Assembly: GCF_019603315.1 (NCBI RefSeq)
Contig: NZ_CP080649.1
Coordinates: forward strand, 1,875,501 to 1,939,500
Length of the DNA stretch: 64,000 nt
Source: Ruficoccus sp. ZRK36
Lineage (GTDB): Bacteria > Verrucomicrobiota > Verrucomicrobiia > Opitutales > Cerasicoccaceae
Direction of reading: 5' to 3'
Part shown: in pieces, positions 1 to 64,000 of the stretch
Layout of the letters: each line of letters begins with the position of its first letter
How positions within the stretch are numbered: position 1 is the stretch's first letter
The notes under the pieces: model-generated
Database searches by the model: none
Seen by the model: only the letters and a program-made list of their open reading frames with translations
What the model was told of the DNA's origin: nothing
Position numbers and translations under genes: made by a program

Positions 1-238
1 CAGCGTTTTCTTTTAGTATCGAGGGGCGACGTGTGTCTGCGCGGCATCTGTGGCATTTGAAGGGTGCGGAGTCAAGGCATGCTGAGAGCTGCGGCTGGCT
101 TAACGTGCTACCAGAACTTTTCGAAACTAACCTTTAAGTCATGGGCTGCCTTTATAACCAAACGCTCAGTCACACCATTGACCCGTCTGGACTGAATCTC
201 AACGGGGTACTGTTTGCGTAGACAGGTCAAGGCCACGG
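1..238. other. Left window edge, no supported gene
   Basis: No recognisable gene was found in this stretch downstream of the symporter. A 42-codon open frame on the minus strand (236 to 108, GTG start) overlaps the symporter stop region, but it has no recognisable family and no clear ribosome binding site, so it is not called. No hairpin with a T-run was seen here. Confidence 0.4.
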
Positions 239-2068
239 TCAGGCCTGGTCAGACCCGGTTGCAGCCTGATTGAGATTGCCGACGTGTTCGGGCTCTTCCT
301 TTTCTGAGGCCTCCCGAGCCGCCATAATAGCCTCCACGTTTTTCTGCGCACGGAGCCCGCCGAGGTATAGCAGCAGTCCCGATAGGATGACGAAAAGGGA
401 CACCGCCAGGATGCAGAGGCGGCTGAATAGATCATTGGGGACGAGCAGGATCAGCATAATCAGCGCTCCCACCGCCATGACGGACTTACCCAGCAAGTAG
501 TACTGAGCATAGTCGATGGTGGACGAGCCAATCTCCTTCTCGTAGTCGATCGGCTTGTGCATCATCTTGAAGAAGTTGTCGATCTCCTCACGAGATTTCT
601 CGGAGGAGGTACGGTTCATCAGGCGGCAGACAATGGTCGCCAGTGTCCCACAGATCAAAATCCACATCGTGCGCTCCTGGACCGTCCACTGCTCGCCGCT
701 CAGGTAGCCGTCGATAAACGACCAGATCGAGGGGATCATGCAGCCTCCAAAGATCGGGAAATATGACCATTTGGGTAGCTTTTTGAGCCACAGGCCCATC
801 AGCTTGGGGAAGCCCATCGGCACGCCGATGACCGAGCCGATGATCAGATAGGCATCAAAGAGTGCGATCTCGCTCTGGTTCGCCAGCAGCAGCGCATAGC
901 TCACAATGATCAACCCGAGGATCAGCGTTGAGATATGGCAGATGCGGATATCTGTTTTCGGTGAAAGTTCCTTGTGGTACCCAAGCGCCCCCCGCAAGCG
1001 AGGGATCATGTTGCGGGCAATAACGCCCACCTGGCCGTTTAGCCCGGAGTCCATGCTACTCATCGTAGCCGCAAACATGGCCGCAATCATCATGCCCATC
1101 ATGCCGTTGGGGAGGAGTTTCATGGCGATAAACGCGTAGGCTGTCTCGGTCGGTTTCTCCACAGCACTGGCCATGATCTCATCCGCGAACATGAACCGCG
1201 CAACCATCGGCGGGACGAACCAGATCAGGCTCCCGATGGCCATCATGATAAAGGCCCACCAGGAGGCACGGGCGGCTTCCTTGCCGTCGCGCGCCGAGAT
1301 ATAACGCCCGGCTGAGCTGAGGCTGATCTGACTGTATAGCTGCATGAAAAAGATCACGATGGCCCACTTGTATGTGAAGCGGTCTCCCGAGAAGTGACCC
1401 GGATCGTTAAAGAAGCGAAAATCCTCCGCGAAGCGCGGATCGCTGAAATAACTGAAGAACTCTCCAAATCCCCCAATGGCTCGCAGCGACAGGAAAAACA
1501 CCAGCGCCGTAATCGCAAACATCACCAGTGCCTGCACAAAGTCCGTCGCCATGACCGCCCATTTCCCCCCGGTGGTGGAGTAGAAAACCACGATCAGGCA
1601 GATCGTTATCATGACGGGCACCAGTGGCAGGTTCAGCACCGTGCTGGCAAAGAGCGAGAGCGCGTACAGCTGGATGGCAGCCCCAAACGGCCCCAGGAAC
1701 ACACCGGCGATGGCCGAGAACTGCTCGACCGATATGCCGAAGCGCATGCGTATCACATCCACGGTCGTGTAGGCCCGCGTCTGCCTGAACCATGGACCCA
1801 GGAACAGCCCCCCGACCGCAAATCCAGCACAGTTAGCCAGGTAAAGAACCAGCAGGCTCGGCCCAGCCTCGTAGGCTGCCGAAGCGTTTCCCGTAAAGGT
1901 GAAGGCACTGATTCCACTCATCAGGATACTCGTACCGACCAGCCACCATGTGCCACGACCACCGCCGCGCACGAAGTCGCTGAGGTCTTTGTTGAAACGG
2001 GCAAAAACCATGCCCAGCAGAAGCAGGACACCAAGATAAAGGGAAAGGGTAATGTATTCGATATTCAT
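239..2068 (-). CDS. Sodium:solute symporter (SSS family)
   Basis: Inner-membrane transporter of 609 residues, predicted to import a sugar, sugar acid or similar solute with Na+. The protein is hydrophobic throughout, with roughly 13-15 membrane segments and a charged C-terminal tail rich in Glu. The first segment begins directly at MNIEYITLSLYLG, as is usual for SSS proteins. The frame stays open 36 codons further upstream from a GTG, but that extension is polar and atypical, so the ATG at 2068 is preferred. The gene is divergent from a LacI regulator (2564) and close to a sulfatase and a lyase, which suggests uptake of a polysaccharide breakdown product. The substrate cannot be read from sequence. 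Confidence 0.9.
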   Translation of the reverse strand: MNIEYITLSLYLGVLLLLGMVFARFNKDLSDFVRGGGRGTWWLVGTSILMSGISAFTFTGNASAAYEAGPSLLVLYLANCAGFAVGGLFLGPWFRQTRAYTTVDVIRMRFGISVEQFSAIAGVFLGPFGAAIQLYALSLFASTVLNLPLVPVMITICLIVVFYSTTGGKWAVMATDFVQALVMFAITALVFFLSLRAIGGFGEFFSYFSDPRFAEDFRFFNDPGHFSGDRFTYKWAIVIFFMQLYSQISLSSAGRYISARDGKEAARASWWAFIMMAIGSLIWFVPPMVARFMFADEIMASAVEKPTETAYAFIAMKLLPNGMMGMMIAAMFAATMSSMDSGLNGQVGVIARNMIPRLRGALGYHKELSPKTDIRICHISTLILGLIIVSYALLLANQSEIALFDAYLIIGSVIGVPMGFPKLMGLWLKKLPKWSYFPIFGGCMIPSIWSFIDGYLSGEQWTVQERTMWILICGTLATIVCRLMNRTSSEKSREEIDNFFKMMHKPIDYEKEIGSSTIDYAQYYLLGKSVMAVGALIMLILLVPNDLFSRLCILAVSLFVILSGLLLYLGGLRAQKNVEAIMAAREASEKEEPEHVGNLNQAATGSDQA

Positions 2069-2563
2069 TTTTTTGAGGGAGCCTGGACTATAGCCTAAAC
2101 TCCTTTTTCTTATAAGCGGATTCGACCAATACCCCATTTCGCCCTGTACTGTGGCAGTCGGATATGCTGCGGACACCGATTGCTGTGCACGCGGTGGTCA
2201 GAGGTTGTGGGGTATGTGTGTTCATGAGTGTTCAGGGGAATGCGTAGGCCGATACTCTGGACAGCTTCTTATCATGAGGTCTATAAGCTTCGGAACAAGG
2301 ACAATGCTGAAAACATAATGTAAATAGAGGTGTAAATGTCGTCAGCTTTCATTTTGTTTACAATCCATAGGAGATTGGGACGATAGTTGTCCTGCTATGT
2401 GTCTAATGTCAGCGACGCTGGTTGTCTTTTCAGTGTAATGGTTGGCTTTTATACCTGACGAAAGTCACAAACCGGCTCCGTGGTAAGCGTTTCTGTGAAA
2501 ATTGACTGTAAATAGGCGTGGGATTATGGTTTTTTATCCTCAACTTTCAAAATTACCCCCAAA
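2069..2563. promoter_or_regulatory. Divergent symporter/LacI intergenic region with TGTAAA half-sites
   Basis: This 495-bp gene-free region carries TGTAAATAG at 2319-2327, TGTAAATG at 2331-2338, TTTACA (inverted) at 2357-2362 and TGTAAATAGG at 2507-2516. TGTAAA is a common half-site of LacI-family operators (TGTAAA-CG-TTTACA type). The same half-site recurs upstream of the paralogous LacI gene at 10878-11846. Binding is inferred. Confidence 0.45.
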
Positions 2564-3529
2564 ATGCCTACGATCCATGAAATCGCCAGGGAGGCTGAGG
2601 TCTCGATTGCGACCGTTTCCCGTGTGTTCAGTAACCACCCCAATGTGAAAGAGGAGCTGCGTGAGCGCGTCCTGCGCGTGGCCCGGGCGCATGACTACTA
2701 CCCACGCCTGTCCAATCGACGTCGCACGGTGATCCTGATCACGCCCTCGCGCTCGGAGCACCCCGTGCAAAACTACGTGGACATGGTCGTCTCCCATCTG
2801 GCAGAGGCCTCCTCCCGGCGTGGCTACCGGATCGAAATCCTGTCCGAGGACGGCCTGGACAAGCTCGACAACACGCAGTTTTGCGGGGCCATCCAGATCA
2901 GCTCCGGCGAGTCTCCCTGGAAAAACTGGGGGCGGCGCTTCGACGCTCCGCTGGTTATCATCGACCGCGAGGTGCCCGGTGGCTTTGAGCAGGTCACATC
3001 CGTGCGCTCAAACGAGGAGCAGGGGATGGAGCTGGCCATCGACTATCTCTACCGGCTGGGCCATCGCCGCATCGGCTGCCTCATCAGTAACTCCCGGTTG
3101 GGGAACCCGCAGCTGCGCATGCGTTGCCTGGAAGAATCCCTGACCCGGCGCGGGCTACCGGCAGAAAGCTATTTCCTGCGGCTGGCGAGTGAGGTCGAGT
3201 ATGTGGAGGAGGTGGGTAAGCTGCTGCGTCACGGCGTGGACGCCATCTTTGCGCCGGGGGGATCGGGCGGTATCATTACCGCCTATGCGCTCTCCCTGTA
3301 TGGTAAGCGGATTCCCGAGGAGATTTCGCTTATCTCCTCGGAGCGGGTGATGGTCTCGCGCTACTGTGTGCCCTCACAAACAACGATTACACAGGATTAC
3401 AGTAAGCTGGCGTCGATTGCTGTGGACGCCATCGACGCCGCTCTGCGCCGGGACTCTTTCCCGCGCGAAACGATCCTCGATTACCAGCTCATTGAGCGGA
3501 ACAGTGTCATCGACAGAAAACCGGCCTGA
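2564..3529 (+). CDS. LacI-family transcriptional regulator
   Basis: Cytoplasmic DNA-binding repressor or activator of 321 residues. The N-terminal helix-turn-helix and hinge (residues 1-55) contain TIHEIAREAEVSIATVSRVF, followed by a periplasmic-binding-protein-like effector domain that ends in a QLIERNSV motif typical of the family. It starts at ATG 2564. It is divergent from the symporter and convergent with the sulfatase, so these are its likely targets. It is paralogous to the LacI at 10878-11846: the DYYPRL/GYHPRL hinge, the QNYVDM/QSCVDM stretch and the NTQFCGAI/AIQFCAAI stretch correspond. The effector is unknown. Confidence 0.93.
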   Translation: MPTIHEIAREAEVSIATVSRVFSNHPNVKEELRERVLRVARAHDYYPRLSNRRRTVILITPSRSEHPVQNYVDMVVSHLAEASSRRGYRIEILSEDGLDKLDNTQFCGAIQISSGESPWKNWGRRFDAPLVIIDREVPGGFEQVTSVRSNEEQGMELAIDYLYRLGHRRIGCLISNSRLGNPQLRMRCLEESLTRRGLPAESYFLRLASEVEYVEEVGKLLRHGVDAIFAPGGSGGIITAYALSLYGKRIPEEISLISSERVMVSRYCVPSQTTITQDYSKLASIAVDAIDAALRRDSFPRETILDYQLIERNSVIDRKPA

Positions 3530-3550
3530 CCATCTGGAGTTGTGTCACGG

Positions 3551-3570
3551 CTCGCACTGAAGTGTGCGAG
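3551..3570. terminator. Hairpin between converging LacI and sulfatase genes
   Basis: A perfect 7-bp stem CTCGCAC (3551-3557) / GTGCGAG (3564-3570) with a 6-nt loop lies between two converging genes. There is no good T-run on either strand, so termination is only suggested by its position. Confidence 0.3.
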
Positions 3571-3614
3571 CGAGGCCATGCCGACTCAATCAGCTTTGAG
3601 TGTAGACCGCATTC

Positions 3615-4979
3615 TTACGCGGGGGCCGTGTGGCGCATGAAGCAGTTCTTAAGCTCTTCGACTTTTTGCGTATTTTCTGCGGCGATGTTGTTGAGTTCGG
3701 CTGGGTCGTTTTTGAGGTCGAAGAGCAGGTCCGGTACGGGCTGGGGGGCATCGAGCTGCTGCTTGAAGCCGCGGTTGGTGTCGTAGCCGGTTATCCACTT
3801 CCAGCGCCCGTCGCAGGCAGACTTCCAGTTGCCCAGTCCCGAGAAGACCGCCTCGCGGTTTGAGCGCGCGTTGCCCTCCAGGATTGCACGCAGGGAGCAG
3901 GCGTCATTGTAGCGTGGAGTTTCCCCGCAGGCGTAGTCCAGGAAGGTTGCGGAGAGGTCAATGAGGGAGACGGCGGAGTCGTTGGTCCCGGTGGCCTTCA
4001 CGCCCGGCCCGGCGATGCAGAGCGGGATGCCGACGGAGGCCTGATAGGGCAGGTTCTTACCGAAAAATCCCTTGTCGCAGAGCATGTCGCCGTGGTCGCT
4101 GGAGATGACGATCAAAGTCTCCTCATCCTCCCCGCGCTCATGGATGACCTGCAGCATGCGGCCGACCCAGCGGTCGATGTTTTCAATCATGGCGGCGTAG
4201 GCGCGCCGGGTGTTCTGGCGGGTTTCGGGGTCCGCCAGCTCAGAGGGAGGCGGCTCTCCAAATGTGCGCCCGCGCACGGAGTCAAACATGCTGTGGGTGG
4301 TGTCCATGGGGGAGTGCGGCCCGCAAAAATTCACCTGTAGGAACCAGGGGGATTGTGTACCAGCGCCCTGCAGTAGATCAACGGCCTGCTGGCCGACAAA
4401 GTTGTCCAGGTAAGCCCGGTCGGGGAGGGGAGTCGGCGCATTGCTGTAGTAGTCCCTACGCCCATTCAGGTCGGCGATGTGGACATCGAGCAGGCCTTCA
4501 CTTTTGAGAAAGGATGTGTAGGGGCACAGATTGTCGCGGGCTCCTTCGGTTACGCCGTCGATTTTACCGCTGACATCGGCGCCGCCGTTGAAGCCCCAGT
4601 GGTCGAGGCGGTTGGTGCCGTCAGGCAGAGGGTGCTGCCCGTTTGGGCTCCAGTCGTTGGCATCCTTGGCCAGGTCGTACTTGCCACAGCCGAGCACCTG
4701 GTAGCCGGTTTCGCGCAGGCGCTGATAGAAGGTCTGTTCATCCAGATCGAGGTCGTCGCTGTTGCTCTTGACCGCGCAGTGCTCGTACTCCCTACCTGTG
4801 GCGAGGCAGGCGCGGGCCGGTGCGCAGAGGGGAGAGGGCGTGACGGCATGGCTAAAGCTCAGGCCCCGCCGTGCCACACTCTGGCAAAAGGGGAGCCGCA
4901 GCGGCAGCTCACTCTGCCAGGACCAGTCGTGCCGCCACTGGTCGGGAAAAACAAAGAGGATGTTCGGTGGTCTTTTCAT
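3615..4979 (-). CDS. Type I sulfatase (arylsulfatase family)
   Basis: Predicted sulfate ester hydrolase of 454 residues. The formylglycine signature C-x-P-x-R is present as C52-A-P-A-R56 followed by ACLATG. An N-terminal NILFVFPDQ strand supplies metal-binding Asp, and SSDHGDM carries further metal ligands. Maturation needs a formylglycine-generating enzyme, which is not in the window. No signal peptide is visible from the ATG at 4979, and a TTG one codon upstream does not change this, so the protein may act on imported oligosaccharides in the cytoplasm. It follows the hydroxyacid dehydrogenase on the same strand by 95 bp. The substrate is unknown; a sulfated algal or glycosaminoglycan-like sugar is plausible. 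Confidence 0.92.
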   Translation of the reverse strand: MKRPPNILFVFPDQWRHDWSWQSELPLRLPFCQSVARRGLSFSHAVTPSPLCAPARACLATGREYEHCAVKSNSDDLDLDEQTFYQRLRETGYQVLGCGKYDLAKDANDWSPNGQHPLPDGTNRLDHWGFNGGADVSGKIDGVTEGARDNLCPYTSFLKSEGLLDVHIADLNGRRDYYSNAPTPLPDRAYLDNFVGQQAVDLLQGAGTQSPWFLQVNFCGPHSPMDTTHSMFDSVRGRTFGEPPPSELADPETRQNTRRAYAAMIENIDRWVGRMLQVIHERGEDEETLIVISSDHGDMLCDKGFFGKNLPYQASVGIPLCIAGPGVKATGTNDSAVSLIDLSATFLDYACGETPRYNDACSLRAILEGNARSNREAVFSGLGNWKSACDGRWKWITGYDTNRGFKQQLDAPQPVPDLLFDLKNDPAELNNIAAENTQKVEELKNCFMRHTAPA

Positions 4980-5074
4980 CAAGTGCGATTATTGAGAAGC
5001 TGCTGAGCAGATGACTGTTCCGGGTGAACCTAGGCCGGTCCGCCTTTATCAATTACTATGGCATGACGGTCCGT

Positions 5075-6130
5075 TTATGTGGCCCGGTCATAGCTGATGA
5101 GGTCCACTAGATCATGCGGAGATTCTCCGCGCAGGAATCGTTCTATATTCTGCACGGCGTGTTGCCCAAGTAATGCGAGCTGGTCGGCCGTCGGACCAGC
5201 GATATGCGGTGTCGCGAGGAGCCCGGGTGTTGTTACCAGAGGCGAATCGCAGGCCATCGGTTCAGTGATACAGACATCGGTGGCGATGCGAAGTCTGCCG
5301 CTGGACGCTTCCTTTAGCAGGGCATCCTCGTCCACGATAGCACCGCGCCCGACGTTGACGAAGATAGAGCCGTCGGGGATGGTCGCCAGCAGTTCTGCCG
5401 TCAGGCTGTCACGGGATAGCTCGGTAAGGGCTTCACAGCCGAAGAACACGTCGCAGGATTGGCAAAGTTCTTTGAGCGACTGGCAGGGGGTGACTCCTTC
5501 CTCATGCATGAGCTTGTGCGGGACACCCTCAGAGAATGCCCGTATCTCGACGGAAAAAGGGCGTAGCAGCTGGACCAGTGTACGAGCCACCCGTCCAAAG
5601 CCGTGGATGCTGACACGCTTGCCGAAAAGGGTACGCGTGCCCAGATGCGTCAGCCTGCGCTGCCGGGGTGGTTGCTGGATATACGCAGGCCACTGGGGCA
5701 GACTGCGCAGAGCACCCAGGGCCAGTAGCAAGGCGTACTCGGCTACCTGAGGAGCGCACATCGCACCCCAGTTTGAGACGAGCCCGCCACGCTCGATAAA
5801 GGAGCGGGGGACGATGCCACGGACAGAACCGGTCACATGGCTGACGTAGCGCAGCGGACAGTCCTCCTGCTCCAGCCAGGCGGAGGGCAGGGGAGGCGTG
5901 CTCCATGAGGTGAGGAGGACGGTTGGCCGCAGGGTCTGGAGCTGCTCCTCCCAGTCTTGGGCCGGGACGTCTATCGCCTGGGCTCCGTCGATCTCTGCAT
6001 CGATCCCGTTGGGGAAAAAGTATTGCCGACACCGTTCGTTCAGGGAGTAAGCGATGCGTTGTTGTTTGAGATCGTCTGAGGCGTTCTCCCGTTCTTTGGC
6101 TGAGTTCTGCTTTAACATAGGTACAAGCAT
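5075..6130 (-). CDS. D-isomer-specific 2-hydroxyacid dehydrogenase (module copy A)
   Basis: NAD(P)-dependent oxidoreductase of about 351 residues for 2-hydroxy or 2-keto acids, cytoplasmic. A Rossmann motif is seen as HGFGRVAR, and the catalytic Arg, Glu and His lie in NVGRGAIVDE, DVCITEP and TPHIAGP. The first 60 residues are atypical for the family but share YFFPNG and surrounding residues with the paralogue at 39069-40151. Starts at 6142 (GTG), 6130 (ATG) and 6118 (ATG) are all possible, and none has a clear Shine-Dalgarno. It lies downstream of a PEP-CTERM gene and a LacI gene, the same trio as in the second copy. The physiological substrate is unknown. Confidence 0.88.
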   Translation of the reverse strand: MLVPMLKQNSAKERENASDDLKQQRIAYSLNERCRQYFFPNGIDAEIDGAQAIDVPAQDWEEQLQTLRPTVLLTSWSTPPLPSAWLEQEDCPLRYVSHVTGSVRGIVPRSFIERGGLVSNWGAMCAPQVAEYALLLALGALRSLPQWPAYIQQPPRQRRLTHLGTRTLFGKRVSIHGFGRVARTLVQLLRPFSVEIRAFSEGVPHKLMHEEGVTPCQSLKELCQSCDVFFGCEALTELSRDSLTAELLATIPDGSIFVNVGRGAIVDEDALLKEASSGRLRIATDVCITEPMACDSPLVTTPGLLATPHIAGPTADQLALLGQHAVQNIERFLRGESPHDLVDLISYDRAT

Positions 6131-6223
6131 CCCGTGTTGCACGCTTGGGGCGCCAACTCGCAGGAATCGATATGGGGTTTATATACGGAGGGGCGTCTAA
6201 AGAGATATACCCCAAGCCTGCCC

Positions 6224-7060
6224 TTAACGGCGGCCCTTCACTCGCTTCAGGAACGCCAGCAGCAAGGTCGCAGCAAGCAGTATGGCGGCACTTTCCGACG
6301 GCTCGGGGATCGAGGCGTTACTGTCGATGGACAGATTATCGATATAGAGTGAGCCCACATACTGAGCTTTGGACACGAAGTTAAAGCTGTTCAGCGAGGT
6401 ACCGGTGCTGATGTTGCCGGTGTTACTGACGCCGCTGGCAACGCGTGTCCCGTTGAGCCACACATCCATCATGCCGGAGGCCACGGTGCCACCCTCATAG
6501 GTCAGTGCTGAGCCCGTATTGTTGAAGACGACCACGAGGTTGTTGACTGTGTCTTGAGTGTAGCTCGCGACGGCATCCTGCTTCGTGATGGAGCCGCCCG
6601 TGTACAGGTAGAAGGATCCGTCCTGGATCGACAATGCGAATGCGGAGGTGCTGTTACCGTTACCGGTGCCCCAACGCATGATCCAGCCGTCACCCGTGCT
6701 GCCAGTGGGGTCGTAGAAGTCCAGGGAGATTTGTCCGCTCTGAGTGGAGTTGAAGGTATTGGTAGCCGCCATGGGCTGGAGGCTGGTATCATAGCTGGTG
6801 ACAGCCATGTTCAGGAACTGGTTGGATGTCCCCTGCCCGAACAGATTTCCGGTGTCAGCAACGACGGTAAAGGTCTTGTTGGCATTGGTGAGGGTCGTTT
6901 TCCAGATTTCCGGGGACTCACCTGTAGGCAGTGACTCTGGCACTGGCGAGTAACCGTTGAAGTTATCCTCGACGAGTACGGCCCCTTGCGCGCAGAGACT
7001 AAAACTGGACAGGGCACCACAGAGTAGAAACAGGTAACAATTTTGGGATATTTTTTTCAT
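6224..7060 (-). CDS. PEP-CTERM sorting-domain secreted protein (module copy A)
   Basis: Exported protein of 278 residues. It has an N-terminal signal peptide (Lys-Lys, hydrophobic stretch, ends near CAQGA). A beta-rich middle resembles a concanavalin/LamG-type jelly roll (TQSGQISLDFY, VFNN, YVGSLYIDNLSID). The C-terminal PEP-CTERM signal is SIPEPSES, a hydrophobic segment and a final basic patch (KRVKGRR). In this family the signal is processed by an exosortase and links to exopolysaccharide export; no exosortase gene is in the window. Its paralogue is 36746-37579. The ATG at 7060 is well placed, with an AAAGG stretch upstream. The specific function is unknown; carbohydrate or matrix binding is inferred from the fold. 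Confidence 0.88.
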   Translation of the reverse strand: MKKISQNCYLFLLCGALSSFSLCAQGAVLVEDNFNGYSPVPESLPTGESPEIWKTTLTNANKTFTVVADTGNLFGQGTSNQFLNMAVTSYDTSLQPMAATNTFNSTQSGQISLDFYDPTGSTGDGWIMRWGTGNGNSTSAFALSIQDGSFYLYTGGSITKQDAVASYTQDTVNNLVVVFNNTGSALTYEGGTVASGMMDVWLNGTRVASGVSNTGNISTGTSLNSFNFVSKAQYVGSLYIDNLSIDSNASIPEPSESAAILLAATLLLAFLKRVKGRR

Positions 7061-7100
7061 AGGCCTTTACTCAATCTCAGTCTGATTGATTTCACAAACC

Positions 7101-7130
7101 ATGGGTTGTTCACCAAGGTTAATGATAACC
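7101..7130. promoter_or_regulatory. Candidate LacI operator upstream of the PEP-CTERM gene
   Basis: ATGGGTTGTTCACCAAG at 7101-7117 matches ATGGGTTGTCTGACAAG at 8210-8226 at 13 of 17 positions, on the same strand. It adjoins an inverted repeat GGTTA-N4-TAACC at 7117-7130. Both copies sit in the two control regions that flank the LacI gene 7165-8190, consistent with that protein binding both. Binding itself is inferred. Confidence 0.5.
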
Positions 7131-7164
7131 GCTATATTCCAGTAGAAAACGGTAACGCCAGGGC

Positions 7165-8190
7165 TTACTGAGCGGAGCGCAGGCTTCCGCCGTTGTACCA
7201 GCTGCCTTCTATCAGGATACAGCGCGGGTTGTCGCTCAGTCCTCTCTCGCCGTTGTGGAGCATGGACACGAGCATGGTGACCGCTTCTTCGCCGATGAGT
7301 GTCGAGTTCTCGACGATACTGGAGACGCCCGGAGTCTCGGCAGAGTAGGTGAACCCGGCTACGCCGATGTCACGCGGGCATTCCAGGCCAGCGGCATCCA
7401 GTGTCTTCTTGATTTTCCAGTCAACCGTGACGACCGCATCCAGCCGGTTCTCATCGACCCACGCACGAAACTCCTGATGGTAGCCTTTGTGATCATAGGA
7501 CAGGGGCGGGATCGGCTCAAACCCGTACAGGTGTACGGCTGTCAGGTAGCCGGCGAGGCAGTTGTAGTCCGTGCGTTCGTTAAATTCCCAAGGGTAAGCG
7601 TAGCCAATGCGCTTATAGCCGCGTCTGGCCAACTCCCGCATCGTCGTCAGGACGTTTTTGCAGTGGGCCGCCGTTATCATATTCAACCGCGGCTTCTGAA
7701 GAGTGTAGCCAAAGGTGACGGAGGCGAAGTTCTCCCACGGGAAGTCGATTTGTGTAAGCTGGTTGGGCTGGGGGCAGACAAGGATACCCGCGATGTTGCG
7801 AGCCTTGAAAATAGAGGCCATGCGCTTGGAGGTCATGCCTGCAGTCGTTAAATCGAAGATCTCCAGCTTATAGCCGTGACTGGCAGCCTGAGCTTGGGCT
7901 CCGTTGAAGTAGTCTCGATAGTGGCGGACATTATGCCAGTTCCACTCCTGCGAACTGCGGACCATCCAGGCCAGAGTCCCGTGAAAGGCGACCGGCCGGG
8001 ACTGCGAACTGTACGCGGCCAGGGCCGAGAGCATCGGGTCACGCACGTAGCCCAGCTCTTTGGCCAGCTGCATGATGCGCTCACGCGTTTCCTGCGGTAT
8101 ACCGGGATGGTTCTTGAGCGCCAGACTCACCGTAGAGCGGTGGACGTTCGCCTTCTCGGCGATGTCTTTCTGGGTAACTCGCTGTGCCAT
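7165..8190 (-). CDS. LacI-family transcriptional regulator (module copy A)
   Basis: Regulator of 341 residues. The N-terminal helix-turn-helix reads VTQKDIAEKANVHRSTVSLAL, followed by a ligand-binding domain. Diagnostic stretches shared with the LacI at 37885-38943 are HRSTVS.ALKNHP, DPMLSALA.Y, KARNIAG and a GT-AW turn, so the two are clear paralogues and distinct from the other LacI genes here. It is divergent from the prepilin-like/lyase pair and upstream of the PEP-CTERM gene. A 17-nt motif occurs in both adjacent control regions (7101, 8210), which suggests autoregulation and control of both transcripts. Confidence 0.93.
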   Translation of the reverse strand: MAQRVTQKDIAEKANVHRSTVSLALKNHPGIPQETRERIMQLAKELGYVRDPMLSALAAYSSQSRPVAFHGTLAWMVRSSQEWNWHNVRHYRDYFNGAQAQAASHGYKLEIFDLTTAGMTSKRMASIFKARNIAGILVCPQPNQLTQIDFPWENFASVTFGYTLQKPRLNMITAAHCKNVLTTMRELARRGYKRIGYAYPWEFNERTDYNCLAGYLTAVHLYGFEPIPPLSYDHKGYHQEFRAWVDENRLDAVVTVDWKIKKTLDAAGLECPRDIGVAGFTYSAETPGVSSIVENSTLIGEEAVTMLVSMLHNGERGLSDNPRCILIEGSWYNGGSLRSAQ

Positions 8191-8209
8191 TCACCTTGGT
8201 TAACGGACG

Positions 8210-8268
8210 ATGGGTTGTCTGACAAGCTTACTTGTGCAACTTTATGGGCATAACCAACCCCGTTATGC
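8210..8268. promoter_or_regulatory. Divergent control region: 17-nt operator motif and start-codon hairpin
   Basis: ATGGGTTGTCTGACAAG lies at 8210-8226 (compare 7101-7117). A perfect inverted repeat GCATAAC (8248-8254) / GTTATGC (8262-8268) follows, and its right arm contains the ATG at 8265. In the transcript this could occlude the start codon of the prepilin-like gene. Both roles are inferred. Confidence 0.4.
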
Positions 8269-8873
8269 TTTTCTCCAAACCCCACCGGGCATTTTCGCTG
8301 CTCGAGTTATTGGCGGCCATCGCGATTATAGCGATCCTGGCATCCATCATTATCCCCATTGGTTTCCGTAGTATCGCAACCACTGAGAAGACCCGCTGTG
8401 CTGCCAACCTGCGTCAAATCGGCCAGACGCTGCAGCTCTATCTGAATGATCACAGCCTTCAGTTTCCCGGCCCCTTATACTCGGATATGAGTGCGTGGGC
8501 GCCGCGTGGTAGTCACATGCCGACTGTGCTGGAGGACTATATGACGCCGTCAGAGACGATTGGCTCCCGGCGCTATTTCGATATGTTTTTCTGCCCGGCC
8601 TGTGTCCGTCGCGCTACAGATACGCGCTCGATGGCAGAGATTAAATCTTACAGCACCGGGAGAAATCCACGGATATTTGGCTACCAGCACAACCGATACC
8701 CTCAGGCGGTGATGCGGTTGACCGATATCGAATCTCCGCCCACCACCGTCGTGCTGCAGGATGCTTCTGGAGCTTCAAACGGCATCACCAGCACCGCCCA
8801 CGAAGCCTTTCGAAATGTGCTCTACGTAGACTGGCATGTGGAGAGCGTGCCCGAGGAGGAGTTCAGTAACTAG
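8265..8873 (+). CDS. Prepilin-like (type II pseudopilin-like) protein
   Basis: Protein of 202 residues with a type IV prepilin leader: a short basic N-terminus (KPHR), then A-FSLLELL with the conserved Glu at +5, then a hydrophobic helix AAIAIIAILASIIIPI. It would be processed by a prepilin peptidase and anchored in the inner membrane. The C-terminus has H...NVLYVDWHV, the H-x-N-x-L-x-x-D-G-H-like ending of the DUF1559-type prepilin-like proteins common in Verrucomicrobiota, Planctomycetota and Lentisphaerota. Start choice: ATG 8265 gives the shortest normal leader; ATG 8244 and TTG 8232 are also in frame. It is 27 bp upstream of the lyase gene and probably co-transcribed with it. Confidence 0.85.
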   Translation: MLFSKPHRAFSLLELLAAIAIIAILASIIIPIGFRSIATTEKTRCAANLRQIGQTLQLYLNDHSLQFPGPLYSDMSAWAPRGSHMPTVLEDYMTPSETIGSRRYFDMFFCPACVRRATDTRSMAEIKSYSTGRNPRIFGYQHNRYPQAVMRLTDIESPPTTVVLQDASGASNGITSTAHEAFRNVLYVDWHVESVPEEEFSN

Positions 8874-8900
8874 CTTCAGCTTTTCACTAAGCCACGATTC

Positions 8901-10835
8901 ATGACTGCATTTCAAAAAAGATATATTTTGATCATTTCTATTTTAATGGCATTTGCGCTCGCAGGCTGCTCCGATCCGGATCCCGCCCCGCAAGCCTACG
9001 CATGGGAGGTGTCCGATTCTGCGCTGGAGGATCGGGCCTGGGATATCGCCGGCATGCTTCCGGTGGAGCCTGGCTCCTATGTGCCGCCAGTTAGTGATCG
9101 TAGTGCATGGGAGGCATACGGTCGGCAGAGCCCGCAGCTGTTAGCCAAGGCTAAGACGTTCCTGAATCAACCGGTCCCGGCCTTGCCCGACGACCTCTAT
9201 CTGACGTTCACAACCAAGGGTACACGCAAGGGGTACGAGCGCCCGTATTCCGCACGAATCGAGCGTCTGGGCACATTCACCGCCGCAGAAGCTGTCGCAA
9301 ACAACGGGCAATTCATCCCTGCCATCGAAAGGGAGCTGCAAGCCATCCTCGTTGAGAAGACGTGGGTGATGCCGGCGCATGACCGTGACCTCAAGAACTT
9401 CAACGGCGAGGTCGTCGATGTCGATTTGGGGGCGTCCCGGCGAGGGCTCGCCGTCGCTGGTGTGCTGACGCTCTTGGGAGATAAACTCTCTCCTGAACTC
9501 ACTGAACAGGCTCACGCTGAGCTGAAGCGCAGAGTATTTGATCCCTACCTGAAGCGTTTGACGGGCCAGGACGACTCGCTGTGCAAATGGATGAAATGGG
9601 ATAACAACTGGAACGCCGTCTGCCACTCGGGTGTCGTGGCGGCAGCACTCTTTACACTGCCTTCTGAGGATACGCGCGGGTTGATCGTGGCCGGGGCAGA
9701 GGCCGCACTGCCTCGCTATTTTAACAGTTTTCGCAGTGATGGTTTTTGTACCGAAGGCCTGTCCTACTGGAACTATGGATTCGGGCACTATGTGACCTTG
9801 GCGGAAACGCTTTGGCGATTGAGCGAAGGCGAGATAGACCTCTATGAGAGCCCACTGGTCCGCAAGATCGCCACCTATCCGGCGCGTCTGGAGATGGCTC
9901 CGCGCCAGTTCCCCTCCTTTGGGGACAGCCCGCGAAACCCTCAGCCAGAGGCCTGGATACTCGATGTGTGTGCCAGCCACCTGCCGCTGTCCGGCGATGT
10001 GAAACAGGAACCGTACCCTGCGATCCCGCTGTTTCTGGAGCAGTGCTTTCGGGTGTCGTTTAGCCCGTCCAGACCGCTCTCGCTCGCCGCGATGAGAGAG
10101 GACCAACTGCGCAGCTGGTTCCCGGAGGCGCAGGTCTATGTCGGGCGCATGCCGGGTGATTCTTCTGAGCAAATGGCGATCGCCGTCAAGGGCGGGCGCA
10201 ACGGAGAAAATCACGGACACAACGATCTGGGGCAGTTCATCATCGCTAATCAAGGCCGACAGGTCATCACCGACCCCGGCGGTGAGGCGTACACGGCGGC
10301 TACTTTCGGCCCCAAGCGCTATGAGTCGCCGATGCTGAACTCCATCGGCCACCCGGTGCCTGTCATTGCCGGGCAACTACAGGGCAGCGAAAGAACCGCG
10401 ACGACAGAGGTGGTGAGCACTGATTTTACCGATGGGGAGGATCGGGTCGTCTTCGATCTCAAAGGCGCGTACGCGGTCTCTACGTTGGCAAAGCTCGAAC
10501 GCGAGTATGTCTATATGCGTCAGGGCGCAGGCGAGCTGCAGGTGACCGATACGGTGGCATTCTCCAAGCCCGAGGCCTTCGCCAGCTCATTGATAACTTA
10601 CGGCAGTGTTGAGCAAATGAGCCCCAGCGAACTCCTGATTACGGATGGAGACGCCCGTCTGCATGTCAAAATAGATAGCGGCGATGTGCCCTTCTCAGTC
10701 GAGCAGGAGCTGGTGCGCCCGAAGGGGCCTCTACGTGTGCTGATCTCGCTGGATGATCCTCTTGTGAAGGCGACCATGAGCTACCATTTTTCCGTAGGAT
10801 CGGAGATAGCCCCGCAGCATGCGAATGAGGAATGA
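8901..10835 (+). CDS. Heparinase II/III-family polysaccharide lyase, lipoprotein
   Basis: Predicted uronic-acid polysaccharide lyase of 644 residues, membrane-anchored outside the cytoplasm. The N-terminal signal ends in a lipobox L-A-G-C (Cys near residue 23). An alpha/alpha-toroid region spans roughly residues 60-400. The C-terminal beta-sandwich holds the family motif NHGHND (about residues 437-442), followed by GQF and ITDPGGEAY, typical of the heparinase II/III C-terminal domain. Members cleave heparan-like, alginate-like or other uronate polymers by beta-elimination. The substrate cannot be fixed here; the sulfatase nearby and the uronate pathway at 51-60 kb fit a sulfated or uronate-rich glycan. 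It is coupled to the preceding prepilin-like gene. Confidence 0.87.
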   Translation: MTAFQKRYILIISILMAFALAGCSDPDPAPQAYAWEVSDSALEDRAWDIAGMLPVEPGSYVPPVSDRSAWEAYGRQSPQLLAKAKTFLNQPVPALPDDLYLTFTTKGTRKGYERPYSARIERLGTFTAAEAVANNGQFIPAIERELQAILVEKTWVMPAHDRDLKNFNGEVVDVDLGASRRGLAVAGVLTLLGDKLSPELTEQAHAELKRRVFDPYLKRLTGQDDSLCKWMKWDNNWNAVCHSGVVAAALFTLPSEDTRGLIVAGAEAALPRYFNSFRSDGFCTEGLSYWNYGFGHYVTLAETLWRLSEGEIDLYESPLVRKIATYPARLEMAPRQFPSFGDSPRNPQPEAWILDVCASHLPLSGDVKQEPYPAIPLFLEQCFRVSFSPSRPLSLAAMREDQLRSWFPEAQVYVGRMPGDSSEQMAIAVKGGRNGENHGHNDLGQFIIANQGRQVITDPGGEAYTAATFGPKRYESPMLNSIGHPVPVIAGQLQGSERTATTEVVSTDFTDGEDRVVFDLKGAYAVSTLAKLEREYVYMRQGAGELQVTDTVAFSKPEAFASSLITYGSVEQMSPSELLITDGDARLHVKIDSGDVPFSVEQELVRPKGPLRVLISLDDPLVKATMSYHFSVGSEIAPQHANEE

Positions 10836-10877
10836 GCCCCCGGCTCCTGCCGTGAGGTAGTAGGCGGCTTCGTCTCC

Positions 10878-11846
10878 TCAGGCCCGCGCTGCGACACTGT
10901 CGCGTGAAATTAACTGGTAGGGGAGCATCGTGCTGGCCGGGGTGGTGTCTCCCTCGATACGGGCTTCGATCAGGTCTGCGGTGCTAGCGGCCATGGCCTG
11001 ATAGTCGGGGGTGATGGTCGTCAGGGGCGGGACTGTGTACTGGGATATTTTCGTCTGCTCCGAGGCGATGAGTGCAATGTCCTCGGGGACGCGGCGGTTG
11101 TAGAGCGAAAAGGCGTACAGGGAGACGATCCCGGCATTACCGCCGGGGCAGAAGAGCGCGTCGATGTCCTGCTTGAGGAGCTTTCCGATCAGCTCCACAT
11201 ATTTGTCGCTGCCCGGTCCCGAGAAGCAGACCAGCGAGTCGTCGCAGGGCAGGCCAGTCTCCTTGAGTGCTTTGAAGATGCCGTTCTGGCGCCGCGTGGC
11301 ATTACCGGTATGGGGGGAGCCGTGAATGATGCACCCGATCTTTTTGTAGCCGCGCTCATGCAGGTGCTGGATAGCTTGCCGCATGCCCTGCTCCTCATCT
11401 GAGCGCACGTAAAAGACGTCCGGGCTCTCGGTGGGGCCTTCGCGGTCCATGATGATCAAGGGCATGGCGTAGCGTTCGCTCCAGTCGCTGAACTCCGCAG
11501 GCTCGGCGCCGATGGCGATAGCCGCGCAAAACTGGATGGCATCGAGACGTTCCCGGTTATCGCCGGGAAGGATCTCCAGCCGGAACCCTCGCTTGGACAT
11601 TTCCTGGACGAGGGCCATGAGGATCATGTCCACGCAGCTCTGCACGGGATAGACCGGGTCGTAGGGAGTGATCACGACCACGTTCTTCTGCTTCAGGGTC
11701 AGGCGTGGATGATAGCCGTGCTCGCGTGCGACCGAGAACACCCGTTTACGCACCTCCAGGCGGATGTTCGGATGGTGGTTGAACACGCGTGAGACGGTTG
11801 CGGCGGATACGCCTGCGATTTTTGCAATTTCGTGAATCTTAGCCAT
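10878..11846 (-). CDS. LacI-family transcriptional regulator
   Basis: Regulator of 322 residues starting at ATG 11846 (AKIHEIAKIAGVSAATVSRVF helix-turn-helix). A TTG start 27 codons upstream would add a polar tail with no family match. It is paralogous to the LacI at 2564-3529 (HHPN/NHPN, GYHPRL/DYYPRL, QSCVDM/QNYVDM). It lies convergent to the lyase gene and faces the oxidoreductase at 12125 divergently. The likely regulon is the polysaccharide region. TGTAAA-type half-sites and a dyad occur in its upstream region. Confidence 0.92.
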   Translation of the reverse strand: MAKIHEIAKIAGVSAATVSRVFNHHPNIRLEVRKRVFSVAREHGYHPRLTLKQKNVVVITPYDPVYPVQSCVDMILMALVQEMSKRGFRLEILPGDNRERLDAIQFCAAIAIGAEPAEFSDWSERYAMPLIIMDREGPTESPDVFYVRSDEEQGMRQAIQHLHERGYKKIGCIIHGSPHTGNATRRQNGIFKALKETGLPCDDSLVCFSGPGSDKYVELIGKLLKQDIDALFCPGGNAGIVSLYAFSLYNRRVPEDIALIASEQTKISQYTVPPLTTITPDYQAMAASTADLIEARIEGDTTPASTMLPYQLISRDSVAARA

Positions 11847-11887
11847 AGCAGGCCCTGGGGGTGATTGTTTTTCAGTGGGTATTTGAT

Positions 11888-11954
11888 ATTTACACGATGT
11901 GGGCGCGTTTTTCGCTCTTGGTTTCAATCATGTGCATGATTCGTGAAACTTACA
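11888..11954. promoter_or_regulatory. Candidate operator region upstream of LacI gene
   Basis: This region contains ATTTACA at 11888-11894 and CTTACA at 11949-11954 (inverted TGTAAA/TGTAAG half-sites). It also has a dyad AATCAT-GTGC-ATGATT at 11926-11941. The half-sites resemble those upstream of the paralogous LacI gene (2319-2516). Confidence 0.4.
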
Positions 11955-12124
11955 CATGCTATATGCAAATTATTCCGTTGATGGGCAAGATTTTATCTCC
12001 TGAGATAGGCCATGCCTCAGGAGGTTTTCCTTCCGTCTTCAGGGACTGTTAACGCCTGCCGAGGCCATCCTGTTGCGGCATCTGCCGCACCCTAAACCTT
12101 TACCCCCTTACTTTGACCTAACCT

Positions 12125-13084
12125 ATGAACGCCGTAATCATCGACGACGATAAGCGCCTCGTCTGGTCCTCTGTGGCGGACCCTGTGCGCGCAGAGAATG
12201 AGATTTTAGTGCAGGTACATGCCGCCGCGCTGAATCGCGCTGACCTGATGCAGCGCGAGGGTAACTATCCGCCCCCGCCCGGATGGCCGGAGTGGCCGGG
12301 CCTGGAGGTGGCGGGCGTCGTCCTCGAAGCACCGTCTGGCTCCCGCTGGAAGCCGGGCGACAAGGTCTGCGCCCTGTTGGGCGGAGGCGGCTATGCTGAA
12401 AAAGTCGTTGTCCCTGCGGACATGGCGCTACCGGTCCCGGAGGGGCTCAGCATGGCCGAGGCTGCGGCGATCCCGGAGGCTTTTGCGACGTCCTACCTGA
12501 ACCTGTGCCTAGAGGGCGGGATGCAGGCTGGCGACACGGTCTTCATCCAGGCCGGGGCCAGTGGCTTGGGGATGGCGGCCATCCAGCTTGCCAAGACGCT
12601 CGGCGCTAAGGTCGTGACGACGGTCGGCTCCGAGGATAAGGCGCGCTTCGTCCGCGAGCTGGGGGCAGACGTGATCATCAACCGCAAGCAGCAAAACATT
12701 GCCGAGGTCCTCGCCCAGCATCCGGTCGATGTCGCCATGGACTGTGTGGCTGGTCCAAACCTCGGACCCTGCCTGGAGACGATGGCCCGTGGTGGGCGCT
12801 GGATTATCATCGCCACCTTGGGTGCTGCCAGCAGTGAGCTGAACATGCTCGATTTCTTTAAGCGCGGGGTGAAACTCATCGGCAGCACGCTACGCAGTCG
12901 CACTAGCGAGATGAAGGCCGATATCCTCAAGGGGCTCGAAGATCAGCTCTGGCCCGCTTTTTCCTCCGGAGCGATCCAGGTGCTCATCCATGAGACGCTG
13001 CCCATGGCCGACGCTGAGAAGGCGCACGCGATCCTCGAACGACAGGAGAATCTCGGTAAGGTTGTCCTCACGCTGGAGCCTTAG
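12125..13084 (+). CDS. Zinc-free quinone oxidoreductase (QOR/PIG3 type, MDR superfamily)
   Basis: NAD(P)H-dependent quinone or enone reductase of 319 residues, cytoplasmic. The N-terminal GroES-like domain contains HAAALNRADLMQREG and PGLEVAGVV. The nucleotide-binding domain has AGASGLGMAAIQLAK (residues about 140-155) and the TVGSEDKARF turn, which favours NADPH. Catalytic-zinc ligands of true alcohol dehydrogenases are absent. The length is typical of the PIG3/QOR subgroup. It is a stand-alone gene, divergent from the LacI gene and convergent with the esterase. The role in this region is probably general redox detoxification. Confidence 0.9.
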   Translation: MNAVIIDDDKRLVWSSVADPVRAENEILVQVHAAALNRADLMQREGNYPPPPGWPEWPGLEVAGVVLEAPSGSRWKPGDKVCALLGGGGYAEKVVVPADMALPVPEGLSMAEAAAIPEAFATSYLNLCLEGGMQAGDTVFIQAGASGLGMAAIQLAKTLGAKVVTTVGSEDKARFVRELGADVIINRKQQNIAEVLAQHPVDVAMDCVAGPNLGPCLETMARGGRWIIIATLGAASSELNMLDFFKRGVKLIGSTLRSRTSEMKADILKGLEDQLWPAFSSGAIQVLIHETLPMADAEKAHAILERQENLGKVVLTLEP

Positions 13085-13113
13085 GCAGCATCGTTCAGCC
13101 AACGCCGGTAAAG

Positions 13114-13902
13114 TTACCGGTGCTTGGCGAGCATGCGCAGGATGGCGTCACGGACTTCGGGCACGAGCGTGCGGTCCGCGAGATTCGCCTCTCCGGCACC
13201 GTCTTGAAACAGCCCGTGCTTGTCACCCGGTCCATCGAAGCGGAAGACCTCGCAGGGCCTGTTCACGGCTCGGTAGGCCTGCTCAATGATGTCGGCGTGC
13301 TCGATGGTCACGAGCTGGTCGTTCTCGGAGTGAATGCAGTTCAGGGGAGGGGACTGATCGCTGACGTAGTAGCGTGGCGAGGCGTCTCTTAAAAAGGCTT
13401 CCTCGACCGGGCCGCCGGTGAATTTTTCCCAAAACTCCGGCTTATCCAGACAGAACTGGGTCTGCCACAGCGCCACATCGGTGATACCGGAAAGGTTCAG
13501 GATCGAGCGTACCCGCTGCAGGGGCAGGCGAAGTCCTGCCATCAGGGCGAGGTGTCCACCGGCCGATCCTCCGACGATGTCAATCTGGTCGAGATCCAGT
13601 TCACGCATGGCCGGGTGGCCAGCGTCCATCAGGAACTTTGCCCCGCGGATGCAATCATCGCCACAGGCTGGCCACGGGTGGGTCGCTGTCAGTCTGTAGT
13701 TAATGTTGAATACAGCATAACCATGCTCCGCCAATAGCCTGGCGATGGGCTCGATACTCGTCTTTTCCATCGATACCCATCCGCCCCCATGGATGAGTAG
13801 GGCTGCTGGTGCCCCACGGGGGTTGTCGGGCAGGAACAGGTCGGCTTTCCCATCTGTGCCGAGGTCGTCTGCGAAGGAGATGTCGTTGATGCGCTGATAC
13901 AT
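13114..13902 (-). CDS. Alpha/beta hydrolase (BD-FAE/HSL-type esterase)
   Basis: Predicted carboxylesterase of 262 residues. The oxyanion-hole motif HGGGW and the nucleophile elbow GGSAGGH (G-x-S-x-G) are clear. The acid is probably in HSENDQ and the catalytic His in DKHGLF near the C-terminus. The start is ATG 13902; the TTG 20 codons upstream gives an unsupported extension. No signal peptide is visible, so it is probably cytoplasmic. Relatives include feruloyl- and acetyl-esterases acting on plant or algal glycans as well as generic lipases, so the substrate is open. Confidence 0.85.
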   Translation of the reverse strand: MYQRINDISFADDLGTDGKADLFLPDNPRGAPAALLIHGGGWVSMEKTSIEPIARLLAEHGYAVFNINYRLTATHPWPACGDDCIRGAKFLMDAGHPAMRELDLDQIDIVGGSAGGHLALMAGLRLPLQRVRSILNLSGITDVALWQTQFCLDKPEFWEKFTGGPVEEAFLRDASPRYYVSDQSPPLNCIHSENDQLVTIEHADIIEQAYRAVNRPCEVFRFDGPGDKHGLFQDGAGEANLADRTLVPEVRDAILRMLAKHR

Positions 13903-14024
13903 GCTACAGGGATGAGATGAATACGTAAAACCTAGCCCTGTCTCCTGGGGGAGAACGAGCAAAAAGGCGCTAAGTATATCGCAGCCGATCTCACCTGCCG
14001 GGCAGGTGGCTTCGCTGCCTGACG

Positions 14025-15863
14025 CTACTGATTGAGGTCGCGCACGCCGCCACGGTCCGCACTGGTGGTCAGGCGGGCATAGGCCTGCAGGGCGGTGCTC
14101 ACGACGCGGTTGCGCTTCGGCTTCCAGCCGTCGGCCCCCTTGGCGTCTTCGGCAGCACGGCGTTTGGCCAGCTCCTCATCACTGATGGTGATGTTGATCG
14201 TGCGTCCGGGGATGTCGATCTCGACGGTGTCGCCCTCGTGGATCAGCCCGATCGCGCCGCCGCTGGCAGCCTCGGGGCTGACGTGGCCGATGGAGAGTCC
14301 ACTCGTGCCGCCGGAGAAACGTCCGTCGGTGATGAGCGCGCACTGCTTACCGAGGCCCTTGGACTTCAGGTAGCTGGTCGGGTAAAGCATCTCCTGCATG
14401 CCGGGGCCGCCCTTGGGGCCTTCGTAGCGGATGACGACGACGTCGCCAGCCACGACCTGGTCGGTCAGGATGGACTGGACGGCGGCGTCCTGGCTCTCGA
14501 AGACGCGGGCGCGTCCGGTGAACTTGAGGATCGACTCGTCCACACCGGCGGTCTTCACGATGCAGCCGTTGAGGGCGATGTTGCCCTTGAGCACGGCGAG
14601 GCCGCCATCCTTGGAGTAGGCGTGCTCGACATCGCGCACGCAGCCTTCGGCCGGGTCGGTGTCGAGGGACTCCCAGCGAGCTTCCTGGGAAAAGGCGCTC
14701 GTGGTACGCTTGCGACCGGGCGCGGCGGCGAAAAACTTTTTGGCGCTTTCGGTGGCCTTGCCGCGCAGGTCCCAGAAATCGATGGCTTGGCCGAGGCTGA
14801 CCGAGTGCACGGTGGGAATATCGCGATGAAGGAGCCCACCACGGTCCAGCTCCCCGAGCAGGCGCATGATGCCCCCGGCGCGGTGAACGTCCTCGATGTG
14901 GTACTTCTGTGTGTTCGGAGCGACCTTACACAGGCAGGGGACCTTGCGGGAGAGCCGGTCGATGTCGTCCATGGTGAAGTCCACCTCGGCGCTCTGGGCA
15001 CTGGCCAGCAGGTGCAGCACGGTGTTGGTGGAGCCGCCCATGGCGATGTCGAGGCTCATGGCGTTTTCAAACGCCTCAAAGGTGGCGATGTTGCGCGGCA
15101 GCACGGACTCATTGCCTTCTTCATAGTAGGCGCGGGCCAGCTCGACGATGCGGCGGCCAGCCTCCTGGAAGAGACCCTTGCGGTCCTTGTGGGTGGCCAC
15201 GACCGTGCCGTTACCGGGGAGACTCAGGCCGAGGGCCTCGGTCAGGCAGTTCATGCTGTTGGCGGTAAACATGCCCGAGCACGAGCCGCAGGTCGGGCAG
15301 GCATTCTGCTCGATGAGGTCAATCTCCTCGTCGCTGACGCTTTCGTCGGCGGCGGCGACCATGCTGTCCACCAGGTCGAGCTTGCGGGTCTGCCCGTTAA
15401 CGACGGTGACACCAGCCTCCATCGGACCCCCAGAGACAAAGATGGCTGGGATGTTCAGGCGCAGGGCAGCCATGAGCATGCCGGGTGTGATCTTGTCGCA
15501 GTTGGAGATGCACACCAGGGCGTCGGCGCGGTGCGCGTTGACCATGTACTCGACCGAGTCGGCGATGATCTCACGGCTGGGCAGGCTGTAGAGCATGCCA
15601 TCGTGGCCCATGGCGATACCGTCGTCCACGGCGATGGTGTTGAACTCGCGACCGATGCCGCCAGCCTTGGCGATTTCCGAGGCGACGAGCTGTCCGAGAT
15701 CCTTGAGGTGGACGTGCCCGGGTACGAACTGGGTAAAGGAGTTCGCGATGGCAATGATGGGCTTGCCAAAGTCTTCGTTCTTCACGCCGGTGGCGCGCCA
15801 CAGGGCGCGTGCGCCGGCCATGTTACGGCCGTGGGTGGTGGTGCGGGATCTGTATGCTGGCAT
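14025..15863 (-). CDS. ilvD: Dihydroxy-acid dehydratase
   Basis: Fe-S dehydratase of 612 residues that converts 2,3-dihydroxy-isovalerate and 2,3-dihydroxy-3-methylvalerate to the 2-keto acids in branched-chain amino acid synthesis. The N-terminus [20 protein letters not shown] matches the E. coli-type enzyme. Cluster ligands are visible in NCDKITPGM and [11 protein letters not shown]. Later motifs GRFSGGTSG and GHVSPEA are typical of IlvD. The start ATG 15863 matches the family; a GTG 7 codons upstream is possible. No leader peptide or T-box was seen upstream. Sugar-acid dehydratases of the same superfamily were considered, but the length and N-terminus favour IlvD. Confidence 0.95.
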
Positions 15864-16028
15864 GTCTTTTCTAAGGGTAATCACATAACCAAACCGAAAA
15901 ACGCCCTTAACTCAATAGCTGAAAGCTTAAAGGTGAAATCCGTCCGCGGACCCGAATCGAGAAATCAAAACCCGTTTAAAGCGTGCATCCGTATGACTTG
16001 CAAAGAGATATGCGGCTTTGGTGCGCAC

Positions 16029-16056
16029 AAAAAAGCATGGCCCATCTGGGCCATGC
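16029..16056 (-). terminator. Rho-independent terminator of the TetR-controlled operon
   Basis: A perfect 10-bp stem GCATGGCCCA (16035-16044) / TGGGCCATGC (16047-16056) with a 2-nt apex is preceded on the plus strand by six A (16029-16034). On the minus strand this is a hairpin followed by six T, directly after the membrane protein gene. Confidence 0.85.
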
Positions 16057-16089
16057 TTCGAAAGTGGGTGGATCGCTCTGGCGTGCGGG

Positions 16090-16548
16090 TTAGCAGGCGG
16101 TTGCCTCTGCCGCTTTTTTAGAGCAGCAGCTCATTGCTCCGTCCGGGGACTCCTCACGGAAGCAGTACGCCAGCGGAATCGCGTAGAGCCAGTGGCGGGC
16201 CATCGACAGGACGGGGAAGATGACGCCTCCCTCCAGCCCGGCTATCCCCAGCCCCAGTAGCGGGAAAAGGAGGAACCAGACCAGCATCACAGTCTCCAGA
16301 CTCGTGAAGAACAGCGCACGGAGCCAGCCCGGACCGATAAGCGACGGTGAGAGCGCCGCATAGATGGCGGCGAGGGCAACGCCATTACCGTAGTGCATCA
16401 GGAGCGCGACCGCGAAGGGCACGCCCACGGCATCGGCGAGCACGTGGGGGATGTCCCACCAGGTGCCGGTGAACAGGAAGCCGGTGATATCAAAGAGCAA
16501 AGTCCCAATGACGCCGGCGAGTATTGCTTTATACCAGTTTATTTTCAT
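16090..16548 (-). CDS. Small integral membrane protein with Cys-rich tail
   Basis: Protein of 152 residues with four likely membrane segments (about residues 7-27, 40-65, 75-100, 105-130), starting at ATG 16548 with AAAGG seven bases upstream. The soluble C-terminus ends in a Cys-rich tail (CCSKK...AC). I do not recognise the family with confidence. It is the last gene of a four-gene operon whose first gene is an AhpD-like peroxidase and whose promoter carries a TetR-type palindrome. A role in the same oxidative or electrophile response is inferred from context only. Confidence 0.75.
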   Translation of the reverse strand: MKINWYKAILAGVIGTLLFDITGFLFTGTWWDIPHVLADAVGVPFAVALLMHYGNGVALAAIYAALSPSLIGPGWLRALFFTSLETVMLVWFLLFPLLGLGIAGLEGGVIFPVLSMARHWLYAIPLAYCFREESPDGAMSCCSKKAAEATAC

Positions 16549-16583
16549 GTGTTTACCTTTCTGTAGGGGATAAAGTGAGGGGC

Positions 16584-17045
16584 TCAGGCCTGCCCGCCGA
16601 AGCGGAGGTAGTCGTCGAGGTCCAGGTACTCAAAGAGCGTGCCGATGTCCGGACGTGACGGGGTCTGTGCGCCCGCGAATTCCGCAAACCAGCTGCGAGC
16701 TTCGATACTCAGACCCGGCAGGTTCTCGATCCAGTGGCTCCATGCCTGAACCTCGTGTGGGCGAAGCTTTGGCTGTGCGCTCTCTTGCACCCACTGGAGA
16801 ATGGCCCAGTCTCCGGTAGTCACGCCTACCTGAGTAAGAAAGGCGTCGGGGCTTAGCCCGATGAATTTAAAGAGCTCCATGTCGAGCAGGCTGTCATCGC
16901 CATAGAGATAGTCGCCGAGGGTTCCGGCGAGCTGGGCCCGGGCTTTGTCAATCAGCCGGGGCAGGTGGGCGAAGCCACCCAGGCGGACGCGTGCGCTGCG
17001 TGGAGCGCGCGTGCGTAAGTCGTGGAGTTGGTGTGAGAGTGTCAT
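16584..17045 (-). CDS. DUF5069 family protein
   Basis: Soluble protein of 153 residues. The N-terminal pattern DLRTRAPRSARVRLGGFAHLPRLIDKARA is characteristic of DUF5069. This family is frequent in Verrucomicrobiota and has no established function. The C-terminus has an acidic stretch (FEYLDLDDYLRFGG). It sits third in the operon, 24 bp after the DUF1348 gene and 35 bp before the membrane protein. Confidence 0.85.
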   Translation of the reverse strand: MTLSHQLHDLRTRAPRSARVRLGGFAHLPRLIDKARAQLAGTLGDYLYGDDSLLDMELFKFIGLSPDAFLTQVGVTTGDWAILQWVQESAQPKLRPHEVQAWSHWIENLPGLSIEARSWFAEFAGAQTPSRPDIGTLFEYLDLDDYLRFGGQA

Positions 17046-17069
17046 GCGTTAGAAGAGGGTGGAGGTTGA

Positions 17070-17498
17070 TTAATGGGCCTGAAGCCGACGCTTGGCCTCA
17101 AGGATGGGTTGGTCGTTGATGGACGCGAAGCGGCGGGCCATGAGCCCGTTTGCGTCGAACTCCCAGTTCTCGTTGCCATGCGAGCGGTACCATTGGCCGG
17201 AGTCATCGCGCCACTCGTACTCGAAGCGTACCGCGATGCGATTGTCGCTGAAGGCCCAGAGGCTTTTCCTGAGCTTGTAGTCCAGCTCGCGTTCCCACTT
17301 GCGGGTGAGAAAGGCGACGATGGCCTCGCGCCCATGGATGAACTCCGCACGGTTGCGCCACTCGGAGTCCTCGGTGTAGGCGAGGGAGACGCGGACCGGG
17401 TCCCGGGAGTTCCAGGCGTCCTCGGCCAGTTGGACTTTTTCGCGGGCAGTGGCCTCGGTAAATGGAGGCAGGGGAGGGCGTTGTGGTTGTGTGTGCAT
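17070..17498 (-). CDS. DUF1348 / NTF2-like (SnoaL-fold) protein
   Basis: Soluble protein of 142 residues. Motifs [46 protein letters not shown] and GNENWEF are typical of the DUF1348 group of NTF2-like small folds. These proteins are thought to bind or turn over small molecules, but no reaction is established. It is second in the operon, starting 70 bp after the stop of the AhpD-like gene. Confidence 0.88.
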
Positions 17499-17567
17499 GG
17501 TTGGTTTCTTTGAGGCGGCGGAAGGGTGAGGCTTCCGCCGCCCGGAGGTAGACAGGTTGTTGGCCGC

Positions 17568-18128
17568 TTAATGGGAGCAGGCACAGCTCGGCCCGTGGGA
17601 CTTCACGACAGGGAAGTCGATCTCCGTCTGGGCGAAGCGGTTGAAGTAGTTGGTGAAGACGTTCAGGGCTACGTTGGCGACGACCTCGGCGGCCTCCTCC
17701 TCCGTCACGCCGGCATCTGCGATGCTCGCGTAGGTCCGGTCAGAGACGTTCCCCTGAGTCGCGAGGAGGTGGCGCGTCAGTACGAGAATCGCCTGCTCCT
17801 TACGGTCTTCGGATTCGCCGTTGCGTGCCGCCTCGATCTCGGAGGCGGGGATCTTCATCACACCGCCGATGGCTGTGTGGGCGCTCAGGCAGTAGTCGCA
17901 CTGGTTCTGCTCGGCTACCAGCAGGGCGATCTTCTCGCGGGTCACAGCCGGGAGCTTACCGCCGGAGACGGCGCCGCTCAGGTTCAGGTAGCCCTGGAGG
18001 GCTGACGCGCTGTGCCCGAGGGCTTTTACCATATTGGGGACGAGGCCCAGCTTCTTCTGCACAGCCTCGTAGAGGGCGGCGATGGGTTGCGGGACTTCGG
18101 TGGATTCGAGGGTCTTGATTCTGCTCAT
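17568..18128 (-). CDS. AhpD-like alkylhydroperoxidase (carboxymuconolactone decarboxylase family)
   Basis: Predicted peroxidase-like protein of 186 residues. The CMD domain contains the redox pair in CDYCLSAHT (C-x-x-C followed by Ser-x-x-His), the AhpD active-site pattern, preceded by REKIALLVAEQNQ. The C-terminus ends in a Cys-His tail (SCACSH). It is the first gene of the operon. A 14-bp palindrome 34 bp upstream of its ATG is identical to one in front of the TetR gene 18218-18778. The likely role is removal of organic peroxides or related electrophiles. Confidence 0.9.
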   Translation of the reverse strand: MSRIKTLESTEVPQPIAALYEAVQKKLGLVPNMVKALGHSASALQGYLNLSGAVSGGKLPAVTREKIALLVAEQNQCDYCLSAHTAIGGVMKIPASEIEAARNGESEDRKEQAILVLTRHLLATQGNVSDRTYASIADAGVTEEEAAEVVANVALNVFTNYFNRFAQTEIDFPVVKSHGPSCACSH

Positions 18129-18161
18129 TGTTTTTAGGTGTGTTTGTTGTTATTGCCATAA

Positions 18162-18175
18162 ACCGACCGGTCGGT
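18162..18175. promoter_or_regulatory. TetR-type operator (copy 1)
   Basis: Perfect 14-bp palindrome ACCGACCGGTCGGT in the promoter of the AhpD-like operon. It is identical to 18800-18813 and is the kind of site bound by TetR-family dimers. Confidence 0.8.
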
Positions 18176-18217
18176 CTGTTTGTGGGTAAAGAAAAAGACG
18201 TATGAAAATGAATAACC

Positions 18218-18778
18218 TTACAAAAGGTTGTTGGCCTGCTGCTTGGCAGTCTGCGCAGGCCAGGGCGCGCGAAAGTTCTGCATATGAACGATCGAGGCCT
18301 CGAAAAGCAGGAAAAGCGTGTTCGCTGTTTGCTCACGCTGAGCGCGGGGGAGGTCGGGCTGGTGCTTGTCCACGAGGGACTGGAAAAAGTCGAGGAGGCC
18401 CTGCTTGTGGTCGAGGATCTGTTTGCGCAGGGGGCTGTCAGGCTCAGGGGTTTCGGCGAGTGTGTTCAGGAAGGCGCACCCGCGGTAGTCGCAATCCGCC
18501 ATCCACTGCTCCAGGAAATCGAAGGCGGCGAGGATCTGTGTGCGAGGTGTTCGTTTGGTGTCCACGGCGTCATGGAGCCATTTGTTCCAGGTGTGGTGCC
18601 GGGCCTTCAACCAGGCGACGCCGAGCTCTTCCTTGGACTTGAAGAAAGAGTAGAAGGTGCCCTTTGCGGCCCCGGCCTGCTGGATGATCTGCTGGATGCC
18701 GGTCTGGTGGTAGCCCTGCTCGTAGAAAAGCTTGGAGGCTACCTCCAGAATGTTATCGCGCTTAGTTTTGTGCTCCAT
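18218..18778 (-). CDS. TetR-family transcriptional repressor
   Basis: Regulator of 186 residues. The helix-turn-helix (about residues 5-50) contains ILEVASKLFYEQGYHQTGIQ and GAAKGTFYSFFKSKEEL. The ligand domain has CDYRGCAFLNTLAE, whose two Cys are possible redox or electrophile sensors as in NemR-like proteins (inference). ATG 18778 is preferred to a TTG seven codons upstream. Identical palindromes lie 22 bp upstream of this ATG and upstream of the next gene on the same strand. This indicates autorepression and control of the AhpD-like/DUF1348/DUF5069/membrane operon. Confidence 0.93.
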   Translation of the reverse strand: MEHKTKRDNILEVASKLFYEQGYHQTGIQQIIQQAGAAKGTFYSFFKSKEELGVAWLKARHHTWNKWLHDAVDTKRTPRTQILAAFDFLEQWMADCDYRGCAFLNTLAETPEPDSPLRKQILDHKQGLLDFFQSLVDKHQPDLPRAQREQTANTLFLLFEASIVHMQNFRAPWPAQTAKQQANNLL

Positions 18779-18799
18779 GATGGAAGTGAATTTACGCAA

Positions 18800-18813
18800 A
18801 CCGACCGGTCGGT
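18800..18813. promoter_or_regulatory. TetR-type operator (copy 2)
   Basis: Second exact copy of the palindrome ACCGACCGGTCGGT, in the promoter of the TetR gene itself, so autoregulation is likely. Confidence 0.8.
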
Positions 18814-18916
18814 CAAGTGGTTTTTTAATTTTAGAAGAATCTGGAATTATCCGGGCAGTGTCTGGGGCTAGGGGGATCTTGCTTTGTACCGCTAAGCACT
18901 CCTACGTCGCTCGTCT

Positions 18917-19600
18917 TTAAAAGAGGGTATAGAGCGCGACGGCGAGGATAGTGAATTGTCCGGAGAAGATCATGATCAGGCTGGCGATAACGCCCTCCTC
19001 TTGTCCGAGCTCAGTGGCCTTGGCGACCCCGGCTCCGTGAGCGCCCATCCCGAAGAGAGCCCCCCGCGCGAAGCACGAGCGCACCGGCAGAACGTGTAGG
19101 AGCGTCTCTCCGACAGCCGCACCAAAGAGACCTGTCAGCGCTGTGAATACGGCGGTGAGCTCAGGGATGCCCCCCAGCAGCCGTGAGGCGTCCATGGCCA
19201 GTGGAGTGGTGATCGAGCGTGGAAGCAGACTGGCCCGCAGCTCAGGGGAAAGCTCAAACAGGGATGCGAACGCCCAGGAGCTGGCGATGGCCAGCGTGCT
19301 GCCGATGACGACCCCTGCGCACAGCAGTACCCAGTGCTGGCGAATCATCGTGCGGTGCCGGTGGATCGGAATGGCAAAAGCAACCGTGGCTGGGCCGAGG
19401 AGCCAGACCAGCCAGTGCGTCCCGCGCAGGTATTCATGGTAGGATGTGCGCATGAGGACAATCAGCAGCCCGCAGACGACCCACGTCACCAGCATGGGCG
19501 AGCTCCACCAGCGTCCATAGCTGCGGTGCAGACGCCGGGCCGCCAGGTATACACCCAGCGTACACAGGCACCAGAAAAGCGCTTTAGCGAGCGGCGGCAT
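18917..19600 (-). CDS. lrgB: LrgB/CidB-family membrane protein
   Basis: Polytopic inner-membrane protein of 227 residues. It is the partner of LrgA/CidA in holin/antiholin-like systems that affect murein hydrolase activity and, in some bacteria, pyruvate or glycolate export. The family signature appears as RSITTPLAMDAS, followed by GGIPELTAVFTALTG and a GxGAHGAGVAKA stretch. Its first 17 bp overlap the end of lrgA, showing translational coupling. The divergent LysR gene is the likely regulator. Confidence 0.9.
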   Translation of the reverse strand: MPPLAKALFWCLCTLGVYLAARRLHRSYGRWWSSPMLVTWVVCGLLIVLMRTSYHEYLRGTHWLVWLLGPATVAFAIPIHRHRTMIRQHWVLLCAGVVIGSTLAIASSWAFASLFELSPELRASLLPRSITTPLAMDASRLLGGIPELTAVFTALTGLFGAAVGETLLHVLPVRSCFARGALFGMGAHGAGVAKATELGQEEGVIASLIMIFSGQFTILAVALYTLF

Positions 19601-19994
19601 GGTTTAGCCGGAACCCAAGCTCTACCACACAGGCCGTACCCATCATCACGATGAGAGTGCAGGCCAGCACAGTGATAACCAGTTTAACCCCCAGCAGGCT
19701 GAGCATCTCGGGGTGGTCTACGAGTGCGAGCATGGCGGGTACGAAGAACAGCATGAGGTGGCTCAGCAGGCTGTCGGCCCCGTGCTCGAACCATCCTAGC
19801 GGCAGGATGCCGCGGTCCAGCATGAGCCAGAGCAGCATCAGCCCGACCAGACTACCGGGGATCGGTAGGTGCAGGTATGAGGAAAGCATTTGAGCGAGCC
19901 ACCAGACGCCGATCAAGGCCCCGACCTGGAGCAGCTGCCGGGAGGCGCGGATCGGGAGAAAAGGTGCCATTGAGGATCGCAGCTCGACTTTCAT
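19584..19994 (-). CDS. lrgA: LrgA/CidA-family holin-like protein
   Basis: Small membrane protein of 136 residues with about four hydrophobic segments. The family pattern LPIPGSLVGLMLLWLML and the FFVPAMLALVDH stretch are clear. It forms the first gene of the lrgAB operon. Its ATG (19994) is 76 bp from the divergent LysR gene across an AT-rich control region with an inverted repeat. Confidence 0.9.
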   Translation of the reverse strand: MKVELRSSMAPFLPIRASRQLLQVGALIGVWWLAQMLSSYLHLPIPGSLVGLMLLWLMLDRGILPLGWFEHGADSLLSHLMLFFVPAMLALVDHPEMLSLLGVKLVITVLACTLIVMMGTACVVELGFRLNHAAAR

Positions 19995-20020
19995 GGTCCG
20001 GATTATAACACGCCGATAGA

Positions 20021-20046
20021 TATTCTATAAATGAATTGATAGAATA
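20021..20046. promoter_or_regulatory. LysR-type binding site between lrgA and lysR
   Basis: Perfect 8-bp inverted repeat TATTCTAT (20021-20028) / ATAGAATA (20039-20046) with a 10-bp spacer, in the 76-bp AT-rich gap between divergent genes. Position and shape (T-Nx-A dyad) fit a LysR-type site. Confidence 0.65.
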
Positions 20047-20070
20047 ATAAATATTCTTAAAAGGAATAAC

Positions 20071-20955
20071 ATGGAGCTGAGGCATTTGGAGTGTTTGGCG
20101 GAGGTCGTCCGTCGGGGCGGGTTCTCCGCTGCGGCGAGGACGCTGGGGATGTCACAGCCCACGGTGAGCAAGGCCCTCGGACAGTTGGAGCACGAGTGCG
20201 GGGCGCGTCTGCTGGACCGGCTGAAGGAGGGAGTACGCCTGACCGAGGCCGGCGAGCGTGTCCTCAAGCGAGCCAAGGTCATGCTGGCCGAGCGAGACCA
20301 CCTGAACGCGGAACTGGCCGAACTGCGTGGACTCGAGACCGGGCGTTTACGCCTCGGCCTGCCCGTACTGGGCAGCAGTATCCTTTTCGCGCCGCTCGTG
20401 GCTGAGTACCGCCGGTGCTATCCCGGGATCGAGGTCGACCTGCGCGAGCATGGCAGCCGCCACTTGGAGGAGCAGGTGCGCAGTGGTGAGATCGAGATGG
20501 GGGCGACGCTGGCCCCTGTGCCCGCTGACTTCGAATGGCAGCAGGTGGCCGACGAGCCGCTGGCCGCGCTGCTGCCCGCCGGGCATCCTTTGGCCGAGCG
20601 CGAGACGGTGAAGTTTAAAGAGCTGACGGACAGCCCCTTTATCCTCTTTGAGAGCGGCTTCGTGCTGAATGTCCTGCTGGGCAAGGCCTGCCGTAAGCGA
20701 GGGGTCGAGCTGAACGTCGCTGCCCGTGGTGCGCACGCTGACTTTATCATCGCGCTGGTATCGGCGGGGCTCGGGGTGTCTGTGCTGCCGCGACTGGTGA
20801 TCGAGACACGCAACCATAGCTCCATCCGTACTCCGCTTATCGAGGACAAGGACATGCGCTGGAAGCTGGGGCTGATCTGGCGGCGGAACCTGTCGCTATC
20901 GCCCGCTGCCAGCCGATGGCTGAGCCTGGTGCGGGAGCATCGCGGGCAGGGTTAG
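20071..20955 (+). CDS. LysR-family transcriptional regulator (CidR-like by context)
   Basis: Regulator of 294 residues. The N-terminal winged helix has LECLAEVVRRGGFSAAARTLGMSQPTVSKAL, and the C-terminal domain is a LysR substrate-binding fold. ATG 20071 is preceded by AAAAGGAATAAC, a usable ribosome binding site. Divergence from lrgAB and the dyad in between suggest that it controls lrgAB, as CidR does for cidAB in Gram-positive bacteria. The ligand is not known. Confidence 0.92.
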   Translation: MELRHLECLAEVVRRGGFSAAARTLGMSQPTVSKALGQLEHECGARLLDRLKEGVRLTEAGERVLKRAKVMLAERDHLNAELAELRGLETGRLRLGLPVLGSSILFAPLVAEYRRCYPGIEVDLREHGSRHLEEQVRSGEIEMGATLAPVPADFEWQQVADEPLAALLPAGHPLAERETVKFKELTDSPFILFESGFVLNVLLGKACRKRGVELNVAARGAHADFIIALVSAGLGVSVLPRLVIETRNHSSIRTPLIEDKDMRWKLGLIWRRNLSLSPAASRWLSLVREHRGQG

Positions 20956-21146
20956 CGGAAGCGGAGGGCTTACTCAGCGCGCACATGGCGCAGAGATGAC
21001 CTCTGATGGTGACCTTGCTGGTTTAGACTATATCAAAGGTTTGTTGGACCATGGCTCATTCCCTAAAAAGGCGTTTGCGGATATAATATTCGCCCAGTAC
21101 GGACTCCGAAAATGAGGTCCGGATAACCCGAATACTTTATCCAATT

Positions 21147-23030
21147 GTGAAAACATCATCCTCCCGTAAGTCTTCTCCCTCCAGCCTTGGAGCCCTGCAC
21201 CTGAGCGGCCCGGTCGCCCACCACATGGAGCGTTTTTCGTACGAGCGCATTACCTCGGAGTGCGCGCATACGGTCGTCTTCCATGAGGCCGAGGAGGCTT
21301 TTCGTACGAAGATCGATGACAGCTCGGGCGTTCATGGGATCTGGCAGGGCGAGTACTGGGGTAAATGGATGATCGGAGCCGTCCGCCACTGCGAGTACAC
21401 GGAGGACGCCGACCTGAAGGACTTTATCCGCAAGAGCGTGCATACGCTGATCGCGATGCAGGAGCCCTCCGGCTACATCGGGACCTACCGCGATCCGATG
21501 TATGTCCTGCCAGCAGACCCGAAGGTGACCGAAAAGGTCCTCGGGGAGGCCCTGGACTGGAACTGGAATATCTGGTGCCGCAAGTACACGCTGTGGGGCT
21601 TGCTGGAGGCCTACCGACTGCTCGGCGAGTCGGAGATCCTGCAGGCGGCTGAGCGTTTGGCCGCCCACCTGATCAGTTCTCTGCGTGAACTTGGTATCCG
21701 CCTCGGGGAGACCGGGACGTTTGCAGGTATTCCCAGCGGCTCCATCCTCAAGCCCATGGTGCTGCTCTACCAGGCAAGCGGTAACGAAGCCTACCTGGAC
21801 TTTGCCAGGCAGATCGTCGCCGACTGGCAGCGTGAGGATGGCCTGCGCCCGAACCTGATCGCTAAGGCGCTCAGCGGGCAGCCCGTGCATGAGTGGTACC
21901 CCGACCCCAAGCGCTGGGCCAAGGCCTATGAGATGATGTCCTGCTTTGACGGCATCATCGCCCTCTATCGTGTCACCGGGGAGTCCGTGCTCCTTGAGAG
22001 CGCGATCGCGTTTCACCGGCTGCTCAAGCAGTACGAGTACAACGCCGTCCACTCGGTCGGCTTTAACGACATCTTTTACCATGGCGCATCGCAGCTGAAC
22101 GCCATCTCCGAGCCCTGCGATGTGATCCACTGGATGCGTCTTTGCGGCGAGCTGTTTCTGGAAACAGACGACAAGGCCTATCTGGACGACTTCGAGCTGG
22201 CCTTCTACAACCCCTTCCTGGCCTCTGTCTGCCGGGACGGCAAGTGGGGCTCACGCGGCGTTCGCACCCATACCCGCCACCTCTATGCCTTTGGGCAGGC
22301 GAAGATGAAGCACAACCACTGCTGCGTGGATAATGTCCCACGCGGGTTCCTCAACTTTGCCCAGATGGCCGTCACCCTTGAGGCCGATACGGTCTCGATC
22401 AACTTCTATTCACCCTTTGAGAGTGAGCTGGCGCTACCCGATGGAGGTGCGATTTCGGTCGGCATCAGCGGAGATTATCCCGGCGACGGTAAGGTCGCTA
22501 TCAACTGGAATGTCGCAGGGACCTCCCCCGTAAAGCTTCGCCTGCGTATCCCCGCATGGGCGACGCAGGCCACCCTGGCGCATGCCGGAAGCGTGCAGAC
22601 CGGGGCAGGGGACTGGTTTGAGCTGGTAGCCGAACCGGGCGCGGGAACGGCGGAGATGGCTTTCGACCGCGAGGTTGTCGTGCGCGAGCACGCCGCCCAG
22701 GAAGACATCGCTGACTGGTACCGGATGCGCTGGACGGAGCCGGGTATCGAGGAGCTGATGCGCACAGAGCGCGGCAGTACCCTGCAGTATGGGCCGCTGC
22801 TGCTGGCCCGCAGCCGCTTCCTGGGGAATACCGAGGAGGAAATGTTTGGCGACCCATTGCCTGCCGGCAGTACTTGTACTCTGAGCCCGATTGAGTCCGA
22901 CGCTGTCGACTATGCCTTTGAGGCGGAGTGGAAAGCCGGTGATCGCAGCCTGCTTACCCGAGTCTGTGACTACGCTTCGGCGGGTAATCAGGTGACGGAC
23001 GACACAAAGCTGTTCAGCGTCTTTTTCTAG
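21147..23030 (+). CDS. GH127-like glycoside hydrolase (beta-L-arabinofuranosidase-type, PF07944)
   Basis: Predicted glycosidase of 627 residues with an (alpha/alpha)6 barrel followed by beta-sandwich domains. In the GH127 model enzyme a Zn is held by Glu-x-Cys and a Cys-Cys pair, one Cys being the nucleophile. Here E322-P-C324 and H-C392-C393-V are in matching order. No signal peptide is visible from the GTG start (21147); an internal ATG at residue 28 is an alternative. The following AraC gene and the convergent GH2 gene suggest a small locus for an arabinose- or galactose-containing glycan. GH127 and its sister families (GH142, GH146) differ in substrate, so specificity is open. Confidence 0.82.
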   Translation: MKTSSSRKSSPSSLGALHLSGPVAHHMERFSYERITSECAHTVVFHEAEEAFRTKIDDSSGVHGIWQGEYWGKWMIGAVRHCEYTEDADLKDFIRKSVHTLIAMQEPSGYIGTYRDPMYVLPADPKVTEKVLGEALDWNWNIWCRKYTLWGLLEAYRLLGESEILQAAERLAAHLISSLRELGIRLGETGTFAGIPSGSILKPMVLLYQASGNEAYLDFARQIVADWQREDGLRPNLIAKALSGQPVHEWYPDPKRWAKAYEMMSCFDGIIALYRVTGESVLLESAIAFHRLLKQYEYNAVHSVGFNDIFYHGASQLNAISEPCDVIHWMRLCGELFLETDDKAYLDDFELAFYNPFLASVCRDGKWGSRGVRTHTRHLYAFGQAKMKHNHCCVDNVPRGFLNFAQMAVTLEADTVSINFYSPFESELALPDGGAISVGISGDYPGDGKVAINWNVAGTSPVKLRLRIPAWATQATLAHAGSVQTGAGDWFELVAEPGAGTAEMAFDREVVVREHAAQEDIADWYRMRWTEPGIEELMRTERGSTLQYGPLLLARSRFLGNTEEEMFGDPLPAGSTCTLSPIESDAVDYAFEAEWKAGDRSLLTRVCDYASAGNQVTDDTKLFSVFF

Positions 23031-23190
23031 CCGATTGAGGTAGGGTTTGGCTGATCGCCAGGTAACTCATCGGCCCGCGGTGTGCGTGCTGCTATCCTTT
23101 GGGCTTTATCTCGCACTCCTGCTGACCATGCTGGGTAGAGTGATCGCGGGCTGAGCGGGAGAGCCATGCCACCACCCTGAGCCTGCCCAG

Positions 23191-24045
23191 ATGACGATGT
23201 CAACGCGCCCTCCAGTAACGCCCATTATAAGCAAGCACATCAAGAACCCGGATGAGCAGAACGACTTCATCTGCGGGTATCGCTATTGTCATGCCGAGAC
23301 CGTGTCGTGGCAGCAGCGGATTACAGACCGCTATGGGCTGATGCTGTGTGTCAGGGGCTCGGGGGAGATTTCTCATGGCTCCCAATGTCTGAAAGTGAAG
23401 TCGCGCGACCTGATCCTGCTCAAGCCGAACTACGACCACGCCTTTCACGCATGCGGGGATTGGGACTTCTTGTGGTTTCACTTCCACACGCGCCCCCACG
23501 TGACCTCTGCGATGGATTGGCCTGAGGCAATCCCGGGAGTCGGCCGCACTCACCTCGTCAAAGCCGAGTATGATGCATCTCTGGCCGCGATGACCGAGGC
23601 CCACCAGCTGGACTTAAAGCGCTCCAGTAACTGGCGGGAGTTATCGATGCTCCTGCTGGAGTGCACGATGATTCGCGGCTACAACAGTCACGCCAGCGAG
23701 TCAGCCGGTATCAACTCCCAGATGCAGATGGCCCAGCAGCTTCTCATCGACTCGGACGATAGCATTGATCAGATCGCTCAACGCTGCGGGCTTTCCCGGG
23801 CGGGGCTGTTCGCAAAATTCAAAAAAGCCGTCGGGGTCTCTCCCGGCCAATACCGGGAGGAGGCCCGCCTGCGCCGGGCTGCTCAGCTCCTGGAGATGCC
23901 GGGCTTCACCGTGTCCGAGATCGCCGATCAGGTTGGGATGCCTGACCCCTTTTATTTCTCCACACGCTTCCGCAAGGTCTATAAAATTTCACCCAGCCAA
24001 TACCGCAAGCAGCTGCTCAAGGACGGTCGCCGCTCAAGCCGCTAG
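23191..24045 (+). CDS. AraC-family transcriptional regulator
   Basis: Regulator of 284 residues. An N-terminal cupin-like sensor has a LILLKPNYDHAFHACGDWDFLWFHF-type barrel strand. The C-terminal double helix-turn-helix contains IDQIAQRCGLSRAGLFAKFKK and VSEIADQVGMPDPFYFSTRFRK, ending in SPSQYRKQ. It lies between GH127-like and GH2 genes and is probably a sugar-responsive activator of one or both. ATG 23191 and ATG 23197 are both possible starts. Confidence 0.92.
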   Translation: MTMSTRPPVTPIISKHIKNPDEQNDFICGYRYCHAETVSWQQRITDRYGLMLCVRGSGEISHGSQCLKVKSRDLILLKPNYDHAFHACGDWDFLWFHFHTRPHVTSAMDWPEAIPGVGRTHLVKAEYDASLAAMTEAHQLDLKRSSNWRELSMLLLECTMIRGYNSHASESAGINSQMQMAQQLLIDSDDSIDQIAQRCGLSRAGLFAKFKKAVGVSPGQYREEARLRRAAQLLEMPGFTVSEIADQVGMPDPFYFSTRFRKVYKISPSQYRKQLLKDGRRSSR

Positions 24046-24092
24046 CGCGGATATTCAGCCCTGCTATCTGTCCGGGCGTTAATCTGCGAAAA

Positions 24093-26423
24093 CTACAGGT
24101 CGATTTCCAGTGTGGCGGGTTTTAAGCCTTCGGCGTGAGCATACACTCTGAGTTGGCCGGGCTTGCTGCCGACTCTGATCGCACAAGCGCACACTCCGGC
24201 CCACATGCGCCGGTCCGGGCACTGAGGGGGAATATGGTCGGTATGGTCGGAGCCGGTACCGGCCACAGACCCGAGCCCATTTGTCGTGAAGCTAATGAAG
24301 GGTGACGCATCGGGCACCAGCTGCCCCGCCTCATCGACACAGGTGCAGTGCACGACAGCGAGGTCACAACCGTTGGGGCTCAGGTCATCGCCATTCATGA
24401 GCTCGAGGCGTAGTTCACGGGCTTGCCCGCTCGTTACCTTGAGGTCTTCACAGACTGGCTGACCGTCGCGGTAGCCCACGGCTTTGACTTCACCGGGGTG
24501 GTAGGCGACCTGAAATTCGACATGCCCGTAGGGCTCGTTCTTTTTGCGGCCGAGGCTTTTCCCGTCCTGAAGGAGCTCCACTTCCTCGCAGTTGTGGTAC
24601 ACGCACGCGCGAATCATTTCGCCCTCGCGGCCGGACAGGTTCCAGTGCGGCAGGATGTGCACCATGGGTTGGTCCGTCCAGTGAGACCTGTTTTGCCAGA
24701 AGGCGTCTTTCCTGATCAGGTATAGATCGTAGGCGCCGGAGACAGAGCACAGGCGGGGCCATGCCGCCTCACCTCGGTGTTCGATGCCCGCCCACTGGAA
24801 TGCACCCGCCAGCCAGGGGCGTGCCATGAAGTACTTCCAGGTGCGTTCCCGCCCCATGAAGGACTGGTTGACGTCGCGGTCGTAGCAGTCGAGGCGGCCG
24901 CGATACTCGTCCTCGGGTAGATACCAGCCCCGCGTCGTGCCGGTGGCGCAGCACTCGCTGGAGATAATGGTCTTGGTCGGGTATTTTTCGTGGAGGGTGT
25001 CGTAGGCCGGAAGATTATAGTTCACCCCGATGATGTCCGAGATGTCGTTGACGGTGGCCATAGCCGGGTTATTGGAGATGGCTGTCATCACCGGGCGTGA
25101 GTCATCGAGTCGCTTGGCGTAGGCGTACATGGTCTGCACGATACGTCGGCCCTCGTCCGTCTCGTGGAAGGGCTCTTCGTTACCGACGCTCCACATGATC
25201 ACGCTCGGGCGGTTACGGTCGCGCTTCATGAGCATCTCCAGCTGAGCCAGTCCCTCCGGAGTGGACTCAAACCAGCGCGTTTCGTTCATGACCATGAGCC
25301 CGAGGCGGTCGCAGGCCTCCATCGTCTCCTCGGCATGCGGGTAGTGAGCGGTGCGCAGGGCATTGGCGCCCATGTCTTTCATCAGGCGCATCCGGTAGCG
25401 GTGGATGTTGTCCGGGACGGCCTTACCCGTGAGCCCGTAGTCCTGATGGCAGCAGACACCCTTGATGACCGTTTTCTCGCCGTTCAGCCAGAAGCCTTCA
25501 CCGTTAAACTCGAGCGTGCGAAAGCCAAAGCTCACCGAGTACTCATCCAGGGGATCTCCCTGCGGCGAGCGAAGCGTGGTTCTAAGCGTGTATAAATGCG
25601 GGTGGTTCATGTGCCACAGTAGCGGATTCGCTACCTGCATCTCCGCTTGGGCCTTGCCCAGGTGCTTGCGGTTCACGCTCACCGCTGTATCCGCCGTGCA
25701 GATACAGCTCCCATTGGGGTCGATGACTTCGTGAGTGATGTTGATCTCGGCAGGCTCAAAGGAATCGTTGCGTATCGTCGTTTCAACCGGGACGCACCAT
25801 TGGCCGTCGTCGAGTGCTTTGGGGTTTACCCACACACCATAGGTATCTACCGAGAGCAGGGCTGTTTTCTTTAGCCAGACATGGCGGTAGAGTCCGCCGC
25901 CTTGGTACCACCAGCCCTCGTGGCTATCGGATTGGACGTACACCGCGACCGTATTGTCTTCTCCGTAGCGCACGACGTCCGTGATATCGACTTCGAAAGA
26001 GGTGTAGCCGCAGAAGTTATGCGCCATCTGGCAGCCGTTGACATAGACGGTGGCGTGGGTTGCCACACCGTCGAAGTACAGCGACAGCCTTTTATCCCGG
26101 TCCGATTCCTCCACTACGAAACGTTTGCGGTACCAGGCATTGTCGTATTTGAAGAAGCCCAGCGTTTGGTTTTTCGCAGGGTCCGGCGTGCCTTCGATGA
26201 TGTAATCATGCGGCAGGGTGACGTGCTCCCAGGGAGTGTTGTCAAGGAGCTGGTCTCCCCCGTACACATCCAGGCTGTCACGGTAATAGCGTGCAGCCGG
26301 ACCGCTTAGCATGCGTTCGGTCTTTGAGGATATGTAAGTCGCGCTCTTCAGGGTGGGGGACGGCACGTCGATATCCCCACGATGAAAAAGCCAGTCTTCG
26401 TCAAAGCAGATTTGTTCTCTCAT
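24093..26423 (-). CDS. GH2-family beta-glycosidase (beta-galactosidase-like)
   Basis: Glycosidase of 776 residues with the GH2 order: N-terminal jelly-roll sugar-binding domain (to about 200), immunoglobulin-like domain (200-300), TIM barrel (300-600) and C-terminal beta domains. The acid/base Glu is in WSVGNEEPF and the nucleophile Glu in ISSECCAT. HYPHAEETMEACDRLGLMVMNE is the typical barrel stretch. No signal peptide is present, so it is probably intracellular. The specificity could be beta-galactoside, beta-glucuronide or beta-mannoside; the N-E/S-E motifs do not separate these. Confidence 0.92.
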   Translation of the reverse strand: MREQICFDEDWLFHRGDIDVPSPTLKSATYISSKTERMLSGPAARYYRDSLDVYGGDQLLDNTPWEHVTLPHDYIIEGTPDPAKNQTLGFFKYDNAWYRKRFVVEESDRDKRLSLYFDGVATHATVYVNGCQMAHNFCGYTSFEVDITDVVRYGEDNTVAVYVQSDSHEGWWYQGGGLYRHVWLKKTALLSVDTYGVWVNPKALDDGQWCVPVETTIRNDSFEPAEINITHEVIDPNGSCICTADTAVSVNRKHLGKAQAEMQVANPLLWHMNHPHLYTLRTTLRSPQGDPLDEYSVSFGFRTLEFNGEGFWLNGEKTVIKGVCCHQDYGLTGKAVPDNIHRYRMRLMKDMGANALRTAHYPHAEETMEACDRLGLMVMNETRWFESTPEGLAQLEMLMKRDRNRPSVIMWSVGNEEPFHETDEGRRIVQTMYAYAKRLDDSRPVMTAISNNPAMATVNDISDIIGVNYNLPAYDTLHEKYPTKTIISSECCATGTTRGWYLPEDEYRGRLDCYDRDVNQSFMGRERTWKYFMARPWLAGAFQWAGIEHRGEAAWPRLCSVSGAYDLYLIRKDAFWQNRSHWTDQPMVHILPHWNLSGREGEMIRACVYHNCEEVELLQDGKSLGRKKNEPYGHVEFQVAYHPGEVKAVGYRDGQPVCEDLKVTSGQARELRLELMNGDDLSPNGCDLAVVHCTCVDEAGQLVPDASPFISFTTNGLGSVAGTGSDHTDHIPPQCPDRRMWAGVCACAIRVGSKPGQLRVYAHAEGLKPATLEIDL

Positions 26424-26528
26424 GGCGTAAACTTTCTCCAGTCAGTGAATGCGACTTCTGTGCTGGAGATTGGACGGGGGTAACCCAATCGGTGTCTAGT
26501 GTAGGAGTGGTGCTACGCGAGCCCAAGG

Positions 26529-27896
26529 TTAATCGATGACAACGGGTTCGATTTTGCGGAGTCGGCAGAGGTCTTTAAGCTCCTCGACGATGTCGCCGTG
26601 GATGACAGAGAAGTGGTGCTCGAAGCCGCCGTAGACAAGTGTCTCGGATATCTTCGACAGGTCGGCGTCGAACTTGATCTTCATCGGATTGCCGCGCAGG
26701 ACCTGCTCGGTGGGGATGGCGGTGCCGGTGGTAATGAGCATGCGGTAGCCGTCTCCGTTTTGGTTTTCGCTCAGGCGGGCCATGGTGACTTTTCCGGTTT
26801 TGATTGGGAACTCCATGGTGAGGCCCTTCTTGCCACCGCCGTCCATGATCGAGTGCTTGCGCAGCTCGGGCTTGGCTGATGAGCAGCAAAGGGAGGCCGG
26901 AGCTGCCCCGCAGTGCCAGGTCATGCCGACGTTTTCATCCGAGTCGATAGAGATCAAATCGCAGAAGAAGGGCAGCTCGCCGGTCAGCTCGTGCTCCATC
27001 ATCATCGTGACGGTGCCGTAGATGTCGCCTTCGCAGCCGGTGAGGATGCCCTCGTCGTTGAGGAGGCTGGAGATCGCGCACACGGCGATGCCGAGCATGT
27101 CCCCAAACTCCGGCCAGCAGCGCACGGCGAAGCTGGTGAGATGGTACTTGTCCTTTAGTTCGAGGAAGGCCTCGTAGAGGGCAGCACCTTTGCTCAGTTC
27201 GGACTCGTTTACGCCCTCTGACGGGGTCCCGGAACCCGTCAGCACCTTCAAGCCTTCGGCCTGCTTTTGCTCGGAGATTTTGCGGGTACTTTCGATCAGT
27301 TCCCAAAGTGTGATCAGCTCGATCTCCACGCCCAGCTCACGGCGCAGCAGCAGCTCGTCCGCATTGGAGGCATAGAAGCCGGGCACGCGGTTGCCGACGA
27401 CCCCGAGCTTGAAGCGCGAAAGCGACTTGAGACACTTGAAGACGTTGAGCTTTTTCCCCAGCGCCCCGGCTGCATCCTCCAGCGGCGCGTGTACGTGCAG
27501 GTACTCGTAGCCGAGCACCCACATCGCGTGGGCGTTCATGTTGACCGCGCAGAAGGAGTTCGAGCTGATGCGCCCGCCCTGCATCGGCGGCTCTGGCATC
27601 GACCACAGCAGCACCGGCACCTTTAGACGCTCGACCAGCATAGGGACGACTGCGCCGAGAGCGAAGGTGATGAAGTGGACCACAAGCACGTCCACGCGCT
27701 CTGTTTCGAGCTTCTCGATCAAAGCCTGCGCCTCGGCCTCGGTGGTGATGATGGTCTCGCCGCCTACGGTGCGTGCGCCGGGTGAGGACTGGATAAGAGC
27801 CTCCCGGCCCTGAGCCCGAATCGCTTCGAGGTGTTTGTCTACCCAGCTGCCTTTGGCGCAGGGGACGTAGCCGATGGTGAGGTTAGAATCGCTCAT
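26529..27896 (-). CDS. L-fucose/L-arabinose isomerase-family protein
   Basis: Predicted aldose-ketose isomerase of 455 residues (COG2407-like). The metal-site pattern of fucose isomerase is visible as Glu in GCEGDIYG, Asp in FFCDLISID and His in TWHCGAAP. Family members bind Mn2+ and act on L-fucose, D-arabinose or related sugars. ATG 27896 is chosen over a TTG three codons upstream. It is the last gene of a seven-gene operon that also holds an FGGY kinase and a class II aldolase, so an isomerase-kinase-aldolase route is likely. The true sugar is unknown. Confidence 0.85.
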   Translation of the reverse strand: MSDSNLTIGYVPCAKGSWVDKHLEAIRAQGREALIQSSPGARTVGGETIITTEAEAQALIEKLETERVDVLVVHFITFALGAVVPMLVERLKVPVLLWSMPEPPMQGGRISSNSFCAVNMNAHAMWVLGYEYLHVHAPLEDAAGALGKKLNVFKCLKSLSRFKLGVVGNRVPGFYASNADELLLRRELGVEIELITLWELIESTRKISEQKQAEGLKVLTGSGTPSEGVNESELSKGAALYEAFLELKDKYHLTSFAVRCWPEFGDMLGIAVCAISSLLNDEGILTGCEGDIYGTVTMMMEHELTGELPFFCDLISIDSDENVGMTWHCGAAPASLCCSSAKPELRKHSIMDGGGKKGLTMEFPIKTGKVTMARLSENQNGDGYRMLITTGTAIPTEQVLRGNPMKIKFDADLSKISETLVYGGFEHHFSVIHGDIVEELKDLCRLRKIEPVVID

Positions 27897-27923
27897 AAGA
27901 ATCAAGAGGTAACAAGTCGGTGA

Positions 27924-28757
27924 CTATGCCCGGCCGCAGGCCAGGCGGATTTTCTGTTGAGCCAGCTTCGAAGCGTGCTCGGTGACGGGATCCATAAAAA
28001 GGTCGATGGCGTTGAACTTACCCCGCTGGGCGTCTACCTGCGCTTCGAGTGCTTTCAGGTATTCGGCCATGAACTCGGTGGCGATGTTCATCTTGGAGAA
28101 GCCGGCGGCGATCACTTCCTTGACCTTATCCTCCGGCGTATCCGAGCCGCCATGCAGCACCAGTGGTATGCTGACGGCCTCCCCGCAGGCGCGGGCGAGA
28201 TCCGTACGGATGACGGGAGTGGTTTTATAAAAACCGTGGGCAGTGCCGACGGCAGCCGCCATGGCGTCCACGCCGGTCTCCTCCACGAATGCCTTGACCT
28301 CGTCCGCGCTCGGCAGGGGCGGGGTCTCGGTGTCCGTGCCGGGGATGTGCCCGAGCTCACCCTCGATGCTCAAGCCCGCCTCATGGGCGAGCTTGACGGC
28401 CTCCCTGGTCTCGCGGATGTTCTGTTCGTAGGGCTTGGCCGATCCGTCGTACATGACAGATGAAAAGCCGTACTCGATCGCCATCCTGACCTGCTCATGC
28501 GTCTGCCCATGGTCCATGTGCAGCGCTACCGGCAGCGATGTCTTCGAGGCCAGATGTCGCACCAGCGCAGCCATGTAGGGGGCCTTGCCGGTATTGAACA
28601 GGCGATGGTACACCTGGAAAATGACCGGCATCTGCTCACGCTCAGCAGCCTGCAAGACCGCCAAAGCGGTCTCCGTGTTGACGACATTAAATGCGCACAC
28701 GGCGCGCTTTTCGGAGCGCGCCTGTGGCAGGATTTCGTTAAGGGTGACCAGTGGCAT
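27924..28757 (-). CDS. Class II ketose-bisphosphate aldolase family protein
   Basis: Zn-dependent aldolase of 277 residues (GatY/KbaY/FbaA/IolJ type). Metal ligands and active-site motifs are MDHGQ, EGELGHIPG, GTAHGFYK, VLHGGSDTP and KMNIATEF. It would split a phosphorylated ketose to dihydroxyacetone phosphate and an aldehyde. ATG 28757 lies 2 bp after the stop of the Fe-S gene, so translation is coupled. IolJ of inositol pathways is one analogue, which would fit the IolB and PfkB genes upstream; tagatose- or fuculose-type substrates are alternatives. Confidence 0.9.
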   Translation of the reverse strand: MPLVTLNEILPQARSEKRAVCAFNVVNTETALAVLQAAEREQMPVIFQVYHRLFNTGKAPYMAALVRHLASKTSLPVALHMDHGQTHEQVRMAIEYGFSSVMYDGSAKPYEQNIRETREAVKLAHEAGLSIEGELGHIPGTDTETPPLPSADEVKAFVEETGVDAMAAAVGTAHGFYKTTPVIRTDLARACGEAVSIPLVLHGGSDTPEDKVKEVIAAGFSKMNIATEFMAEYLKALEAQVDAQRGKFNAIDLFMDPVTEHASKLAQQKIRLACGRA

Positions 28758-28759
28758 GA

Positions 28760-29839
28760 CTAGACGGCGGCGGGAGTTTGAGCTTGGGCCAGGCAGGCCT
28801 GCTCCAGTGTGAGGACGTTCAGCTTCGGCTCGGTGCAAGCGGTCAGTACCTCATAGGTGTAGGGGCTGGCGGTGACGAGGATATCCTCGGTGCTGTCCAT
28901 CTCCTGGATCAGGCGAGCCCGCAAGCGGGCGGCCAGGGTGGGGCGGATCTTATCAAAGACAACCGAGCCCTCGCCCAGCGCGAACGACTCTTCGGCGTTT
29001 GTGCCGAGCGGGCGCAGATCGCATCCGGCGGCCTTGAGCAGGGCTCGCGGCTCCTCGGCCATGTCGTTGTAGTTACGCAGAAAATCGCTATCGATGTAGT
29101 AAACCGTAGAAGCGTTTTCGGGCAGCTTGAGCTTTCCAGATTCGACCAGCTTGAGCAGGTACTCGCTGGTGTGAAGGACTTCGATGCTGTCGAGTGCAGC
29201 GCCCCACTTGGCGAAGTCGTTCTTAAGCGCGTCATACGCAGCCGGGCAGGAAACAACCACACTCTTGCAGCCGCTCTTCTCGATCAGCGCCTTGACCTGT
29301 GCAGCCAGTTCGGCGGCGTCCTTGGTATAGCCCAGCGCGCCCAGGGCCTTGCCGGTGTCGCTGACGGAGAGTGTTTCGTAAGACACACCTGCCAGCTCCA
29401 TCAGGCCGGCGAAGGCGTCAGCCGCGGCGATGGCGCCGGCGGTGTATGTCGTGCTTTTCAAATACAGCACTTCACAGCCCTCTCCGCTCAGCTGCGGATC
29501 AAAGTCCGCCTTGAGCGCGTCGGCCACGGCCTGTACCTCGGCGGGTGCAAGGCCCTGCTCGACCACATCGCAGCGGGCGGCCAGGGCGAGCCCGGCCTCG
29601 TCAAAGTGACTGACGCAGTGCTTGCGGCAGGCGGCCGAGAGTGTGTTGTCGTAGAAGGTCTTGATGAAGTCCGGATTACTCCACTGCTCGGGCTTCATGC
29701 TGAGGCGGTCGATGATGAGCGCGTTGCCGCGCGGGATGTCAGCCTCGCGAAAGCTGACGTTGGCGGTCGTCGCCAGGTGCCGGCACATGAAGCAGAAGCG
29801 GCAGGCATTGATGACGTCGCGGTAAGAGTCGGTGTTCAT
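28760..29839 (-). CDS. Fe-S-binding oxidoreductase subunit (GlpC/LutA/HdrD-like)
   Basis: Protein of 359 residues. N-terminal cysteines C13-x2-C16-x2-C19 (CRFCFMCRH) and C71/C75 (CRKHC) could bind an Fe-S cluster. The C-terminal half resembles the CCG-type domain seen in glycolate or lactate oxidase partners, but the double-Cys-Gly motifs themselves are not visible, so the cluster set is reduced. It directly follows the FAD oxidase gene (48 bp) and probably passes electrons from it to quinone. ATG 29839 gives the family-like start; a frame extends 16 codons upstream. Confidence 0.8.
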   Translation of the reverse strand: MNTDSYRDVINACRFCFMCRHLATTANVSFREADIPRGNALIIDRLSMKPEQWSNPDFIKTFYDNTLSAACRKHCVSHFDEAGLALAARCDVVEQGLAPAEVQAVADALKADFDPQLSGEGCEVLYLKSTTYTAGAIAAADAFAGLMELAGVSYETLSVSDTGKALGALGYTKDAAELAAQVKALIEKSGCKSVVVSCPAAYDALKNDFAKWGAALDSIEVLHTSEYLLKLVESGKLKLPENASTVYYIDSDFLRNYNDMAEEPRALLKAAGCDLRPLGTNAEESFALGEGSVVFDKIRPTLAARLRARLIQEMDSTEDILVTASPYTYEVLTACTEPKLNVLTLEQACLAQAQTPAAV

Positions 29840-29887
29840 AGTCGTGATCCTCTCAAAGATGTATTTTAGGTTGTCATACTGCGGCAA

Positions 29888-31327
29888 CTACACGCCGAAG
29901 CCCATTTTTCCGGGGTTCATGATGCCGAGCGGGTCCATGGCGGTCTTGATGCGCTTGAGTACGTCGAAGGCCTCGCCGTAGAGCTCGGGCATCATGCGGC
30001 CCAGCTTGAGCCCGACGCCGTGGTGCTCGTTGATAACTCCGCCGTTGGCGATGGCGGCGCGCACGGCCGTGTCCCAGATTTTGTTGTAGAGGGCGACAGC
30101 TTCGTTGGGGTCCTGCGGCGGCTCCTCGATGATGAAGCGCGCATAGAGCATCGCTCCCCACTCGTACCAGTGCGAGAAGTGACCGATGAATGTGGCCTCG
30201 GGGAAGTTGTCGTTGACGGCGTTTTTCATCGCCCAGTAGACCTTCTCGATGTTGGTAAAGGTGGCCACCGTATCGAGTGTGCCGAAGGCCTGTGGCATGT
30301 GGAACATGTAGGGCGGATAGAAGAACTTGTAGCGGTTTTCCCACCAGGTTTCCCCAGCTTCGGTGCCGAGATCCTCGGGGTCCTGTTTTTCACAGATCGC
30401 ACAGGCCTTGGCCATTTCCAGGTCCACCATCTCCCTGGGGCCATCGAAGCCGAAGACCAGGTACGAACCTTCGCGGTCAATGTCCAGCACGCGCTTGATC
30501 AGGCGGGCGGTTTCAGGATTGTCGTAAAGACGGATCGCGCACGGACGCAGACGCGAGGTCATGATCTCCGCTCCGGCCGCCATCGCCGTGTGCATATCCT
30601 TGAAGAGGTAGGCGTGGAATTTCCGACACTCGGGGATCGGGTGAATTTTCAGCGTGGCCTTGGTCATGACACCCAGCGTGCCCTCGCTGCCGAGGAAGAG
30701 CTGGGTGAGGTCCGGACCAGAGGCATGGCGCGGCACGGGTAGGGTGTTAATGATCTTCCCCTCGGGGGTGACCATCTCCACGGACATGGTCATGTCTTCG
30801 ATTTTGCCGTACTTGGTCGAAAGCACGCCGGTGCCGCGGTGGGCGAGGAAGCCCCCGAGCGTGGCGCAGCCGATCGATGCCGGGAAGTGCATGGTGGAGA
30901 AGCCCGCCTTTTCCGTGGCCCACTCCAGCTGCTGCATATTGCAGCCGGTCTCCGCCGTGATGGTCAGCGCCTTCTCGTCAACCTCGATCACGCGGTTGAG
31001 TTTCTTCGTATCCAGGCTGATGCCTCCGAAAACGGGCAGCGCGCCGCCCTGCGAGCCGGAGCCGCCGCCCCAGGGTGTGACGGGGATCTTGTACTTGTTG
31101 GCGATTTTCATCACCTCGGCCACAGCCTCGGTCGTCTCCGGAGTCACGATGATGTCCGGGCAGCGCGGGGTCTCGCCACGGTCGTGCCAGAGTTCGGGCA
31201 CCCAGTAGTAGTCGATGGAGTGCCCCAGCTTATCGGAGGCATCGATGGAGACATTGTCTTCGCCGATGGCCCAGGTTAGCTCGCTGCGGATCATCTCGAA
31301 GAGGTAATGCGTCGTTTGCGGAAGCAT
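29888..31327 (-). CDS. FAD-binding oxidoreductase (GlcD/FAD_binding_4 family)
   Basis: Flavoprotein of 479 residues. The FAD-binding domain has PVTPWGGGSGSQGGA (about residues 80-95) and GCATLGGFLAHRGTG, and the C-terminal FAD-linked oxidase domain ends in GGVINEHHGVGLKLGR and DPLGIMNPGKMGF. These are signatures of D-lactate/glycolate oxidases and alkylglycerone-phosphate synthases. With the adjacent Fe-S protein it may form a membrane-associated 2-hydroxyacid or polyol oxidase. The substrate is probably an intermediate of the same operon. Confidence 0.9.
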   Translation of the reverse strand: MLPQTTHYLFEMIRSELTWAIGEDNVSIDASDKLGHSIDYYWVPELWHDRGETPRCPDIIVTPETTEAVAEVMKIANKYKIPVTPWGGGSGSQGGALPVFGGISLDTKKLNRVIEVDEKALTITAETGCNMQQLEWATEKAGFSTMHFPASIGCATLGGFLAHRGTGVLSTKYGKIEDMTMSVEMVTPEGKIINTLPVPRHASGPDLTQLFLGSEGTLGVMTKATLKIHPIPECRKFHAYLFKDMHTAMAAGAEIMTSRLRPCAIRLYDNPETARLIKRVLDIDREGSYLVFGFDGPREMVDLEMAKACAICEKQDPEDLGTEAGETWWENRYKFFYPPYMFHMPQAFGTLDTVATFTNIEKVYWAMKNAVNDNFPEATFIGHFSHWYEWGAMLYARFIIEEPPQDPNEAVALYNKIWDTAVRAAIANGGVINEHHGVGLKLGRMMPELYGEAFDVLKRIKTAMDPLGIMNPGKMGFGV

Positions 31328-31371
31328 GGGATTTTTCTAGTTTGGATTAAAGGCCGCGTGCCCGGCGCTCG

Positions 31372-32868
31372 TTAGTCGATTTCACGGTAGACATCCGCCA
31401 GCACGTCGTGGATGCGGGTGTACAAGGGAAAGGCTTTGGCGTAGCGGGCGACATTGTCGGGCTGCGGCTTGACCGGCTCGCGCTCACGCAGGCATTTTTT
31501 CACCGCGTCGCGTTCGTCGCTAAAGACGCCGGTACCGACACCGGCCAGCAGGCAGGAGCCGTAGGAGGCATCGCAGCCGGAGGGCCGGATGATCTCCCGC
31601 CCAAAGACATCGGCCACGATCTGCGTCCACAGCTCGCTCTTGGCGCCGCCGCCAATCAGGCGCAGTTCATTCACGGGCAGCTGCATCTCTTCAATCGTGC
31701 GGAAGCAGTCGCGCAGGGAGAAGACGACCCCCTCCAGCAGGGCACGGATGAAGTCGTCGCGTGTGTGGCGCATGGTCGCGCCGACAAAGCTTGCCCGCAG
31801 CTTTGGGTCCCAGTACGGGGCGCGTTCACCTAAAAGATACGGGTGGAAAAAGAGACCATGTGCACCGGCGCTCGAACGCGCAGCAGCATCATCCATCAGG
31901 TCGTAAACCTTACGGCCCGTACGGGCGGCCTCGTCGATCTCGGCTTGGCCAAAAAGGTCGCGGAACCACCGCTGAGAGCGGGCGGCGCAATTTGTCGCCA
32001 CCACCGTGAACCAAAGTCCCGGCACCACATGCGAATAGGTCAGTGTGCGAGCATTGGGCACGGGTTTGTCCGTCATGACATTGACGTTGCCCGCCGTAGC
32101 CATCTTGAGAATAAGGCTACCTGGCTCAATCGCGCCCGCGGCATAGTCTTCAATCGCAGCGTCGGATGTGCCGCATACGACCGGAATGCCTGCGGGCAGC
32201 CCAAACTCTCGGGCGGCCTGTTCAGTGATAGTACCCGTCACCGTCGTCGGGTTGACCAGATCAGGCAGGATCTCCTGCCGGATGCCTGCGAGCTCGCACA
32301 GCGGCTCGGACCAGTCCTGCCGCGCCATATCAAAAAAGAGCGTGCCCTGCGCCTCGATCTTATCCGTACAACACACGGCGGTGAGACGCCAGCGCACGTA
32401 ATCTTTCACAAAGAGCATGTGCTCGGTCTTGCGTAGCGCCTCCGGCTCGTGCCGACTCAGCCAGAGCATCTGCGGCAGCGTCCAGGTCGGCGCGGCCATC
32501 TGGTAGGCGGTCTTGAAAATCAACTCGCCGTGCTCGGCGTTGAGCTCGGCTGCCTCTGCAGCGCTCCGCTGGTCGGTCCACATGATGACCGGGCGCACGG
32601 GCTGCATGTGTTTGTCCAGCAGCACGGCGTTGTGGGTAGAGCCGTCCACGGCGATGGCATCGACTTTTTTCAGATCGATCTTTTCGCGCAGCTGATCGAG
32701 GCAAGCGCGTACGGCCACGCACCAGTCCTCGGGGTTCTGCTCGGCCCAGCCGGGATGCGGCTGTGCGCTCTCGTACTCGGCGAAGCCCTCGCCATGCACG
32801 ACGCCACTCGCGTCGATCGCGGTGACTTTGCAGCCACTGGTGCCGATATCTATGCCTAGAAGGTACAT
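31372..32868 (-). CDS. FGGY-family carbohydrate kinase (xylulokinase-like)
   Basis: ATP-dependent sugar kinase of 498 residues. The N-terminal phosphate motif GIDIGTSGCKVTAID, the MWTDQRS substrate loop, the GTSDAAIEDYAAGA motif and the C-terminal GGGAKSELWTQIVADVFG adenosine motif are all present. Length and motifs are closest to xylulokinase, but FGGY kinases for fuculose, rhamnulose and others look similar. The gene lies 9 bp downstream of iolB in the operon. Confidence 0.9.
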   Translation of the reverse strand: MYLLGIDIGTSGCKVTAIDASGVVHGEGFAEYESAQPHPGWAEQNPEDWCVAVRACLDQLREKIDLKKVDAIAVDGSTHNAVLLDKHMQPVRPVIMWTDQRSAAEAAELNAEHGELIFKTAYQMAAPTWTLPQMLWLSRHEPEALRKTEHMLFVKDYVRWRLTAVCCTDKIEAQGTLFFDMARQDWSEPLCELAGIRQEILPDLVNPTTVTGTITEQAAREFGLPAGIPVVCGTSDAAIEDYAAGAIEPGSLILKMATAGNVNVMTDKPVPNARTLTYSHVVPGLWFTVVATNCAARSQRWFRDLFGQAEIDEAARTGRKVYDLMDDAAARSSAGAHGLFFHPYLLGERAPYWDPKLRASFVGATMRHTRDDFIRALLEGVVFSLRDCFRTIEEMQLPVNELRLIGGGAKSELWTQIVADVFGREIIRPSGCDASYGSCLLAGVGTGVFSDERDAVKKCLREREPVKPQPDNVARYAKAFPLYTRIHDVLADVYREID

Positions 32869-32877
32869 GGCGAAAGC

Positions 32878-33672
32878 CTACTGCATGCGCGCTGCATGGA
32901 CGGGGTCTTCGTAGCGCTTGAAGCCGCGTTCGTGTCCCGCCATGACCCACAGGTAGTACATGGTGTATCCGGGGGTGTTCACCGTCGGGTGGTAGCCCTC
33001 GGGGATGACGATCGTGTCGTTTTCGCGCACTGGGTAGGCGACATCGGTGCTGGTGTCATCGGTGTAGATCAACTGCAGACCGAAGCCGGTGGACGGGTTG
33101 AAGCGGTAAAAGTACAGCTCTTCCATGTCCAGCTCGCCGGGCGGGTTGTGGAAGTCGTGGCGGTGCGGCGGGTAGCTGGCCCAGTTTGCCGAGGGCACCC
33201 AGGCCTCGCCGACGAACAAGTGCTGCGCGGGTGCGTCGTCACCGATCATGATGACCGCCTCGCGCTGGCAGCCGTCCTTGCCCAGCTTCATATACGTGTC
33301 CTTGACGTCATCGGCGGTGTAGAGGACGGGCTCTCCGGATTTGTCGCAGGGGGATTCGGCGATGGCGACCTCGACCGCGCTCTGGCCGGTCAGCTTGACC
33401 TCACACTGGGGCGGGATGTAGAGCGTGTACGGATCGCCAGAAAAGACATCCTTGCGGGCTCCGATCACGCCAAAGTCTTTGCCGCCCGCCTCAGCGTTGC
33501 AGGTGCCTCCGAGCACGACGAGCACCAGCTCCTTTTCGCCGGAGTTCACGGACCAGTCTTCGCCGGGGGCAAGCTTGAGCAGTCCAAAGCCGGTCATTGC
33601 CATGCCTTTTTCGCCAATGTCAAAGATGCGGTTAAAGCCGTCCGCAGCGGGGGTTTTGATTAAATGTGTCAT
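32878..33672 (-). CDS. iolB: 5-deoxy-glucuronate isomerase (IolB family)
   Basis: Bicupin of 264 residues. The metal-binding pattern includes PPHRHDF and ELYFYRFNP, and the C-terminal MYYLWVMAGHE is typical of IolB. In inositol catabolism IolB converts 5-deoxy-D-glucuronate to 2-deoxy-5-keto-D-gluconate. Here the enzymes that would make its usual substrate (IolG, IolE, IolD) are absent from the operon, so either they lie elsewhere or the substrate differs. It lies between the PfkB and FGGY kinase genes with short gaps (18 and 9 bp). Confidence 0.88.
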   Translation of the reverse strand: MTHLIKTPAADGFNRIFDIGEKGMAMTGFGLLKLAPGEDWSVNSGEKELVLVVLGGTCNAEAGGKDFGVIGARKDVFSGDPYTLYIPPQCEVKLTGQSAVEVAIAESPCDKSGEPVLYTADDVKDTYMKLGKDGCQREAVIMIGDDAPAQHLFVGEAWVPSANWASYPPHRHDFHNPPGELDMEELYFYRFNPSTGFGLQLIYTDDTSTDVAYPVRENDTIVIPEGYHPTVNTPGYTMYYLWVMAGHERGFKRYEDPVHAARMQ

Positions 33673-33690
33673 GATAAATGGGGGCTGTGT

Positions 33691-34620
33691 TTAAAGGGAT
33701 GGCGCTGTCGCGCTCTTGATAAAGGCGAGGGCTTCCTCACGGGTCGGGATGCCGGTGCGACCGCCAAGCTTGCGGCACTTCATGGCCGCAACTGCGGAAG
33801 CAAAATGCAGGCAGTCAGCCAAGTCCGGGCCACTGGCCATCGTGTCCACATAGCGGGCTGCAAAAGCTCCGTGAAAGACATCACCTGCGCCCGTGGTGTC
33901 CACCACCTTGACATCGGGTGTAGGGATTTCGTGGATACGCTTCCCGTCAAAGCCAATCGAGCCGTTGCGCCCGAGCGTCACCCCTGTCCACTCCGGTCCT
34001 AGCCGGTGGAGTGCGCGGGCAGCTGCCTGTGGGTCTTTTTCGCCCGTGAATCTTTCGGCAAATACCTCCGAGGCGATCACCACCGTGCAGAGCGATAGGA
34101 GCCGTTCGATATCGTTCACGAGTGTCCCGGCATCGAGAAAGACGGGGATGTCATGCGCACGGGCAATCTCTGCTGCGCGGATAGCCGCGGGTGTCTGATG
34201 ACCGTCCAGATGGAGCGCGCGAGCGGAGAGGATCGCCTCTTCGCTGACCTCATCCGGAGTGAGGGGAGCTGCGCCGCCATGGGTCCAGGCGATGCTGCGC
34301 TTACCGGTGGACTGATCGACCCAGCAATAGGCCGTCGCTGACGAGGTTTCGGTACGTTTTACCAACCACTCCGTGCTGACTCCTTCTGTGGCGAAGTCTG
34401 AGAGGATATTCTCACCGTTGCGATCATCACCGATAGCCCCGATAAAGGTGGTCTTTGCACCGAGACGGGCTGCGGCCGCGATAGCGGTTGCTGCGGGGCC
34501 ACCGCCTTGCTCAATGCTTTGAACGATCTGTACCTTGTCGTCCAGTGGGATGTGGGGCAGCAGACAGAGCGTGTCCCAACTGCAATAGCCCAGGCCCAGG
34601 ATGTCTGATTTCGATTTCAT
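33691..34620 (-). CDS. PfkB-family sugar kinase (possible IolC)
   Basis: Ribokinase-like kinase of 309 residues. The N-terminal GGG substrate motif (SIEQGGGPAATAI) and the C-terminal catalytic motif VDTTGAGDVFHGAF are clear. Next to iolB and with an IolJ-like aldolase downstream it could be 2-deoxy-5-keto-gluconate kinase (IolC), but a ribokinase or 2-keto-3-deoxy-gluconate kinase cannot be excluded. It is the first gene of the seven-gene operon; a perfect inverted repeat lies 115 bp upstream of the ATG. Confidence 0.85.
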   Translation of the reverse strand: MKSKSDILGLGYCSWDTLCLLPHIPLDDKVQIVQSIEQGGGPAATAIAAAARLGAKTTFIGAIGDDRNGENILSDFATEGVSTEWLVKRTETSSATAYCWVDQSTGKRSIAWTHGGAAPLTPDEVSEEAILSARALHLDGHQTPAAIRAAEIARAHDIPVFLDAGTLVNDIERLLSLCTVVIASEVFAERFTGEKDPQAAARALHRLGPEWTGVTLGRNGSIGFDGKRIHEIPTPDVKVVDTTGAGDVFHGAFAARYVDTMASGPDLADCLHFASAVAAMKCRKLGGRTGIPTREEALAFIKSATAPSL

Positions 34621-34734
34621 CGGATAAAAACAAGCGGTTTGGCCGTACTCAGGAATCTAGGCCACATGATATGTTTGAGAACATGCTAGATGCTCTGCTT
34701 GGGGTCAATGATAAATATGAAAATAATATCGAGT

Positions 34735-34760
34735 AAATTATCACTTATGGATGATAATTT
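34735..34760. promoter_or_regulatory. DeoR-type operator upstream of the iolB operon
   Basis: Perfect 9-bp inverted repeat AAATTATCA (34735-34743) / TGATAATTT (34752-34760) with an 8-bp spacer. Single TGATAA half-sites also occur at 34709-34714 and, as TGATAAATT, at 35713-35721 in front of the DeoR gene. Placement between the regulator and the operon suggests that the DeoR protein binds here. Confidence 0.65.
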
Positions 34761-34903
34761 GGATTTGGGATAAGCTTTCTGTAAAGGGGCGCGCGGTCGA
34801 TTTTGAAACGCGGGGTGGGGTGATGAGCAGGCACAGTAAGGCCGTTGATTGATGCCTGCCGCGGCGCTTTACGCTGCGGGGAGGCATGCTTTGTTCCAGT
34901 GGA

Positions 34904-35707
34904 CTAGAGTATACGGGTCTGGGACTTCGTGCAGGCTTCCTGGATGTCCTCGGGCGGCTGCGTGTCAGACACCAAAACTGATAACTTTGTGAGATCACAA
35001 ATGCCAAAAAGTGCTTCCCGCTGGAACTTGGAGGAGTCAGCCAGCAATATCGGGCTTGCCATGTCGGTGAGCCCACCCAGGAACCGGGCATGGTCTTCCT
35101 GGAACGTGAATGCCCCGTTTACGCTGATTCCGACGGCAGAGAAAAACAGCTTTGTGATGCGCATGCTCTCTACTGTCTTGGTCGCTATCCCGCCCAGAAA
35201 CGAGTGTAGCTGGGGGTTGTAGGTGCCCCCGATGCTGATCAGTGTCATCGTCGGCGGCAGTGAGGGGAACTCATTGATAATCGCGCAGGAGTTGGTGATA
35301 ATGGTCAGCCGGCCGAGGTTTAGTGCAGCAGCCTCTCGGGCCAGTTGCAGCACCGTGGTCGAGGAATCGAGAAAAACCACATCATCCTCCTGCAAGAGGG
35401 TAGCCGCCTTGCGGGCGATCTTGCGTTTCGCATCCAACTGTCGGGTCATTCGCTCTCCGAAGCGGGATTGCGCCCAATCCTCTGGCCGCGATTCAGCTTC
35501 GATGTAACCTACGCCACCATGTGTCCGGGATATCAGTCCTTCTCCGGCCAGTTCGTTCACATCCCGATAAATAGTGGGGATAGAGACATCGAACTGCTGG
35601 CCGATCTCCTCGACAGTGCAATGGCGGCGATTTTTGATAAAATCGAGGATTTCACGCCTCCTTGTCTGACTGGGTTTGTTGCCTGATATCGCTTTCACCG
35701 CCAGCAT
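34904..35707 (-). CDS. DeoR-family transcriptional repressor (IolR-like)
   Basis: Repressor of 267 residues. The N-terminal helix-turn-helix reads ILDFIKNRRHCTVEEIGQQF followed by SIPTIYRDVNELAGEGLISRTHGG. The effector domain has FLDSSTTVLQLAR, TIITNSCAI and the ILLADSSKF motif of DeoR sensors, which usually bind a phosphorylated sugar. It lies directly upstream of the iolB operon on the same strand. TGATAATT-type sites lie in both promoters, so control of the operon and of itself is likely. Confidence 0.93.
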   Translation of the reverse strand: MLAVKAISGNKPSQTRRREILDFIKNRRHCTVEEIGQQFDVSIPTIYRDVNELAGEGLISRTHGGVGYIEAESRPEDWAQSRFGERMTRQLDAKRKIARKAATLLQEDDVVFLDSSTTVLQLAREAAALNLGRLTIITNSCAIINEFPSLPPTMTLISIGGTYNPQLHSFLGGIATKTVESMRITKLFFSAVGISVNGAFTFQEDHARFLGGLTDMASPILLADSSKFQREALFGICDLTKLSVLVSDTQPPEDIQEACTKSQTRIL

Positions 35708-35814
35708 GTTGATGATAAATTCTCATTTTTTACAAGTATATAATCACCTCGCGCCCTCCTCCAGGTGGTTAAGCCACGGACATGGGGGAGGGCACGGTGG
35801 GAAGCGGGATGGGA

Positions 35815-36681
35815 TTATACCGCGTCGAAAACACGGACGTAATCGACCTCGAAGAAATCGGGAAGGACGGCGTTGTGGAGATCCTTCGATGCGCGGGAGG
35901 GGAAGCCGTCTTCACCGCTGGCGACTTCTTCGAGCCCACCGCGGTTGACGCCAAAGCCTTCATGGTGGTAGCCGTGGCACTCGGTCGAGACGAGGATGTA
36001 CTGCTCGACCTCCGAGACCGGCGCTTTTTGCACCCCGACCTCTTTACCGTCCGCATAGAACACGTATCCATCCGGGCTCCAGTCTACCGCATAGCGATGC
36101 CAGCCATCTTCTGTCTCTTCGTAGGGATACCAGAAATGACCGTGCCAGGTAGAGTCCTTGCCGTAACCGCCCCAGCCGTTTCCGCAGCCGATCAGCCCCT
36201 GCTTGTGCTGCTTGTAGTTCTCCATGATGTCGCATTCGACTCCGCCGAAGCGGGGGTCGGGGTGCGCACCGATACACGGTGACTGCAGCCAGAAGGCTGC
36301 ATGCCATCCGGGATTCTTGGGCAGACGGCAGCGGATCTCATAGAAGCCATAGCGGTGCAGGAACTTCATCGGCTGGTAGGAGCCAAAGGGCCAGAAGCCG
36401 TCGCTGTCCTTGGGGATGTCATAGGTGAGAGAGCCCGTCTGCAGGTGGGCTGAGTAAAACTCGCCGTCTTTCTTGACCAGATTGATACGCAGCTTGCTGT
36501 CATCGACCTCGACGCCCTCAGTCGTGAAAGTCGGGGAAGGACGCCCCCAGAAGTTCAGCCGATAGTTCCACTTGGATTCGTCCAGCTCCTCGCCGTCAAA
36601 CTCGTCATTCCAGACCAGTTTCCAGTTTTTGTTTTCGGGCAGCAGGCTGTCTGCATGCCCATTCAGTTGGTAGCTCTTCAT
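35815..36681 (-). CDS. GH16-family endoglucanase/galactanase, no signal peptide
   Basis: Predicted beta-glycan hydrolase of 288 residues with a jelly-roll fold. The catalytic motif E-x-D-x-x-E is present in GGVECDIMENY (beta-bulge type, seen in laminarinases, agarases, porphyranases and carrageenases). W-rich substrate-cleft residues are visible (FWPFGSYQPMKF, GWHAAFWLQSP). Unusually for GH16 there is no signal peptide from the ATG at 36681, so it would act inside the cell or the export signal is non-standard. It follows the PEP-CTERM gene on the same strand and belongs to the second module copy. Confidence 0.88.
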   Translation of the reverse strand: MKSYQLNGHADSLLPENKNWKLVWNDEFDGEELDESKWNYRLNFWGRPSPTFTTEGVEVDDSKLRINLVKKDGEFYSAHLQTGSLTYDIPKDSDGFWPFGSYQPMKFLHRYGFYEIRCRLPKNPGWHAAFWLQSPCIGAHPDPRFGGVECDIMENYKQHKQGLIGCGNGWGGYGKDSTWHGHFWYPYEETEDGWHRYAVDWSPDGYVFYADGKEVGVQKAPVSEVEQYILVSTECHGYHHEGFGVNRGGLEEVASGEDGFPSRASKDLHNAVLPDFFEVDYVRVFDAV

Positions 36682-36745
36682 TCCGGGGTGTTCTTTGATT
36701 GCGATTATTCTAGTCCTGCAGTGTTAGGCGGAAACTTAATGATGA

Positions 36746-37579
36746 CTATGCCTGGCTCTTGGAATAGCGCTTGCGCAGCGTGGCAATAGTGATCGGCAGG
36801 ATGACAAGTGCGAGCCAACCGGCTGTGCTGGACTCGGGGATGCTGATGGCTGAGTTTACTTCGATGTTGTCCAGGTAGATTTCACCGCTGAAGCCAGCCT
36901 TGGGGTTAAAGTTGAACATTCCGATGGGGGTGTCTTGCGCGAGACCTCCAGAGTTGTTGGGAATGTCTTGGCCGATGAGCTGGTTATTCAGGTAGACATC
37001 GATCGTGCCTGCAGCGATTGTCTGGCCGGAGTAGTCCAACTCGCTGGACGAGTTGTTGAAGACGATGGTCAGGCTGTTGACCGTATCGGTGCTGTATGTG
37101 GCCAGCTCATCTCCTTTTCCGACATAGGTTTCGGCGCTGGAGTAGATGACGCCTTTGTTGATTAATAGGGCAAAGGCTGTTGAGCTGTTCGAGCTCGAAG
37201 TGCCGACGCGTAGGATGAGATAGTCACTGCTGGACCAGCTTGAGGACTCGGGTGTATAAAAATCAAAGCTCATCTGCCCGGTAGTGGACGTATTCGCGAA
37301 GGTATTGGTCGAGATGACGGCCTGGCTCGCGATATTGCTACCCGATAGCAGGGCGTACTTGTTGTCTGTTCCGGGAAAGATTTGCGACGAGTCATTCTCT
37401 GCGTCGAAGGTGATGACACTCGATACGCCATTCCAGTTGTCGGTGGGGGTGCCATGGGGGATCGTCTGGCCGGCGGTGTACTCGTCAAAGCTCTCTTCGA
37501 ACATGACGGTGGCGTTGGCCTGTGTGAAAGCTCCGATAGAGAGCATCAGGGCAGTGGGGAGAATAAGCTTTTTAAACAT
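36746..37579 (-). CDS. PEP-CTERM-like secreted protein (module copy B)
   Basis: Exported protein of 277 residues, paralogous to 6224-7060. It has a signal peptide ending near QANA, a beta-rich LamG-like middle (STTGQMSFDFY, DTVNSLTIVFNN, SGEIYLDNIEV) and a C-terminal tripartite signal with SIPESSTAGW, a hydrophobic helix and RKRYSK. The motif here is I-P-E-S rather than I-P-E-P, a degenerate PEP. It is divergent from the LacI gene 37885-38943 and followed by GH16. Surface or matrix location is inferred. Confidence 0.85.
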   Translation of the reverse strand: MFKKLILPTALMLSIGAFTQANATVMFEESFDEYTAGQTIPHGTPTDNWNGVSSVITFDAENDSSQIFPGTDNKYALLSGSNIASQAVISTNTFANTSTTGQMSFDFYTPESSSWSSSDYLILRVGTSSSNSSTAFALLINKGVIYSSAETYVGKGDELATYSTDTVNSLTIVFNNSSSELDYSGQTIAAGTIDVYLNNQLIGQDIPNNSGGLAQDTPIGMFNFNPKAGFSGEIYLDNIEVNSAISIPESSTAGWLALVILPITIATLRKRYSKSQA

Positions 37580-37884
37580 GTTGGCTGTGTGGTTGGGGTT
37601 ATGAGATTTGATGGCTCGAACTTAGGGTATTCGGGAGAGGCCGGAAAGCCCCTCATCACACACACAGTTTTGTCATGTTTTAAATAGCGTTTTGTTTGCG
37701 TCGTATTAATTTCGGTAGGTCACTTGAAAGCCTTTTGTCTATTGCGTTTTCAATAATCGAATGACCACTTCGATCGAATCGCATTAAGGCCATTCGTTCA
37801 GGCATCATTTTCCTGTTTTCCAGTAGATCTGTAGAACTTTCATTCTTGACTGTTTCGTAAACCTGGGATGATTCACGCAGGTGT
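37580..37884. promoter_or_regulatory. Divergent control region of module copy B
   Basis: AT-richer 305-bp gap between the PEP-CTERM and LacI genes. A perfect 10-bp palindrome TTCGATCGAA lies at 37769-37778, with TCGAAT/ATTCG repeats around it, a plausible LacI-type site. The 17-nt motif of copy A (7101, 8210) was not found here. Confidence 0.4.
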
Positions 37885-38943
37885 GTGAGTAAGCAAAAAC
37901 GTATCACTCAGCAAGATATTGCCCGGCGTGCTGGCGTCCACCGTTCGACAGTTTCGCAGGCTCTGAAGAATCATCCGGTCATCCCGAGAAAGACATGTGA
38001 GCGTATTCAGCGGCTCGCTGAGGAGATGGGTTACCGGCCTGATCCGATGCTTTCGGCTTTGGCCTCATACCGTAACCGCAACCATGCGCACACGTTCATG
38101 GGGACAATGGCCTGGCTTTATATCACCGACCGTGAGCCGTTGGATAGCTGGCGCTACAGCCGCACAAATGTGCTCTACTACGAGGGTGCCTTGAAGCGGG
38201 CTGACCAGCATGGCTACAAACTGGAGCTGTTTGAGTTTAACAGTCAGGAAATCTCGATACAGCGCATGGCTTCCATCCTTAAGGCCCGCAACATCGCAGG
38301 TGTGCTTTTATGTCCCTTGCGTGGGGCCAATATCGAAATGGATTTTTGCTGGGATGACTTTTCGTTTATTACCTTCGGGTACAGCCTTAAAAAGCCCGAG
38401 CTTCACACGGTCACTTCTACGCAGTACCGTTCCATGGTGCAGACCATGAACAAGATGCACGAGCGCGGCTATCGGCGGATCGCCTACGTGTTTAACAACG
38501 AGCACAGTAAACGCACCGATAACAATTATCTGTCTGCCTATCTGTCCGCCCAGTTCCAGATCGGAGAACCGCCGCTGGTTTTCGACTATGAGTGGCGGGA
38601 CGCAAAAGATCTGGCTCAGCGCCTCGAATCCGTTGACCTGGAGGCCATTGTCACGGGTGACCCTTATCTCATGGAGCGCATGCAAAAGGTTGGGGTGCGT
38701 GTGCCTGAAGACACTGCCATGGCCTGCCCGCTACTGCTGTCCAACACGAGTGATCAAACAGGAGTGTACGAGAACTCCGAGCATATCGGTGTCGTTGCTG
38801 TCGATTGCTTGACGAAGCTCATCATGCACGGTGATCGAGGCATCCCAAAGCTTGTCCAGCGAACCCATATCGAAGGGGAGTGGATCGAGGGAAAAAGTCT
38901 TCCGGACCGTCGCAAGCAGAAGAAAACTCCGCGTCGAACTTGA
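37885..38943 (+). CDS. LacI-family transcriptional regulator (module copy B)
   Basis: Regulator of 352 residues starting at GTG 37885 (SKQKRITQQDIARRAGVHRS), with no better ATG in frame. The helix-turn-helix shares HRSTVS.ALKNHP with the copy-A regulator, and the effector domain shares DPMLSALASY, RMASI.KARNIAG and the conserved hydrophobic core. The C-terminus is basic (RRKQKKTPRRT). It is divergent from the PEP-CTERM gene and convergent with the hydroxyacid dehydrogenase; these are the likely targets. Confidence 0.92.
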   Translation: MSKQKRITQQDIARRAGVHRSTVSQALKNHPVIPRKTCERIQRLAEEMGYRPDPMLSALASYRNRNHAHTFMGTMAWLYITDREPLDSWRYSRTNVLYYEGALKRADQHGYKLELFEFNSQEISIQRMASILKARNIAGVLLCPLRGANIEMDFCWDDFSFITFGYSLKKPELHTVTSTQYRSMVQTMNKMHERGYRRIAYVFNNEHSKRTDNNYLSAYLSAQFQIGEPPLVFDYEWRDAKDLAQRLESVDLEAIVTGDPYLMERMQKVGVRVPEDTAMACPLLLSNTSDQTGVYENSEHIGVVAVDCLTKLIMHGDRGIPKLVQRTHIEGEWIEGKSLPDRRKQKKTPRRT

Positions 38944-39068
38944 TAAGGCAGGGATGCTCCGCTCGAGGTTTAGAGCCATCAGCATCCTCTATGGGCCGCT
39001 CGTTATCTAGCGCATTCCTGCACGGTTGAGTCTGTGATGAAGTGGGCCTGGCAACTACATTTATCAGG

Positions 39069-40151
39069 TCAGGTCGATCTCAAGTACGCAGCTAAATCGA
39101 CCTGTGCCAGTACGGGTTCGCCGTGCAGGTAGCGGTTGATGTTTTCCAGTGCGAAAACACCGCAACTGGGGCGTATGTCCTGAGTCGGCCCGGCGATGTG
39201 AGGTGAAAGGACGACATCATCCAGCTCAAACAAAGGTGAGTGATGGGGCAGGGGTTCTGATTCGAAAACATCCAAGCCAACGCGAATGTCACCCCGGCGA
39301 ATGCGTTGGATGAGGGCATCCTCGTCGACCAGCGCACCGCGGCCGACATTGATAAATACGGCCCCTGAGGGAAGCCGGTTGATCAGAGAAGCGTCTATGC
39401 AGCCCTTATTGTCCGGCCTGAGAGCTTCACACTCTATCAGCACTTCGTTCTCTGCGAATAAGGTCTCCAGCGAGTCTACGGGGGTGACGTCATGCTGCTG
39501 CATGTACTCGGGCGATACACCTTCCGAATGCGCCGAGATGGTGACATTAAAAGCTTTAAGCAGGCGTACGATTTCACGTGCGACAAGTCCGAACCCGTGT
39601 AGGCCGACGCGTTTCCCGATGAGGGTGCGCGTATTTAGATTCGCTTTGCTCCTCACGTACTCCTCCCGGGGAGTTTGCATGGTTGTGCGCCATGTCGGCA
39701 TCCGCCTGAGGCAGGCGAGAGTCAATAAAAGGGCATGCTCGGCGACTGGCGCACTGGCTAATGTCCCCCAGTTACTAACGATGATGTCTTTCCCGAATAC
39801 GCTTTCGGGTACGACCTTCCTGACCGACCCTGCTAAGTGGCAGCAATATTTTACCCCAAACCACGGGCTATCGACGATTTCCTCGGTCAGAGGGGGCGTG
39901 GTCCATGCGCTCAGCAAGATTTCCGGATCGTACTCTTGCAGTGATTTTTCCCACGAGTCTTGATTCAGGCCATTTGTGTCGATCAGCTTCCAGCACAGGT
40001 TCTCGTCGCTATCCGGGAGCCCATTGGGGAAAAAGTAGCCTAGCTCCACGCTTCCGGCAGCAATCAGGACGCGCTTTTGTCCCACGCATTCATGGACGCT
40101 GGATCTAGGGCATAAGTCCTTGTCGGGACTCGATGTGTGCACAGGTTGCAT
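39069..40151 (-). CDS. D-isomer-specific 2-hydroxyacid dehydrogenase (module copy B)
   Basis: NAD(P)-dependent dehydrogenase of 360 residues, paralogous to 5075-6130. Rossmann motif HGFGLVARE; catalytic Arg, Glu and His in NVGRGALVDE, DVFESEP and SPHIAGP. The unusual N-terminal part shares YFFPNG and LLSAWTTPP-like residues with copy A. ATG 40151 is chosen; a TTG three codons upstream is possible. It closes the second PEP-CTERM/LacI/dehydrogenase set. The substrate is unknown. Confidence 0.88.
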   Translation of the reverse strand: MQPVHTSSPDKDLCPRSSVHECVGQKRVLIAAGSVELGYFFPNGLPDSDENLCWKLIDTNGLNQDSWEKSLQEYDPEILLSAWTTPPLTEEIVDSPWFGVKYCCHLAGSVRKVVPESVFGKDIIVSNWGTLASAPVAEHALLLTLACLRRMPTWRTTMQTPREEYVRSKANLNTRTLIGKRVGLHGFGLVAREIVRLLKAFNVTISAHSEGVSPEYMQQHDVTPVDSLETLFAENEVLIECEALRPDNKGCIDASLINRLPSGAVFINVGRGALVDEDALIQRIRRGDIRVGLDVFESEPLPHHSPLFELDDVVLSPHIAGPTQDIRPSCGVFALENINRYLHGEPVLAQVDLAAYLRST

Positions 40152-40214
40152 GTATTCCAATCTAAACTAACGCGTTTAAATAAAAAAGCCCGCCCCCACC
40201 CACACAGTCCTGTA

Positions 40215-40289
40215 AGCCCTGGACAGGGCTATCGAAAGGGTAGGGAACGGGATGCAACCAGTCAAAGGAGGGCGGGAATTGGCCCTCCT
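40215..40289. terminator. Pair of hairpins downstream of the GNAT-nitrilase gene
   Basis: Perfect stems AGCCCTG/CAGGGCT (40215-40230) and AGGAGGGC/GCCCTCCT (40266-40289) lie between the end of the GNAT-nitrilase gene and the dehydrogenase. On the minus strand the second stem is followed by TTTG, and a GC-rich run followed by six T occurs near 40180-40195. Termination of the minus-strand transcript is likely; a structured RNA is possible but unsupported. Confidence 0.4.
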
Positions 40290-40348
40290 GTCGGTCCGGT
40301 CAAATGCGTTGAGCCAGCACTGCGCGTCTGCCGGTAGACAGGCCGGGC

Positions 40349-41884
40349 TTACCCCTTTTTACCGATCAGGGAGCAGCGGTAGAGGTCCTTGCGGCGGTTT
40401 TTCAGGATTTGCACTGAGCCGTGAGAGTGGAGCTGTTTCAAGCTGGGCAGGTGGACGTCGCCGATGAGCGTCATCTCGGTATTTGGCGTGCACTCGGCCT
40501 TGACCCCGTTTTCGGGGAAGGCGAAATCGCTCGGGGTAAAGATCGCGCTCTGGGCGTAGGAGATGTCCATGTTGTGTACGCGGGGGAGATTACCGACGCA
40601 CCCGGCGATGACCACGTAGCATTCGTTTTCAATGGCACGGGCACGAGCGCAGCTGCGCACGCGGTTGTAGCCGTTTTGCGTGTCTGTCTGGAAGGGGACG
40701 AACAGGATCTGCATGCCCTGGTCGGCCATGATGCGTGAGAGCTCGGGGAACTCCACATCGTAGCAAACCTGGATGCCGATGGTCCCCGCGTCGGTCTCAT
40801 AGGTGCGCACCTGGTCGCCGCCTGCCATGGCGAAGCGGCTTGTCTCGTCCGGCGTGGTGTGAACCTTGTAAATGCTCTCCATCGTGCCGTCGCGGCGGCA
40901 CAGCACGGACAGGTTGCGCAGCTTGCCGTCTTTGCCGATCTCCGGCATGGTGCCAGCAATGATGTTGACGTTGTAGCTCATGGCGAGCTCGCGCAGGTTT
41001 TCCTTGAGCTGCTGGGTGTAGCCCGCCAGGCCACGGATGGCCTCGACCTCACTGAGTTCGTTAAACTCGGCCATGAGCGGGGCGCAGAAGTACTCCGGGA
41101 AAATGCAGAAATCGCTTTCGTAATCGCTGACCGCGTCCACGAAGTACTCCACGTGCTGCATGAGTGTTTCCAGCGAGGTGATCGAGCGCATCTGCCACTG
41201 CACGACACCGATGCGGACATCCTCCTTTGTCGCGCCGACGAGGATTTCGTTTTTCTCATAGTGGATGTTGATCCACTCCAGCAGCGTGGCGTAGCTGCGG
41301 CTCTGCTCGTCCTCGGGGTCATAACCGCGCAGGATCTTTTTGACGTGGAAGTCGTTCGAGAGCTGGAAGTTCAGGGTCGGGTCATGGATTTCGCGAGCGC
41401 GCACCTTGTCGATGTACTGGCGCGGGCTCAGCTCCTTGGCATACCCGGCGTACTTGGGGATGCGCCCCCCGGCGATGATCGCGCGGAGGTTCAGGTTCTC
41501 GCATAGCTCCTTGCGCGCGTCATAGAGGCGCCGCCCGAGGCGCAGGTCGCGAAAGTCCGGGTGCACGAAAACCTCGATGCCGTAGAGCACATCGCCGTCA
41601 GGGTCGTGGGTGGTAAACTTGTAGTCGCCGGTGATCTGCTTGTAGGTGTGCTTGTCGCCGTACTTGTCGTAATCGACGATAATGGCCAGCGCGATGGCGA
41701 CGACGCGCCCGTCGGCTTCGATGCACAGTTGCCCCTCGGGAAACATCTTGATGAGGCGCTCAATGTCCCGCTGAGACCACGGCTCGTAGTTGGCCCCGCG
41801 ATAGGCTTCGAGCATGGTTTTACGGGTCTGCCGGTAATCCTCAGGCTGGAGATTCCTCAGCGTAATCTGTGCGGTCTTATCCAT
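40349..41884 (-). CDS. GNAT acetyltransferase - nitrilase (carbon-nitrogen hydrolase) fusion
   Basis: Two-domain protein of 511 residues. An N-terminal GNAT fold (about 1-200) has EVFVHPDFRDLRLGRRLYDAR, the acetyl-CoA pyrophosphate loop region. The C-terminal nitrilase domain has the Glu-Lys-Cys triad in FPEYF, YKVHTTPDE and QVCYDVEFPE. Similar fusions are known in Bacteroidota and others, with unproven amidase or acyl-transfer roles. Start candidates are ATGs at 41884, 41890 and 41899; 41884 begins right before the ITLRNL GNAT strand. It is divergent from the PspA operon. Confidence 0.88.
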   Translation of the reverse strand: MDKTAQITLRNLQPEDYRQTRKTMLEAYRGANYEPWSQRDIERLIKMFPEGQLCIEADGRVVAIALAIIVDYDKYGDKHTYKQITGDYKFTTHDPDGDVLYGIEVFVHPDFRDLRLGRRLYDARKELCENLNLRAIIAGGRIPKYAGYAKELSPRQYIDKVRAREIHDPTLNFQLSNDFHVKKILRGYDPEDEQSRSYATLLEWINIHYEKNEILVGATKEDVRIGVVQWQMRSITSLETLMQHVEYFVDAVSDYESDFCIFPEYFCAPLMAEFNELSEVEAIRGLAGYTQQLKENLRELAMSYNVNIIAGTMPEIGKDGKLRNLSVLCRRDGTMESIYKVHTTPDETSRFAMAGGDQVRTYETDAGTIGIQVCYDVEFPELSRIMADQGMQILFVPFQTDTQNGYNRVRSCARARAIENECYVVIAGCVGNLPRVHNMDISYAQSAIFTPSDFAFPENGVKAECTPNTEMTLIGDVHLPSLKQLHSHGSVQILKNRRKDLYRCSLIGKKG

Positions 41885-42107
41885 GCCCATAGGTTGCATG
41901 CACTTATACGTGTCCGCAACGTCGCATATGTTTTTCGATAGGAGATCTTGTTGGAGTGGGCCGTTTGATGGGCCGTGTGGGCATGGTTCAGACGAATGAT
42001 CGATTTTTCTTGAATATTTAAAATATATTTGCATAACTATTATGCATATTCGCCTCCCGCCATCCATCCACCCCCCTAAAAAGTCTCACCTCAAGCCCCT
42101 CACTGCC

Positions 42108-42623
42108 ATGAATGAGCCAGTTAAGACCGTACCGATCAGCGGCCGCATCAGTCAGCAGGATTACGATTTCATGATGCAGCACTCCTTTGGCGGAAAAGTG
42201 ACCGCCAGCGAGAAGCTTCGTCATGTGGCCTCTTTTTTTCGTCAGTACCATGAGCATTTCGGTACTTATGCCGAGGGGGTTGAGGAGCTGAACCGGCTGA
42301 CGGAGCCCGCGCGCAAGAATCTGAAGAAGCTGGAGTACGAGCAGAATGTTCATTCTGAGCTTGTTGACATCGTCACAAACATCCTGCCGCTTGGGTTGGC
42401 TCATCTGGCTAGCAGGCAGCAGGAGCCGCCTCAGAAAGAGCAGCTGCCCTATCTGCTGGAAACCGAGGAGCGCCTGCTGACGCTAGTTCTTCGGCTGGTT
42501 GAGCAGGTGCTTCGACTGGGGCTGACGTCAGAGTCCCCCACTTATAACCCCCATCTGCTGGAGGATAAATTACAGACGATTTCCGAATTGGTTGGACTGT
42601 TGTCCAAGCGCAAACAGAGTTAG
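42108..42623 (+). CDS. Helical protein with possible RHH N-terminus, first gene of the PspA operon
   Basis: Protein of 171 residues, not firmly recognised. The N-terminal VPISGRISQQDYDFMMQHSFGGKVTASEKLRHV has the beta strand plus two-helix pattern of ribbon-helix-helix DNA-binding domains. The remainder is predicted all-alpha, with Glu/Leu-rich helices (NRLTEPARKNLKKLEYEQ, ETEERLLTLVLRLVEQVLRL). It could be a regulator of the operon or a PspA partner. ATG 42108 is chosen because upstream in-frame residues are Pro/His-rich and uncharacteristic. Confidence 0.75.
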   Translation: MNEPVKTVPISGRISQQDYDFMMQHSFGGKVTASEKLRHVASFFRQYHEHFGTYAEGVEELNRLTEPARKNLKKLEYEQNVHSELVDIVTNILPLGLAHLASRQQEPPQKEQLPYLLETEERLLTLVLRLVEQVLRLGLTSESPTYNPHLLEDKLQTISELVGLLSKRKQS

Positions 42624-42640
42624 TATCATACCCGATTATC

Positions 42641-42802
42641 ATGAGCTTGTTTACCCGATTGTTTAATAAATCTCGGCGTGAATCCGATGGTTTGAAACAA
42701 GAACAGCGTGAAGCCATCGTCGATCTGCTGGGTGCCGACGGTAAGGCTGACTCTGAAAAAGAATTTTTGACCCGGATGCGCACTGTGCTGCATCTGGACT
42801 AA
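42641..42802 (+). CDS. 53-residue protein of the PspA operon
   Basis: Small frame of 53 codons between the RHH-like gene (17 bp gap) and pspA (19 bp gap). The protein begins MSLFTRLFNKSRR, an amphipathic basic helix like the membrane-binding N-terminus of PspA proteins, followed by a charged helix (QEQREAIVDLLGADGKADSEKEF). Tight spacing on both sides and good codon use support a real gene. Its role is unknown; a membrane-touching accessory protein is inferred. Confidence 0.65.
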   Translation: MSLFTRLFNKSRRESDGLKQEQREAIVDLLGADGKADSEKEFLTRMRTVLHLD

Positions 42803-42821
42803 CCCCCAACGCCATACTGTT

Positions 42822-43502
42822 ATGAACGATACCATCAGTAGCCGCATACGGCGGATTATCACGGGCACCGCCAGCTCCATTGTCTCAAAGATCGAAGGGC
42901 TGGCCCCGGAGGTTGTGTTGGAACAGGCCATCTCGGAGGTCGATGCCGCGCTCGACGAGGTCAAGGCCGAGCTGGGACGCATCACCGCTCAGAAGTACCA
43001 TGTCTCCAAAGCCATGACCAAGCTCAACGAAGAGCATTCCTCTATCGAGGAGCAGACCATGGAGGCACACAAGCAGGGCCGTAAGGACTTGGTGGAGGCC
43101 GCGATTTCCCGTCAGCTCGACATTGAGGATCAGCTCCCGGCTCTGGAAAGCCAGTTGGGAGATCTGGGCCGTCAGGAAGAGGAGCTGAATAAAGCGATCG
43201 CCGGTCTTGTCGCCAAGCGCAACGAGATGGACGACGAGCTGTTCGAGTTTAAAAAGACTCAGCAGGAAGCGTCTGTCACCGGTGCTCCTGATGCACCCGG
43301 CGGGATGCCTGCCAGTGGCAGCGCCACCGCCAAGGCCGACCGTGCCGAACGCGCTTTCTCAAGGGTGATTCAGGACGCGACCGGCGTACGCCGCACGGCC
43401 ATGAAAGCGGGCTCTGAAGAAAGTGGAAAGCTGGTAGAGCTCGCCCACTTGAACAAGAAAGCCCGGATCGAAGCGCGCATGAAAGCGCTCTCCAACCAGT
43501 AG
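42822..43502 (+). CDS. pspA: PspA/IM30 (ESCRT-III-like) membrane-stress protein
   Basis: Coiled-coil protein of 226 residues with almost continuous helices, the PspA/Vipp1 fold that assembles on the inner membrane and stabilises it under stress. The N-terminus (SSRIRRIITGTASSIVSKIE) and the following LEQAISEVDAALDEVKAEL fit the family. A Gly/Pro/Ala-rich linker (about 150-170) precedes a final helix. In this operon it is followed by YqiJ and flotillin genes, a combination seen in other bacteria. Confidence 0.9.
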   Translation: MNDTISSRIRRIITGTASSIVSKIEGLAPEVVLEQAISEVDAALDEVKAELGRITAQKYHVSKAMTKLNEEHSSIEEQTMEAHKQGRKDLVEAAISRQLDIEDQLPALESQLGDLGRQEEELNKAIAGLVAKRNEMDDELFEFKKTQQEASVTGAPDAPGGMPASGSATAKADRAERAFSRVIQDATGVRRTAMKAGSEESGKLVELAHLNKKARIEARMKALSNQ

Positions 43503-43523
43503 TGTCGGCGACGACGCACCCGC

Positions 43524-44219
43524 ATGTACGCTCATTTTATCGCACAGGAGAACCTGCCCTTCGCGGTGGCGTTGGGTTTGTTTTTCCTCATCGGCATCCT
43601 TCAAACCGTTAGTTTGCTGACGGGGATCAGCCTATTCGGTTGGGTTGATGACCTGATCCCGGACTTCGAGGCTGACCTCCCCAGCGAGCTTAGCGTTGAT
43701 GCCGATGTCGAGATGGGCGAGGGGAGCGTCGAGCACTCCTGGGTAGCGGATGTCTTTGGCTGGATGAACTTCGGCCGCGTCCCGTTTATCATCAGCTTCC
43801 TGCTCTTCCTGTTTCTGTTCTCCTGCATTGGCTACAACGTCCAGTTGTTCCTCTCCGAGAGCGGGATCGGGCTGCTGCCAGCCATCGTCATCGCGCCCTT
43901 GTCGCTGGTCGCTGCGGTGTTTCCTCTGAAGTGGGGCAATGCCCTGTTTGGGCACATCCTGCCTAAAGACGAGACGAACGCCGTGTCCAGCCACAGCTAT
44001 GTGGGCCGCGTGGCGACGATCACGATTGGCGAGGCCACTCACGAGCGTGCCGCTGAGGCTAAACTCAAGGGGCCGCTCGGGCGCACGCACTATGTCATGG
44101 TGCGAGCTGATCGCGAGGAGGCTTCTTTTAAGCAAGGGGAGCATGTGCTGCTTGTCGCCGAGGATGACGGTGAGTTCACCTGCATCGCCCCCAATAACCC
44201 GCACCTCGACGGTGCGTGA
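43524..44219 (+). CDS. yqiJ: YqiJ-family OB-fold membrane protein
   Basis: Membrane protein of 231 residues with three likely membrane segments (about 13-35, 88-110, 115-140) and a C-terminal soluble OB-fold (SYVGRVATITIGEAT, GPLGRTHYVMVRAD, LLVAEDDGEFTCI). NfeD-like/YqiJ proteins pair with flotillins, which is the next gene here. It probably helps organise flotillin membrane domains. Confidence 0.88.
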   Translation: MYAHFIAQENLPFAVALGLFFLIGILQTVSLLTGISLFGWVDDLIPDFEADLPSELSVDADVEMGEGSVEHSWVADVFGWMNFGRVPFIISFLLFLFLFSCIGYNVQLFLSESGIGLLPAIVIAPLSLVAAVFPLKWGNALFGHILPKDETNAVSSHSYVGRVATITIGEATHERAAEAKLKGPLGRTHYVMVRADREEASFKQGEHVLLVAEDDGEFTCIAPNNPHLDGA

Positions 44220-44294
44220 CAGACCGCCTCGGAGGTCCGCCGCTCAAACTGAGCACCCTTTATCTCTATACACTAACGATTACTCACAAACGCC

Positions 44295-46034
44295 ATGTTT
44301 AATATTAATATACTGATTTGGATCGGCATTGCCTTTGCCGCTCTGGTTTTCTTCGGTGTCGTCGTTGCACGGCTTTATAAGCGCTCCTCTAAGGAGCTGG
44401 CTTTCGTTCGTACCGGTCTTGGAGGCGAGAAGGTCATCCTTGATGGCGGTGCGATCAGCCTGCCGGTTTTCCAGGAAATCATTCCTGTAAACATGCGGAC
44501 CCTGCGTCTGCAGGTGGACCGTAAAAACGAGGACGGCCTTATTACTGCGGACCGCATGCGTGTCGATGTGACGGCTGAGTTCTACGTCCGCGTCCGCCCG
44601 GAAAAGGAGTCCATCGCCAAGGCCGCACAGACACTCGGTGACCGCACACTGCAGCCTGAGATGCTCAAAGAGCTGCTGCAGGGTAAGTTTGTGGACTCGC
44701 TGCGCGCGGTGGCCGCAGGTCTGACCATGGAGCAGCTGCACGAGCAGCGGGCTGAGTTTGTCCAGTCGGTGCAATCTTCCGTGAGCGAAGACTTGCTGAA
44801 GAACGGTCTTGAGCTGGAGTCCGTTTCACTGACTGCACTCGACCAGACCGGCCGCACTTACTTTAAGGAAGACAACGCCTTTGATGCTCAGGGCCTGGCC
44901 AAGCTGACCATGATCACTGAGGCCAAGCGTGAGGAGCGCAACCGTATCGAGCAGGACACACGTGTGCTCATTGAGACGAAGAACCTGGAGGCCGCCCGCC
45001 AGAGCTTCCATATCAAGCGCGACGAGGAGATGGCCCGGCTCGATCAGGAGCGCGAGGTCGCCTTCGCCACCGCCTCACAGGAATCTCTCGTTGCCACTGA
45101 AAAGGCTACCCGTAAGCGCGAAGCCGAAGAGGCCCGTATCGTCCAGGAGCAAAAGGAGAAGGAGGCCGCTATCGCATCCGAACAGGCCGTGAAGGAGCGA
45201 GACATCACTCGCGAGCAGGCGATTAAGGAGCGCGATATTCACGCCAAGCGCCAAGTCGAGGAGGCCGACATCGATCGGCAGCAGTCCGTTGAAATTAAAA
45301 AGCAGACGGCTGATATCGCGGTGGCCAAAAAATCTGAAGAACAGTCGGAGGCCGAAGCCCAGGCTGCCAAGGCTCGCTCGCTGATGGTCAAGGAAGAGGA
45401 AAATGTCGTGACCGTGCGCCAGACCTCTGTGGCCAACCGTGAAAAGGAAATCCAGTTGATTAAGGCCCGCGAGGCTGCCGAAAAGGAAGCCATCGATATC
45501 AAGGTGGCTGCTGAAGCCGAGAAACAGGCCGCGCTCGACAAGGCAGAGGCGGCTGTCACCGAGGCCAAGGCTAGTGCCGAGCGTATCCGCATCGTGGCGG
45601 AGGCCGACCAGAAGCGTTTCGAGGTCGAAGCCTACGGCGAGAAGGCGATCAACGAAGCCAAGAATCTGCTGAGCCAGGAGATCATCAACTTCGAGATCCG
45701 CAAGATCCTTGCCCAGGTCGCACCTCAGATTATCGAGGCCAGCGTCAAGCCGATGGAAAAGATCGACAGCATCAAGATCGTCTCGACCAACGGCTTTGCC
45801 GTACCGGGTTCGAATGGCAGCAGCAACGGCTCCAACGGCGGCTCTTTGGCTCCGGCCAGCTCCGGTGGCATGCCGAATCAGTTGATGGAGTCCCTGCTCG
45901 CTTACCGGATGAACTCGCCCATCGTGGACAAGCTCCTGCACGAGCTCGGCATCGATCCGTCCCGCCCAGGTGGCCTGGCTGATGATCTGGCCGACGCGCT
46001 TGATAGCGGCAAGAGCGATCCGGAGAAGTCCTGA
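44295..46034 (+). CDS. yqiK: Flotillin family protein (YqiK-like)
   Basis: Membrane-associated scaffold of 579 residues. An N-terminal membrane segment (about 4-25) is followed by a PHB/SPFH domain (ELAFVRTGLGGEKVILDGG, RMRVDVTAEFYVRV). A very long charged Ala/Glu/Lys/Arg coiled coil covers about residues 210-440, then a Gly-Ser-Asn linker and a short C-terminal helix. Flotillins form ordered membrane platforms and act with NfeD/YqiJ proteins. It is the last gene of the PspA operon and is followed by a strong terminator. Confidence 0.92.
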   Translation: MFNINILIWIGIAFAALVFFGVVVARLYKRSSKELAFVRTGLGGEKVILDGGAISLPVFQEIIPVNMRTLRLQVDRKNEDGLITADRMRVDVTAEFYVRVRPEKESIAKAAQTLGDRTLQPEMLKELLQGKFVDSLRAVAAGLTMEQLHEQRAEFVQSVQSSVSEDLLKNGLELESVSLTALDQTGRTYFKEDNAFDAQGLAKLTMITEAKREERNRIEQDTRVLIETKNLEAARQSFHIKRDEEMARLDQEREVAFATASQESLVATEKATRKREAEEARIVQEQKEKEAAIASEQAVKERDITREQAIKERDIHAKRQVEEADIDRQQSVEIKKQTADIAVAKKSEEQSEAEAQAAKARSLMVKEEENVVTVRQTSVANREKEIQLIKAREAAEKEAIDIKVAAEAEKQAALDKAEAAVTEAKASAERIRIVAEADQKRFEVEAYGEKAINEAKNLLSQEIINFEIRKILAQVAPQIIEASVKPMEKIDSIKIVSTNGFAVPGSNGSSNGSNGGSLAPASSGGMPNQLMESLLAYRMNSPIVDKLLHELGIDPSRPGGLADDLADALDSGKSDPEKS

Positions 46035-46059
46035 TCTGTACCGTAAGCTAAACTTCCTG

Positions 46060-46088
46060 CGGGGCGTCGTTGGGCGCCCCGTTTTTTT
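46060..46088 (+). terminator. Terminator of the PspA-flotillin operon
   Basis: 7-bp GC stem CGGGGCG (46060-46066) / CGCCCCG (46075-46081) followed by seven T (46082-46088), 25 bp after the flotillin stop. Confidence 0.85.
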
Positions 46089-46108
46089 GGCTGGTACTCT
46101 CCGGGATG

Positions 46109-46135
46109 AAAAAGCCCTCCGGGTTCGGGAGGGCT
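46109..46135 (-). terminator. Terminator of the tRNA-Ala gene
   Basis: Perfect 8-bp stem AGCCCTCC (46113-46120) / GGAGGGCT (46128-46135), preceded on the plus strand by five A. On the minus strand it is a hairpin with a T-run just after the tRNA. Confidence 0.75.
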
Positions 46136-46144
46136 GGAAAGAAT

Positions 46145-46220
46145 TGGTGGAGCCGATCGGGATCGAACCGACGACCTCGTCATTGCGAACGACGCGCTCT
46201 TCCAACTGAGCTACGGCCCC
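46145..46220 (-). tRNA. tRNA-Ala (anticodon CGC)
   Basis: 76-nt tRNA read on the minus strand, with CCA encoded. The acceptor stem GGGGCCG/CGGCTCC contains the G3-U70 pair that identifies alanine tRNAs. D-stem GCTC/GAGC, anticodon loop TTCGCAA (anticodon CGC) and T-arm GTCGG-TTCGATC-CCGAT all fold normally. Confidence 0.95.
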
Positions 46221-46574
46221 ACGCCTTGAAAAATTAGCTATGAGCTTTGTCTGCCAGCAGGTCAAGGCAAAGCGCAGGCGTCGTCAGCCATTTTAAATAA
46301 GGGAAGCTTACTGTTCTTTTCTGGATGGGCACTGATGCTGGGCCCGAATGATGCCAATGTTCGATGTTGAATGGGTGGGGGACTTGTGGCAGGTGTAGGC
46401 ATTTCCGACCTGCCATCCGGGAGGCCTCTTATATCTTTGGGTCGTAAAATAAGGGCTGGTGGTAACGTATGACAGGCAGCGTGTTATTTAGGGCGGTGCC
46501 GCCGGGGAGCCAGATAAGGGCTTGTCATGGCCGGAGGTTTCCCGCATACCGGGCCGGATAGACATATCAATATC
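46221..46574. other. Intergenic region upstream of ndk
   Basis: This 354-bp stretch contains no convincing gene. An 8-bp perfect inverted repeat TGGCAGGT (46387-46394) / ACCTGCCA (46408-46415) is present without a T-run. The ndk promoter and the tRNA-Ala promoter (minus strand) must lie here, but no clear boxes were assigned. Confidence 0.4.
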
Positions 46575-46994
46575 ATGGAAAAAACCCTGATCATTCTCAA
46601 ACCTGACTGCATGGAGCGTAAGCTCTGGGGCGCCGTTCTGGATCGCTTCGCCAAGGTGAACCTTGGCATTGTCGCCTGTAAGATGATAGAGCTGACCGAA
46701 GATCAGCTGCGTGAGCATTATTCGCATATCTCGGATAAGCCGTTCTTCCCGCGGATTGCTGAGTTCATGGGCTCTCGACCGGTGCTCGTTATGGTCTTCA
46801 AGGGGCCGAACTGCATCAAGCGTGTGCGTTCGATCCTCGGGCCGACGGACTCGGTCGAGGCTCCGGCTGGCACGATTCGTGGCGACATGGGCGCGGACAA
46901 GATGAAGAATCTGGTTCACGCCTCGGATAGCGTCGAGTCGGCTGAAGCCGAAATCCAGTGCTTCTTCCCCAACGAGAAGCTCTTCGACGACTAG
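46575..46994 (+). CDS. ndk: Nucleoside diphosphate kinase
   Basis: Cytoplasmic enzyme of 139 residues that moves the gamma phosphate from NTP to NDP. EKTLIILKPDCMER is the canonical start, and the phospho-accepting His is in NLVHASDSVESAEAEI. ATG 46575 gives the standard length; the upstream in-frame extension is not family-like. A strong terminator follows. Confidence 0.96.
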   Translation: MEKTLIILKPDCMERKLWGAVLDRFAKVNLGIVACKMIELTEDQLREHYSHISDKPFFPRIAEFMGSRPVLVMVFKGPNCIKRVRSILGPTDSVEAPAGTIRGDMGADKMKNLVHASDSVESAEAEIQCFFPNEKLFDD

Positions 46995-47031
46995 CCCGAC
47001 TCAGAGTCCCTCTCACACTCAGTCATTTTTC

Positions 47032-47072
47032 ACAGACCGGCTCCGCATCCTGCGGTGCCGGTCTGTTTTTTT
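47032..47072 (+). terminator. Terminator after ndk
   Basis: Perfect 10-bp stem ACAGACCGGC (47032-47041) / GCCGGTCTGT (47057-47066) with a 15-nt loop and a run of seven T ending at 47072. Confidence 0.88.
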
Positions 47073-47116
47073 AGATTTTCCTCCGGCAGGCCCCGGCGGA
47101 ATCAATACCGTGTGTT

Positions 47117-47824
47117 TTAATTCGGGCCCCAGGGGGCCTCTTCGCGAGAGCTGGTGTTTCCCCAGGGGATGTCGTCGAGGGTGAGTGGCTGCACGGAGCC
47201 ATCGGCGAACAGCATGTTTATGACGCCGTTATGGCGCTGGATGGCAGAGACATCTCCATACCTCTGCCGCTCAAAGTTCGGGCGTGAGTAGTGTGCGAAC
47301 TCCCGCTCGTCGCAGTCAGCGACCAGGTAGGTTTTGGAGGGGTGCTCCACGTTTCCCAGTCGCACATTTCCCGGCTCGCTCTCCATGGCAGAGGTAAAGA
47401 GGCCGAGCAGGTTCAGGTTGGCGGCATAGGAGGATGCCGACATGGTGCCTCGGGCGATTTTAGAGGCGGAGGGGCAGCTGAAGGCTTCGTGGGGGAGTTC
47501 TTGTGCATTGCCCACGGCGCGCGCTTCTTCTTCGGAAATCGCATACAGCAGCAAGGCATAGTCCCAGGAGTGCATCGTTTCCCTGCTCACGGTGTAGGGC
47601 AGGTAGCCGTCGTTATCCAGGGCGTAGCTGTGGAAAAGAACGCCGATCTGACGGAGATTTGACGTACATTTGCTGGCGTTGGCCTTATCTCGTATCTCAC
47701 TGGCCGCAGGGATTAAAATGGTCAGCAGGACGAGTATGACGGCCATGACAACGAGCAGCTCGGTCAGGGTAAATCCCCGGCGGATGGCCGGAGCAGGGTA
47801 TCGGGGGTCGAGGGGTTTTTTCAT
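47117..47824 (-). CDS. Prepilin-like (pseudopilin-like) protein
   Basis: Protein of 235 residues with a classical type IV prepilin leader. A basic N-terminus (MKKPLDPRYPAPAIRR) is followed by the cleavage site G-FTLTELLVV and a hydrophobic helix. The C-terminal part has a Cys pair region and ends with HNGVINMLFADGSVQPL, the H-x-G-x-x-N-x-L-F-x-D-G motif of DUF1559-like proteins. It is a second member of the type seen at 8265-8873. ATG 47824 is preferred over an upstream in-frame start. Confidence 0.87.
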   Translation of the reverse strand: MKKPLDPRYPAPAIRRGFTLTELLVVMAVILVLLTILIPAASEIRDKANASKCTSNLRQIGVLFHSYALDNDGYLPYTVSRETMHSWDYALLLYAISEEEARAVGNAQELPHEAFSCPSASKIARGTMSASSYAANLNLLGLFTSAMESEPGNVRLGNVEHPSKTYLVADCDEREFAHYSRPNFERQRYGDVSAIQRHNGVINMLFADGSVQPLTLDDIPWGNTSSREEAPWGPN

Positions 47825-48207
47825 GAGGGGTTTGGTTAGTATGGGACTTGAAAGCGTCTTCCACGATCTGCCCGGACGAGCCGAATCCTCTCCGGGCAGG
47901 GGCATTGATACCGCTATGGCGGTGGTGCAGGCTGATGGCCTGAGTTCCCCAACGTCGCAGCATGCGCAGGCTGCGTGCAGAACACAGCTGGATGCTGGTC
48001 AACCGCGCTTAGGCGATGGCCTTGAAACTGATACCACCGAGGTATCAGGAAGTCTTTTGTGGGGCTGGGGTGATCGGGCAGGATAATAACCCTACACTGC
48101 TCAAGGTGCCCACTTCGGCAAAAAGTATTCCGCCGAATACGTTCAATGACGCCATGATTAGGTGGTCTGCCCTAGGGGCTCGTCCAGGCTTGAGGCAAAG
48201 GGACAGA
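47825..48207. other. Intergenic region with inverted repeats
   Basis: This 383-bp stretch has no convincing gene. Perfect 8-bp inverted repeats are TGCCCGGA/TCCGGGCA (47869-47898) and CTGATACC/GGTATCAG (48029-48049). The latter is followed by GAAGTCTTTT, so on the plus strand it could be a weak terminator. Its purpose is unclear. Confidence 0.4.
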
Positions 48208-48831
48208 CTAGGCTGCACCGATGGCTAAGAGGATGGCGACCTGGGCCACACCGATGATAAAGCCGAGGATACCCCCGAGCCACTCGATGAGGCGAAATTC
48301 GCGGGTCGCCACCTGTTTGACCACCTCTTCGAGTTTATCGAGGTCAAAGTCGGCGATGCGCTGGCGTACGATGTCCCGGATCTGGAGGTGTTTCTCCAGG
48401 TCCTCGGCCAGATTGTCGCGCATTTTATCGGCCTCCTCGTGGACGGCGTCCACCGCCGCTTTCTCGATCATGCCGAGGGTGCGGTCGTTGATAAAAGCGC
48501 CGATCAGCGGGATCGCCTGGAGCTTGCGGCCCGCCTTTTCACGGACGACGCGCCGGACGAACTCGTCCAGCCGCCCGCTGACGTCCAGCCGCTCCAGCTC
48601 CGTGCGGATGGTATGCTGGCTGAGGACCTCGCGCTCGATGACCTCGGCCACGGTGTCAGCGACGTCGTTCTGACGGCGGGGAATCAGCCCCTGCCAGGTA
48701 AAGAAGAGCAGCCGTACCGGGCGGCGGGGGCGGAAAAGCATGCGAATGGCCACCCAGTTCGTCAGCCAGCCGATAAAGGCGGTCACGAAGGGGATCCACA
48801 AGAGAGGGAGGATGGCGTCCAGTCCGGGCAT
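48208..48831 (-). CDS. DUF445-family membrane protein
   Basis: Protein of 207 residues. The N-terminal membrane segment has FIGWLTNWVAIRMLFRPRRP, a DUF445 hallmark. A long helical middle is rich in charged residues, and a C-terminal membrane segment (GGILGFIIGVAQVAILLAIG) follows. Full-length DUF445 proteins are longer; this is the compact version. The function is unestablished. It is monocistronic. Confidence 0.88.
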   Translation of the reverse strand: MPGLDAILPLLWIPFVTAFIGWLTNWVAIRMLFRPRRPVRLLFFTWQGLIPRRQNDVADTVAEVIEREVLSQHTIRTELERLDVSGRLDEFVRRVVREKAGRKLQAIPLIGAFINDRTLGMIEKAAVDAVHEEADKMRDNLAEDLEKHLQIRDIVRQRIADFDLDKLEEVVKQVATREFRLIEWLGGILGFIIGVAQVAILLAIGAA

Positions 48832-48955
48832 ACGTGTAAAGAGTCAGCTTCGCACAGCGACGGTTCCCTGACAAGCGCTTTGAGGTGTTCGCTGCCCCCA
48901 AACTGCAGCAAAAGCGCTCTGGGGTGCTTGCTGCCCGTCAGGCTAATGTCTGCTG

Positions 48956-51130
48956 CTACTTGTCCGAATCCAATGTATCCGGATGGGGCTGCGGATGGGC
49001 AGCCTCGAACTGCTCCCGGTGGTCTTCGGGCAGCTCGATCGCAGTCCAGTTAGCGCGGTCGTGGACGGGGGAGTCCGGCTCCGGCTCGTAGCGTCGGGTG
49101 TCTTTGTTGCGGGTCAGTTTCGGGTCGGCGAAGCGTGAGTCGAGGTCCTGCCCGGTGGCCATCTGCCAGCCGGAGAGATTGATCTGCAGCGCGTCGAGCT
49201 GTGCGGCCTGATCGGGCTCAAAGGCCATCCACCACAGATTGCGGGAAGATTTTAGTGTATTGTAGAAATCCGGCCACTCGGCATACGGAACCTTGATCAG
49301 GCAGGTTATGTCGGGTTGGACCAGTTGTGTGCTGAAAATGTTGTCGCGCCATGTCCAGTTCTCCGTGCGGACGGTCTCCTCCGCCTGATCGGTCCAGTCA
49401 ACAACCGGGCGTGCGGGGAGGCGGAGGACCTCGATCTGCGCTTCAAGGTTGTCGGCAAAGATGTTGTCCTCCAGCAAGCCGTTGCGAGCGTTGGCGAGGA
49501 TGAGCCCGACTCCGTTGCGGACAAACTGGTTGCCTCTGATAACAAACGGCCCCTGACTGGCGCTCAGCTTGAGGCCGCCGGGCCAGTTATCCTCGAAAAG
49601 CGAATCCACGATGCGGATGCCCCGGTTGTTGTAGTCGAGCCAGAGGCCGGGGGCGAAGTTGACGGAGGCTTCGAGATGACTTATCAGTCCCCGGTGGGCG
49701 TTACTGAGCAGCAGTCCGGCCCGGTTCCACAGGTAGGGTGGGTTGTTCTGTTGCTCATTCCAGAACGAACGCTGATTGCTGCCATTGACCGCGCAGTCCT
49801 CGATGCGAAAGTTCAGCAAACGCGAGGCGGAGATGCCGCTACCGCCGTTGCCGCGGGTGTGGACGCGGCGCAGAGTGACAGCCTCGCTTACGGGTTGGAG
49901 CTTACGCTGGACGTTGATGTCGATGCCGCTTCCGCCGTTTCCGCTGACATAGACATCCTCGATTAAGACATTGCGGCAGCTGTCCAGATGCAGGCCGTTT
50001 TGCACGGAGTTGACCAGAGAGAGGTTGCGCAGGACGAGGTTGGGCTTATCGACGATGTAGAGACAGGCGCTGGCGTTTTTGCGGCCAGGGTTGAGGTTTG
50101 TCGAGGCCTCGATCACGGTGTCATCGGGTGTTTCGCCCTCAGGGAGGCAGACGAGCACATAGCCGTCGGAGCGGTCGCGCAGGTAACCGTCACTCACATA
50201 AAAGCTCCCAATCTCTCCGAAAATGGCGAGATTCTCCGGCTTTTCGACCATCACCAGTGGGGCTCCCAAAAGGCCTCCGGCGAAAAGTCGCTCGCGACGT
50301 CGCACGATATACGGCGGATATCCGACTCCCTCCGGGTCGCGGGCGCGGCTGTTGACGATGCCCGAGGGGCGGCTTTCCTTGCCCCACTTGTTAATCGCCG
50401 TGACGTAGTAGGTGTAGCTGTTGTTCTCGAAGGCCGTGGAGGGCTCCAGATCGGTGTCTTCCCAGGTGGTTTCGCGGACCTCGTCGGCGACGAGCTCGTA
50501 GTCCTGCCCCGTTCGTCCGACCCGCTGACGGTAAATGCGGTAGCAGGCGGTAGGGTCGCTTCCCTCACCGGGAGGCTCCCAGCTCAGGGCAACACTGTGG
50601 GCACGGCTTTGGGACACGAGGCGTTGCGGGGCCAGAGGGCCCTGGCTGCTGGACCAGCTCTGGTCCAGTGTGAAATCGCCCCAGTCGTGGGTCCAGGAGT
50701 GGCGCCAGATGTTTTTCTCTTTATCGACGAGTGACCAGTGGCTGGTAAGGGGCTCGCTGCCGGTGATAATGGTGTAGAGGGCGGAGTCCCCCTCGATCAC
50801 CAGCAGAGCGCCGAGCGAGTTACCGGGGATGGTGATCGACTCGCGATAAATAGACGGGGTGATGCCGATACGCACCGGGATGTCACGCTCCAGATACTGC
50901 ATGGCGGCGTTGACGGCGTCCTGGATGGTCTTGAACGGTGCGTCGGTCGGATCGGCTCCCTCCGGCAGGATGTAGGTCGGGTCCACCCGCAGGTAAATCT
51001 GCTCGACGGATTCGTCGATAGATGCGCCGGTGGGGGGCGTGTTTACATCGACTTCTGACGGCGGGGAGGCATTCGCCAGCGACAGCAGTGAGAGAGAGAC
51101 AGAAAGACTGAGCGTAAGCGCACGGCGCAT
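48956..51130 (-). CDS. Secreted right-handed beta-helix protein with fibronectin type III domain
   Basis: Exported protein of 724 residues. The signal peptide (about 1-22) ends in LANAS. A PL/GH-like N-terminal strand region has DAPFKTIQDAVNAAM, as in pectate-lyase-type beta helices. One FN3 domain follows (about 165-260; SVALSWEPPG, YTYYVTAINKWGKES). The rest has repeating parallel beta-helix coils rich in N-x-[VIL] steps (RNLSLVNSVQNGLHLD, RNVLIEDVYVSGNGG, FEDNWPGGLKL). Similar proteins are lyases, hydrolases or glycan epimerases. Its place beside uxaE suggests a uronate-containing polymer as target. Confidence 0.85.
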   Translation of the reverse strand: MRRALTLSLSVSLSLLSLANASPPSEVDVNTPPTGASIDESVEQIYLRVDPTYILPEGADPTDAPFKTIQDAVNAAMQYLERDIPVRIGITPSIYRESITIPGNSLGALLVIEGDSALYTIITGSEPLTSHWSLVDKEKNIWRHSWTHDWGDFTLDQSWSSSQGPLAPQRLVSQSRAHSVALSWEPPGEGSDPTACYRIYRQRVGRTGQDYELVADEVRETTWEDTDLEPSTAFENNSYTYYVTAINKWGKESRPSGIVNSRARDPEGVGYPPYIVRRRERLFAGGLLGAPLVMVEKPENLAIFGEIGSFYVSDGYLRDRSDGYVLVCLPEGETPDDTVIEASTNLNPGRKNASACLYIVDKPNLVLRNLSLVNSVQNGLHLDSCRNVLIEDVYVSGNGGSGIDINVQRKLQPVSEAVTLRRVHTRGNGGSGISASRLLNFRIEDCAVNGSNQRSFWNEQQNNPPYLWNRAGLLLSNAHRGLISHLEASVNFAPGLWLDYNNRGIRIVDSLFEDNWPGGLKLSASQGPFVIRGNQFVRNGVGLILANARNGLLEDNIFADNLEAQIEVLRLPARPVVDWTDQAEETVRTENWTWRDNIFSTQLVQPDITCLIKVPYAEWPDFYNTLKSSRNLWWMAFEPDQAAQLDALQINLSGWQMATGQDLDSRFADPKLTRNKDTRRYEPEPDSPVHDRANWTAIELPEDHREQFEAAHPQPHPDTLDSDK

Positions 51131-51192
51131 CTTGTTATAGCGGACGATATTGGCCGATACTTAACAAGCTTTTTGTCGCGTATGAAGCGCGC

Positions 51193-52455
51193 TCAGGCCT
51201 CCTCGGGCTCCAGAAGAGAAAGGTGTTTGCCGAGGCACAGGGCCAGGGCCTCCCGGTACTCGTCCGTGTGGGCGGCGAGCACTTCGTGGATGGCTTCGTT
51301 AAAGGGCAGGCCGCTGGCACGGCGACCGAGCACGAGAATCGAGCCAAAGGTCACATGCAGCAACTGCCGTCCGATGCGCTCCCCGAAGTAGGCCAGCTCG
51401 GCATCGGCGGGCCAGGAGTGGGCCAGCGCGTCCACCTCCTCCTGAGTGGTGGAGACCAGAAAGGAGCCTCGCTCCTCCGAAAAGTGGGAGGCGGCGTAGG
51501 CAGCGATCTCCTTGAACAGCTCCGGCTCCTCACGCCAGACGACGCGCAGGGCCTCCAGATAGCTGGTGCCCCCGGTCTTGATGTGCAGCAAATCCCCGCA
51601 GATACGGGCAATCGAGGGGTAGAGCGAAAATTTTTCGGAGCCGCTGTGGACGGAGATTTTGTAGGGGCCGAGCTTGCGGGCGAGAGCGGCGTGACGCTCC
51701 AGCTCCTCGTTAAAGACATCAATGTCGCCGACGTAGTCGATGCCCTTTTCGAAGCGGCTCACGAAGCGCGGGGCGATGGCGACGGGGCTGACGCCGCGGC
51801 GCTTGAGCTCCGTGGCGAGAAAGAGGTGCTCGCGGTGGGTAGTCGCGCCGATGGTCTCGTCCACCGCCACCTCTACCTCAAAGGGGCGGTCTGTGCAGTG
51901 GCGGGCGACAGTGGCATGGAGCCGGGCGGCCTCCGCCGTGGCGCGGGCGTACTTGACGGCGGCGCGCAGCAGGGACTCCTCGTCAAAGGCGAGGGGAGGC
52001 CCCTGGTCGATGTCCCATTTTTCGCCCAGGTAGCGTTCTTCCCAGCCCTTGGGCATGACGCCCTCGCGCACGAGTTTCTCTGCTTCGGCCTGCAGCTCGT
52101 CCTCCTGCATCGTGTCAGCCTCCTGAACGACGGCCTCGCTCGGATCGAGGGTAAAGTAGGTGAAGCCCGCCTCCACCATGCTCAGGATGTCCAGGTCGGT
52201 TTTCAAGTGGTCGGCATCTGCTCCCCACGGGCGCGTGTAGCGGGCCTCTTCGACGGCTTGCTGTGCGGCCTCGACGACCTGGTCGGCGCGGCGACGGGTG
52301 CGGCTGATTTCGCGGATGGACTGCTGGGCGAGCATCCCCCGGAAGCTCGATTCCTTTAGCGCGGCCAGATGGCCGGGGCCAGCCAGACCGAGGCGATCGC
52401 CGAAGCCGAACGACTTTTTCAGGCCGAGAATGACAGGTTTGTTTGTGTGTACCAT
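51193..52455 (-). CDS. uxaE: Tagaturonate/fructuronate epimerase (UxaE family)
   Basis: Enzyme of 420 residues. It matches the Thermotoga maritima UxaE (TM0440) pattern: SFGFGDRLGLAGPGH, AQQSIRE, WGADADHLK, KISVHSGSEKFSLYP, GTSYLEALRV. UxaE interconverts tagaturonate and fructuronate and so feeds galacturonate into the glucuronate route. The N-terminal domain present in the Thermotoga protein (roughly 90 residues) is missing here. ATG 52455 is chosen because the 13-codon upstream extension is not family-like. It is divergent from a LacI gene and upstream of the secreted beta-helix gene on the same strand. Confidence 0.9.
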   Translation of the reverse strand: MVHTNKPVILGLKKSFGFGDRLGLAGPGHLAALKESSFRGMLAQQSIREISRTRRRADQVVEAAQQAVEEARYTRPWGADADHLKTDLDILSMVEAGFTYFTLDPSEAVVQEADTMQEDELQAEAEKLVREGVMPKGWEERYLGEKWDIDQGPPLAFDEESLLRAAVKYARATAEAARLHATVARHCTDRPFEVEVAVDETIGATTHREHLFLATELKRRGVSPVAIAPRFVSRFEKGIDYVGDIDVFNEELERHAALARKLGPYKISVHSGSEKFSLYPSIARICGDLLHIKTGGTSYLEALRVVWREEPELFKEIAAYAASHFSEERGSFLVSTTQEEVDALAHSWPADAELAYFGERIGRQLLHVTFGSILVLGRRASGLPFNEAIHEVLAAHTDEYREALALCLGKHLSLLEPEEA

Positions 52456-52541
52456 GCGTGGTATGTCTTGACAGAGCGGACGAAAAGCCGACACGTGTTA
52501 GGTGGTCCTTAACGTTTCCAGCCTTTCCCAAGCCCAGCACC
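52456..52541. promoter_or_regulatory. Divergent uxaE/lacI promoter region
   Basis: 86-bp gap holding both promoters. CCTTAACGTTTCC, centred on AACGTT at 52511-52516, is a short dyad with a central CG pair, as in many LacI-family operators. This would place the regulator on its own promoter and that of uxaE; the assignment is tentative. Confidence 0.4.
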
Positions 52542-53585
52542 ATGTCAACTCGTCCCTCCAGGCCCGCCACCGCCGCCGCACTGGCCCGCCATCTTGGTTT
52601 ATCGAGGTGGACAGTCTCGCGGGTTCTCAACGGGCATCCCGGCGTTCTCCCGGCTACGGTTGAGCGTGTGCAGCAGGCGATGCAGGAGCTCGGCTACCAG
52701 CCCAACGCCCTGGCCCGTGGCCTGCGTGGAGGGCCGACCGGCACGATCGGCATCTGTTTTCAGGAGATCGAGACGCCGATTCTCGTGCGTAAGAGCTCGA
52801 TGCTGCAGCAGCTGCTGCGTGAGCAGGGGCGGCATACGATGATCGAGCTGACCGTGGGCAGTCCCGGCCTCGAAGAGCGGATCATCGCGCACTTTCTATC
52901 GATGCGGGTGGACGGCATCGTCTTGATCGGCTCGCGCCTGAGCGAGGACGACCCCGGCCCCCGCAATGCGCGCGAGCAGGGAACGCCCGTCGTCTGGATC
53001 GACCCGGAAAAGCCCGGCATCGACCACCGCGTTACGCTTGACCGTGCCTATTCGATGAAGCTCAGCCTCGAATATTTGCACAGTCTCGGGCATCGGAGCT
53101 TTGTCACACTCGGGCTTGACCCGACCGACGCCTATGGGGCGGCCAAGCTGGCCGGGCTCGCGCATACCGCCCAAAAGCTCGGCCTGAACTGGAAGCAGGA
53201 TTTTACGCATCTGTGCCGTGAGGGTAAGCAGCAGCATGACTATGCCTATGGTGAACATATGGCCGAGTTGCTGTTGGAGAAAAAACCGGAAGCCACCGCC
53301 GCCATCGTGCTCAACGACCGGGTGGCAATCGGTATGATGCACCGCCTGCGCAAGGACGGGTGGCGCTTCCCCCAGGATTTATCGTTGGTCAGCTATGACA
53401 ACAACGACATTGCGGCCTATGCCTGGCCTCCGCTCACGACGATCGACCAGCGCGTCGAGTCCATGATGCGGGCGGCTGCCGACATGCTTGATGCCCTTAT
53501 TGAGGGTGGGGAAGCGGCGGAAGCCATTCAGCCTCAGTTGATTCGGCCCACCCTGATCGAGCGCGAATCCGCCGTGCAGGTTTAG
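52542..53585 (+). CDS. LacI-family transcriptional regulator of the uronate cluster
   Basis: Regulator of 347 residues. The helix-turn-helix TAAALARHLGLSRWTVSRVLNGHPG is at the N-terminus from ATG 52542; an upstream in-frame start at 52443 would overlap uxaE and lacks family support. The ligand-binding domain has the usual HRSFVTLGL and IVLNDRVAIGMMHRL stretches. By position it controls uxaE and the downstream dehydrogenase/kdgK/uxuB/uxaC genes, probably in response to a uronate intermediate. Confidence 0.93.
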   Translation: MSTRPSRPATAAALARHLGLSRWTVSRVLNGHPGVLPATVERVQQAMQELGYQPNALARGLRGGPTGTIGICFQEIETPILVRKSSMLQQLLREQGRHTMIELTVGSPGLEERIIAHFLSMRVDGIVLIGSRLSEDDPGPRNAREQGTPVVWIDPEKPGIDHRVTLDRAYSMKLSLEYLHSLGHRSFVTLGLDPTDAYGAAKLAGLAHTAQKLGLNWKQDFTHLCREGKQQHDYAYGEHMAELLLEKKPEATAAIVLNDRVAIGMMHRLRKDGWRFPQDLSLVSYDNNDIAAYAWPPLTTIDQRVESMMRAAADMLDALIEGGEAAEAIQPQLIRPTLIERESAVQV

Positions 53586-53690
53586 GGCCTGCCTGGCTGA
53601 GGATTTGTTGAGTTATCGCTATTTCTGATGCTTCGGGCTTGACGCGAACCCTACACGTGTGTGATTTTGGTGGGATTCTATAGTTCTCTC

Positions 53691-54668
53691 ATGGCAAAAA
53701 TACTCCTTACCACTACCTCCTACCAGGATACACCGGGTCCGCACCACGACCTGCTCAACGGCTCCGGCCACGAAGTCCAGCGCGAGCGCGGCCCGCTCTC
53801 CGAGCAGCAGATGCTCGATCTGGTGGGCGACTTTGACGCTTTTCTCTGCGGGGATGACGCCATCACCCGCAAGGTGCTCGAAAAGGCTTCTCCCAAGCTC
53901 AAGATCATCGCCAAGTACGGCATCGGCGTGGACAAGATTGATGTCGAGGCCGCTACTGAGATGGGGATGCCGATCTGCTTCACGCCGGGTGTGAATCACA
54001 CCACGGTGGCCGAGCACAGCTTTGGGCTGATGCTGGCGCTTTTTCGCAACCTCGTGGAGGAGGTCAACTACGTGCGCGCCGGGCAGTGGAAGCGCATCAC
54101 CGGGCACGAGATCATGGGTAAGACCATCGGGATCATCGGCCTCGGCCGCATCGGTAAGGAGATGGTTATCCGCGCCAAGGCTTTTGGCCTGAACGTCATC
54201 GGTAACGACCTGTACTGGCCCGAGGAGTTCGCCGCCGAGCATGGGGTCGAGCGTGCCGAGACCTTTGATGAGATTTTTGAAAAGGCGGACATTATTTCGC
54301 TGCACACCAACCTCACCGCCGAGACCCGCGACCTCATCAGTGCCAAGTCCATGGCCAAGATGAAGGACGGCGTTATCATCCTCAACTGCGCCCGTGGTGA
54401 GCTGGTCAACACCGCCGATATGGTGGAGGGGCTCAAGTCCGGCAAAATCGGCGGCTACGGTGCGGACGTGCTCGATGAAGAGCCGCCCAGTGCCGACCAT
54501 CCGCTGCTGAGTGCTCCGCACTGCGTGATCACGCCGCATATCGGCTCGCGCACGCACGAGTCCGTGCAGCGTCAGGCTATCATGGCCACCAAAAACCTGC
54601 TCCTGTGCCTCGAAGGCAAACCGCCGCTGGCCCAGATCAACGACGTTCCCGTCCCCGCTTTAGACTAA
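53691..54668 (+). CDS. D-isomer-specific 2-hydroxyacid dehydrogenase (phosphoglycerate-dehydrogenase-like)
   Basis: NAD-dependent dehydrogenase of 325 residues. Rossmann motif GLGRIGKEM; catalytic Arg in NCARGELVN, Glu in DVLDEEPP and His in TPHIGSRTHE. It differs from the two module-type dehydrogenases and looks like ordinary SerA-like or hydroxypyruvate/gluconate 2-reductase-type enzymes. ATG 53691 follows LacI by 105 bp. In this operon it may reduce or oxidise a sugar-acid intermediate. Confidence 0.9.
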   Translation: MAKILLTTTSYQDTPGPHHDLLNGSGHEVQRERGPLSEQQMLDLVGDFDAFLCGDDAITRKVLEKASPKLKIIAKYGIGVDKIDVEAATEMGMPICFTPGVNHTTVAEHSFGLMLALFRNLVEEVNYVRAGQWKRITGHEIMGKTIGIIGLGRIGKEMVIRAKAFGLNVIGNDLYWPEEFAAEHGVERAETFDEIFEKADIISLHTNLTAETRDLISAKSMAKMKDGVIILNCARGELVNTADMVEGLKSGKIGGYGADVLDEEPPSADHPLLSAPHCVITPHIGSRTHESVQRQAIMATKNLLLCLEGKPPLAQINDVPVPALD

Positions 54669-54674
54669 ATTTTA

Positions 54675-54787
54675 TTTTTGGTCACAGCGTTCACAGAGGA
54701 GGCCCAGAGAACACAGAGTTTTCAGAATAATATTTCTCCGAGTGCTCTGTGCTTTCTCTGTGAGCTCTGTGGCCAGCCAATTAAAAA
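54675..54787. repeat. Inverted-repeat element (CACAGAG type), copy 1
   Basis: 113-bp imperfect palindrome between the dehydrogenase and the Ldh2 gene. The left arm (54675-54718) and right arm (54745-54787) are built from CACAGAG-like units. The reverse complement of the right arm contains GGCCACAGAGCTCACAGAG, identical to the left arm of the element at 58887. The ends are T-rich/A-rich. No coding capacity; it resembles a REP/MITE-type sequence. Confidence 0.8.
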
Positions 54788-54798
54788 TATCCCATATC

Positions 54799-55899
54799 AT
54801 GTCCGAAACTTTCTACATCGTTCCCGAGTCCGAGCATAACGCTCTGGTCGTTGCCGCCTACCGCCACCGTGGTTTCACCGAAGACGAGGCCGCCGCTGCC
54901 GCTCGTTTCTCCGCCCACGCCAGCCGCCACGGCATTCGCACCCATAACGCGATCAAGGCCCTGCACCTCGATCACCTTTTTGGCTCCATGGCTGGTGGCT
55001 GTAAGCCGAATGCCCAGATCGAGAAGAAGTCCACCCGCTTTGCCGCGAGTGAGATCTGGAATGCCAACCGCAAGCTCGGTCAGGCCACCGCCTACGAGGC
55101 GATGGATACCGCTATTGCGCTGGCGGATAAGTACGGGATCGGACAGGTTTCGGTGGACAACGCCTTTCACTACCTCTGGGGTGGGGGCTACGTGATGGAG
55201 GCCGCCGCGCGCGGTTATATCGCCTATACAAACTGTACCGCAGCACTGGCCGAAGTCGTGCCCTTCATGGGTAAGTTCCCCACGCTCGGGACTAATCCGC
55301 ACTCCTGGGGCTTTCCCACGACGGACGCGGTCGGCTTCCCGCTGGTTGTGGACTGGGCGACCTCCGTGGTTGCGATGGGGCGCGTGCAGCAGTTCGCCCG
55401 TGAGGGCACCCAGCTTCCCGCCGGTGCCGCCGTGGACAAGAACGGTAAGCCCACCACCGAGCCGACCGAGGTAGCCGCTCTGACGACCTTCGGGGCACAC
55501 AAGGGCTATGGCCTCTCGCTCATCAACGAGCTGATGGGCGCCTTCATCGGTGGCTCGCTGCCGACCCTGCGCTCGCGCTGGGAAAAGCAGCCCGACGAGA
55601 AGCATACGCCGGCCTTTTACTTTCAGGTTATCCACCCCGAGGCCGTGTCTGGCGGGGACTTTGCCCTTGGTCGCGATCAGGCTGCAAATGTCAAGGCCGT
55701 CCTCGCCGACATCCTCGGTCATGGTAACGAATCCTGCATCCTGCCGGGCCAGATTGAGGCTGAGGCTGCCAAGCGCTCGGACGCGGCCGGTGGTCTGCTC
55801 TTCTCGCGGGCCGAGATCGATGCCTTTAACGAGATCGCACAGGAGTGCGGCGAGAAGGGCTGGAAGCGGGACGACTTCGCCGTGGCCCCCGATGCCTAA
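54799..55899 (+). CDS. Ldh2/malate-L-lactate dehydrogenase family oxidoreductase
   Basis: NAD(P)-dependent dehydrogenase of 366 residues of the Ldh2 (YlbC/YiaK/ComC) fold, unrelated to the Rossmann LDH family. Motifs SRHGIRTHN, NPHSWGFPT and FGAHKGYGLSLINELMGAF are characteristic. YiaK members reduce 2,3-diketo-L-gulonate, so a sugar-acid substrate suits this uronate operon. ATG 54799 is preferred to the longer upstream frame, which would run into the repeat element. Confidence 0.9.
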   Translation: MSETFYIVPESEHNALVVAAYRHRGFTEDEAAAAARFSAHASRHGIRTHNAIKALHLDHLFGSMAGGCKPNAQIEKKSTRFAASEIWNANRKLGQATAYEAMDTAIALADKYGIGQVSVDNAFHYLWGGGYVMEAAARGYIAYTNCTAALAEVVPFMGKFPTLGTNPHSWGFPTTDAVGFPLVVDWATSVVAMGRVQQFAREGTQLPAGAAVDKNGKPTTEPTEVAALTTFGAHKGYGLSLINELMGAFIGGSLPTLRSRWEKQPDEKHTPAFYFQVIHPEAVSGGDFALGRDQAANVKAVLADILGHGNESCILPGQIEAEAAKRSDAAGGLLFSRAEIDAFNEIAQECGEKGWKRDDFAVAPDA

Positions 55900-55980
55900 A
55901 GGCATGCGGGCGCGCCACCTCGGCGAGTTCGTCGAGATGCGCGCTTGCCGAGCCTGTGCTGATGCGCTACATCCTGCCTC

Positions 55981-56454
55981 ATGAAAGCTTTGATCATCCG
56001 TTGTCTTTTCGTCGCCTCCCTGCTGTTACCCGGTCTGCTCCGGGCAGAAACGGTCAATCCGCAGGCGGCGATCATCGGGACCTGGGTGATTGATTCGGAG
56101 GAGAGCTGGGCCAACTTTGAGGATTCTTCGGAGTGGGCACAGATGACCCCTGAGCAGCGGGTGGACTTCAGCGCGACGATGTGGCCCAAGGCTCTCGAAA
56201 AGCTGCTTTTCACCGCCTACCATTTCTCAAAGGGTGAGATCACAATCGTCCACAAGGAGAACCAGATCCGCATCCCCGCGCGCTACATCACTGCCAGCGG
56301 GAAAACCTTGACTGTGATCATGGGCGAGCAGCCCAACGTCACCACGCTGACCATCACCTTTTATAACGCTGATCAAATCAACATCCGCTCAGCCGGTGAA
56401 GTCCGCCCCAACTACTATGTGTGGAAGCGGCGCGGTAAGGCTCAGCAGCCCTGA
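55981..56454 (+). CDS. Small secreted protein of unknown function (lipocalin-like domain possible)
   Basis: Protein of 157 residues with a signal peptide (about 1-22, ending LLRAE) and a beta-rich mature part (IIGTWVIDSEES at the start, TVIMGEQPNVTTLTITFYN later). The initial GTWVID and the strand pattern resemble small lipocalin-like proteins. No known partner was identified. It lies between the Ldh2 gene and kdgK, 81 bp and 47 bp from them, and may ride on the operon. Confidence 0.7.
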   Translation: MKALIIRCLFVASLLLPGLLRAETVNPQAAIIGTWVIDSEESWANFEDSSEWAQMTPEQRVDFSATMWPKALEKLLFTAYHFSKGEITIVHKENQIRIPARYITASGKTLTVIMGEQPNVTTLTITFYNADQINIRSAGEVRPNYYVWKRRGKAQQP

Positions 56455-56501
56455 ACATTTAAACCATCAAATCCTTAGATAGACCTAAAGAGACACTACC
56501 C

Positions 56502-57599
56502 ATGGCCATTGATATCAAGCCCAAGGAATCCTGCCAATATGACATTATCTCGCTCGGCGAGGTGATGCTGCGCCTCGACCCCGGTGAGGGCCGCGTGCAC
56601 ACCGCCCGTCAGTTCACCGCCTGGGAAGGTGGCGGCGAGTATAACGTGGCCCGTGGCCTGCGCCGCTGCTTCGGCCTGCGCGCCGCAGTGGTGACCGCCT
56701 TTGCCGAGAACCCCGTCGGTCGCCTGATCGAGGACTTTATCCTGCAGGGTGGCGTCGATACCCGCTTTATCCAGTGGAAGGACTACGATGGCGTCGGCCG
56801 TACCGTGCGTAACGGCCTCAACTTCACCGAGCGCGGCTACGGTATCCGTGGCGCTGTCGGCGTGCCGGACCGTGGCCACACCGCAGCCAGCCAGCTCAAG
56901 GTCGGCGACGTTGACTGGGAATACATTTTCGGCGAATGCGGCGTGCGCTGGTTCCACACCGGTGGCATCTATGCAGCCCTTTCCGACACCACGCCGGACG
57001 TTGTCATCGAGGCGGTCAAGATCGCCAAGAAGCACGGCACCATCGTCTCCTACGACCTCAACTACCGCCCCTCGCTGTGGAAGTCCATCGGTGGCCACGC
57101 CAAGTGCCAGGAAGTCAACCGCGAGATCGCCAAGTACGTGGACGTCATGATCGGCAACGAAGAAGACTTCACCGCGTGCCTCGGCTTCGAGGTCGAGGGT
57201 GTGAGCGAGCAGATCGGTAACATCCAGGTCGAAAGCTTTAAGAAGATGATCGCCACCGCCGTGAAGGAGTTCCCGAACTTCCAGGCCACTGGCACGACGT
57301 TGCGCGAGGTCCACACCGCCACCGTCAACGACTGGAGCGCCATTTGCTGGCACGACGGCGAGTTCTACGAGTCGCAGCAGTACCCGCGCCTTGAGATCAT
57401 GGACCGCGTCGGCGGCGGCGACAGCTTCGCCAGCGGCCTCGTCTATGGCTTCCTCGCCAAGAACGACCCGCAGCAGGCCGTCGACTACGGTGCCGCCCAC
57501 GGTGCCCTCGCCATGACCACCCCCGGTGACACCACCATGGCCTCCTGCAAGGAAGTCGAAAAGATCATGAAGGGCGGCGGCGCCCGCGTCGTGCGCTAG
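56502..57599 (+). CDS. kdgK: 2-keto-3-deoxygluconate kinase (PfkB family)
   Basis: PfkB-family kinase of 365 residues that phosphorylates KDG in the uronate route. GGGEYNVARGLRRCFG is the substrate-binding start, and RVGGGDSFASGL carries the catalytic Asp and anion hole. The length is slightly above the usual 310-340 because of the N-terminus. It is followed 18 bp later by a mobile-looking GxxExxY element that separates it from the SDR gene. Codons are strongly C/G-ended, suggesting good expression. Confidence 0.9.
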   Translation: MAIDIKPKESCQYDIISLGEVMLRLDPGEGRVHTARQFTAWEGGGEYNVARGLRRCFGLRAAVVTAFAENPVGRLIEDFILQGGVDTRFIQWKDYDGVGRTVRNGLNFTERGYGIRGAVGVPDRGHTAASQLKVGDVDWEYIFGECGVRWFHTGGIYAALSDTTPDVVIEAVKIAKKHGTIVSYDLNYRPSLWKSIGGHAKCQEVNREIAKYVDVMIGNEEDFTACLGFEVEGVSEQIGNIQVESFKKMIATAVKEFPNFQATGTTLREVHTATVNDWSAICWHDGEFYESQQYPRLEIMDRVGGGDSFASGLVYGFLAKNDPQQAVDYGAAHGALAMTTPGDTTMASCKEVEKIMKGGGARVVR

Positions 57600-57616
57600 A
57601 ATTGAAAATATATTTA

Positions 57617-58071
57617 TAACCGCAAAGAGCGCAAAGGGCACAAAGAGGTTCGAAACGATGGACGTCGAAGCAGCAGCTGGGACCGTTATCGATGCTGCCA
57701 TTGAGGTGCATCGCTTACTGGGGCCCGGACTGTTGGAGAATGCGTACGAGCTTTGTCTGGCGCACGAGTTGTCCCTCCGGGGTGTAAGCTTTGTGCGCCA
57801 GAAGTGTCTTCCTGTCGTCTATAAGGATTACCAGGTTGAAGATGCCTATCGTGTGGATTTGCTCGTGGAGAATTGTCTGCTGGTTGAACTGAAGTCTGTC
57901 GAAAAAATGACTGATGTTCACATGGCCCAGGTCCTTACATACTTAAAATTGTCTGACCTACAGCTTGGATTACTTCTCAACTTTAACACGACCCTTATGA
58001 AGCATGGGATTCGACGAGTGGTGCACAATTACCACCCAAGCTCTTCGTGTTCTTAGCGTTCTTTGCGGTTA
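57617..58071 (+). mobile_element. GxxExxY element flanked by 31-bp inverted repeats
   Basis: 455-bp unit bounded by imperfect inverted repeats, left 57617-57647 and right 58041-58071, matching at 26 of 31 positions. Both read TAACCGCAAAGA at the outer end and are built from CGCAAAG/CACAAAG-like units. The right repeat contains the stop codon of the internal ORF. No clear target duplication was seen. It sits inside an operon between kdgK and the SDR gene. Confidence 0.75.
57658..58056 (+). CDS. GxxExxY protein (PD-(D/E)XK nuclease-fold, PF13366-type)
   Basis: Protein of 132 residues. The motif is G24-x-x-E27-x-x-Y30 (PGLLENAYE). A PD-(D/E)XK-like core follows: D67 and E77-L-K79 in YRVDLLVE and LLVELKS. 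Members are common and multicopy in Verrucomicrobiota and related genomes, with no proven function. Its codons are less C/G-ended than the flanking operon genes, a sign of separate origin. The last codons (SSSCS, stop) fall within the right inverted repeat of the surrounding element, so ORF and repeat travel together. Confidence 0.88.
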   Translation: MDVEAAAGTVIDAAIEVHRLLGPGLLENAYELCLAHELSLRGVSFVRQKCLPVVYKDYQVEDAYRVDLLVENCLLVELKSVEKMTDVHMAQVLTYLKLSDLQLGLLLNFNTTLMKHGIRRVVHNYHPSSSCS

Positions 58072-58090
58072 ATCCGAATAACTTAAAACC

Positions 58091-58870
58091 ATGTCTGATT
58101 ACTTAAACAAACTTTTCTCCCTCGAAGGTAAAACCGCGGTCATCATCGGTGGCACGGGTGAGCTCTGCGGTGCGATGGCCGAGGGCCTGGCTGGTGCCGG
58201 AGCCGAGGTCGTACTCGTTGGCCGCAGCGAGGAGAAGGCTGCCGCTCGTCTCGAAAAACTCCGCGCCTTCCACGGCAAGAGCTACTTTGAGTCCTGCGAA
58301 GTTGGTGACTCCGAACAGCGCAAGGACCTCCTCGAGCGCGTGCTCAAGAAGTCCGGTCAGGTCGATATCCTGGTCAACGGTGCCGGTGTGAACAGCCCGA
58401 CTCCGTTCTTCGAGATCACCGAGGAAGAGGTCGACCGCATCCTCGACGTTAACTTCAAGGCCCTGCTGTCCTGCTGCCAGGTCTTCGGTAAGTACTTTGT
58501 CGAGCGCGGCCAAGGTGGCTCGATTATCAACGTCGGCTCCATGTCCGGGGTGACGCCGCTCTCGCGCGTGTTCACTTACTCGGCCAGCAAGGCAGCCGTC
58601 CACAACCTCTCGAAGAACCTCGCCCGCGAGTGGGCCACGCAGAAGATCCGCGTTAACACCCTCGTGCCCGGATTCTTCCCCGCCGAGCAGAACCGCAAGG
58701 TCCTCACGCCTGAGCGCGTTGAGCAGATCATGGGGCACACCCCGATGAAGCGTTTCGGCGAAGCCGCCGAGCTGATCGGTGCGACCATCCTGCTCGCCAG
58801 CGATGCCGGTAGCTTTATCACCGGGGCCGAGATCCTTGTCGACGGTGGCTACGCCGCCATGACGATCTAG
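58091..58870 (+). CDS. SDR-family dehydrogenase, probable D-mannonate oxidoreductase (UxuB/YjmF-like)
   Basis: Short-chain dehydrogenase of 259 residues. Cofactor motif [12 protein letters not shown], active-site Ser in GSMSG and Tyr-x-x-x-Lys in YSASK are all present. Bacillus-type UxuB (YjmF) is an SDR that reduces fructuronate to mannonate, which fits between uxaC/uxaE and kdgK here. Other sugar-acid SDRs (gluconate 5-dehydrogenase) have the same motifs, so this is context-based. Confidence 0.88.
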
Positions 58871-58886
58871 TGTAAACATCAAGAAC

Positions 58887-59028
58887 TGGCCACAGAGCTC
58901 ACAGAGGAGGCACCGAGCCCACAGAGCGGGTGCTTTCTTTTTTATTCAAAAACAAACACGTGTAAGCTTTTTCGTATTCATCTTTTAAAGACAAACATCT
59001 CTGTGCTCTCAGTGAGCTCTGTGACCCA
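58887..59028. repeat. Inverted-repeat element (CACAGAG type), copy 2
   Basis: 142-bp imperfect palindrome between the SDR gene and uxaC. The left arm (58887-58926) begins with TGGCCACAGAGCTCACAGAG, and the right arm (58999-59028) is its imperfect inverse. The core of 19 bp is identical to the reverse complement of the right arm of the element at 54675-54787. The middle is AT-rich and without coding capacity. Confidence 0.8.
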
Positions 59029-59063
59029 AACATTTTCTCCCGAACCCACCAACCACCACGCCC

Positions 59064-60473
59064 ATGAAACCCTTCATCCACGACGATTTCCTCCTGCAGA
59101 CCGAGGCCGCCCGGCGCCTCTATCACGACTACGCCAAGGACGAGCCGATCTTTGACTACCACTGCCACCTGCCTCCGCAGGACGTGGCCGCCGACCGCCG
59201 CTTCGCGAACCTCTTCGAGATCTGGCTGGAGGGTGACCACTACAAGTGGCGCGCCATGCGCACCAACGGTGTGTCCGAGGAGCTATGCACCGGCGGGGCC
59301 GACCCGTACGACAAGTTCCTCGCCTGGTGTAAGACCGTCCCCAACACCCTGCGTAACCCGCTCTACCACTGGAGCCATCTGGAGCTGGTGCGCTACTTCG
59401 GGATCGACGAGATCGTCAACGAAAAGACGGCCCCGGCCATCTGGGAGGCCGCCAACGCTCGTCTGGCCGAGCCCGACATGAGCGCCAAGGGTATTCTCGA
59501 CAAGTTTGATGTGCGTGTGGTCTGCACGACGGATGATCCGGTTGACTCGCTGGAGCACCATCAGGCCATCGCCGCCTCCGGGATCAAGACCCGCATCTAC
59601 CCGACCTTCCGCCCTGACAAGGCCATGCAGCTCGCTGACCTCGACGCCTACGGCGCGTGGTGTGACAAGCTCGCCGCCGTCTCCGGCGTGGACACCGGCA
59701 CCTTCCAGGGACTGCTTGATGGTATCAAGCAGCGCCACGACTTCTTCCACAGCATGGGAGGGCGTCTCTCCGACCACGGCATGAACCACTGCCCGACGGA
59801 GATCTGCGACAAGGCCGAAGCGACCCGTATCTTTGAGAAGACCCGCGCCAAGCAGGCCGTGACTCCGGCCGAGGAAAACCGTCTCGCGGGTTTCCTCATG
59901 GTTTACTTCGGTCAGCTCGACGCTGAGAAGGGCTGGACGAAGCAGCTCCACCTCGGCGCCATGCGTAATAACAACGCAGCCTCGCTGCGTAACCTCGGCC
60001 CGGACACCGGCTTTGACTCGATCGGTGATTACCCGCAGGGCGTGGCGCTCTCGCGCTACCTCGACGCGCTGGCCACCGACGGCTGCCTGCCGAAGATCGT
60101 CATGTACAACCTCAACCCGGCCGACAACTACCTCTTTGCCACCATGGCGGGTAACTTCCAGGACGGCACCGAGGCCGGTAAGATCCAGTTCGGCAGCGGC
60201 TGGTGGTTCCTCGATCAAAAGGAGGGTATGGAGATGCAGATGAATGCGCTGGGTAACCTCGGCCTGTTCTCACGCTTTGTCGGTATGCTGACGGACTCCC
60301 GCAGCTTCCTGAGCTACCCGCGCCACGAGTATTTCCGCCGCGTGATGTGTAATCTCGTCGGTGGCGAAATGGAGCGCGGTGAGCTGCCGGGTGACTTCGA
60401 GCTGGTCGGCGGGATGATCAAAAACATCTGCTTCGATAACGCGCGTAACTTCTTTGGGCTGGAACTCGGGTAA
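59064..60473 (+). CDS. uxaC: Glucuronate/galacturonate isomerase
   Basis: Amidohydrolase-fold isomerase of 469 residues that opens the uronate pathway (D-glucuronate to fructuronate, D-galacturonate to tagaturonate). The metal-binding DYHCHLPPQ is at the N-terminus. HLGAMRNNN and GSGWWFLDQKEGMEMQM are diagnostic of UxaC. Length and sequence fit the family throughout. With uxaE in the same cluster both uronates can converge on fructuronate. Confidence 0.96.
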   Translation: MKPFIHDDFLLQTEAARRLYHDYAKDEPIFDYHCHLPPQDVAADRRFANLFEIWLEGDHYKWRAMRTNGVSEELCTGGADPYDKFLAWCKTVPNTLRNPLYHWSHLELVRYFGIDEIVNEKTAPAIWEAANARLAEPDMSAKGILDKFDVRVVCTTDDPVDSLEHHQAIAASGIKTRIYPTFRPDKAMQLADLDAYGAWCDKLAAVSGVDTGTFQGLLDGIKQRHDFFHSMGGRLSDHGMNHCPTEICDKAEATRIFEKTRAKQAVTPAEENRLAGFLMVYFGQLDAEKGWTKQLHLGAMRNNNAASLRNLGPDTGFDSIGDYPQGVALSRYLDALATDGCLPKIVMYNLNPADNYLFATMAGNFQDGTEAGKIQFGSGWWFLDQKEGMEMQMNALGNLGLFSRFVGMLTDSRSFLSYPRHEYFRRVMCNLVGGEMERGELPGDFELVGGMIKNICFDNARNFFGLELG

Positions 60474-60497
60474 AATAAGTCTGATAGTGTCGGCGTC

Positions 60498-61205
60498 ATG
60501 CGCCGTCTTATCTGTTTTTTCCTGCTGCTCGCAGCTAGCTTTTCGCACGCCCGCACCTGGACGGATGTCCAGGGGCGGACCATGGATGCCGAGGCCGTCT
60601 CCTTTGAGGGAGACGGCTTGGTCAACTTCCGTAAGACCGACGGGATGGTCTATTCCTTTCCGTTGGCTTCATTGTGCGCTGAGGACCAGGCCTATCTTCA
60701 GGAGCAGCTCGCCACTGGCCAGTTAAAGGCTGCCCCGCTGGAGCCGACTGGCTTTACCTCCTGGCTGGATATCAATCTCGTATCTCTCCAGAACGGCACG
60801 CTGCAGCGTCTGCGTGATGCGGATATGTCACAGGTCAAGTACATCGCCGTGTACCAGTCGGCGCACTGGTGCCCGCCGTGCCGCCAGTTCACACCGAAGC
60901 TGGTCAAGTTCTACAACCGGCAGAGGCCTAAGCACCCGAACTTCGAGATCGTATTCGTCAGCAGCGATCGCGACGAGGAGGCCATGCAGAAGTATATGGA
61001 AGAGATGGAGATGCCCTGGCCCGCTATCGAGTATGATCGCCGTAAGAGCGGTCAGGTGGATAAGTCCTCCGGCAATGGCATCCCCTGTCTCATGATCTTT
61101 GACCGCGAGGGTAATGTGATCATGGACAGCTACACCGACGGCGGAGAAAAGTATATCGGCCCGACCGCTGTCATGCGCCGTTTGGGCGAACTCATCGCCG
61201 AGTAG
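60498..61205 (+). CDS. Secreted SHD1-thioredoxin-like protein
   Basis: Exported protein of 235 residues. A signal peptide (about 1-18) is followed by an SHD1-like domain (RTWTDVQGRTMDAEAVSFEG, about 19-70) and a nucleoredoxin/tryparedoxin-type thioredoxin domain with W-C-P-P-C in SAHWCPPCRQF and cis-Pro in NGIPCLMIFD. It probably acts as a periplasmic thiol oxidoreductase. It follows uxaC by 24 bp and may be read through from the operon, but its function is unrelated. Confidence 0.88.
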   Translation: MRRLICFFLLLAASFSHARTWTDVQGRTMDAEAVSFEGDGLVNFRKTDGMVYSFPLASLCAEDQAYLQEQLATGQLKAAPLEPTGFTSWLDINLVSLQNGTLQRLRDADMSQVKYIAVYQSAHWCPPCRQFTPKLVKFYNRQRPKHPNFEIVFVSSDRDEEAMQKYMEEMEMPWPAIEYDRRKSGQVDKSSGNGIPCLMIFDREGNVIMDSYTDGGEKYIGPTAVMRRLGELIAE

Positions 61206-61222
61206 GAGCCTTTCTGGTCCGC

Positions 61223-62671
61223 CTAGCTTTGATTCGGTGGTGTGTCGGTGGGGGCAGGCTGGGTCTCCGCCAGCTTGCCGACAGAGCGGATCATGGCGCT
61301 AAAGATGTACTTGTGCACGAGGTACAGGCTGTACCAGTAGAGCACGCCGGGGAACCCCTGCGGGCGAAAGATCGCGCTCTGGACGAGTCGTGTGCCGCTA
61401 CCCTCGGGCCAGGCTTCCCACTGCAGCCAGGCGCGGCCGGGCACTTTCATTTCGGCGCGCAGGCGCAGCAGCTTGGGTTCGCGGACCTCCTCGACCCGCC
61501 AGAAGTCCACCGTCTCGCCGGGCAGGAGCTTTTGCGGGTCCCGGCGTCCCCGCCGCAGACCCGGTCCGCCCACCACACGGTCCATCATCCCGCGTAGCCG
61601 CCAGGCCCAGTTCATGACGAGCCAGCCGCGATCACCGCCGAGACTGCAGAAGGCCCGAAACGCCGCCTCCGGATCGGCGTCAACATGGAGCGTACGCTCT
61701 TCCCGGATCGTGCCCTCCCAGTCGATCAGGCGGTAGGTGGGGCCTTCGCCGAGGGCTCCGCTCCAGCGTGTCTCGATGTCGCTGTGGGAGATTTTGATCA
61801 AAGCCAGCTCGACCGCCTCGATGTAGGGGAGGGGCTCGATCATCGGAAACAGCTCTCGTGCCCGGCTGATATCCGCCTCCAGCGGCTGGACGATCCCCTC
61901 GATCAGAGGCACGGCGAGGCTGTTGGGGATGGGGGTGACCAGGCCCACCCAGCGTGCCGCCAGCCCCGGTGTCAGCACGGGAAGCGGATAGATGAAGCGC
62001 TTCAGCCCACGCACCTGCGCGTAGCCTAGCATCATTTCCTTAAAGGTCATAGCGCTGGGAGCACCCACCTCAACGATCCCCAGAGGCGGCTGATTGAGTG
62101 CCTCGATCAGATAGGCCAGAATGTCGCGGACCGCGATTGGCTGGACGAGGTTTTTAACCCACTTGGGGGCGACCATGACGGGGAGCCGCTCCGTCAGGTA
62201 GCGCACCATCTCAAAGCTGGCCGAGCCCGAGCCGATGATCGGCCCGGCGCGAAACTCCGTCACCGGCAGGTGTTCACGCAGGATGTCACCCGTGCTGGCG
62301 CGGCTCTGCAAGTGTCGCGAGACTTGCGTGCTGCGGGGCATGAGTCCGCCCAGGTAGATCGTGTGCGGAATGTGACGTGCAGCCTCGCAGAAGTGCCGGG
62401 CAGCGGCGTTGTCCCGCCCCTCGAATCCGCTGCCGCTGTTCATGGAGTGGACGAGGTAGTAGGCGGCGTCAAAGCCCTCCAACTGCCGGGTCCACTCACC
62501 CTCGCCATCGAGCAGGTCACCCTGAAGGATGGAAACTTGCGGGAACCACGGGCGTCCCTCCAGCCGGGTCGGATCGCGGGCCAACACCGTCACGTGATGA
62601 CCCGCAGCGAGCAGGCGGGGAGCGAGACGCCCACCGATATACCCGGTAGCTCCGGTGAGGAGGATGCGCAT
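61223..62671 (-). CDS. NAD(P)-binding SDR with C-terminal DUF2867 domain
   Basis: Protein of 482 residues. The N-terminal extended/atypical SDR domain has LTGATGYIGGRLAPRL and the NAD-binding loop VLARDP. The C-terminal third (about 330-470) is a DUF2867-type domain (RLVQSAIFRPQGFPGVLYWYSLYLVHKYIF). Similar fusion proteins occur widely with unknown substrate. ATG 62671 is the family-like start; a TTG four codons upstream is possible. It is convergent with the thioredoxin-like gene. Confidence 0.88.
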   Translation of the reverse strand: MRILLTGATGYIGGRLAPRLLAAGHHVTVLARDPTRLEGRPWFPQVSILQGDLLDGEGEWTRQLEGFDAAYYLVHSMNSGSGFEGRDNAAARHFCEAARHIPHTIYLGGLMPRSTQVSRHLQSRASTGDILREHLPVTEFRAGPIIGSGSASFEMVRYLTERLPVMVAPKWVKNLVQPIAVRDILAYLIEALNQPPLGIVEVGAPSAMTFKEMMLGYAQVRGLKRFIYPLPVLTPGLAARWVGLVTPIPNSLAVPLIEGIVQPLEADISRARELFPMIEPLPYIEAVELALIKISHSDIETRWSGALGEGPTYRLIDWEGTIREERTLHVDADPEAAFRAFCSLGGDRGWLVMNWAWRLRGMMDRVVGGPGLRRGRRDPQKLLPGETVDFWRVEEVREPKLLRLRAEMKVPGRAWLQWEAWPEGSGTRLVQSAIFRPQGFPGVLYWYSLYLVHKYIFSAMIRSVGKLAETQPAPTDTPPNQS

Positions 62672-62738
62672 GCGTTGAATCAATACACCGTGAGGTGTTT
62701 TTCAACTCATCGCGGCATCTTGCTGGCCTGTTCGGAAA

Positions 62739-64000
62739 CTATTCCGCTTCAACCGGAGGCTGCTTGCCCTGCACAATATCGTTGAGCCAGAGTCTCTCCT
62801 GCGCACGGAATGTCTCGTGGGAGTTGAGCTTCGTGCTCTTGTGGCCAGCCGGGGGCATGGGAATCACTTCCACCGGGCCCTGGATCTGGTTGGCGGCGGC
62901 GTAGACGCCGGGAGCCGGGCAGGTTGTGTCACCGAGGCCGACACCGATCAGGGTGGGGCACTTGATCTTCGAGCAGAAGTTGACCACATCGTAGTACTCG
63001 GCGGCGCGGCGAACCGCTTCGGGGTCCTTGTCCTTGGTGGCGTAGTACCATTTGGGCCAGCCGGGGGAGTTCCCGGCGACAGGGCCGTTGAGGTCGCAGC
63101 CGGCAGGCACATTGGCGATAGCAGCGGTGACGACATCGTTGCAAAGCGCGGCGGTGACAAGCGTCTGCAGGCCACCCTGGCTGCCACCCCGTACGACGAG
63201 TATCTTGCCGTCCCAGTCGGGGCGGGTCTTCAGGTAGCGCACTGCCTGGTAGCAGGACAGATACATGCGCAGAAAGTAGCTGGTTTCGCGGTCGTCGTTA
63301 CCGATGTCTGGATACCTCTTGAGGTCGCCGTTCTTGAGCTCGCTGTAGTACTCCTTCGACTCGTAGATCGGCAGGTCGTGGGCGATGATGTTCATCGCCA
63401 GCCAGCCAGACTCGGCAGGGCTGCAGACCCAGCTTTTAGAGAGAGGGTAGACTCCAGCGTACTGCACGATGAGCAGGGCCGGGAGCTTGCCCTTGGCATC
63501 CTTGGGGCGGGCGATCTGGCCATGGACTTTGCTGCCGTTGATGTTATCCAGAGTGACCTGCCACAGCTCGACGTCATCCCGGTTGGTGGCTTCCGGCGTG
63601 AGCTCGGGGTTCAGCGGGATGCTGTTGATCAGCTTGATCTTTTCGGACCAGAACGCGTCGAAGTCCGCGGGCTTGGGCAGCGAGGGCTCAATCTTTTCCG
63701 GGGAGAAGGCCGCACCGGTGATGGCCTTGATGTTGCCGGACTTGACCTCAAACATCAGCGTGCCGGGGTTGTCGCGGGTCGTGGTAAAGCTGCCCTTGCC
63801 GTCCGTCAGGGTCACGGTGCCCTTGTCGATGGTGCCGAGGGCGTTGGATTTGACCTGATAGGTAGCCGACTCGGGGGCGGCTTCGCCATCAGCGAGATCA
63901 ACGGTCTCAATCGTCCAGGTGACATTCTCACCGGGGGTGTAGATGCCGTCTTCGTGGTCGGTGCGGACTTTAAAGTCCGCCGCCCACACGGCGGTGGAAA
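62739..64000 (-). CDS. Acetylxylan esterase / cephalosporin-C deacetylase-like hydrolase (CE7 type), 5' end beyond window
   Basis: Truncated at the right edge; at least 417 codons are visible. The frame continues upstream of 63989 through residues that look like the end of a signal peptide (STAVWA-ADFKV), so the real start is outside. An N-terminal beta domain (about the first 105 residues) is followed by a CE7-like alpha/beta hydrolase with the nucleophile in VRGGSQGG, an Asp region in GLGDTTCPAP and the C-terminal His in PAGHKST. It would deacetylate an oligosaccharide or polysaccharide outside the cytoplasm. The exact substrate is not fixed. Confidence 0.85.
   Translation of the reverse strand, partial: STAVWAADFKVRTDHEDGIYTPGENVTWTIETVDLADGEAAPESATYQVKSNALGTIDKGTVTLTDGKGSFTTTRDNPGTLMFEVKSGNIKAITGAAFSPEKIEPSLPKPADFDAFWSEKIKLINSIPLNPELTPEATNRDDVELWQVTLDNINGSKVHGQIARPKDAKGKLPALLIVQYAGVYPLSKSWVCSPAESGWLAMNIIAHDLPIYESKEYYSELKNGDLKRYPDIGNDDRETSYFLRMYLSCYQAVRYLKTRPDWDGKILVVRGGSQGGLQTLVTAALCNDVVTAAIANVPAGCDLNGPVAGNSPGWPKWYYATKDKDPEAVRRAAEYYDVVNFCSKIKCPTLIGVGLGDTTCPAPGVYAAANQIQGPVEVIPMPPAGHKSTKLNSHETFRAQERLWLNDIVQGKQPPVEAE

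Follow-up and report, generated by a model that had tools for sequence, protein, structure and literature searches.

The window that we analyzed, a 64,000-nucleotide stretch of the Ruficoccus sp. ZRK36 genome, contains seven enzyme genes on the minus strand between positions 26529 and 34620, behind a minus-strand gene for a DeoR-family regulator with DeoRC and HTH_DeoR domains (34904..35707). Reading away from the regulator, these genes encode a PfkB-family sugar kinase (PFKB, 33691..34620), a KduI/IolB-family cupin isomerase (IOLB, 32878..33672), a xylulokinase-type FGGY carbohydrate kinase (FGGY, 31372..32868), a VAO/ADPS-like flavin dehydrogenase with FAD_binding_4 and FAD-oxidase_C domains (FAD, 29888..31327), its single-[4Fe-4S] electron-transfer partner (FES, 28760..29839), a class II DHAP-type aldolase (ALD, 27924..28757), and a FucI/AraA-superfamily aldose-ketose isomerase (ISO, 26529..27905). 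The coordinates of FES and ALD use homologue-supported starts, an ATG for FES and the N-terminus MPLVTLNEIL for ALD. The intergenic distances are 2-48 bp, and the operon therefore reads as a single transcript. The initial annotation had described a noncanonical IolB gene set without IolG, IolD, and IolE; the genes it named all lie on this strand in this interval, and the absence of iolG, iolD, and iolE holds genome-wide. The FGGY kinase, class II aldolase, DeoR regulator, and FAD protein that it listed were confirmed at the family level by profile matches; the Fe-S protein had no Pfam match.

Glycosidase genes flank the locus. A GalA-like GH2 gene (24093..26423, minus strand; 766 bits for GalA model NF041462, cut-off 900) begins 105 bp downstream of ISO on the same strand and is possibly co-transcribed with the operon. 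Upstream of the DeoR gene and on its strand, a GH16-like gene (35815..36681, minus strand; PF00722, 37.6 bits) is a candidate for association with the operon. The DeoR protein is 28% identical to E. coli CsqR and best fits GlpR/SrlR-type models, below cut-off; its homologue adjoins the operon divergently in many loci. An Rfam scan of the window returned no element except one tRNA, and scans for promoters and repeats around the operon gave results that were not above shuffles or were unconvincing.

The seven genes form one tight operon and not a chance neighborhood. The set exceeds chance because its genes, mostly in the same order, recur in dozens of Verrucomicrobiota, Lentisphaerota, Kiritimatiellota, and Planctomycetota genomes, the carriers being anaerobes that degrade glycans in gut, rumen, digester, and marine settings. 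Pairwise distances of the seven proteins were correlated across operon copies (r 0.70-0.92), and all seven genes were co-conserved even in small gut genomes whose operons lack glycosidases. FAD was the most conserved protein (median 68% identity to the window copy). ISO was unlinked in some genomes and absent from 3 of 12, and the FGGY-FAD-FES trio stands alone in Mesorhizobium. Several copies contain or adjoin glycosidase genes (GH35, GH4 "alpha-galactosidase", GalB-like GH2, beta-galactosidase-like, and beta-glucuronidase-like), some adjoin NagA/NagB, and the MFS carriers of operon copies best matched sugar-acid or phosphoglycerate carriers, below cut-off.

IOLB scored above the cut-off of the IolB equivalog model TIGR04378 (232.9 bits, cut-off 205) and is the sole KduI/IolB protein in the window genome. 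Its metal-site positions (H170, H172, E185, and H228) were invariant, and its structure model (pLDDT 88) had 2qjv IolB as its best fold, followed by KduI. As in the myo-inositol pathway of Bacillus and Rhizobium, a KduI/IolB isomerase, a PfkB kinase, and a class II aldolase occur in one gene set from which DHAP release is expected, and PFKB, IOLB, and ALD would fit the chemistry of IolC, IolB, and IolJ acting on 5-deoxyglucuronate. Genome content nevertheless ruled out an inositol route, and a version with unlinked or non-homologous early steps is very improbable. The best matches in the window genome were all below cut-off for IolD (210 bits, cut-off 715), IolE (45 bits, cut-off 290), IolG (137 bits, cut-off 355, in a genome-wide search), and IolA/MMSDH, which takes the malonate semialdehyde step (181 bits, cut-off 448.5); no IolE, IolG, or IolA/MMSDH above cut-off was found in this genome plus six related operon genomes. 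The description of the kinase as "IolC-like" was too specific, as PFKB is not an IolC by the IolC model (TIGR04382, 114 bits, cut-off 300), and the operon differs further from the inositol set in adding ISO, FGGY, and FAD/FES.

In a survey of 289 genomes of the phylum, 33 had an above-cut-off IolB and seven had IolD; the zero overlap is not statistically striking alone, the point being that IolD occurred in none of the 33. Thirty of these 33 genomes were inspected, and in every one the above-cut-off IolB was located in this operon. In the seven genomes with IolD, the IolB is a different one that scores below cut-off, and in a tree the operon IolB stood apart from IolD-linked IolBs. Judged from sequence, the gene content of genomes across the whole clade contradicts the IolB function implied by the TIGR04378 score, and the operon almost certainly serves a non-inositol pathway. 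The initial annotation was thus right that this IolB is not for inositol, and the survey of IolB clades lacking IolD that it proposed bears this out; iolG, iolD, and iolE elsewhere in the genome, part of what it had said would refute its view, were looked for and none was above cut-off. Its premise that IolB acts only on what IolD produces is stricter than the family allows: a Priestia "iolB" homologue adjoins genes for altronate dehydratase (uxaA) and tagaturonate reductase (uxaB), and KduI is reported to convert galacturonate and glucuronate (PMC3578941). We dropped a W242/N difference as a sign of a non-inositol IolB, as IolD-linked IolBs of the phylum also carry W.

The remaining enzymes were assigned by family. 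The nearest solved relative of PFKB was the E. coli sulfofructose kinase YihV (36%). ISO is a Fucose_iso_C/Arabinose_Iso_C protein, so the earlier "fucose-isomerase-like" label holds at that level, but FucI is a more distant match than SftI, a sulfoquinovose isomerase and its best family (272 bits, cut-off 700). Relatives in Chlorohelix, Zymomonas, and Listeria share the ISO residues E292, D316, H331, and H431, and a phmmer search against the PDB gave chance-level matches only. FGGY scored above the cut-off of the XylB model TIGR01312 (406.6 bits, cut-off 380.25), with E. coli XylB as its best PDB match, and scored 118 bits for FucK (TIGR02628, cut-off 471). For FAD, "glycolate-oxidase-like" was too specific: the best solved relative was alkyl-DHAP synthase (ADPS), and a reading as a GlcD-type D-2-hydroxyacid oxidase is weakened by the missing GHxGDGNxH metal motif and an ADPS-like HHG motif (EHHGVG). 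FES carries four cysteines (13, 16, 19, and 75) that were invariant, and its structure model (pLDDT 92) had EtfD, LutA, and HdrB as nearest folds. ALD matched PF01116 with 273 bits and cbbA with 216.2 (cut-off 215.6); its PDB relatives were ketose-bisphosphate aldolases, making it a generic ketose-bisphosphate-type class II enzyme.

The explanation we favor overall, with a confidence that goes about halfway, is a dedicated non-inositol catabolic pathway that joins isomerization, phosphorylation, and cleavage with an oxidize-then-phosphorylate module and may act on a sugar with an acidic C6. The candidate substrate would be freed from glycans by GH2, GH4, or GH35 enzymes or imported by an anion-type MFS carrier. 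The IolB-type cupin isomerase, the SftI-like ISO, or both would turn an aldose into a ketose; PFKB would phosphorylate the hydroxymethyl group adjacent to the ketone, and ALD would cleave the phosphorylated ketose to give DHAP plus an aldehyde, which for a hexose would be a C3 compound. FAD would oxidize a secondary alcohol and pass electrons to the one-cluster FES, and the XylB-type FGGY would phosphorylate the resulting ketose; this FGGY-FAD-FES module is separable and may act on another part of the same glycan. The isomerize-phosphorylate-cleave logic is quite likely; the most likely substrate class, a tentative assignment, is a hexose with an acidic C6 (hexuronate-type). The initial annotation had suggested a different sugar or sugar acid degraded by an undescribed route, which is supported in part: the pathway does appear to be a non-inositol one, and we found no description of the seven-gene set in the literature searched.

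Hints of an acidic sugar are the proximity of ISO to SftI and of PFKB to YihV, the membership of IOLB in a uronate/deoxyuronate isomerase family, the Priestia homologue beside uxaA and uxaB, and the below-cut-off matches of the MFS proteins to sugar-acid and phosphoglycerate carriers. Against it, the varied glycosidases leave room for a neutral galactoside. A hexuronate would yield tartronate semialdehyde, for which the operon holds no reductase; two isomerases and two kinases exceed the needs of one linear route; and the variable linkage and presence of ISO also count against the favored explanation. UxaC and GalK were found in 11/11 operon genomes tested, and the operon is therefore no replacement for them, which ruled it out as a substitute for UxaC or the Leloir pathway. 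More speculatively, and with perhaps modest prospects of being correct, a PVC-wide phosphorylative hexuronate route might lead to DHAP and tartronate semialdehyde, with an Fe-S flavin dehydrogenase, a xylulokinase-type kinase, and an IolB paralogue as the uronate isomerase. Such a route would skip both the altronate/mannonate reduction and the KDPG steps that hexuronates usually pass through.

Among other readings, a sulfosugar route resembles the operon in several parts. In a hybrid of the sulfo-EMP2 kind, ISO would be the sulfoquinovose isomerase, PFKB the sulfofructose kinase, and ALD the sulfofructose-1-phosphate aldolase, and a Yersiniaceae cluster is reported to combine SqvD and SqiA with a sulfo-EMP set (PMC9594981). 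The known pathways (YihS/SqvD, YihV/SqiK, YihT/SqiA) share with the operon an SqvD/SftI-type isomerase, a YihV-type kinase, and a PF01116 aldolase such as SqiA, and a DeoR-family regulator also adjoins the E. coli cluster; in addition, ISO is 34% identical to a Chlorohelix homologue that adjoins a PPi-type PFK and sulfite reductase. The operon is probably not such a route, and the hybrid is improbable, because nearly all operon copies have His (H141) and Ala (A111) in PFKB in place of YihV R138 and N109, which we take to be the sulfonate contacts. On this loss and the scores, including that of ISO for SftI, we demoted the full sulfoquinovose assignment. Neither a sulfolactaldehyde reductase or dehydrogenase nor a GH31 sulfoquinovosidase was recognized in the operon copies examined, and IOLB, FGGY, and FAD/FES would be left unexplained.

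A neutral, galactose- or fucose-like sugar is unlikely, though less so than a sulfosugar. ISO would form the ketose, FGGY and PFKB would phosphorylate it once or twice, and ALD would release DHAP with glyceraldehyde, its phosphate, or lactaldehyde. The GH2 and GH16-like genes after and before the window copy, the GH35, GH4, or GalB-like GH2 genes in other copies, NagA/NagB beside some, and the ketose-bisphosphate grouping of ALD are consistent with this, as is the resemblance of the isomerase fold, FGGY kinase, and class II aldolase to the L-fucose route (FucI-FucK-FucA). However, ISO is not FucI, FGGY is XylB-like rather than FucK-like, the PfkB kinase, IOLB, and FAD/FES are extra, with FAD/FES unexplained, and every operon genome tested has GalK. 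We know of no role for the KduI/IolB family on neutral sugars. Slightly less doubtful are two short pathways for sugars of the same glycan, with IOLB-PFKB-ALD serving one sugar, which need not be acidic, while FAD/FES-FGGY, perhaps together with ISO, would turn a pentose or polyol into a pentulose phosphate. Such a reading shares ground with the favored explanation but denies one shared substrate for all seven enzymes. The separable trio in Mesorhizobium, the sometimes unlinked ISO, and the above-cut-off xylulokinase score of FGGY point toward it, but the strong co-conservation of all seven genes, including in small gut genomes without operon glycosidases, argues against it.

A seven-enzyme catabolic operon common to four phyla of glycan degraders thus appears without a described substrate. 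Among the above-cut-off "IolB" proteins in the phylum sample, the one of this operon is the most frequent (33 genomes, against seven with IolD), and automatic annotation therefore wrongly predicts inositol use there. Because the operon joins three enzyme lines whose activity elsewhere is on acidic C6 sugars (IolB/KduI, SftI, and YihV), the substrate is directly testable. The isomerase-kinase-aldolase logic is known in kind, and this gene combination appears to be new. The E. coli ygc cluster, which is of unknown function, likewise has an ADPS-like FAD dehydrogenase (YgcU), an FGGY kinase (YgcE), and a transporter (YgcS), with 29% and 26% identity to operon proteins, but it has the flavoproteins YgcQ/YgcR where the operon has FES and no isomerase-kinase-aldolase triad.

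Eight genes on the minus strand (35707-26529) encode a DeoR regulator, a PfkB-family sugar kinase (PFKB), a KduI/IolB-family cupin isomerase (IOLB), an FGGY xylulokinase-type kinase (FGGY), a VAO/ADPS-like flavin dehydrogenase (FAD), its putative iron-sulfur partner (FES), a class II aldolase (ALD) and a sugar isomerase (ISO). Layout and families confirmed the gene content listed in the initial annotation. Consecutive genes of the seven enzymes are 2 to 48 bases apart, and homologue alignments place the starts of FES (29839) and ALD (28757) later than the longest ORFs. A GH16-like gene precedes DeoR, and a GalA-like GH2 gene lies 105 bases downstream of the operon on the same strand. Apart from this operon, the window has at 54742-60473 what looks like a conventional hexuronate cluster, made up of an Ldh_2 dehydrogenase, a PfkB kinase, an SDR and UxaC (59064-60473).

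IOLB, the sole KduI/IolB protein in the genome, scores above the NCBIfam IolB cut-off (232.9 vs 205), as FGGY does for xylulokinase (406.6 vs 380). Within the FucI/AraA superfamily, ISO is nearest among named families to sulfoquinovose isomerase SftI (272 bits vs a cut-off of 700). Metal-site residues are invariant in both IOLB and ISO, from which both should be active aldose-ketose isomerases. PFKB had been called an IolC-like kinase, but its score of 114 against the IolC cut-off of 300 rules out that assignment; its best solved relative is the E. coli sulfofructose kinase YihV (133 bits; next 101). ALD falls in the ketose-bisphosphate group. FAD is a VAO-type flavoprotein with an EHHGVG motif, and its nearest solved structure is alkyl-DHAP synthase; GHxGDGNxH, the metal motif of D-2-hydroxyacid dehydrogenases, is absent from it. 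FES matched no Pfam family, and its exactly four invariant cysteines and confident model, which resembles EtfD, LutA and HdrB, suggest an electron-transfer protein with one [4Fe-4S] cluster.

This operon does not serve inositol catabolism. The absence of IolG, IolD and IolE, first noticed locally, held genome-wide, where these and MMSDH all fell below curated cut-offs; IolE, IolG and MMSDH were also below cut-off in six operon-bearing gut relatives. Among 289 genomes of the phylum, above-cut-off IolB occurred in 33, above-cut-off IolD in seven, and both in none. The neighbourhood survey of IolD-less IolBs proposed with the initial annotation found FGGY, PFKB, ISO or FAD of the operon adjoining all 30 inspected above-cut-off IolB loci. 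The IolB of the IolD genomes is of another kind (83-156 bits) and by listed coordinates adjoins IolD in six of the seven; a full iol cluster was present at one of the two such loci opened. The tree separates the operon IolBs from a group (98/98) that unites the IolD-linked, uronate-context and unassigned ones, although the branch of the window copy is long and the operon IolBs do not always come out as a single clade. Given the survey, loci and tree, the label "5-deoxy-glucuronate isomerase" that the equivalog gives to the operon clade is unreliable. NCBIfam TIGR04378, the IolB equivalog, is an annotation trap in this phylum: the operon proteins pass it and the IolBs of same-phylum IolD genomes fail (L136-L165).

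The seven genes are a conserved unit. Among 132 genomes searched within the order, six gut Opitutales had close ISO copies. On contigs of sufficient length their genes run PFKB-ISO-IOLB-FGGY-FAD-FES-ALD, and in several an MFS carrier comes next. When GTDB species genomes were scanned with an ISO profile, 73 loci emerged, almost all from Verrucomicrobiota, Lentisphaerota, Kiritimatiellota or Planctomycetota, and at most of them several other operon genes adjoin where the contig allows. The seven proteins show correlated pairwise distances (r 0.70-0.92), an effect to which the genomes' shared ancestry contributes. Conservation relative to the window copy is highest for FAD (median identity 68%), followed by FGGY (56%), with the other five at 43-49%. 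In some genomes ISO is not linked to the other genes, and it is lacking from 3 of the 12 tested. Two same-genus genomes (G020, G039) had no IolB match; the operon is therefore patchy within the genus, through loss or transfer. A contig labelled Candidatus Uhrbacteria (LBWG01000004.1, L075) carries the full operon, with an IolB that groups among Lentisphaerota copies, and is perhaps mis-binned or recently transferred.

The combination of isomerase, PfkB kinase and class II aldolase suggests a route in which an aldose would be isomerised to a ketose, PFKB would place a phosphate next to the ketone, and ALD would release DHAP and an aldehyde by retro-aldol cleavage. The same logic is found in IolB-IolC-IolJ and in sulfo-EMP2 (SqvD, SF kinase, SqiA; PMC9594981). 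The operon works like these known routes yet belongs to none tested, and we infer all functional steps of its pathway. No description of the seven-gene set was found in the open-access literature searched.

Among characterised enzymes, those most closely related to ISO, PFKB and IOLB all act on C6-acidic sugars (sulfoquinovose, sulfofructose and deoxyuronates). A sulfosugar is a less likely substrate: the residues at YihV R138 and N109, which we take to have a sulfonate role, are replaced in the operon kinases, ISO scores well short of the SftI cut-off, and the operon copies examined contained no recognisable sulfolactaldehyde enzyme. We tentatively prefer an acidic hexose, in the simplest case a hexuronate, on the basis of the C6-acidic relatives, the conversion of galacturonate and glucuronate by KduI (PMC3578941), the operon's MFS carrier, whose matches are to models of sugar-acid and phosphoglycerate carriers at scores below cut-off, and the gene context of an IolB in Priestia megaterium. 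There, on plasmid NZ_CP092389.1, an iolB-annotated gene (L125:7001-7804) stands where a uronate isomerase is expected, between alcohol/aldehyde dehydrogenases on one side and altronate dehydratase and tagaturonate reductase on the other; iol genes are absent from the plasmid stretch shown around it, and its product is a candidate galacturonate isomerase. A Lachnospira eligens plasmid (L124) has a similar lone iolB. An ISO homologue on a Chlorohelix plasmid (L131:8615-11257) lies beside a PPi-type PFK, with a nitrite/sulfite reductase close by. This arrangement is similar to sulfo-EMP2, but the homologue scores 343 against SftI, below the cut-off of 700.

FGGY, FAD and FES also occur without the other operon genes on a Mesorhizobium plasmid (44% identity for FGGY, 49% for FAD); a remote counterpart of the FGGY-FAD pair is E. 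coli YgcU/YgcE. The simplest reading is oxidation followed by phosphorylation: FAD would oxidise a secondary alcohol and pass the electrons to FES, and FGGY would then phosphorylate the ketose so formed. Each of the two modules may handle a different part of the same glycan, since GH4, GH2 and GH35 genes and, in some genomes, NagA/NagB are located in or next to several operon copies. In Mesorhizobium sp. B2-1-8 the plasmid module (L130:10477-14558) reads xylB-FAD-"hypothetical" beside LacI and an ABC transporter, and its FES looks degenerate. A 562-566 aa SIS protein of glucokinase-regulator type lies near the operon at three loci (L179:12125-13810, L065:6294-7994, L069:18440-20131), the Pfam hit being on the L179 copy. 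NagA-like genes in L065 and L179, and a NagB-like gene in L065, hint at amino-sugar-containing glycans. Distant ISO relatives in Monoglobus and Listeria (L133:7860-14091, L135:5296-12657) stand beside a split transketolase, an FGGY kinase and DUF5060/DUF4038 proteins, and these loci possibly serve apiose use.
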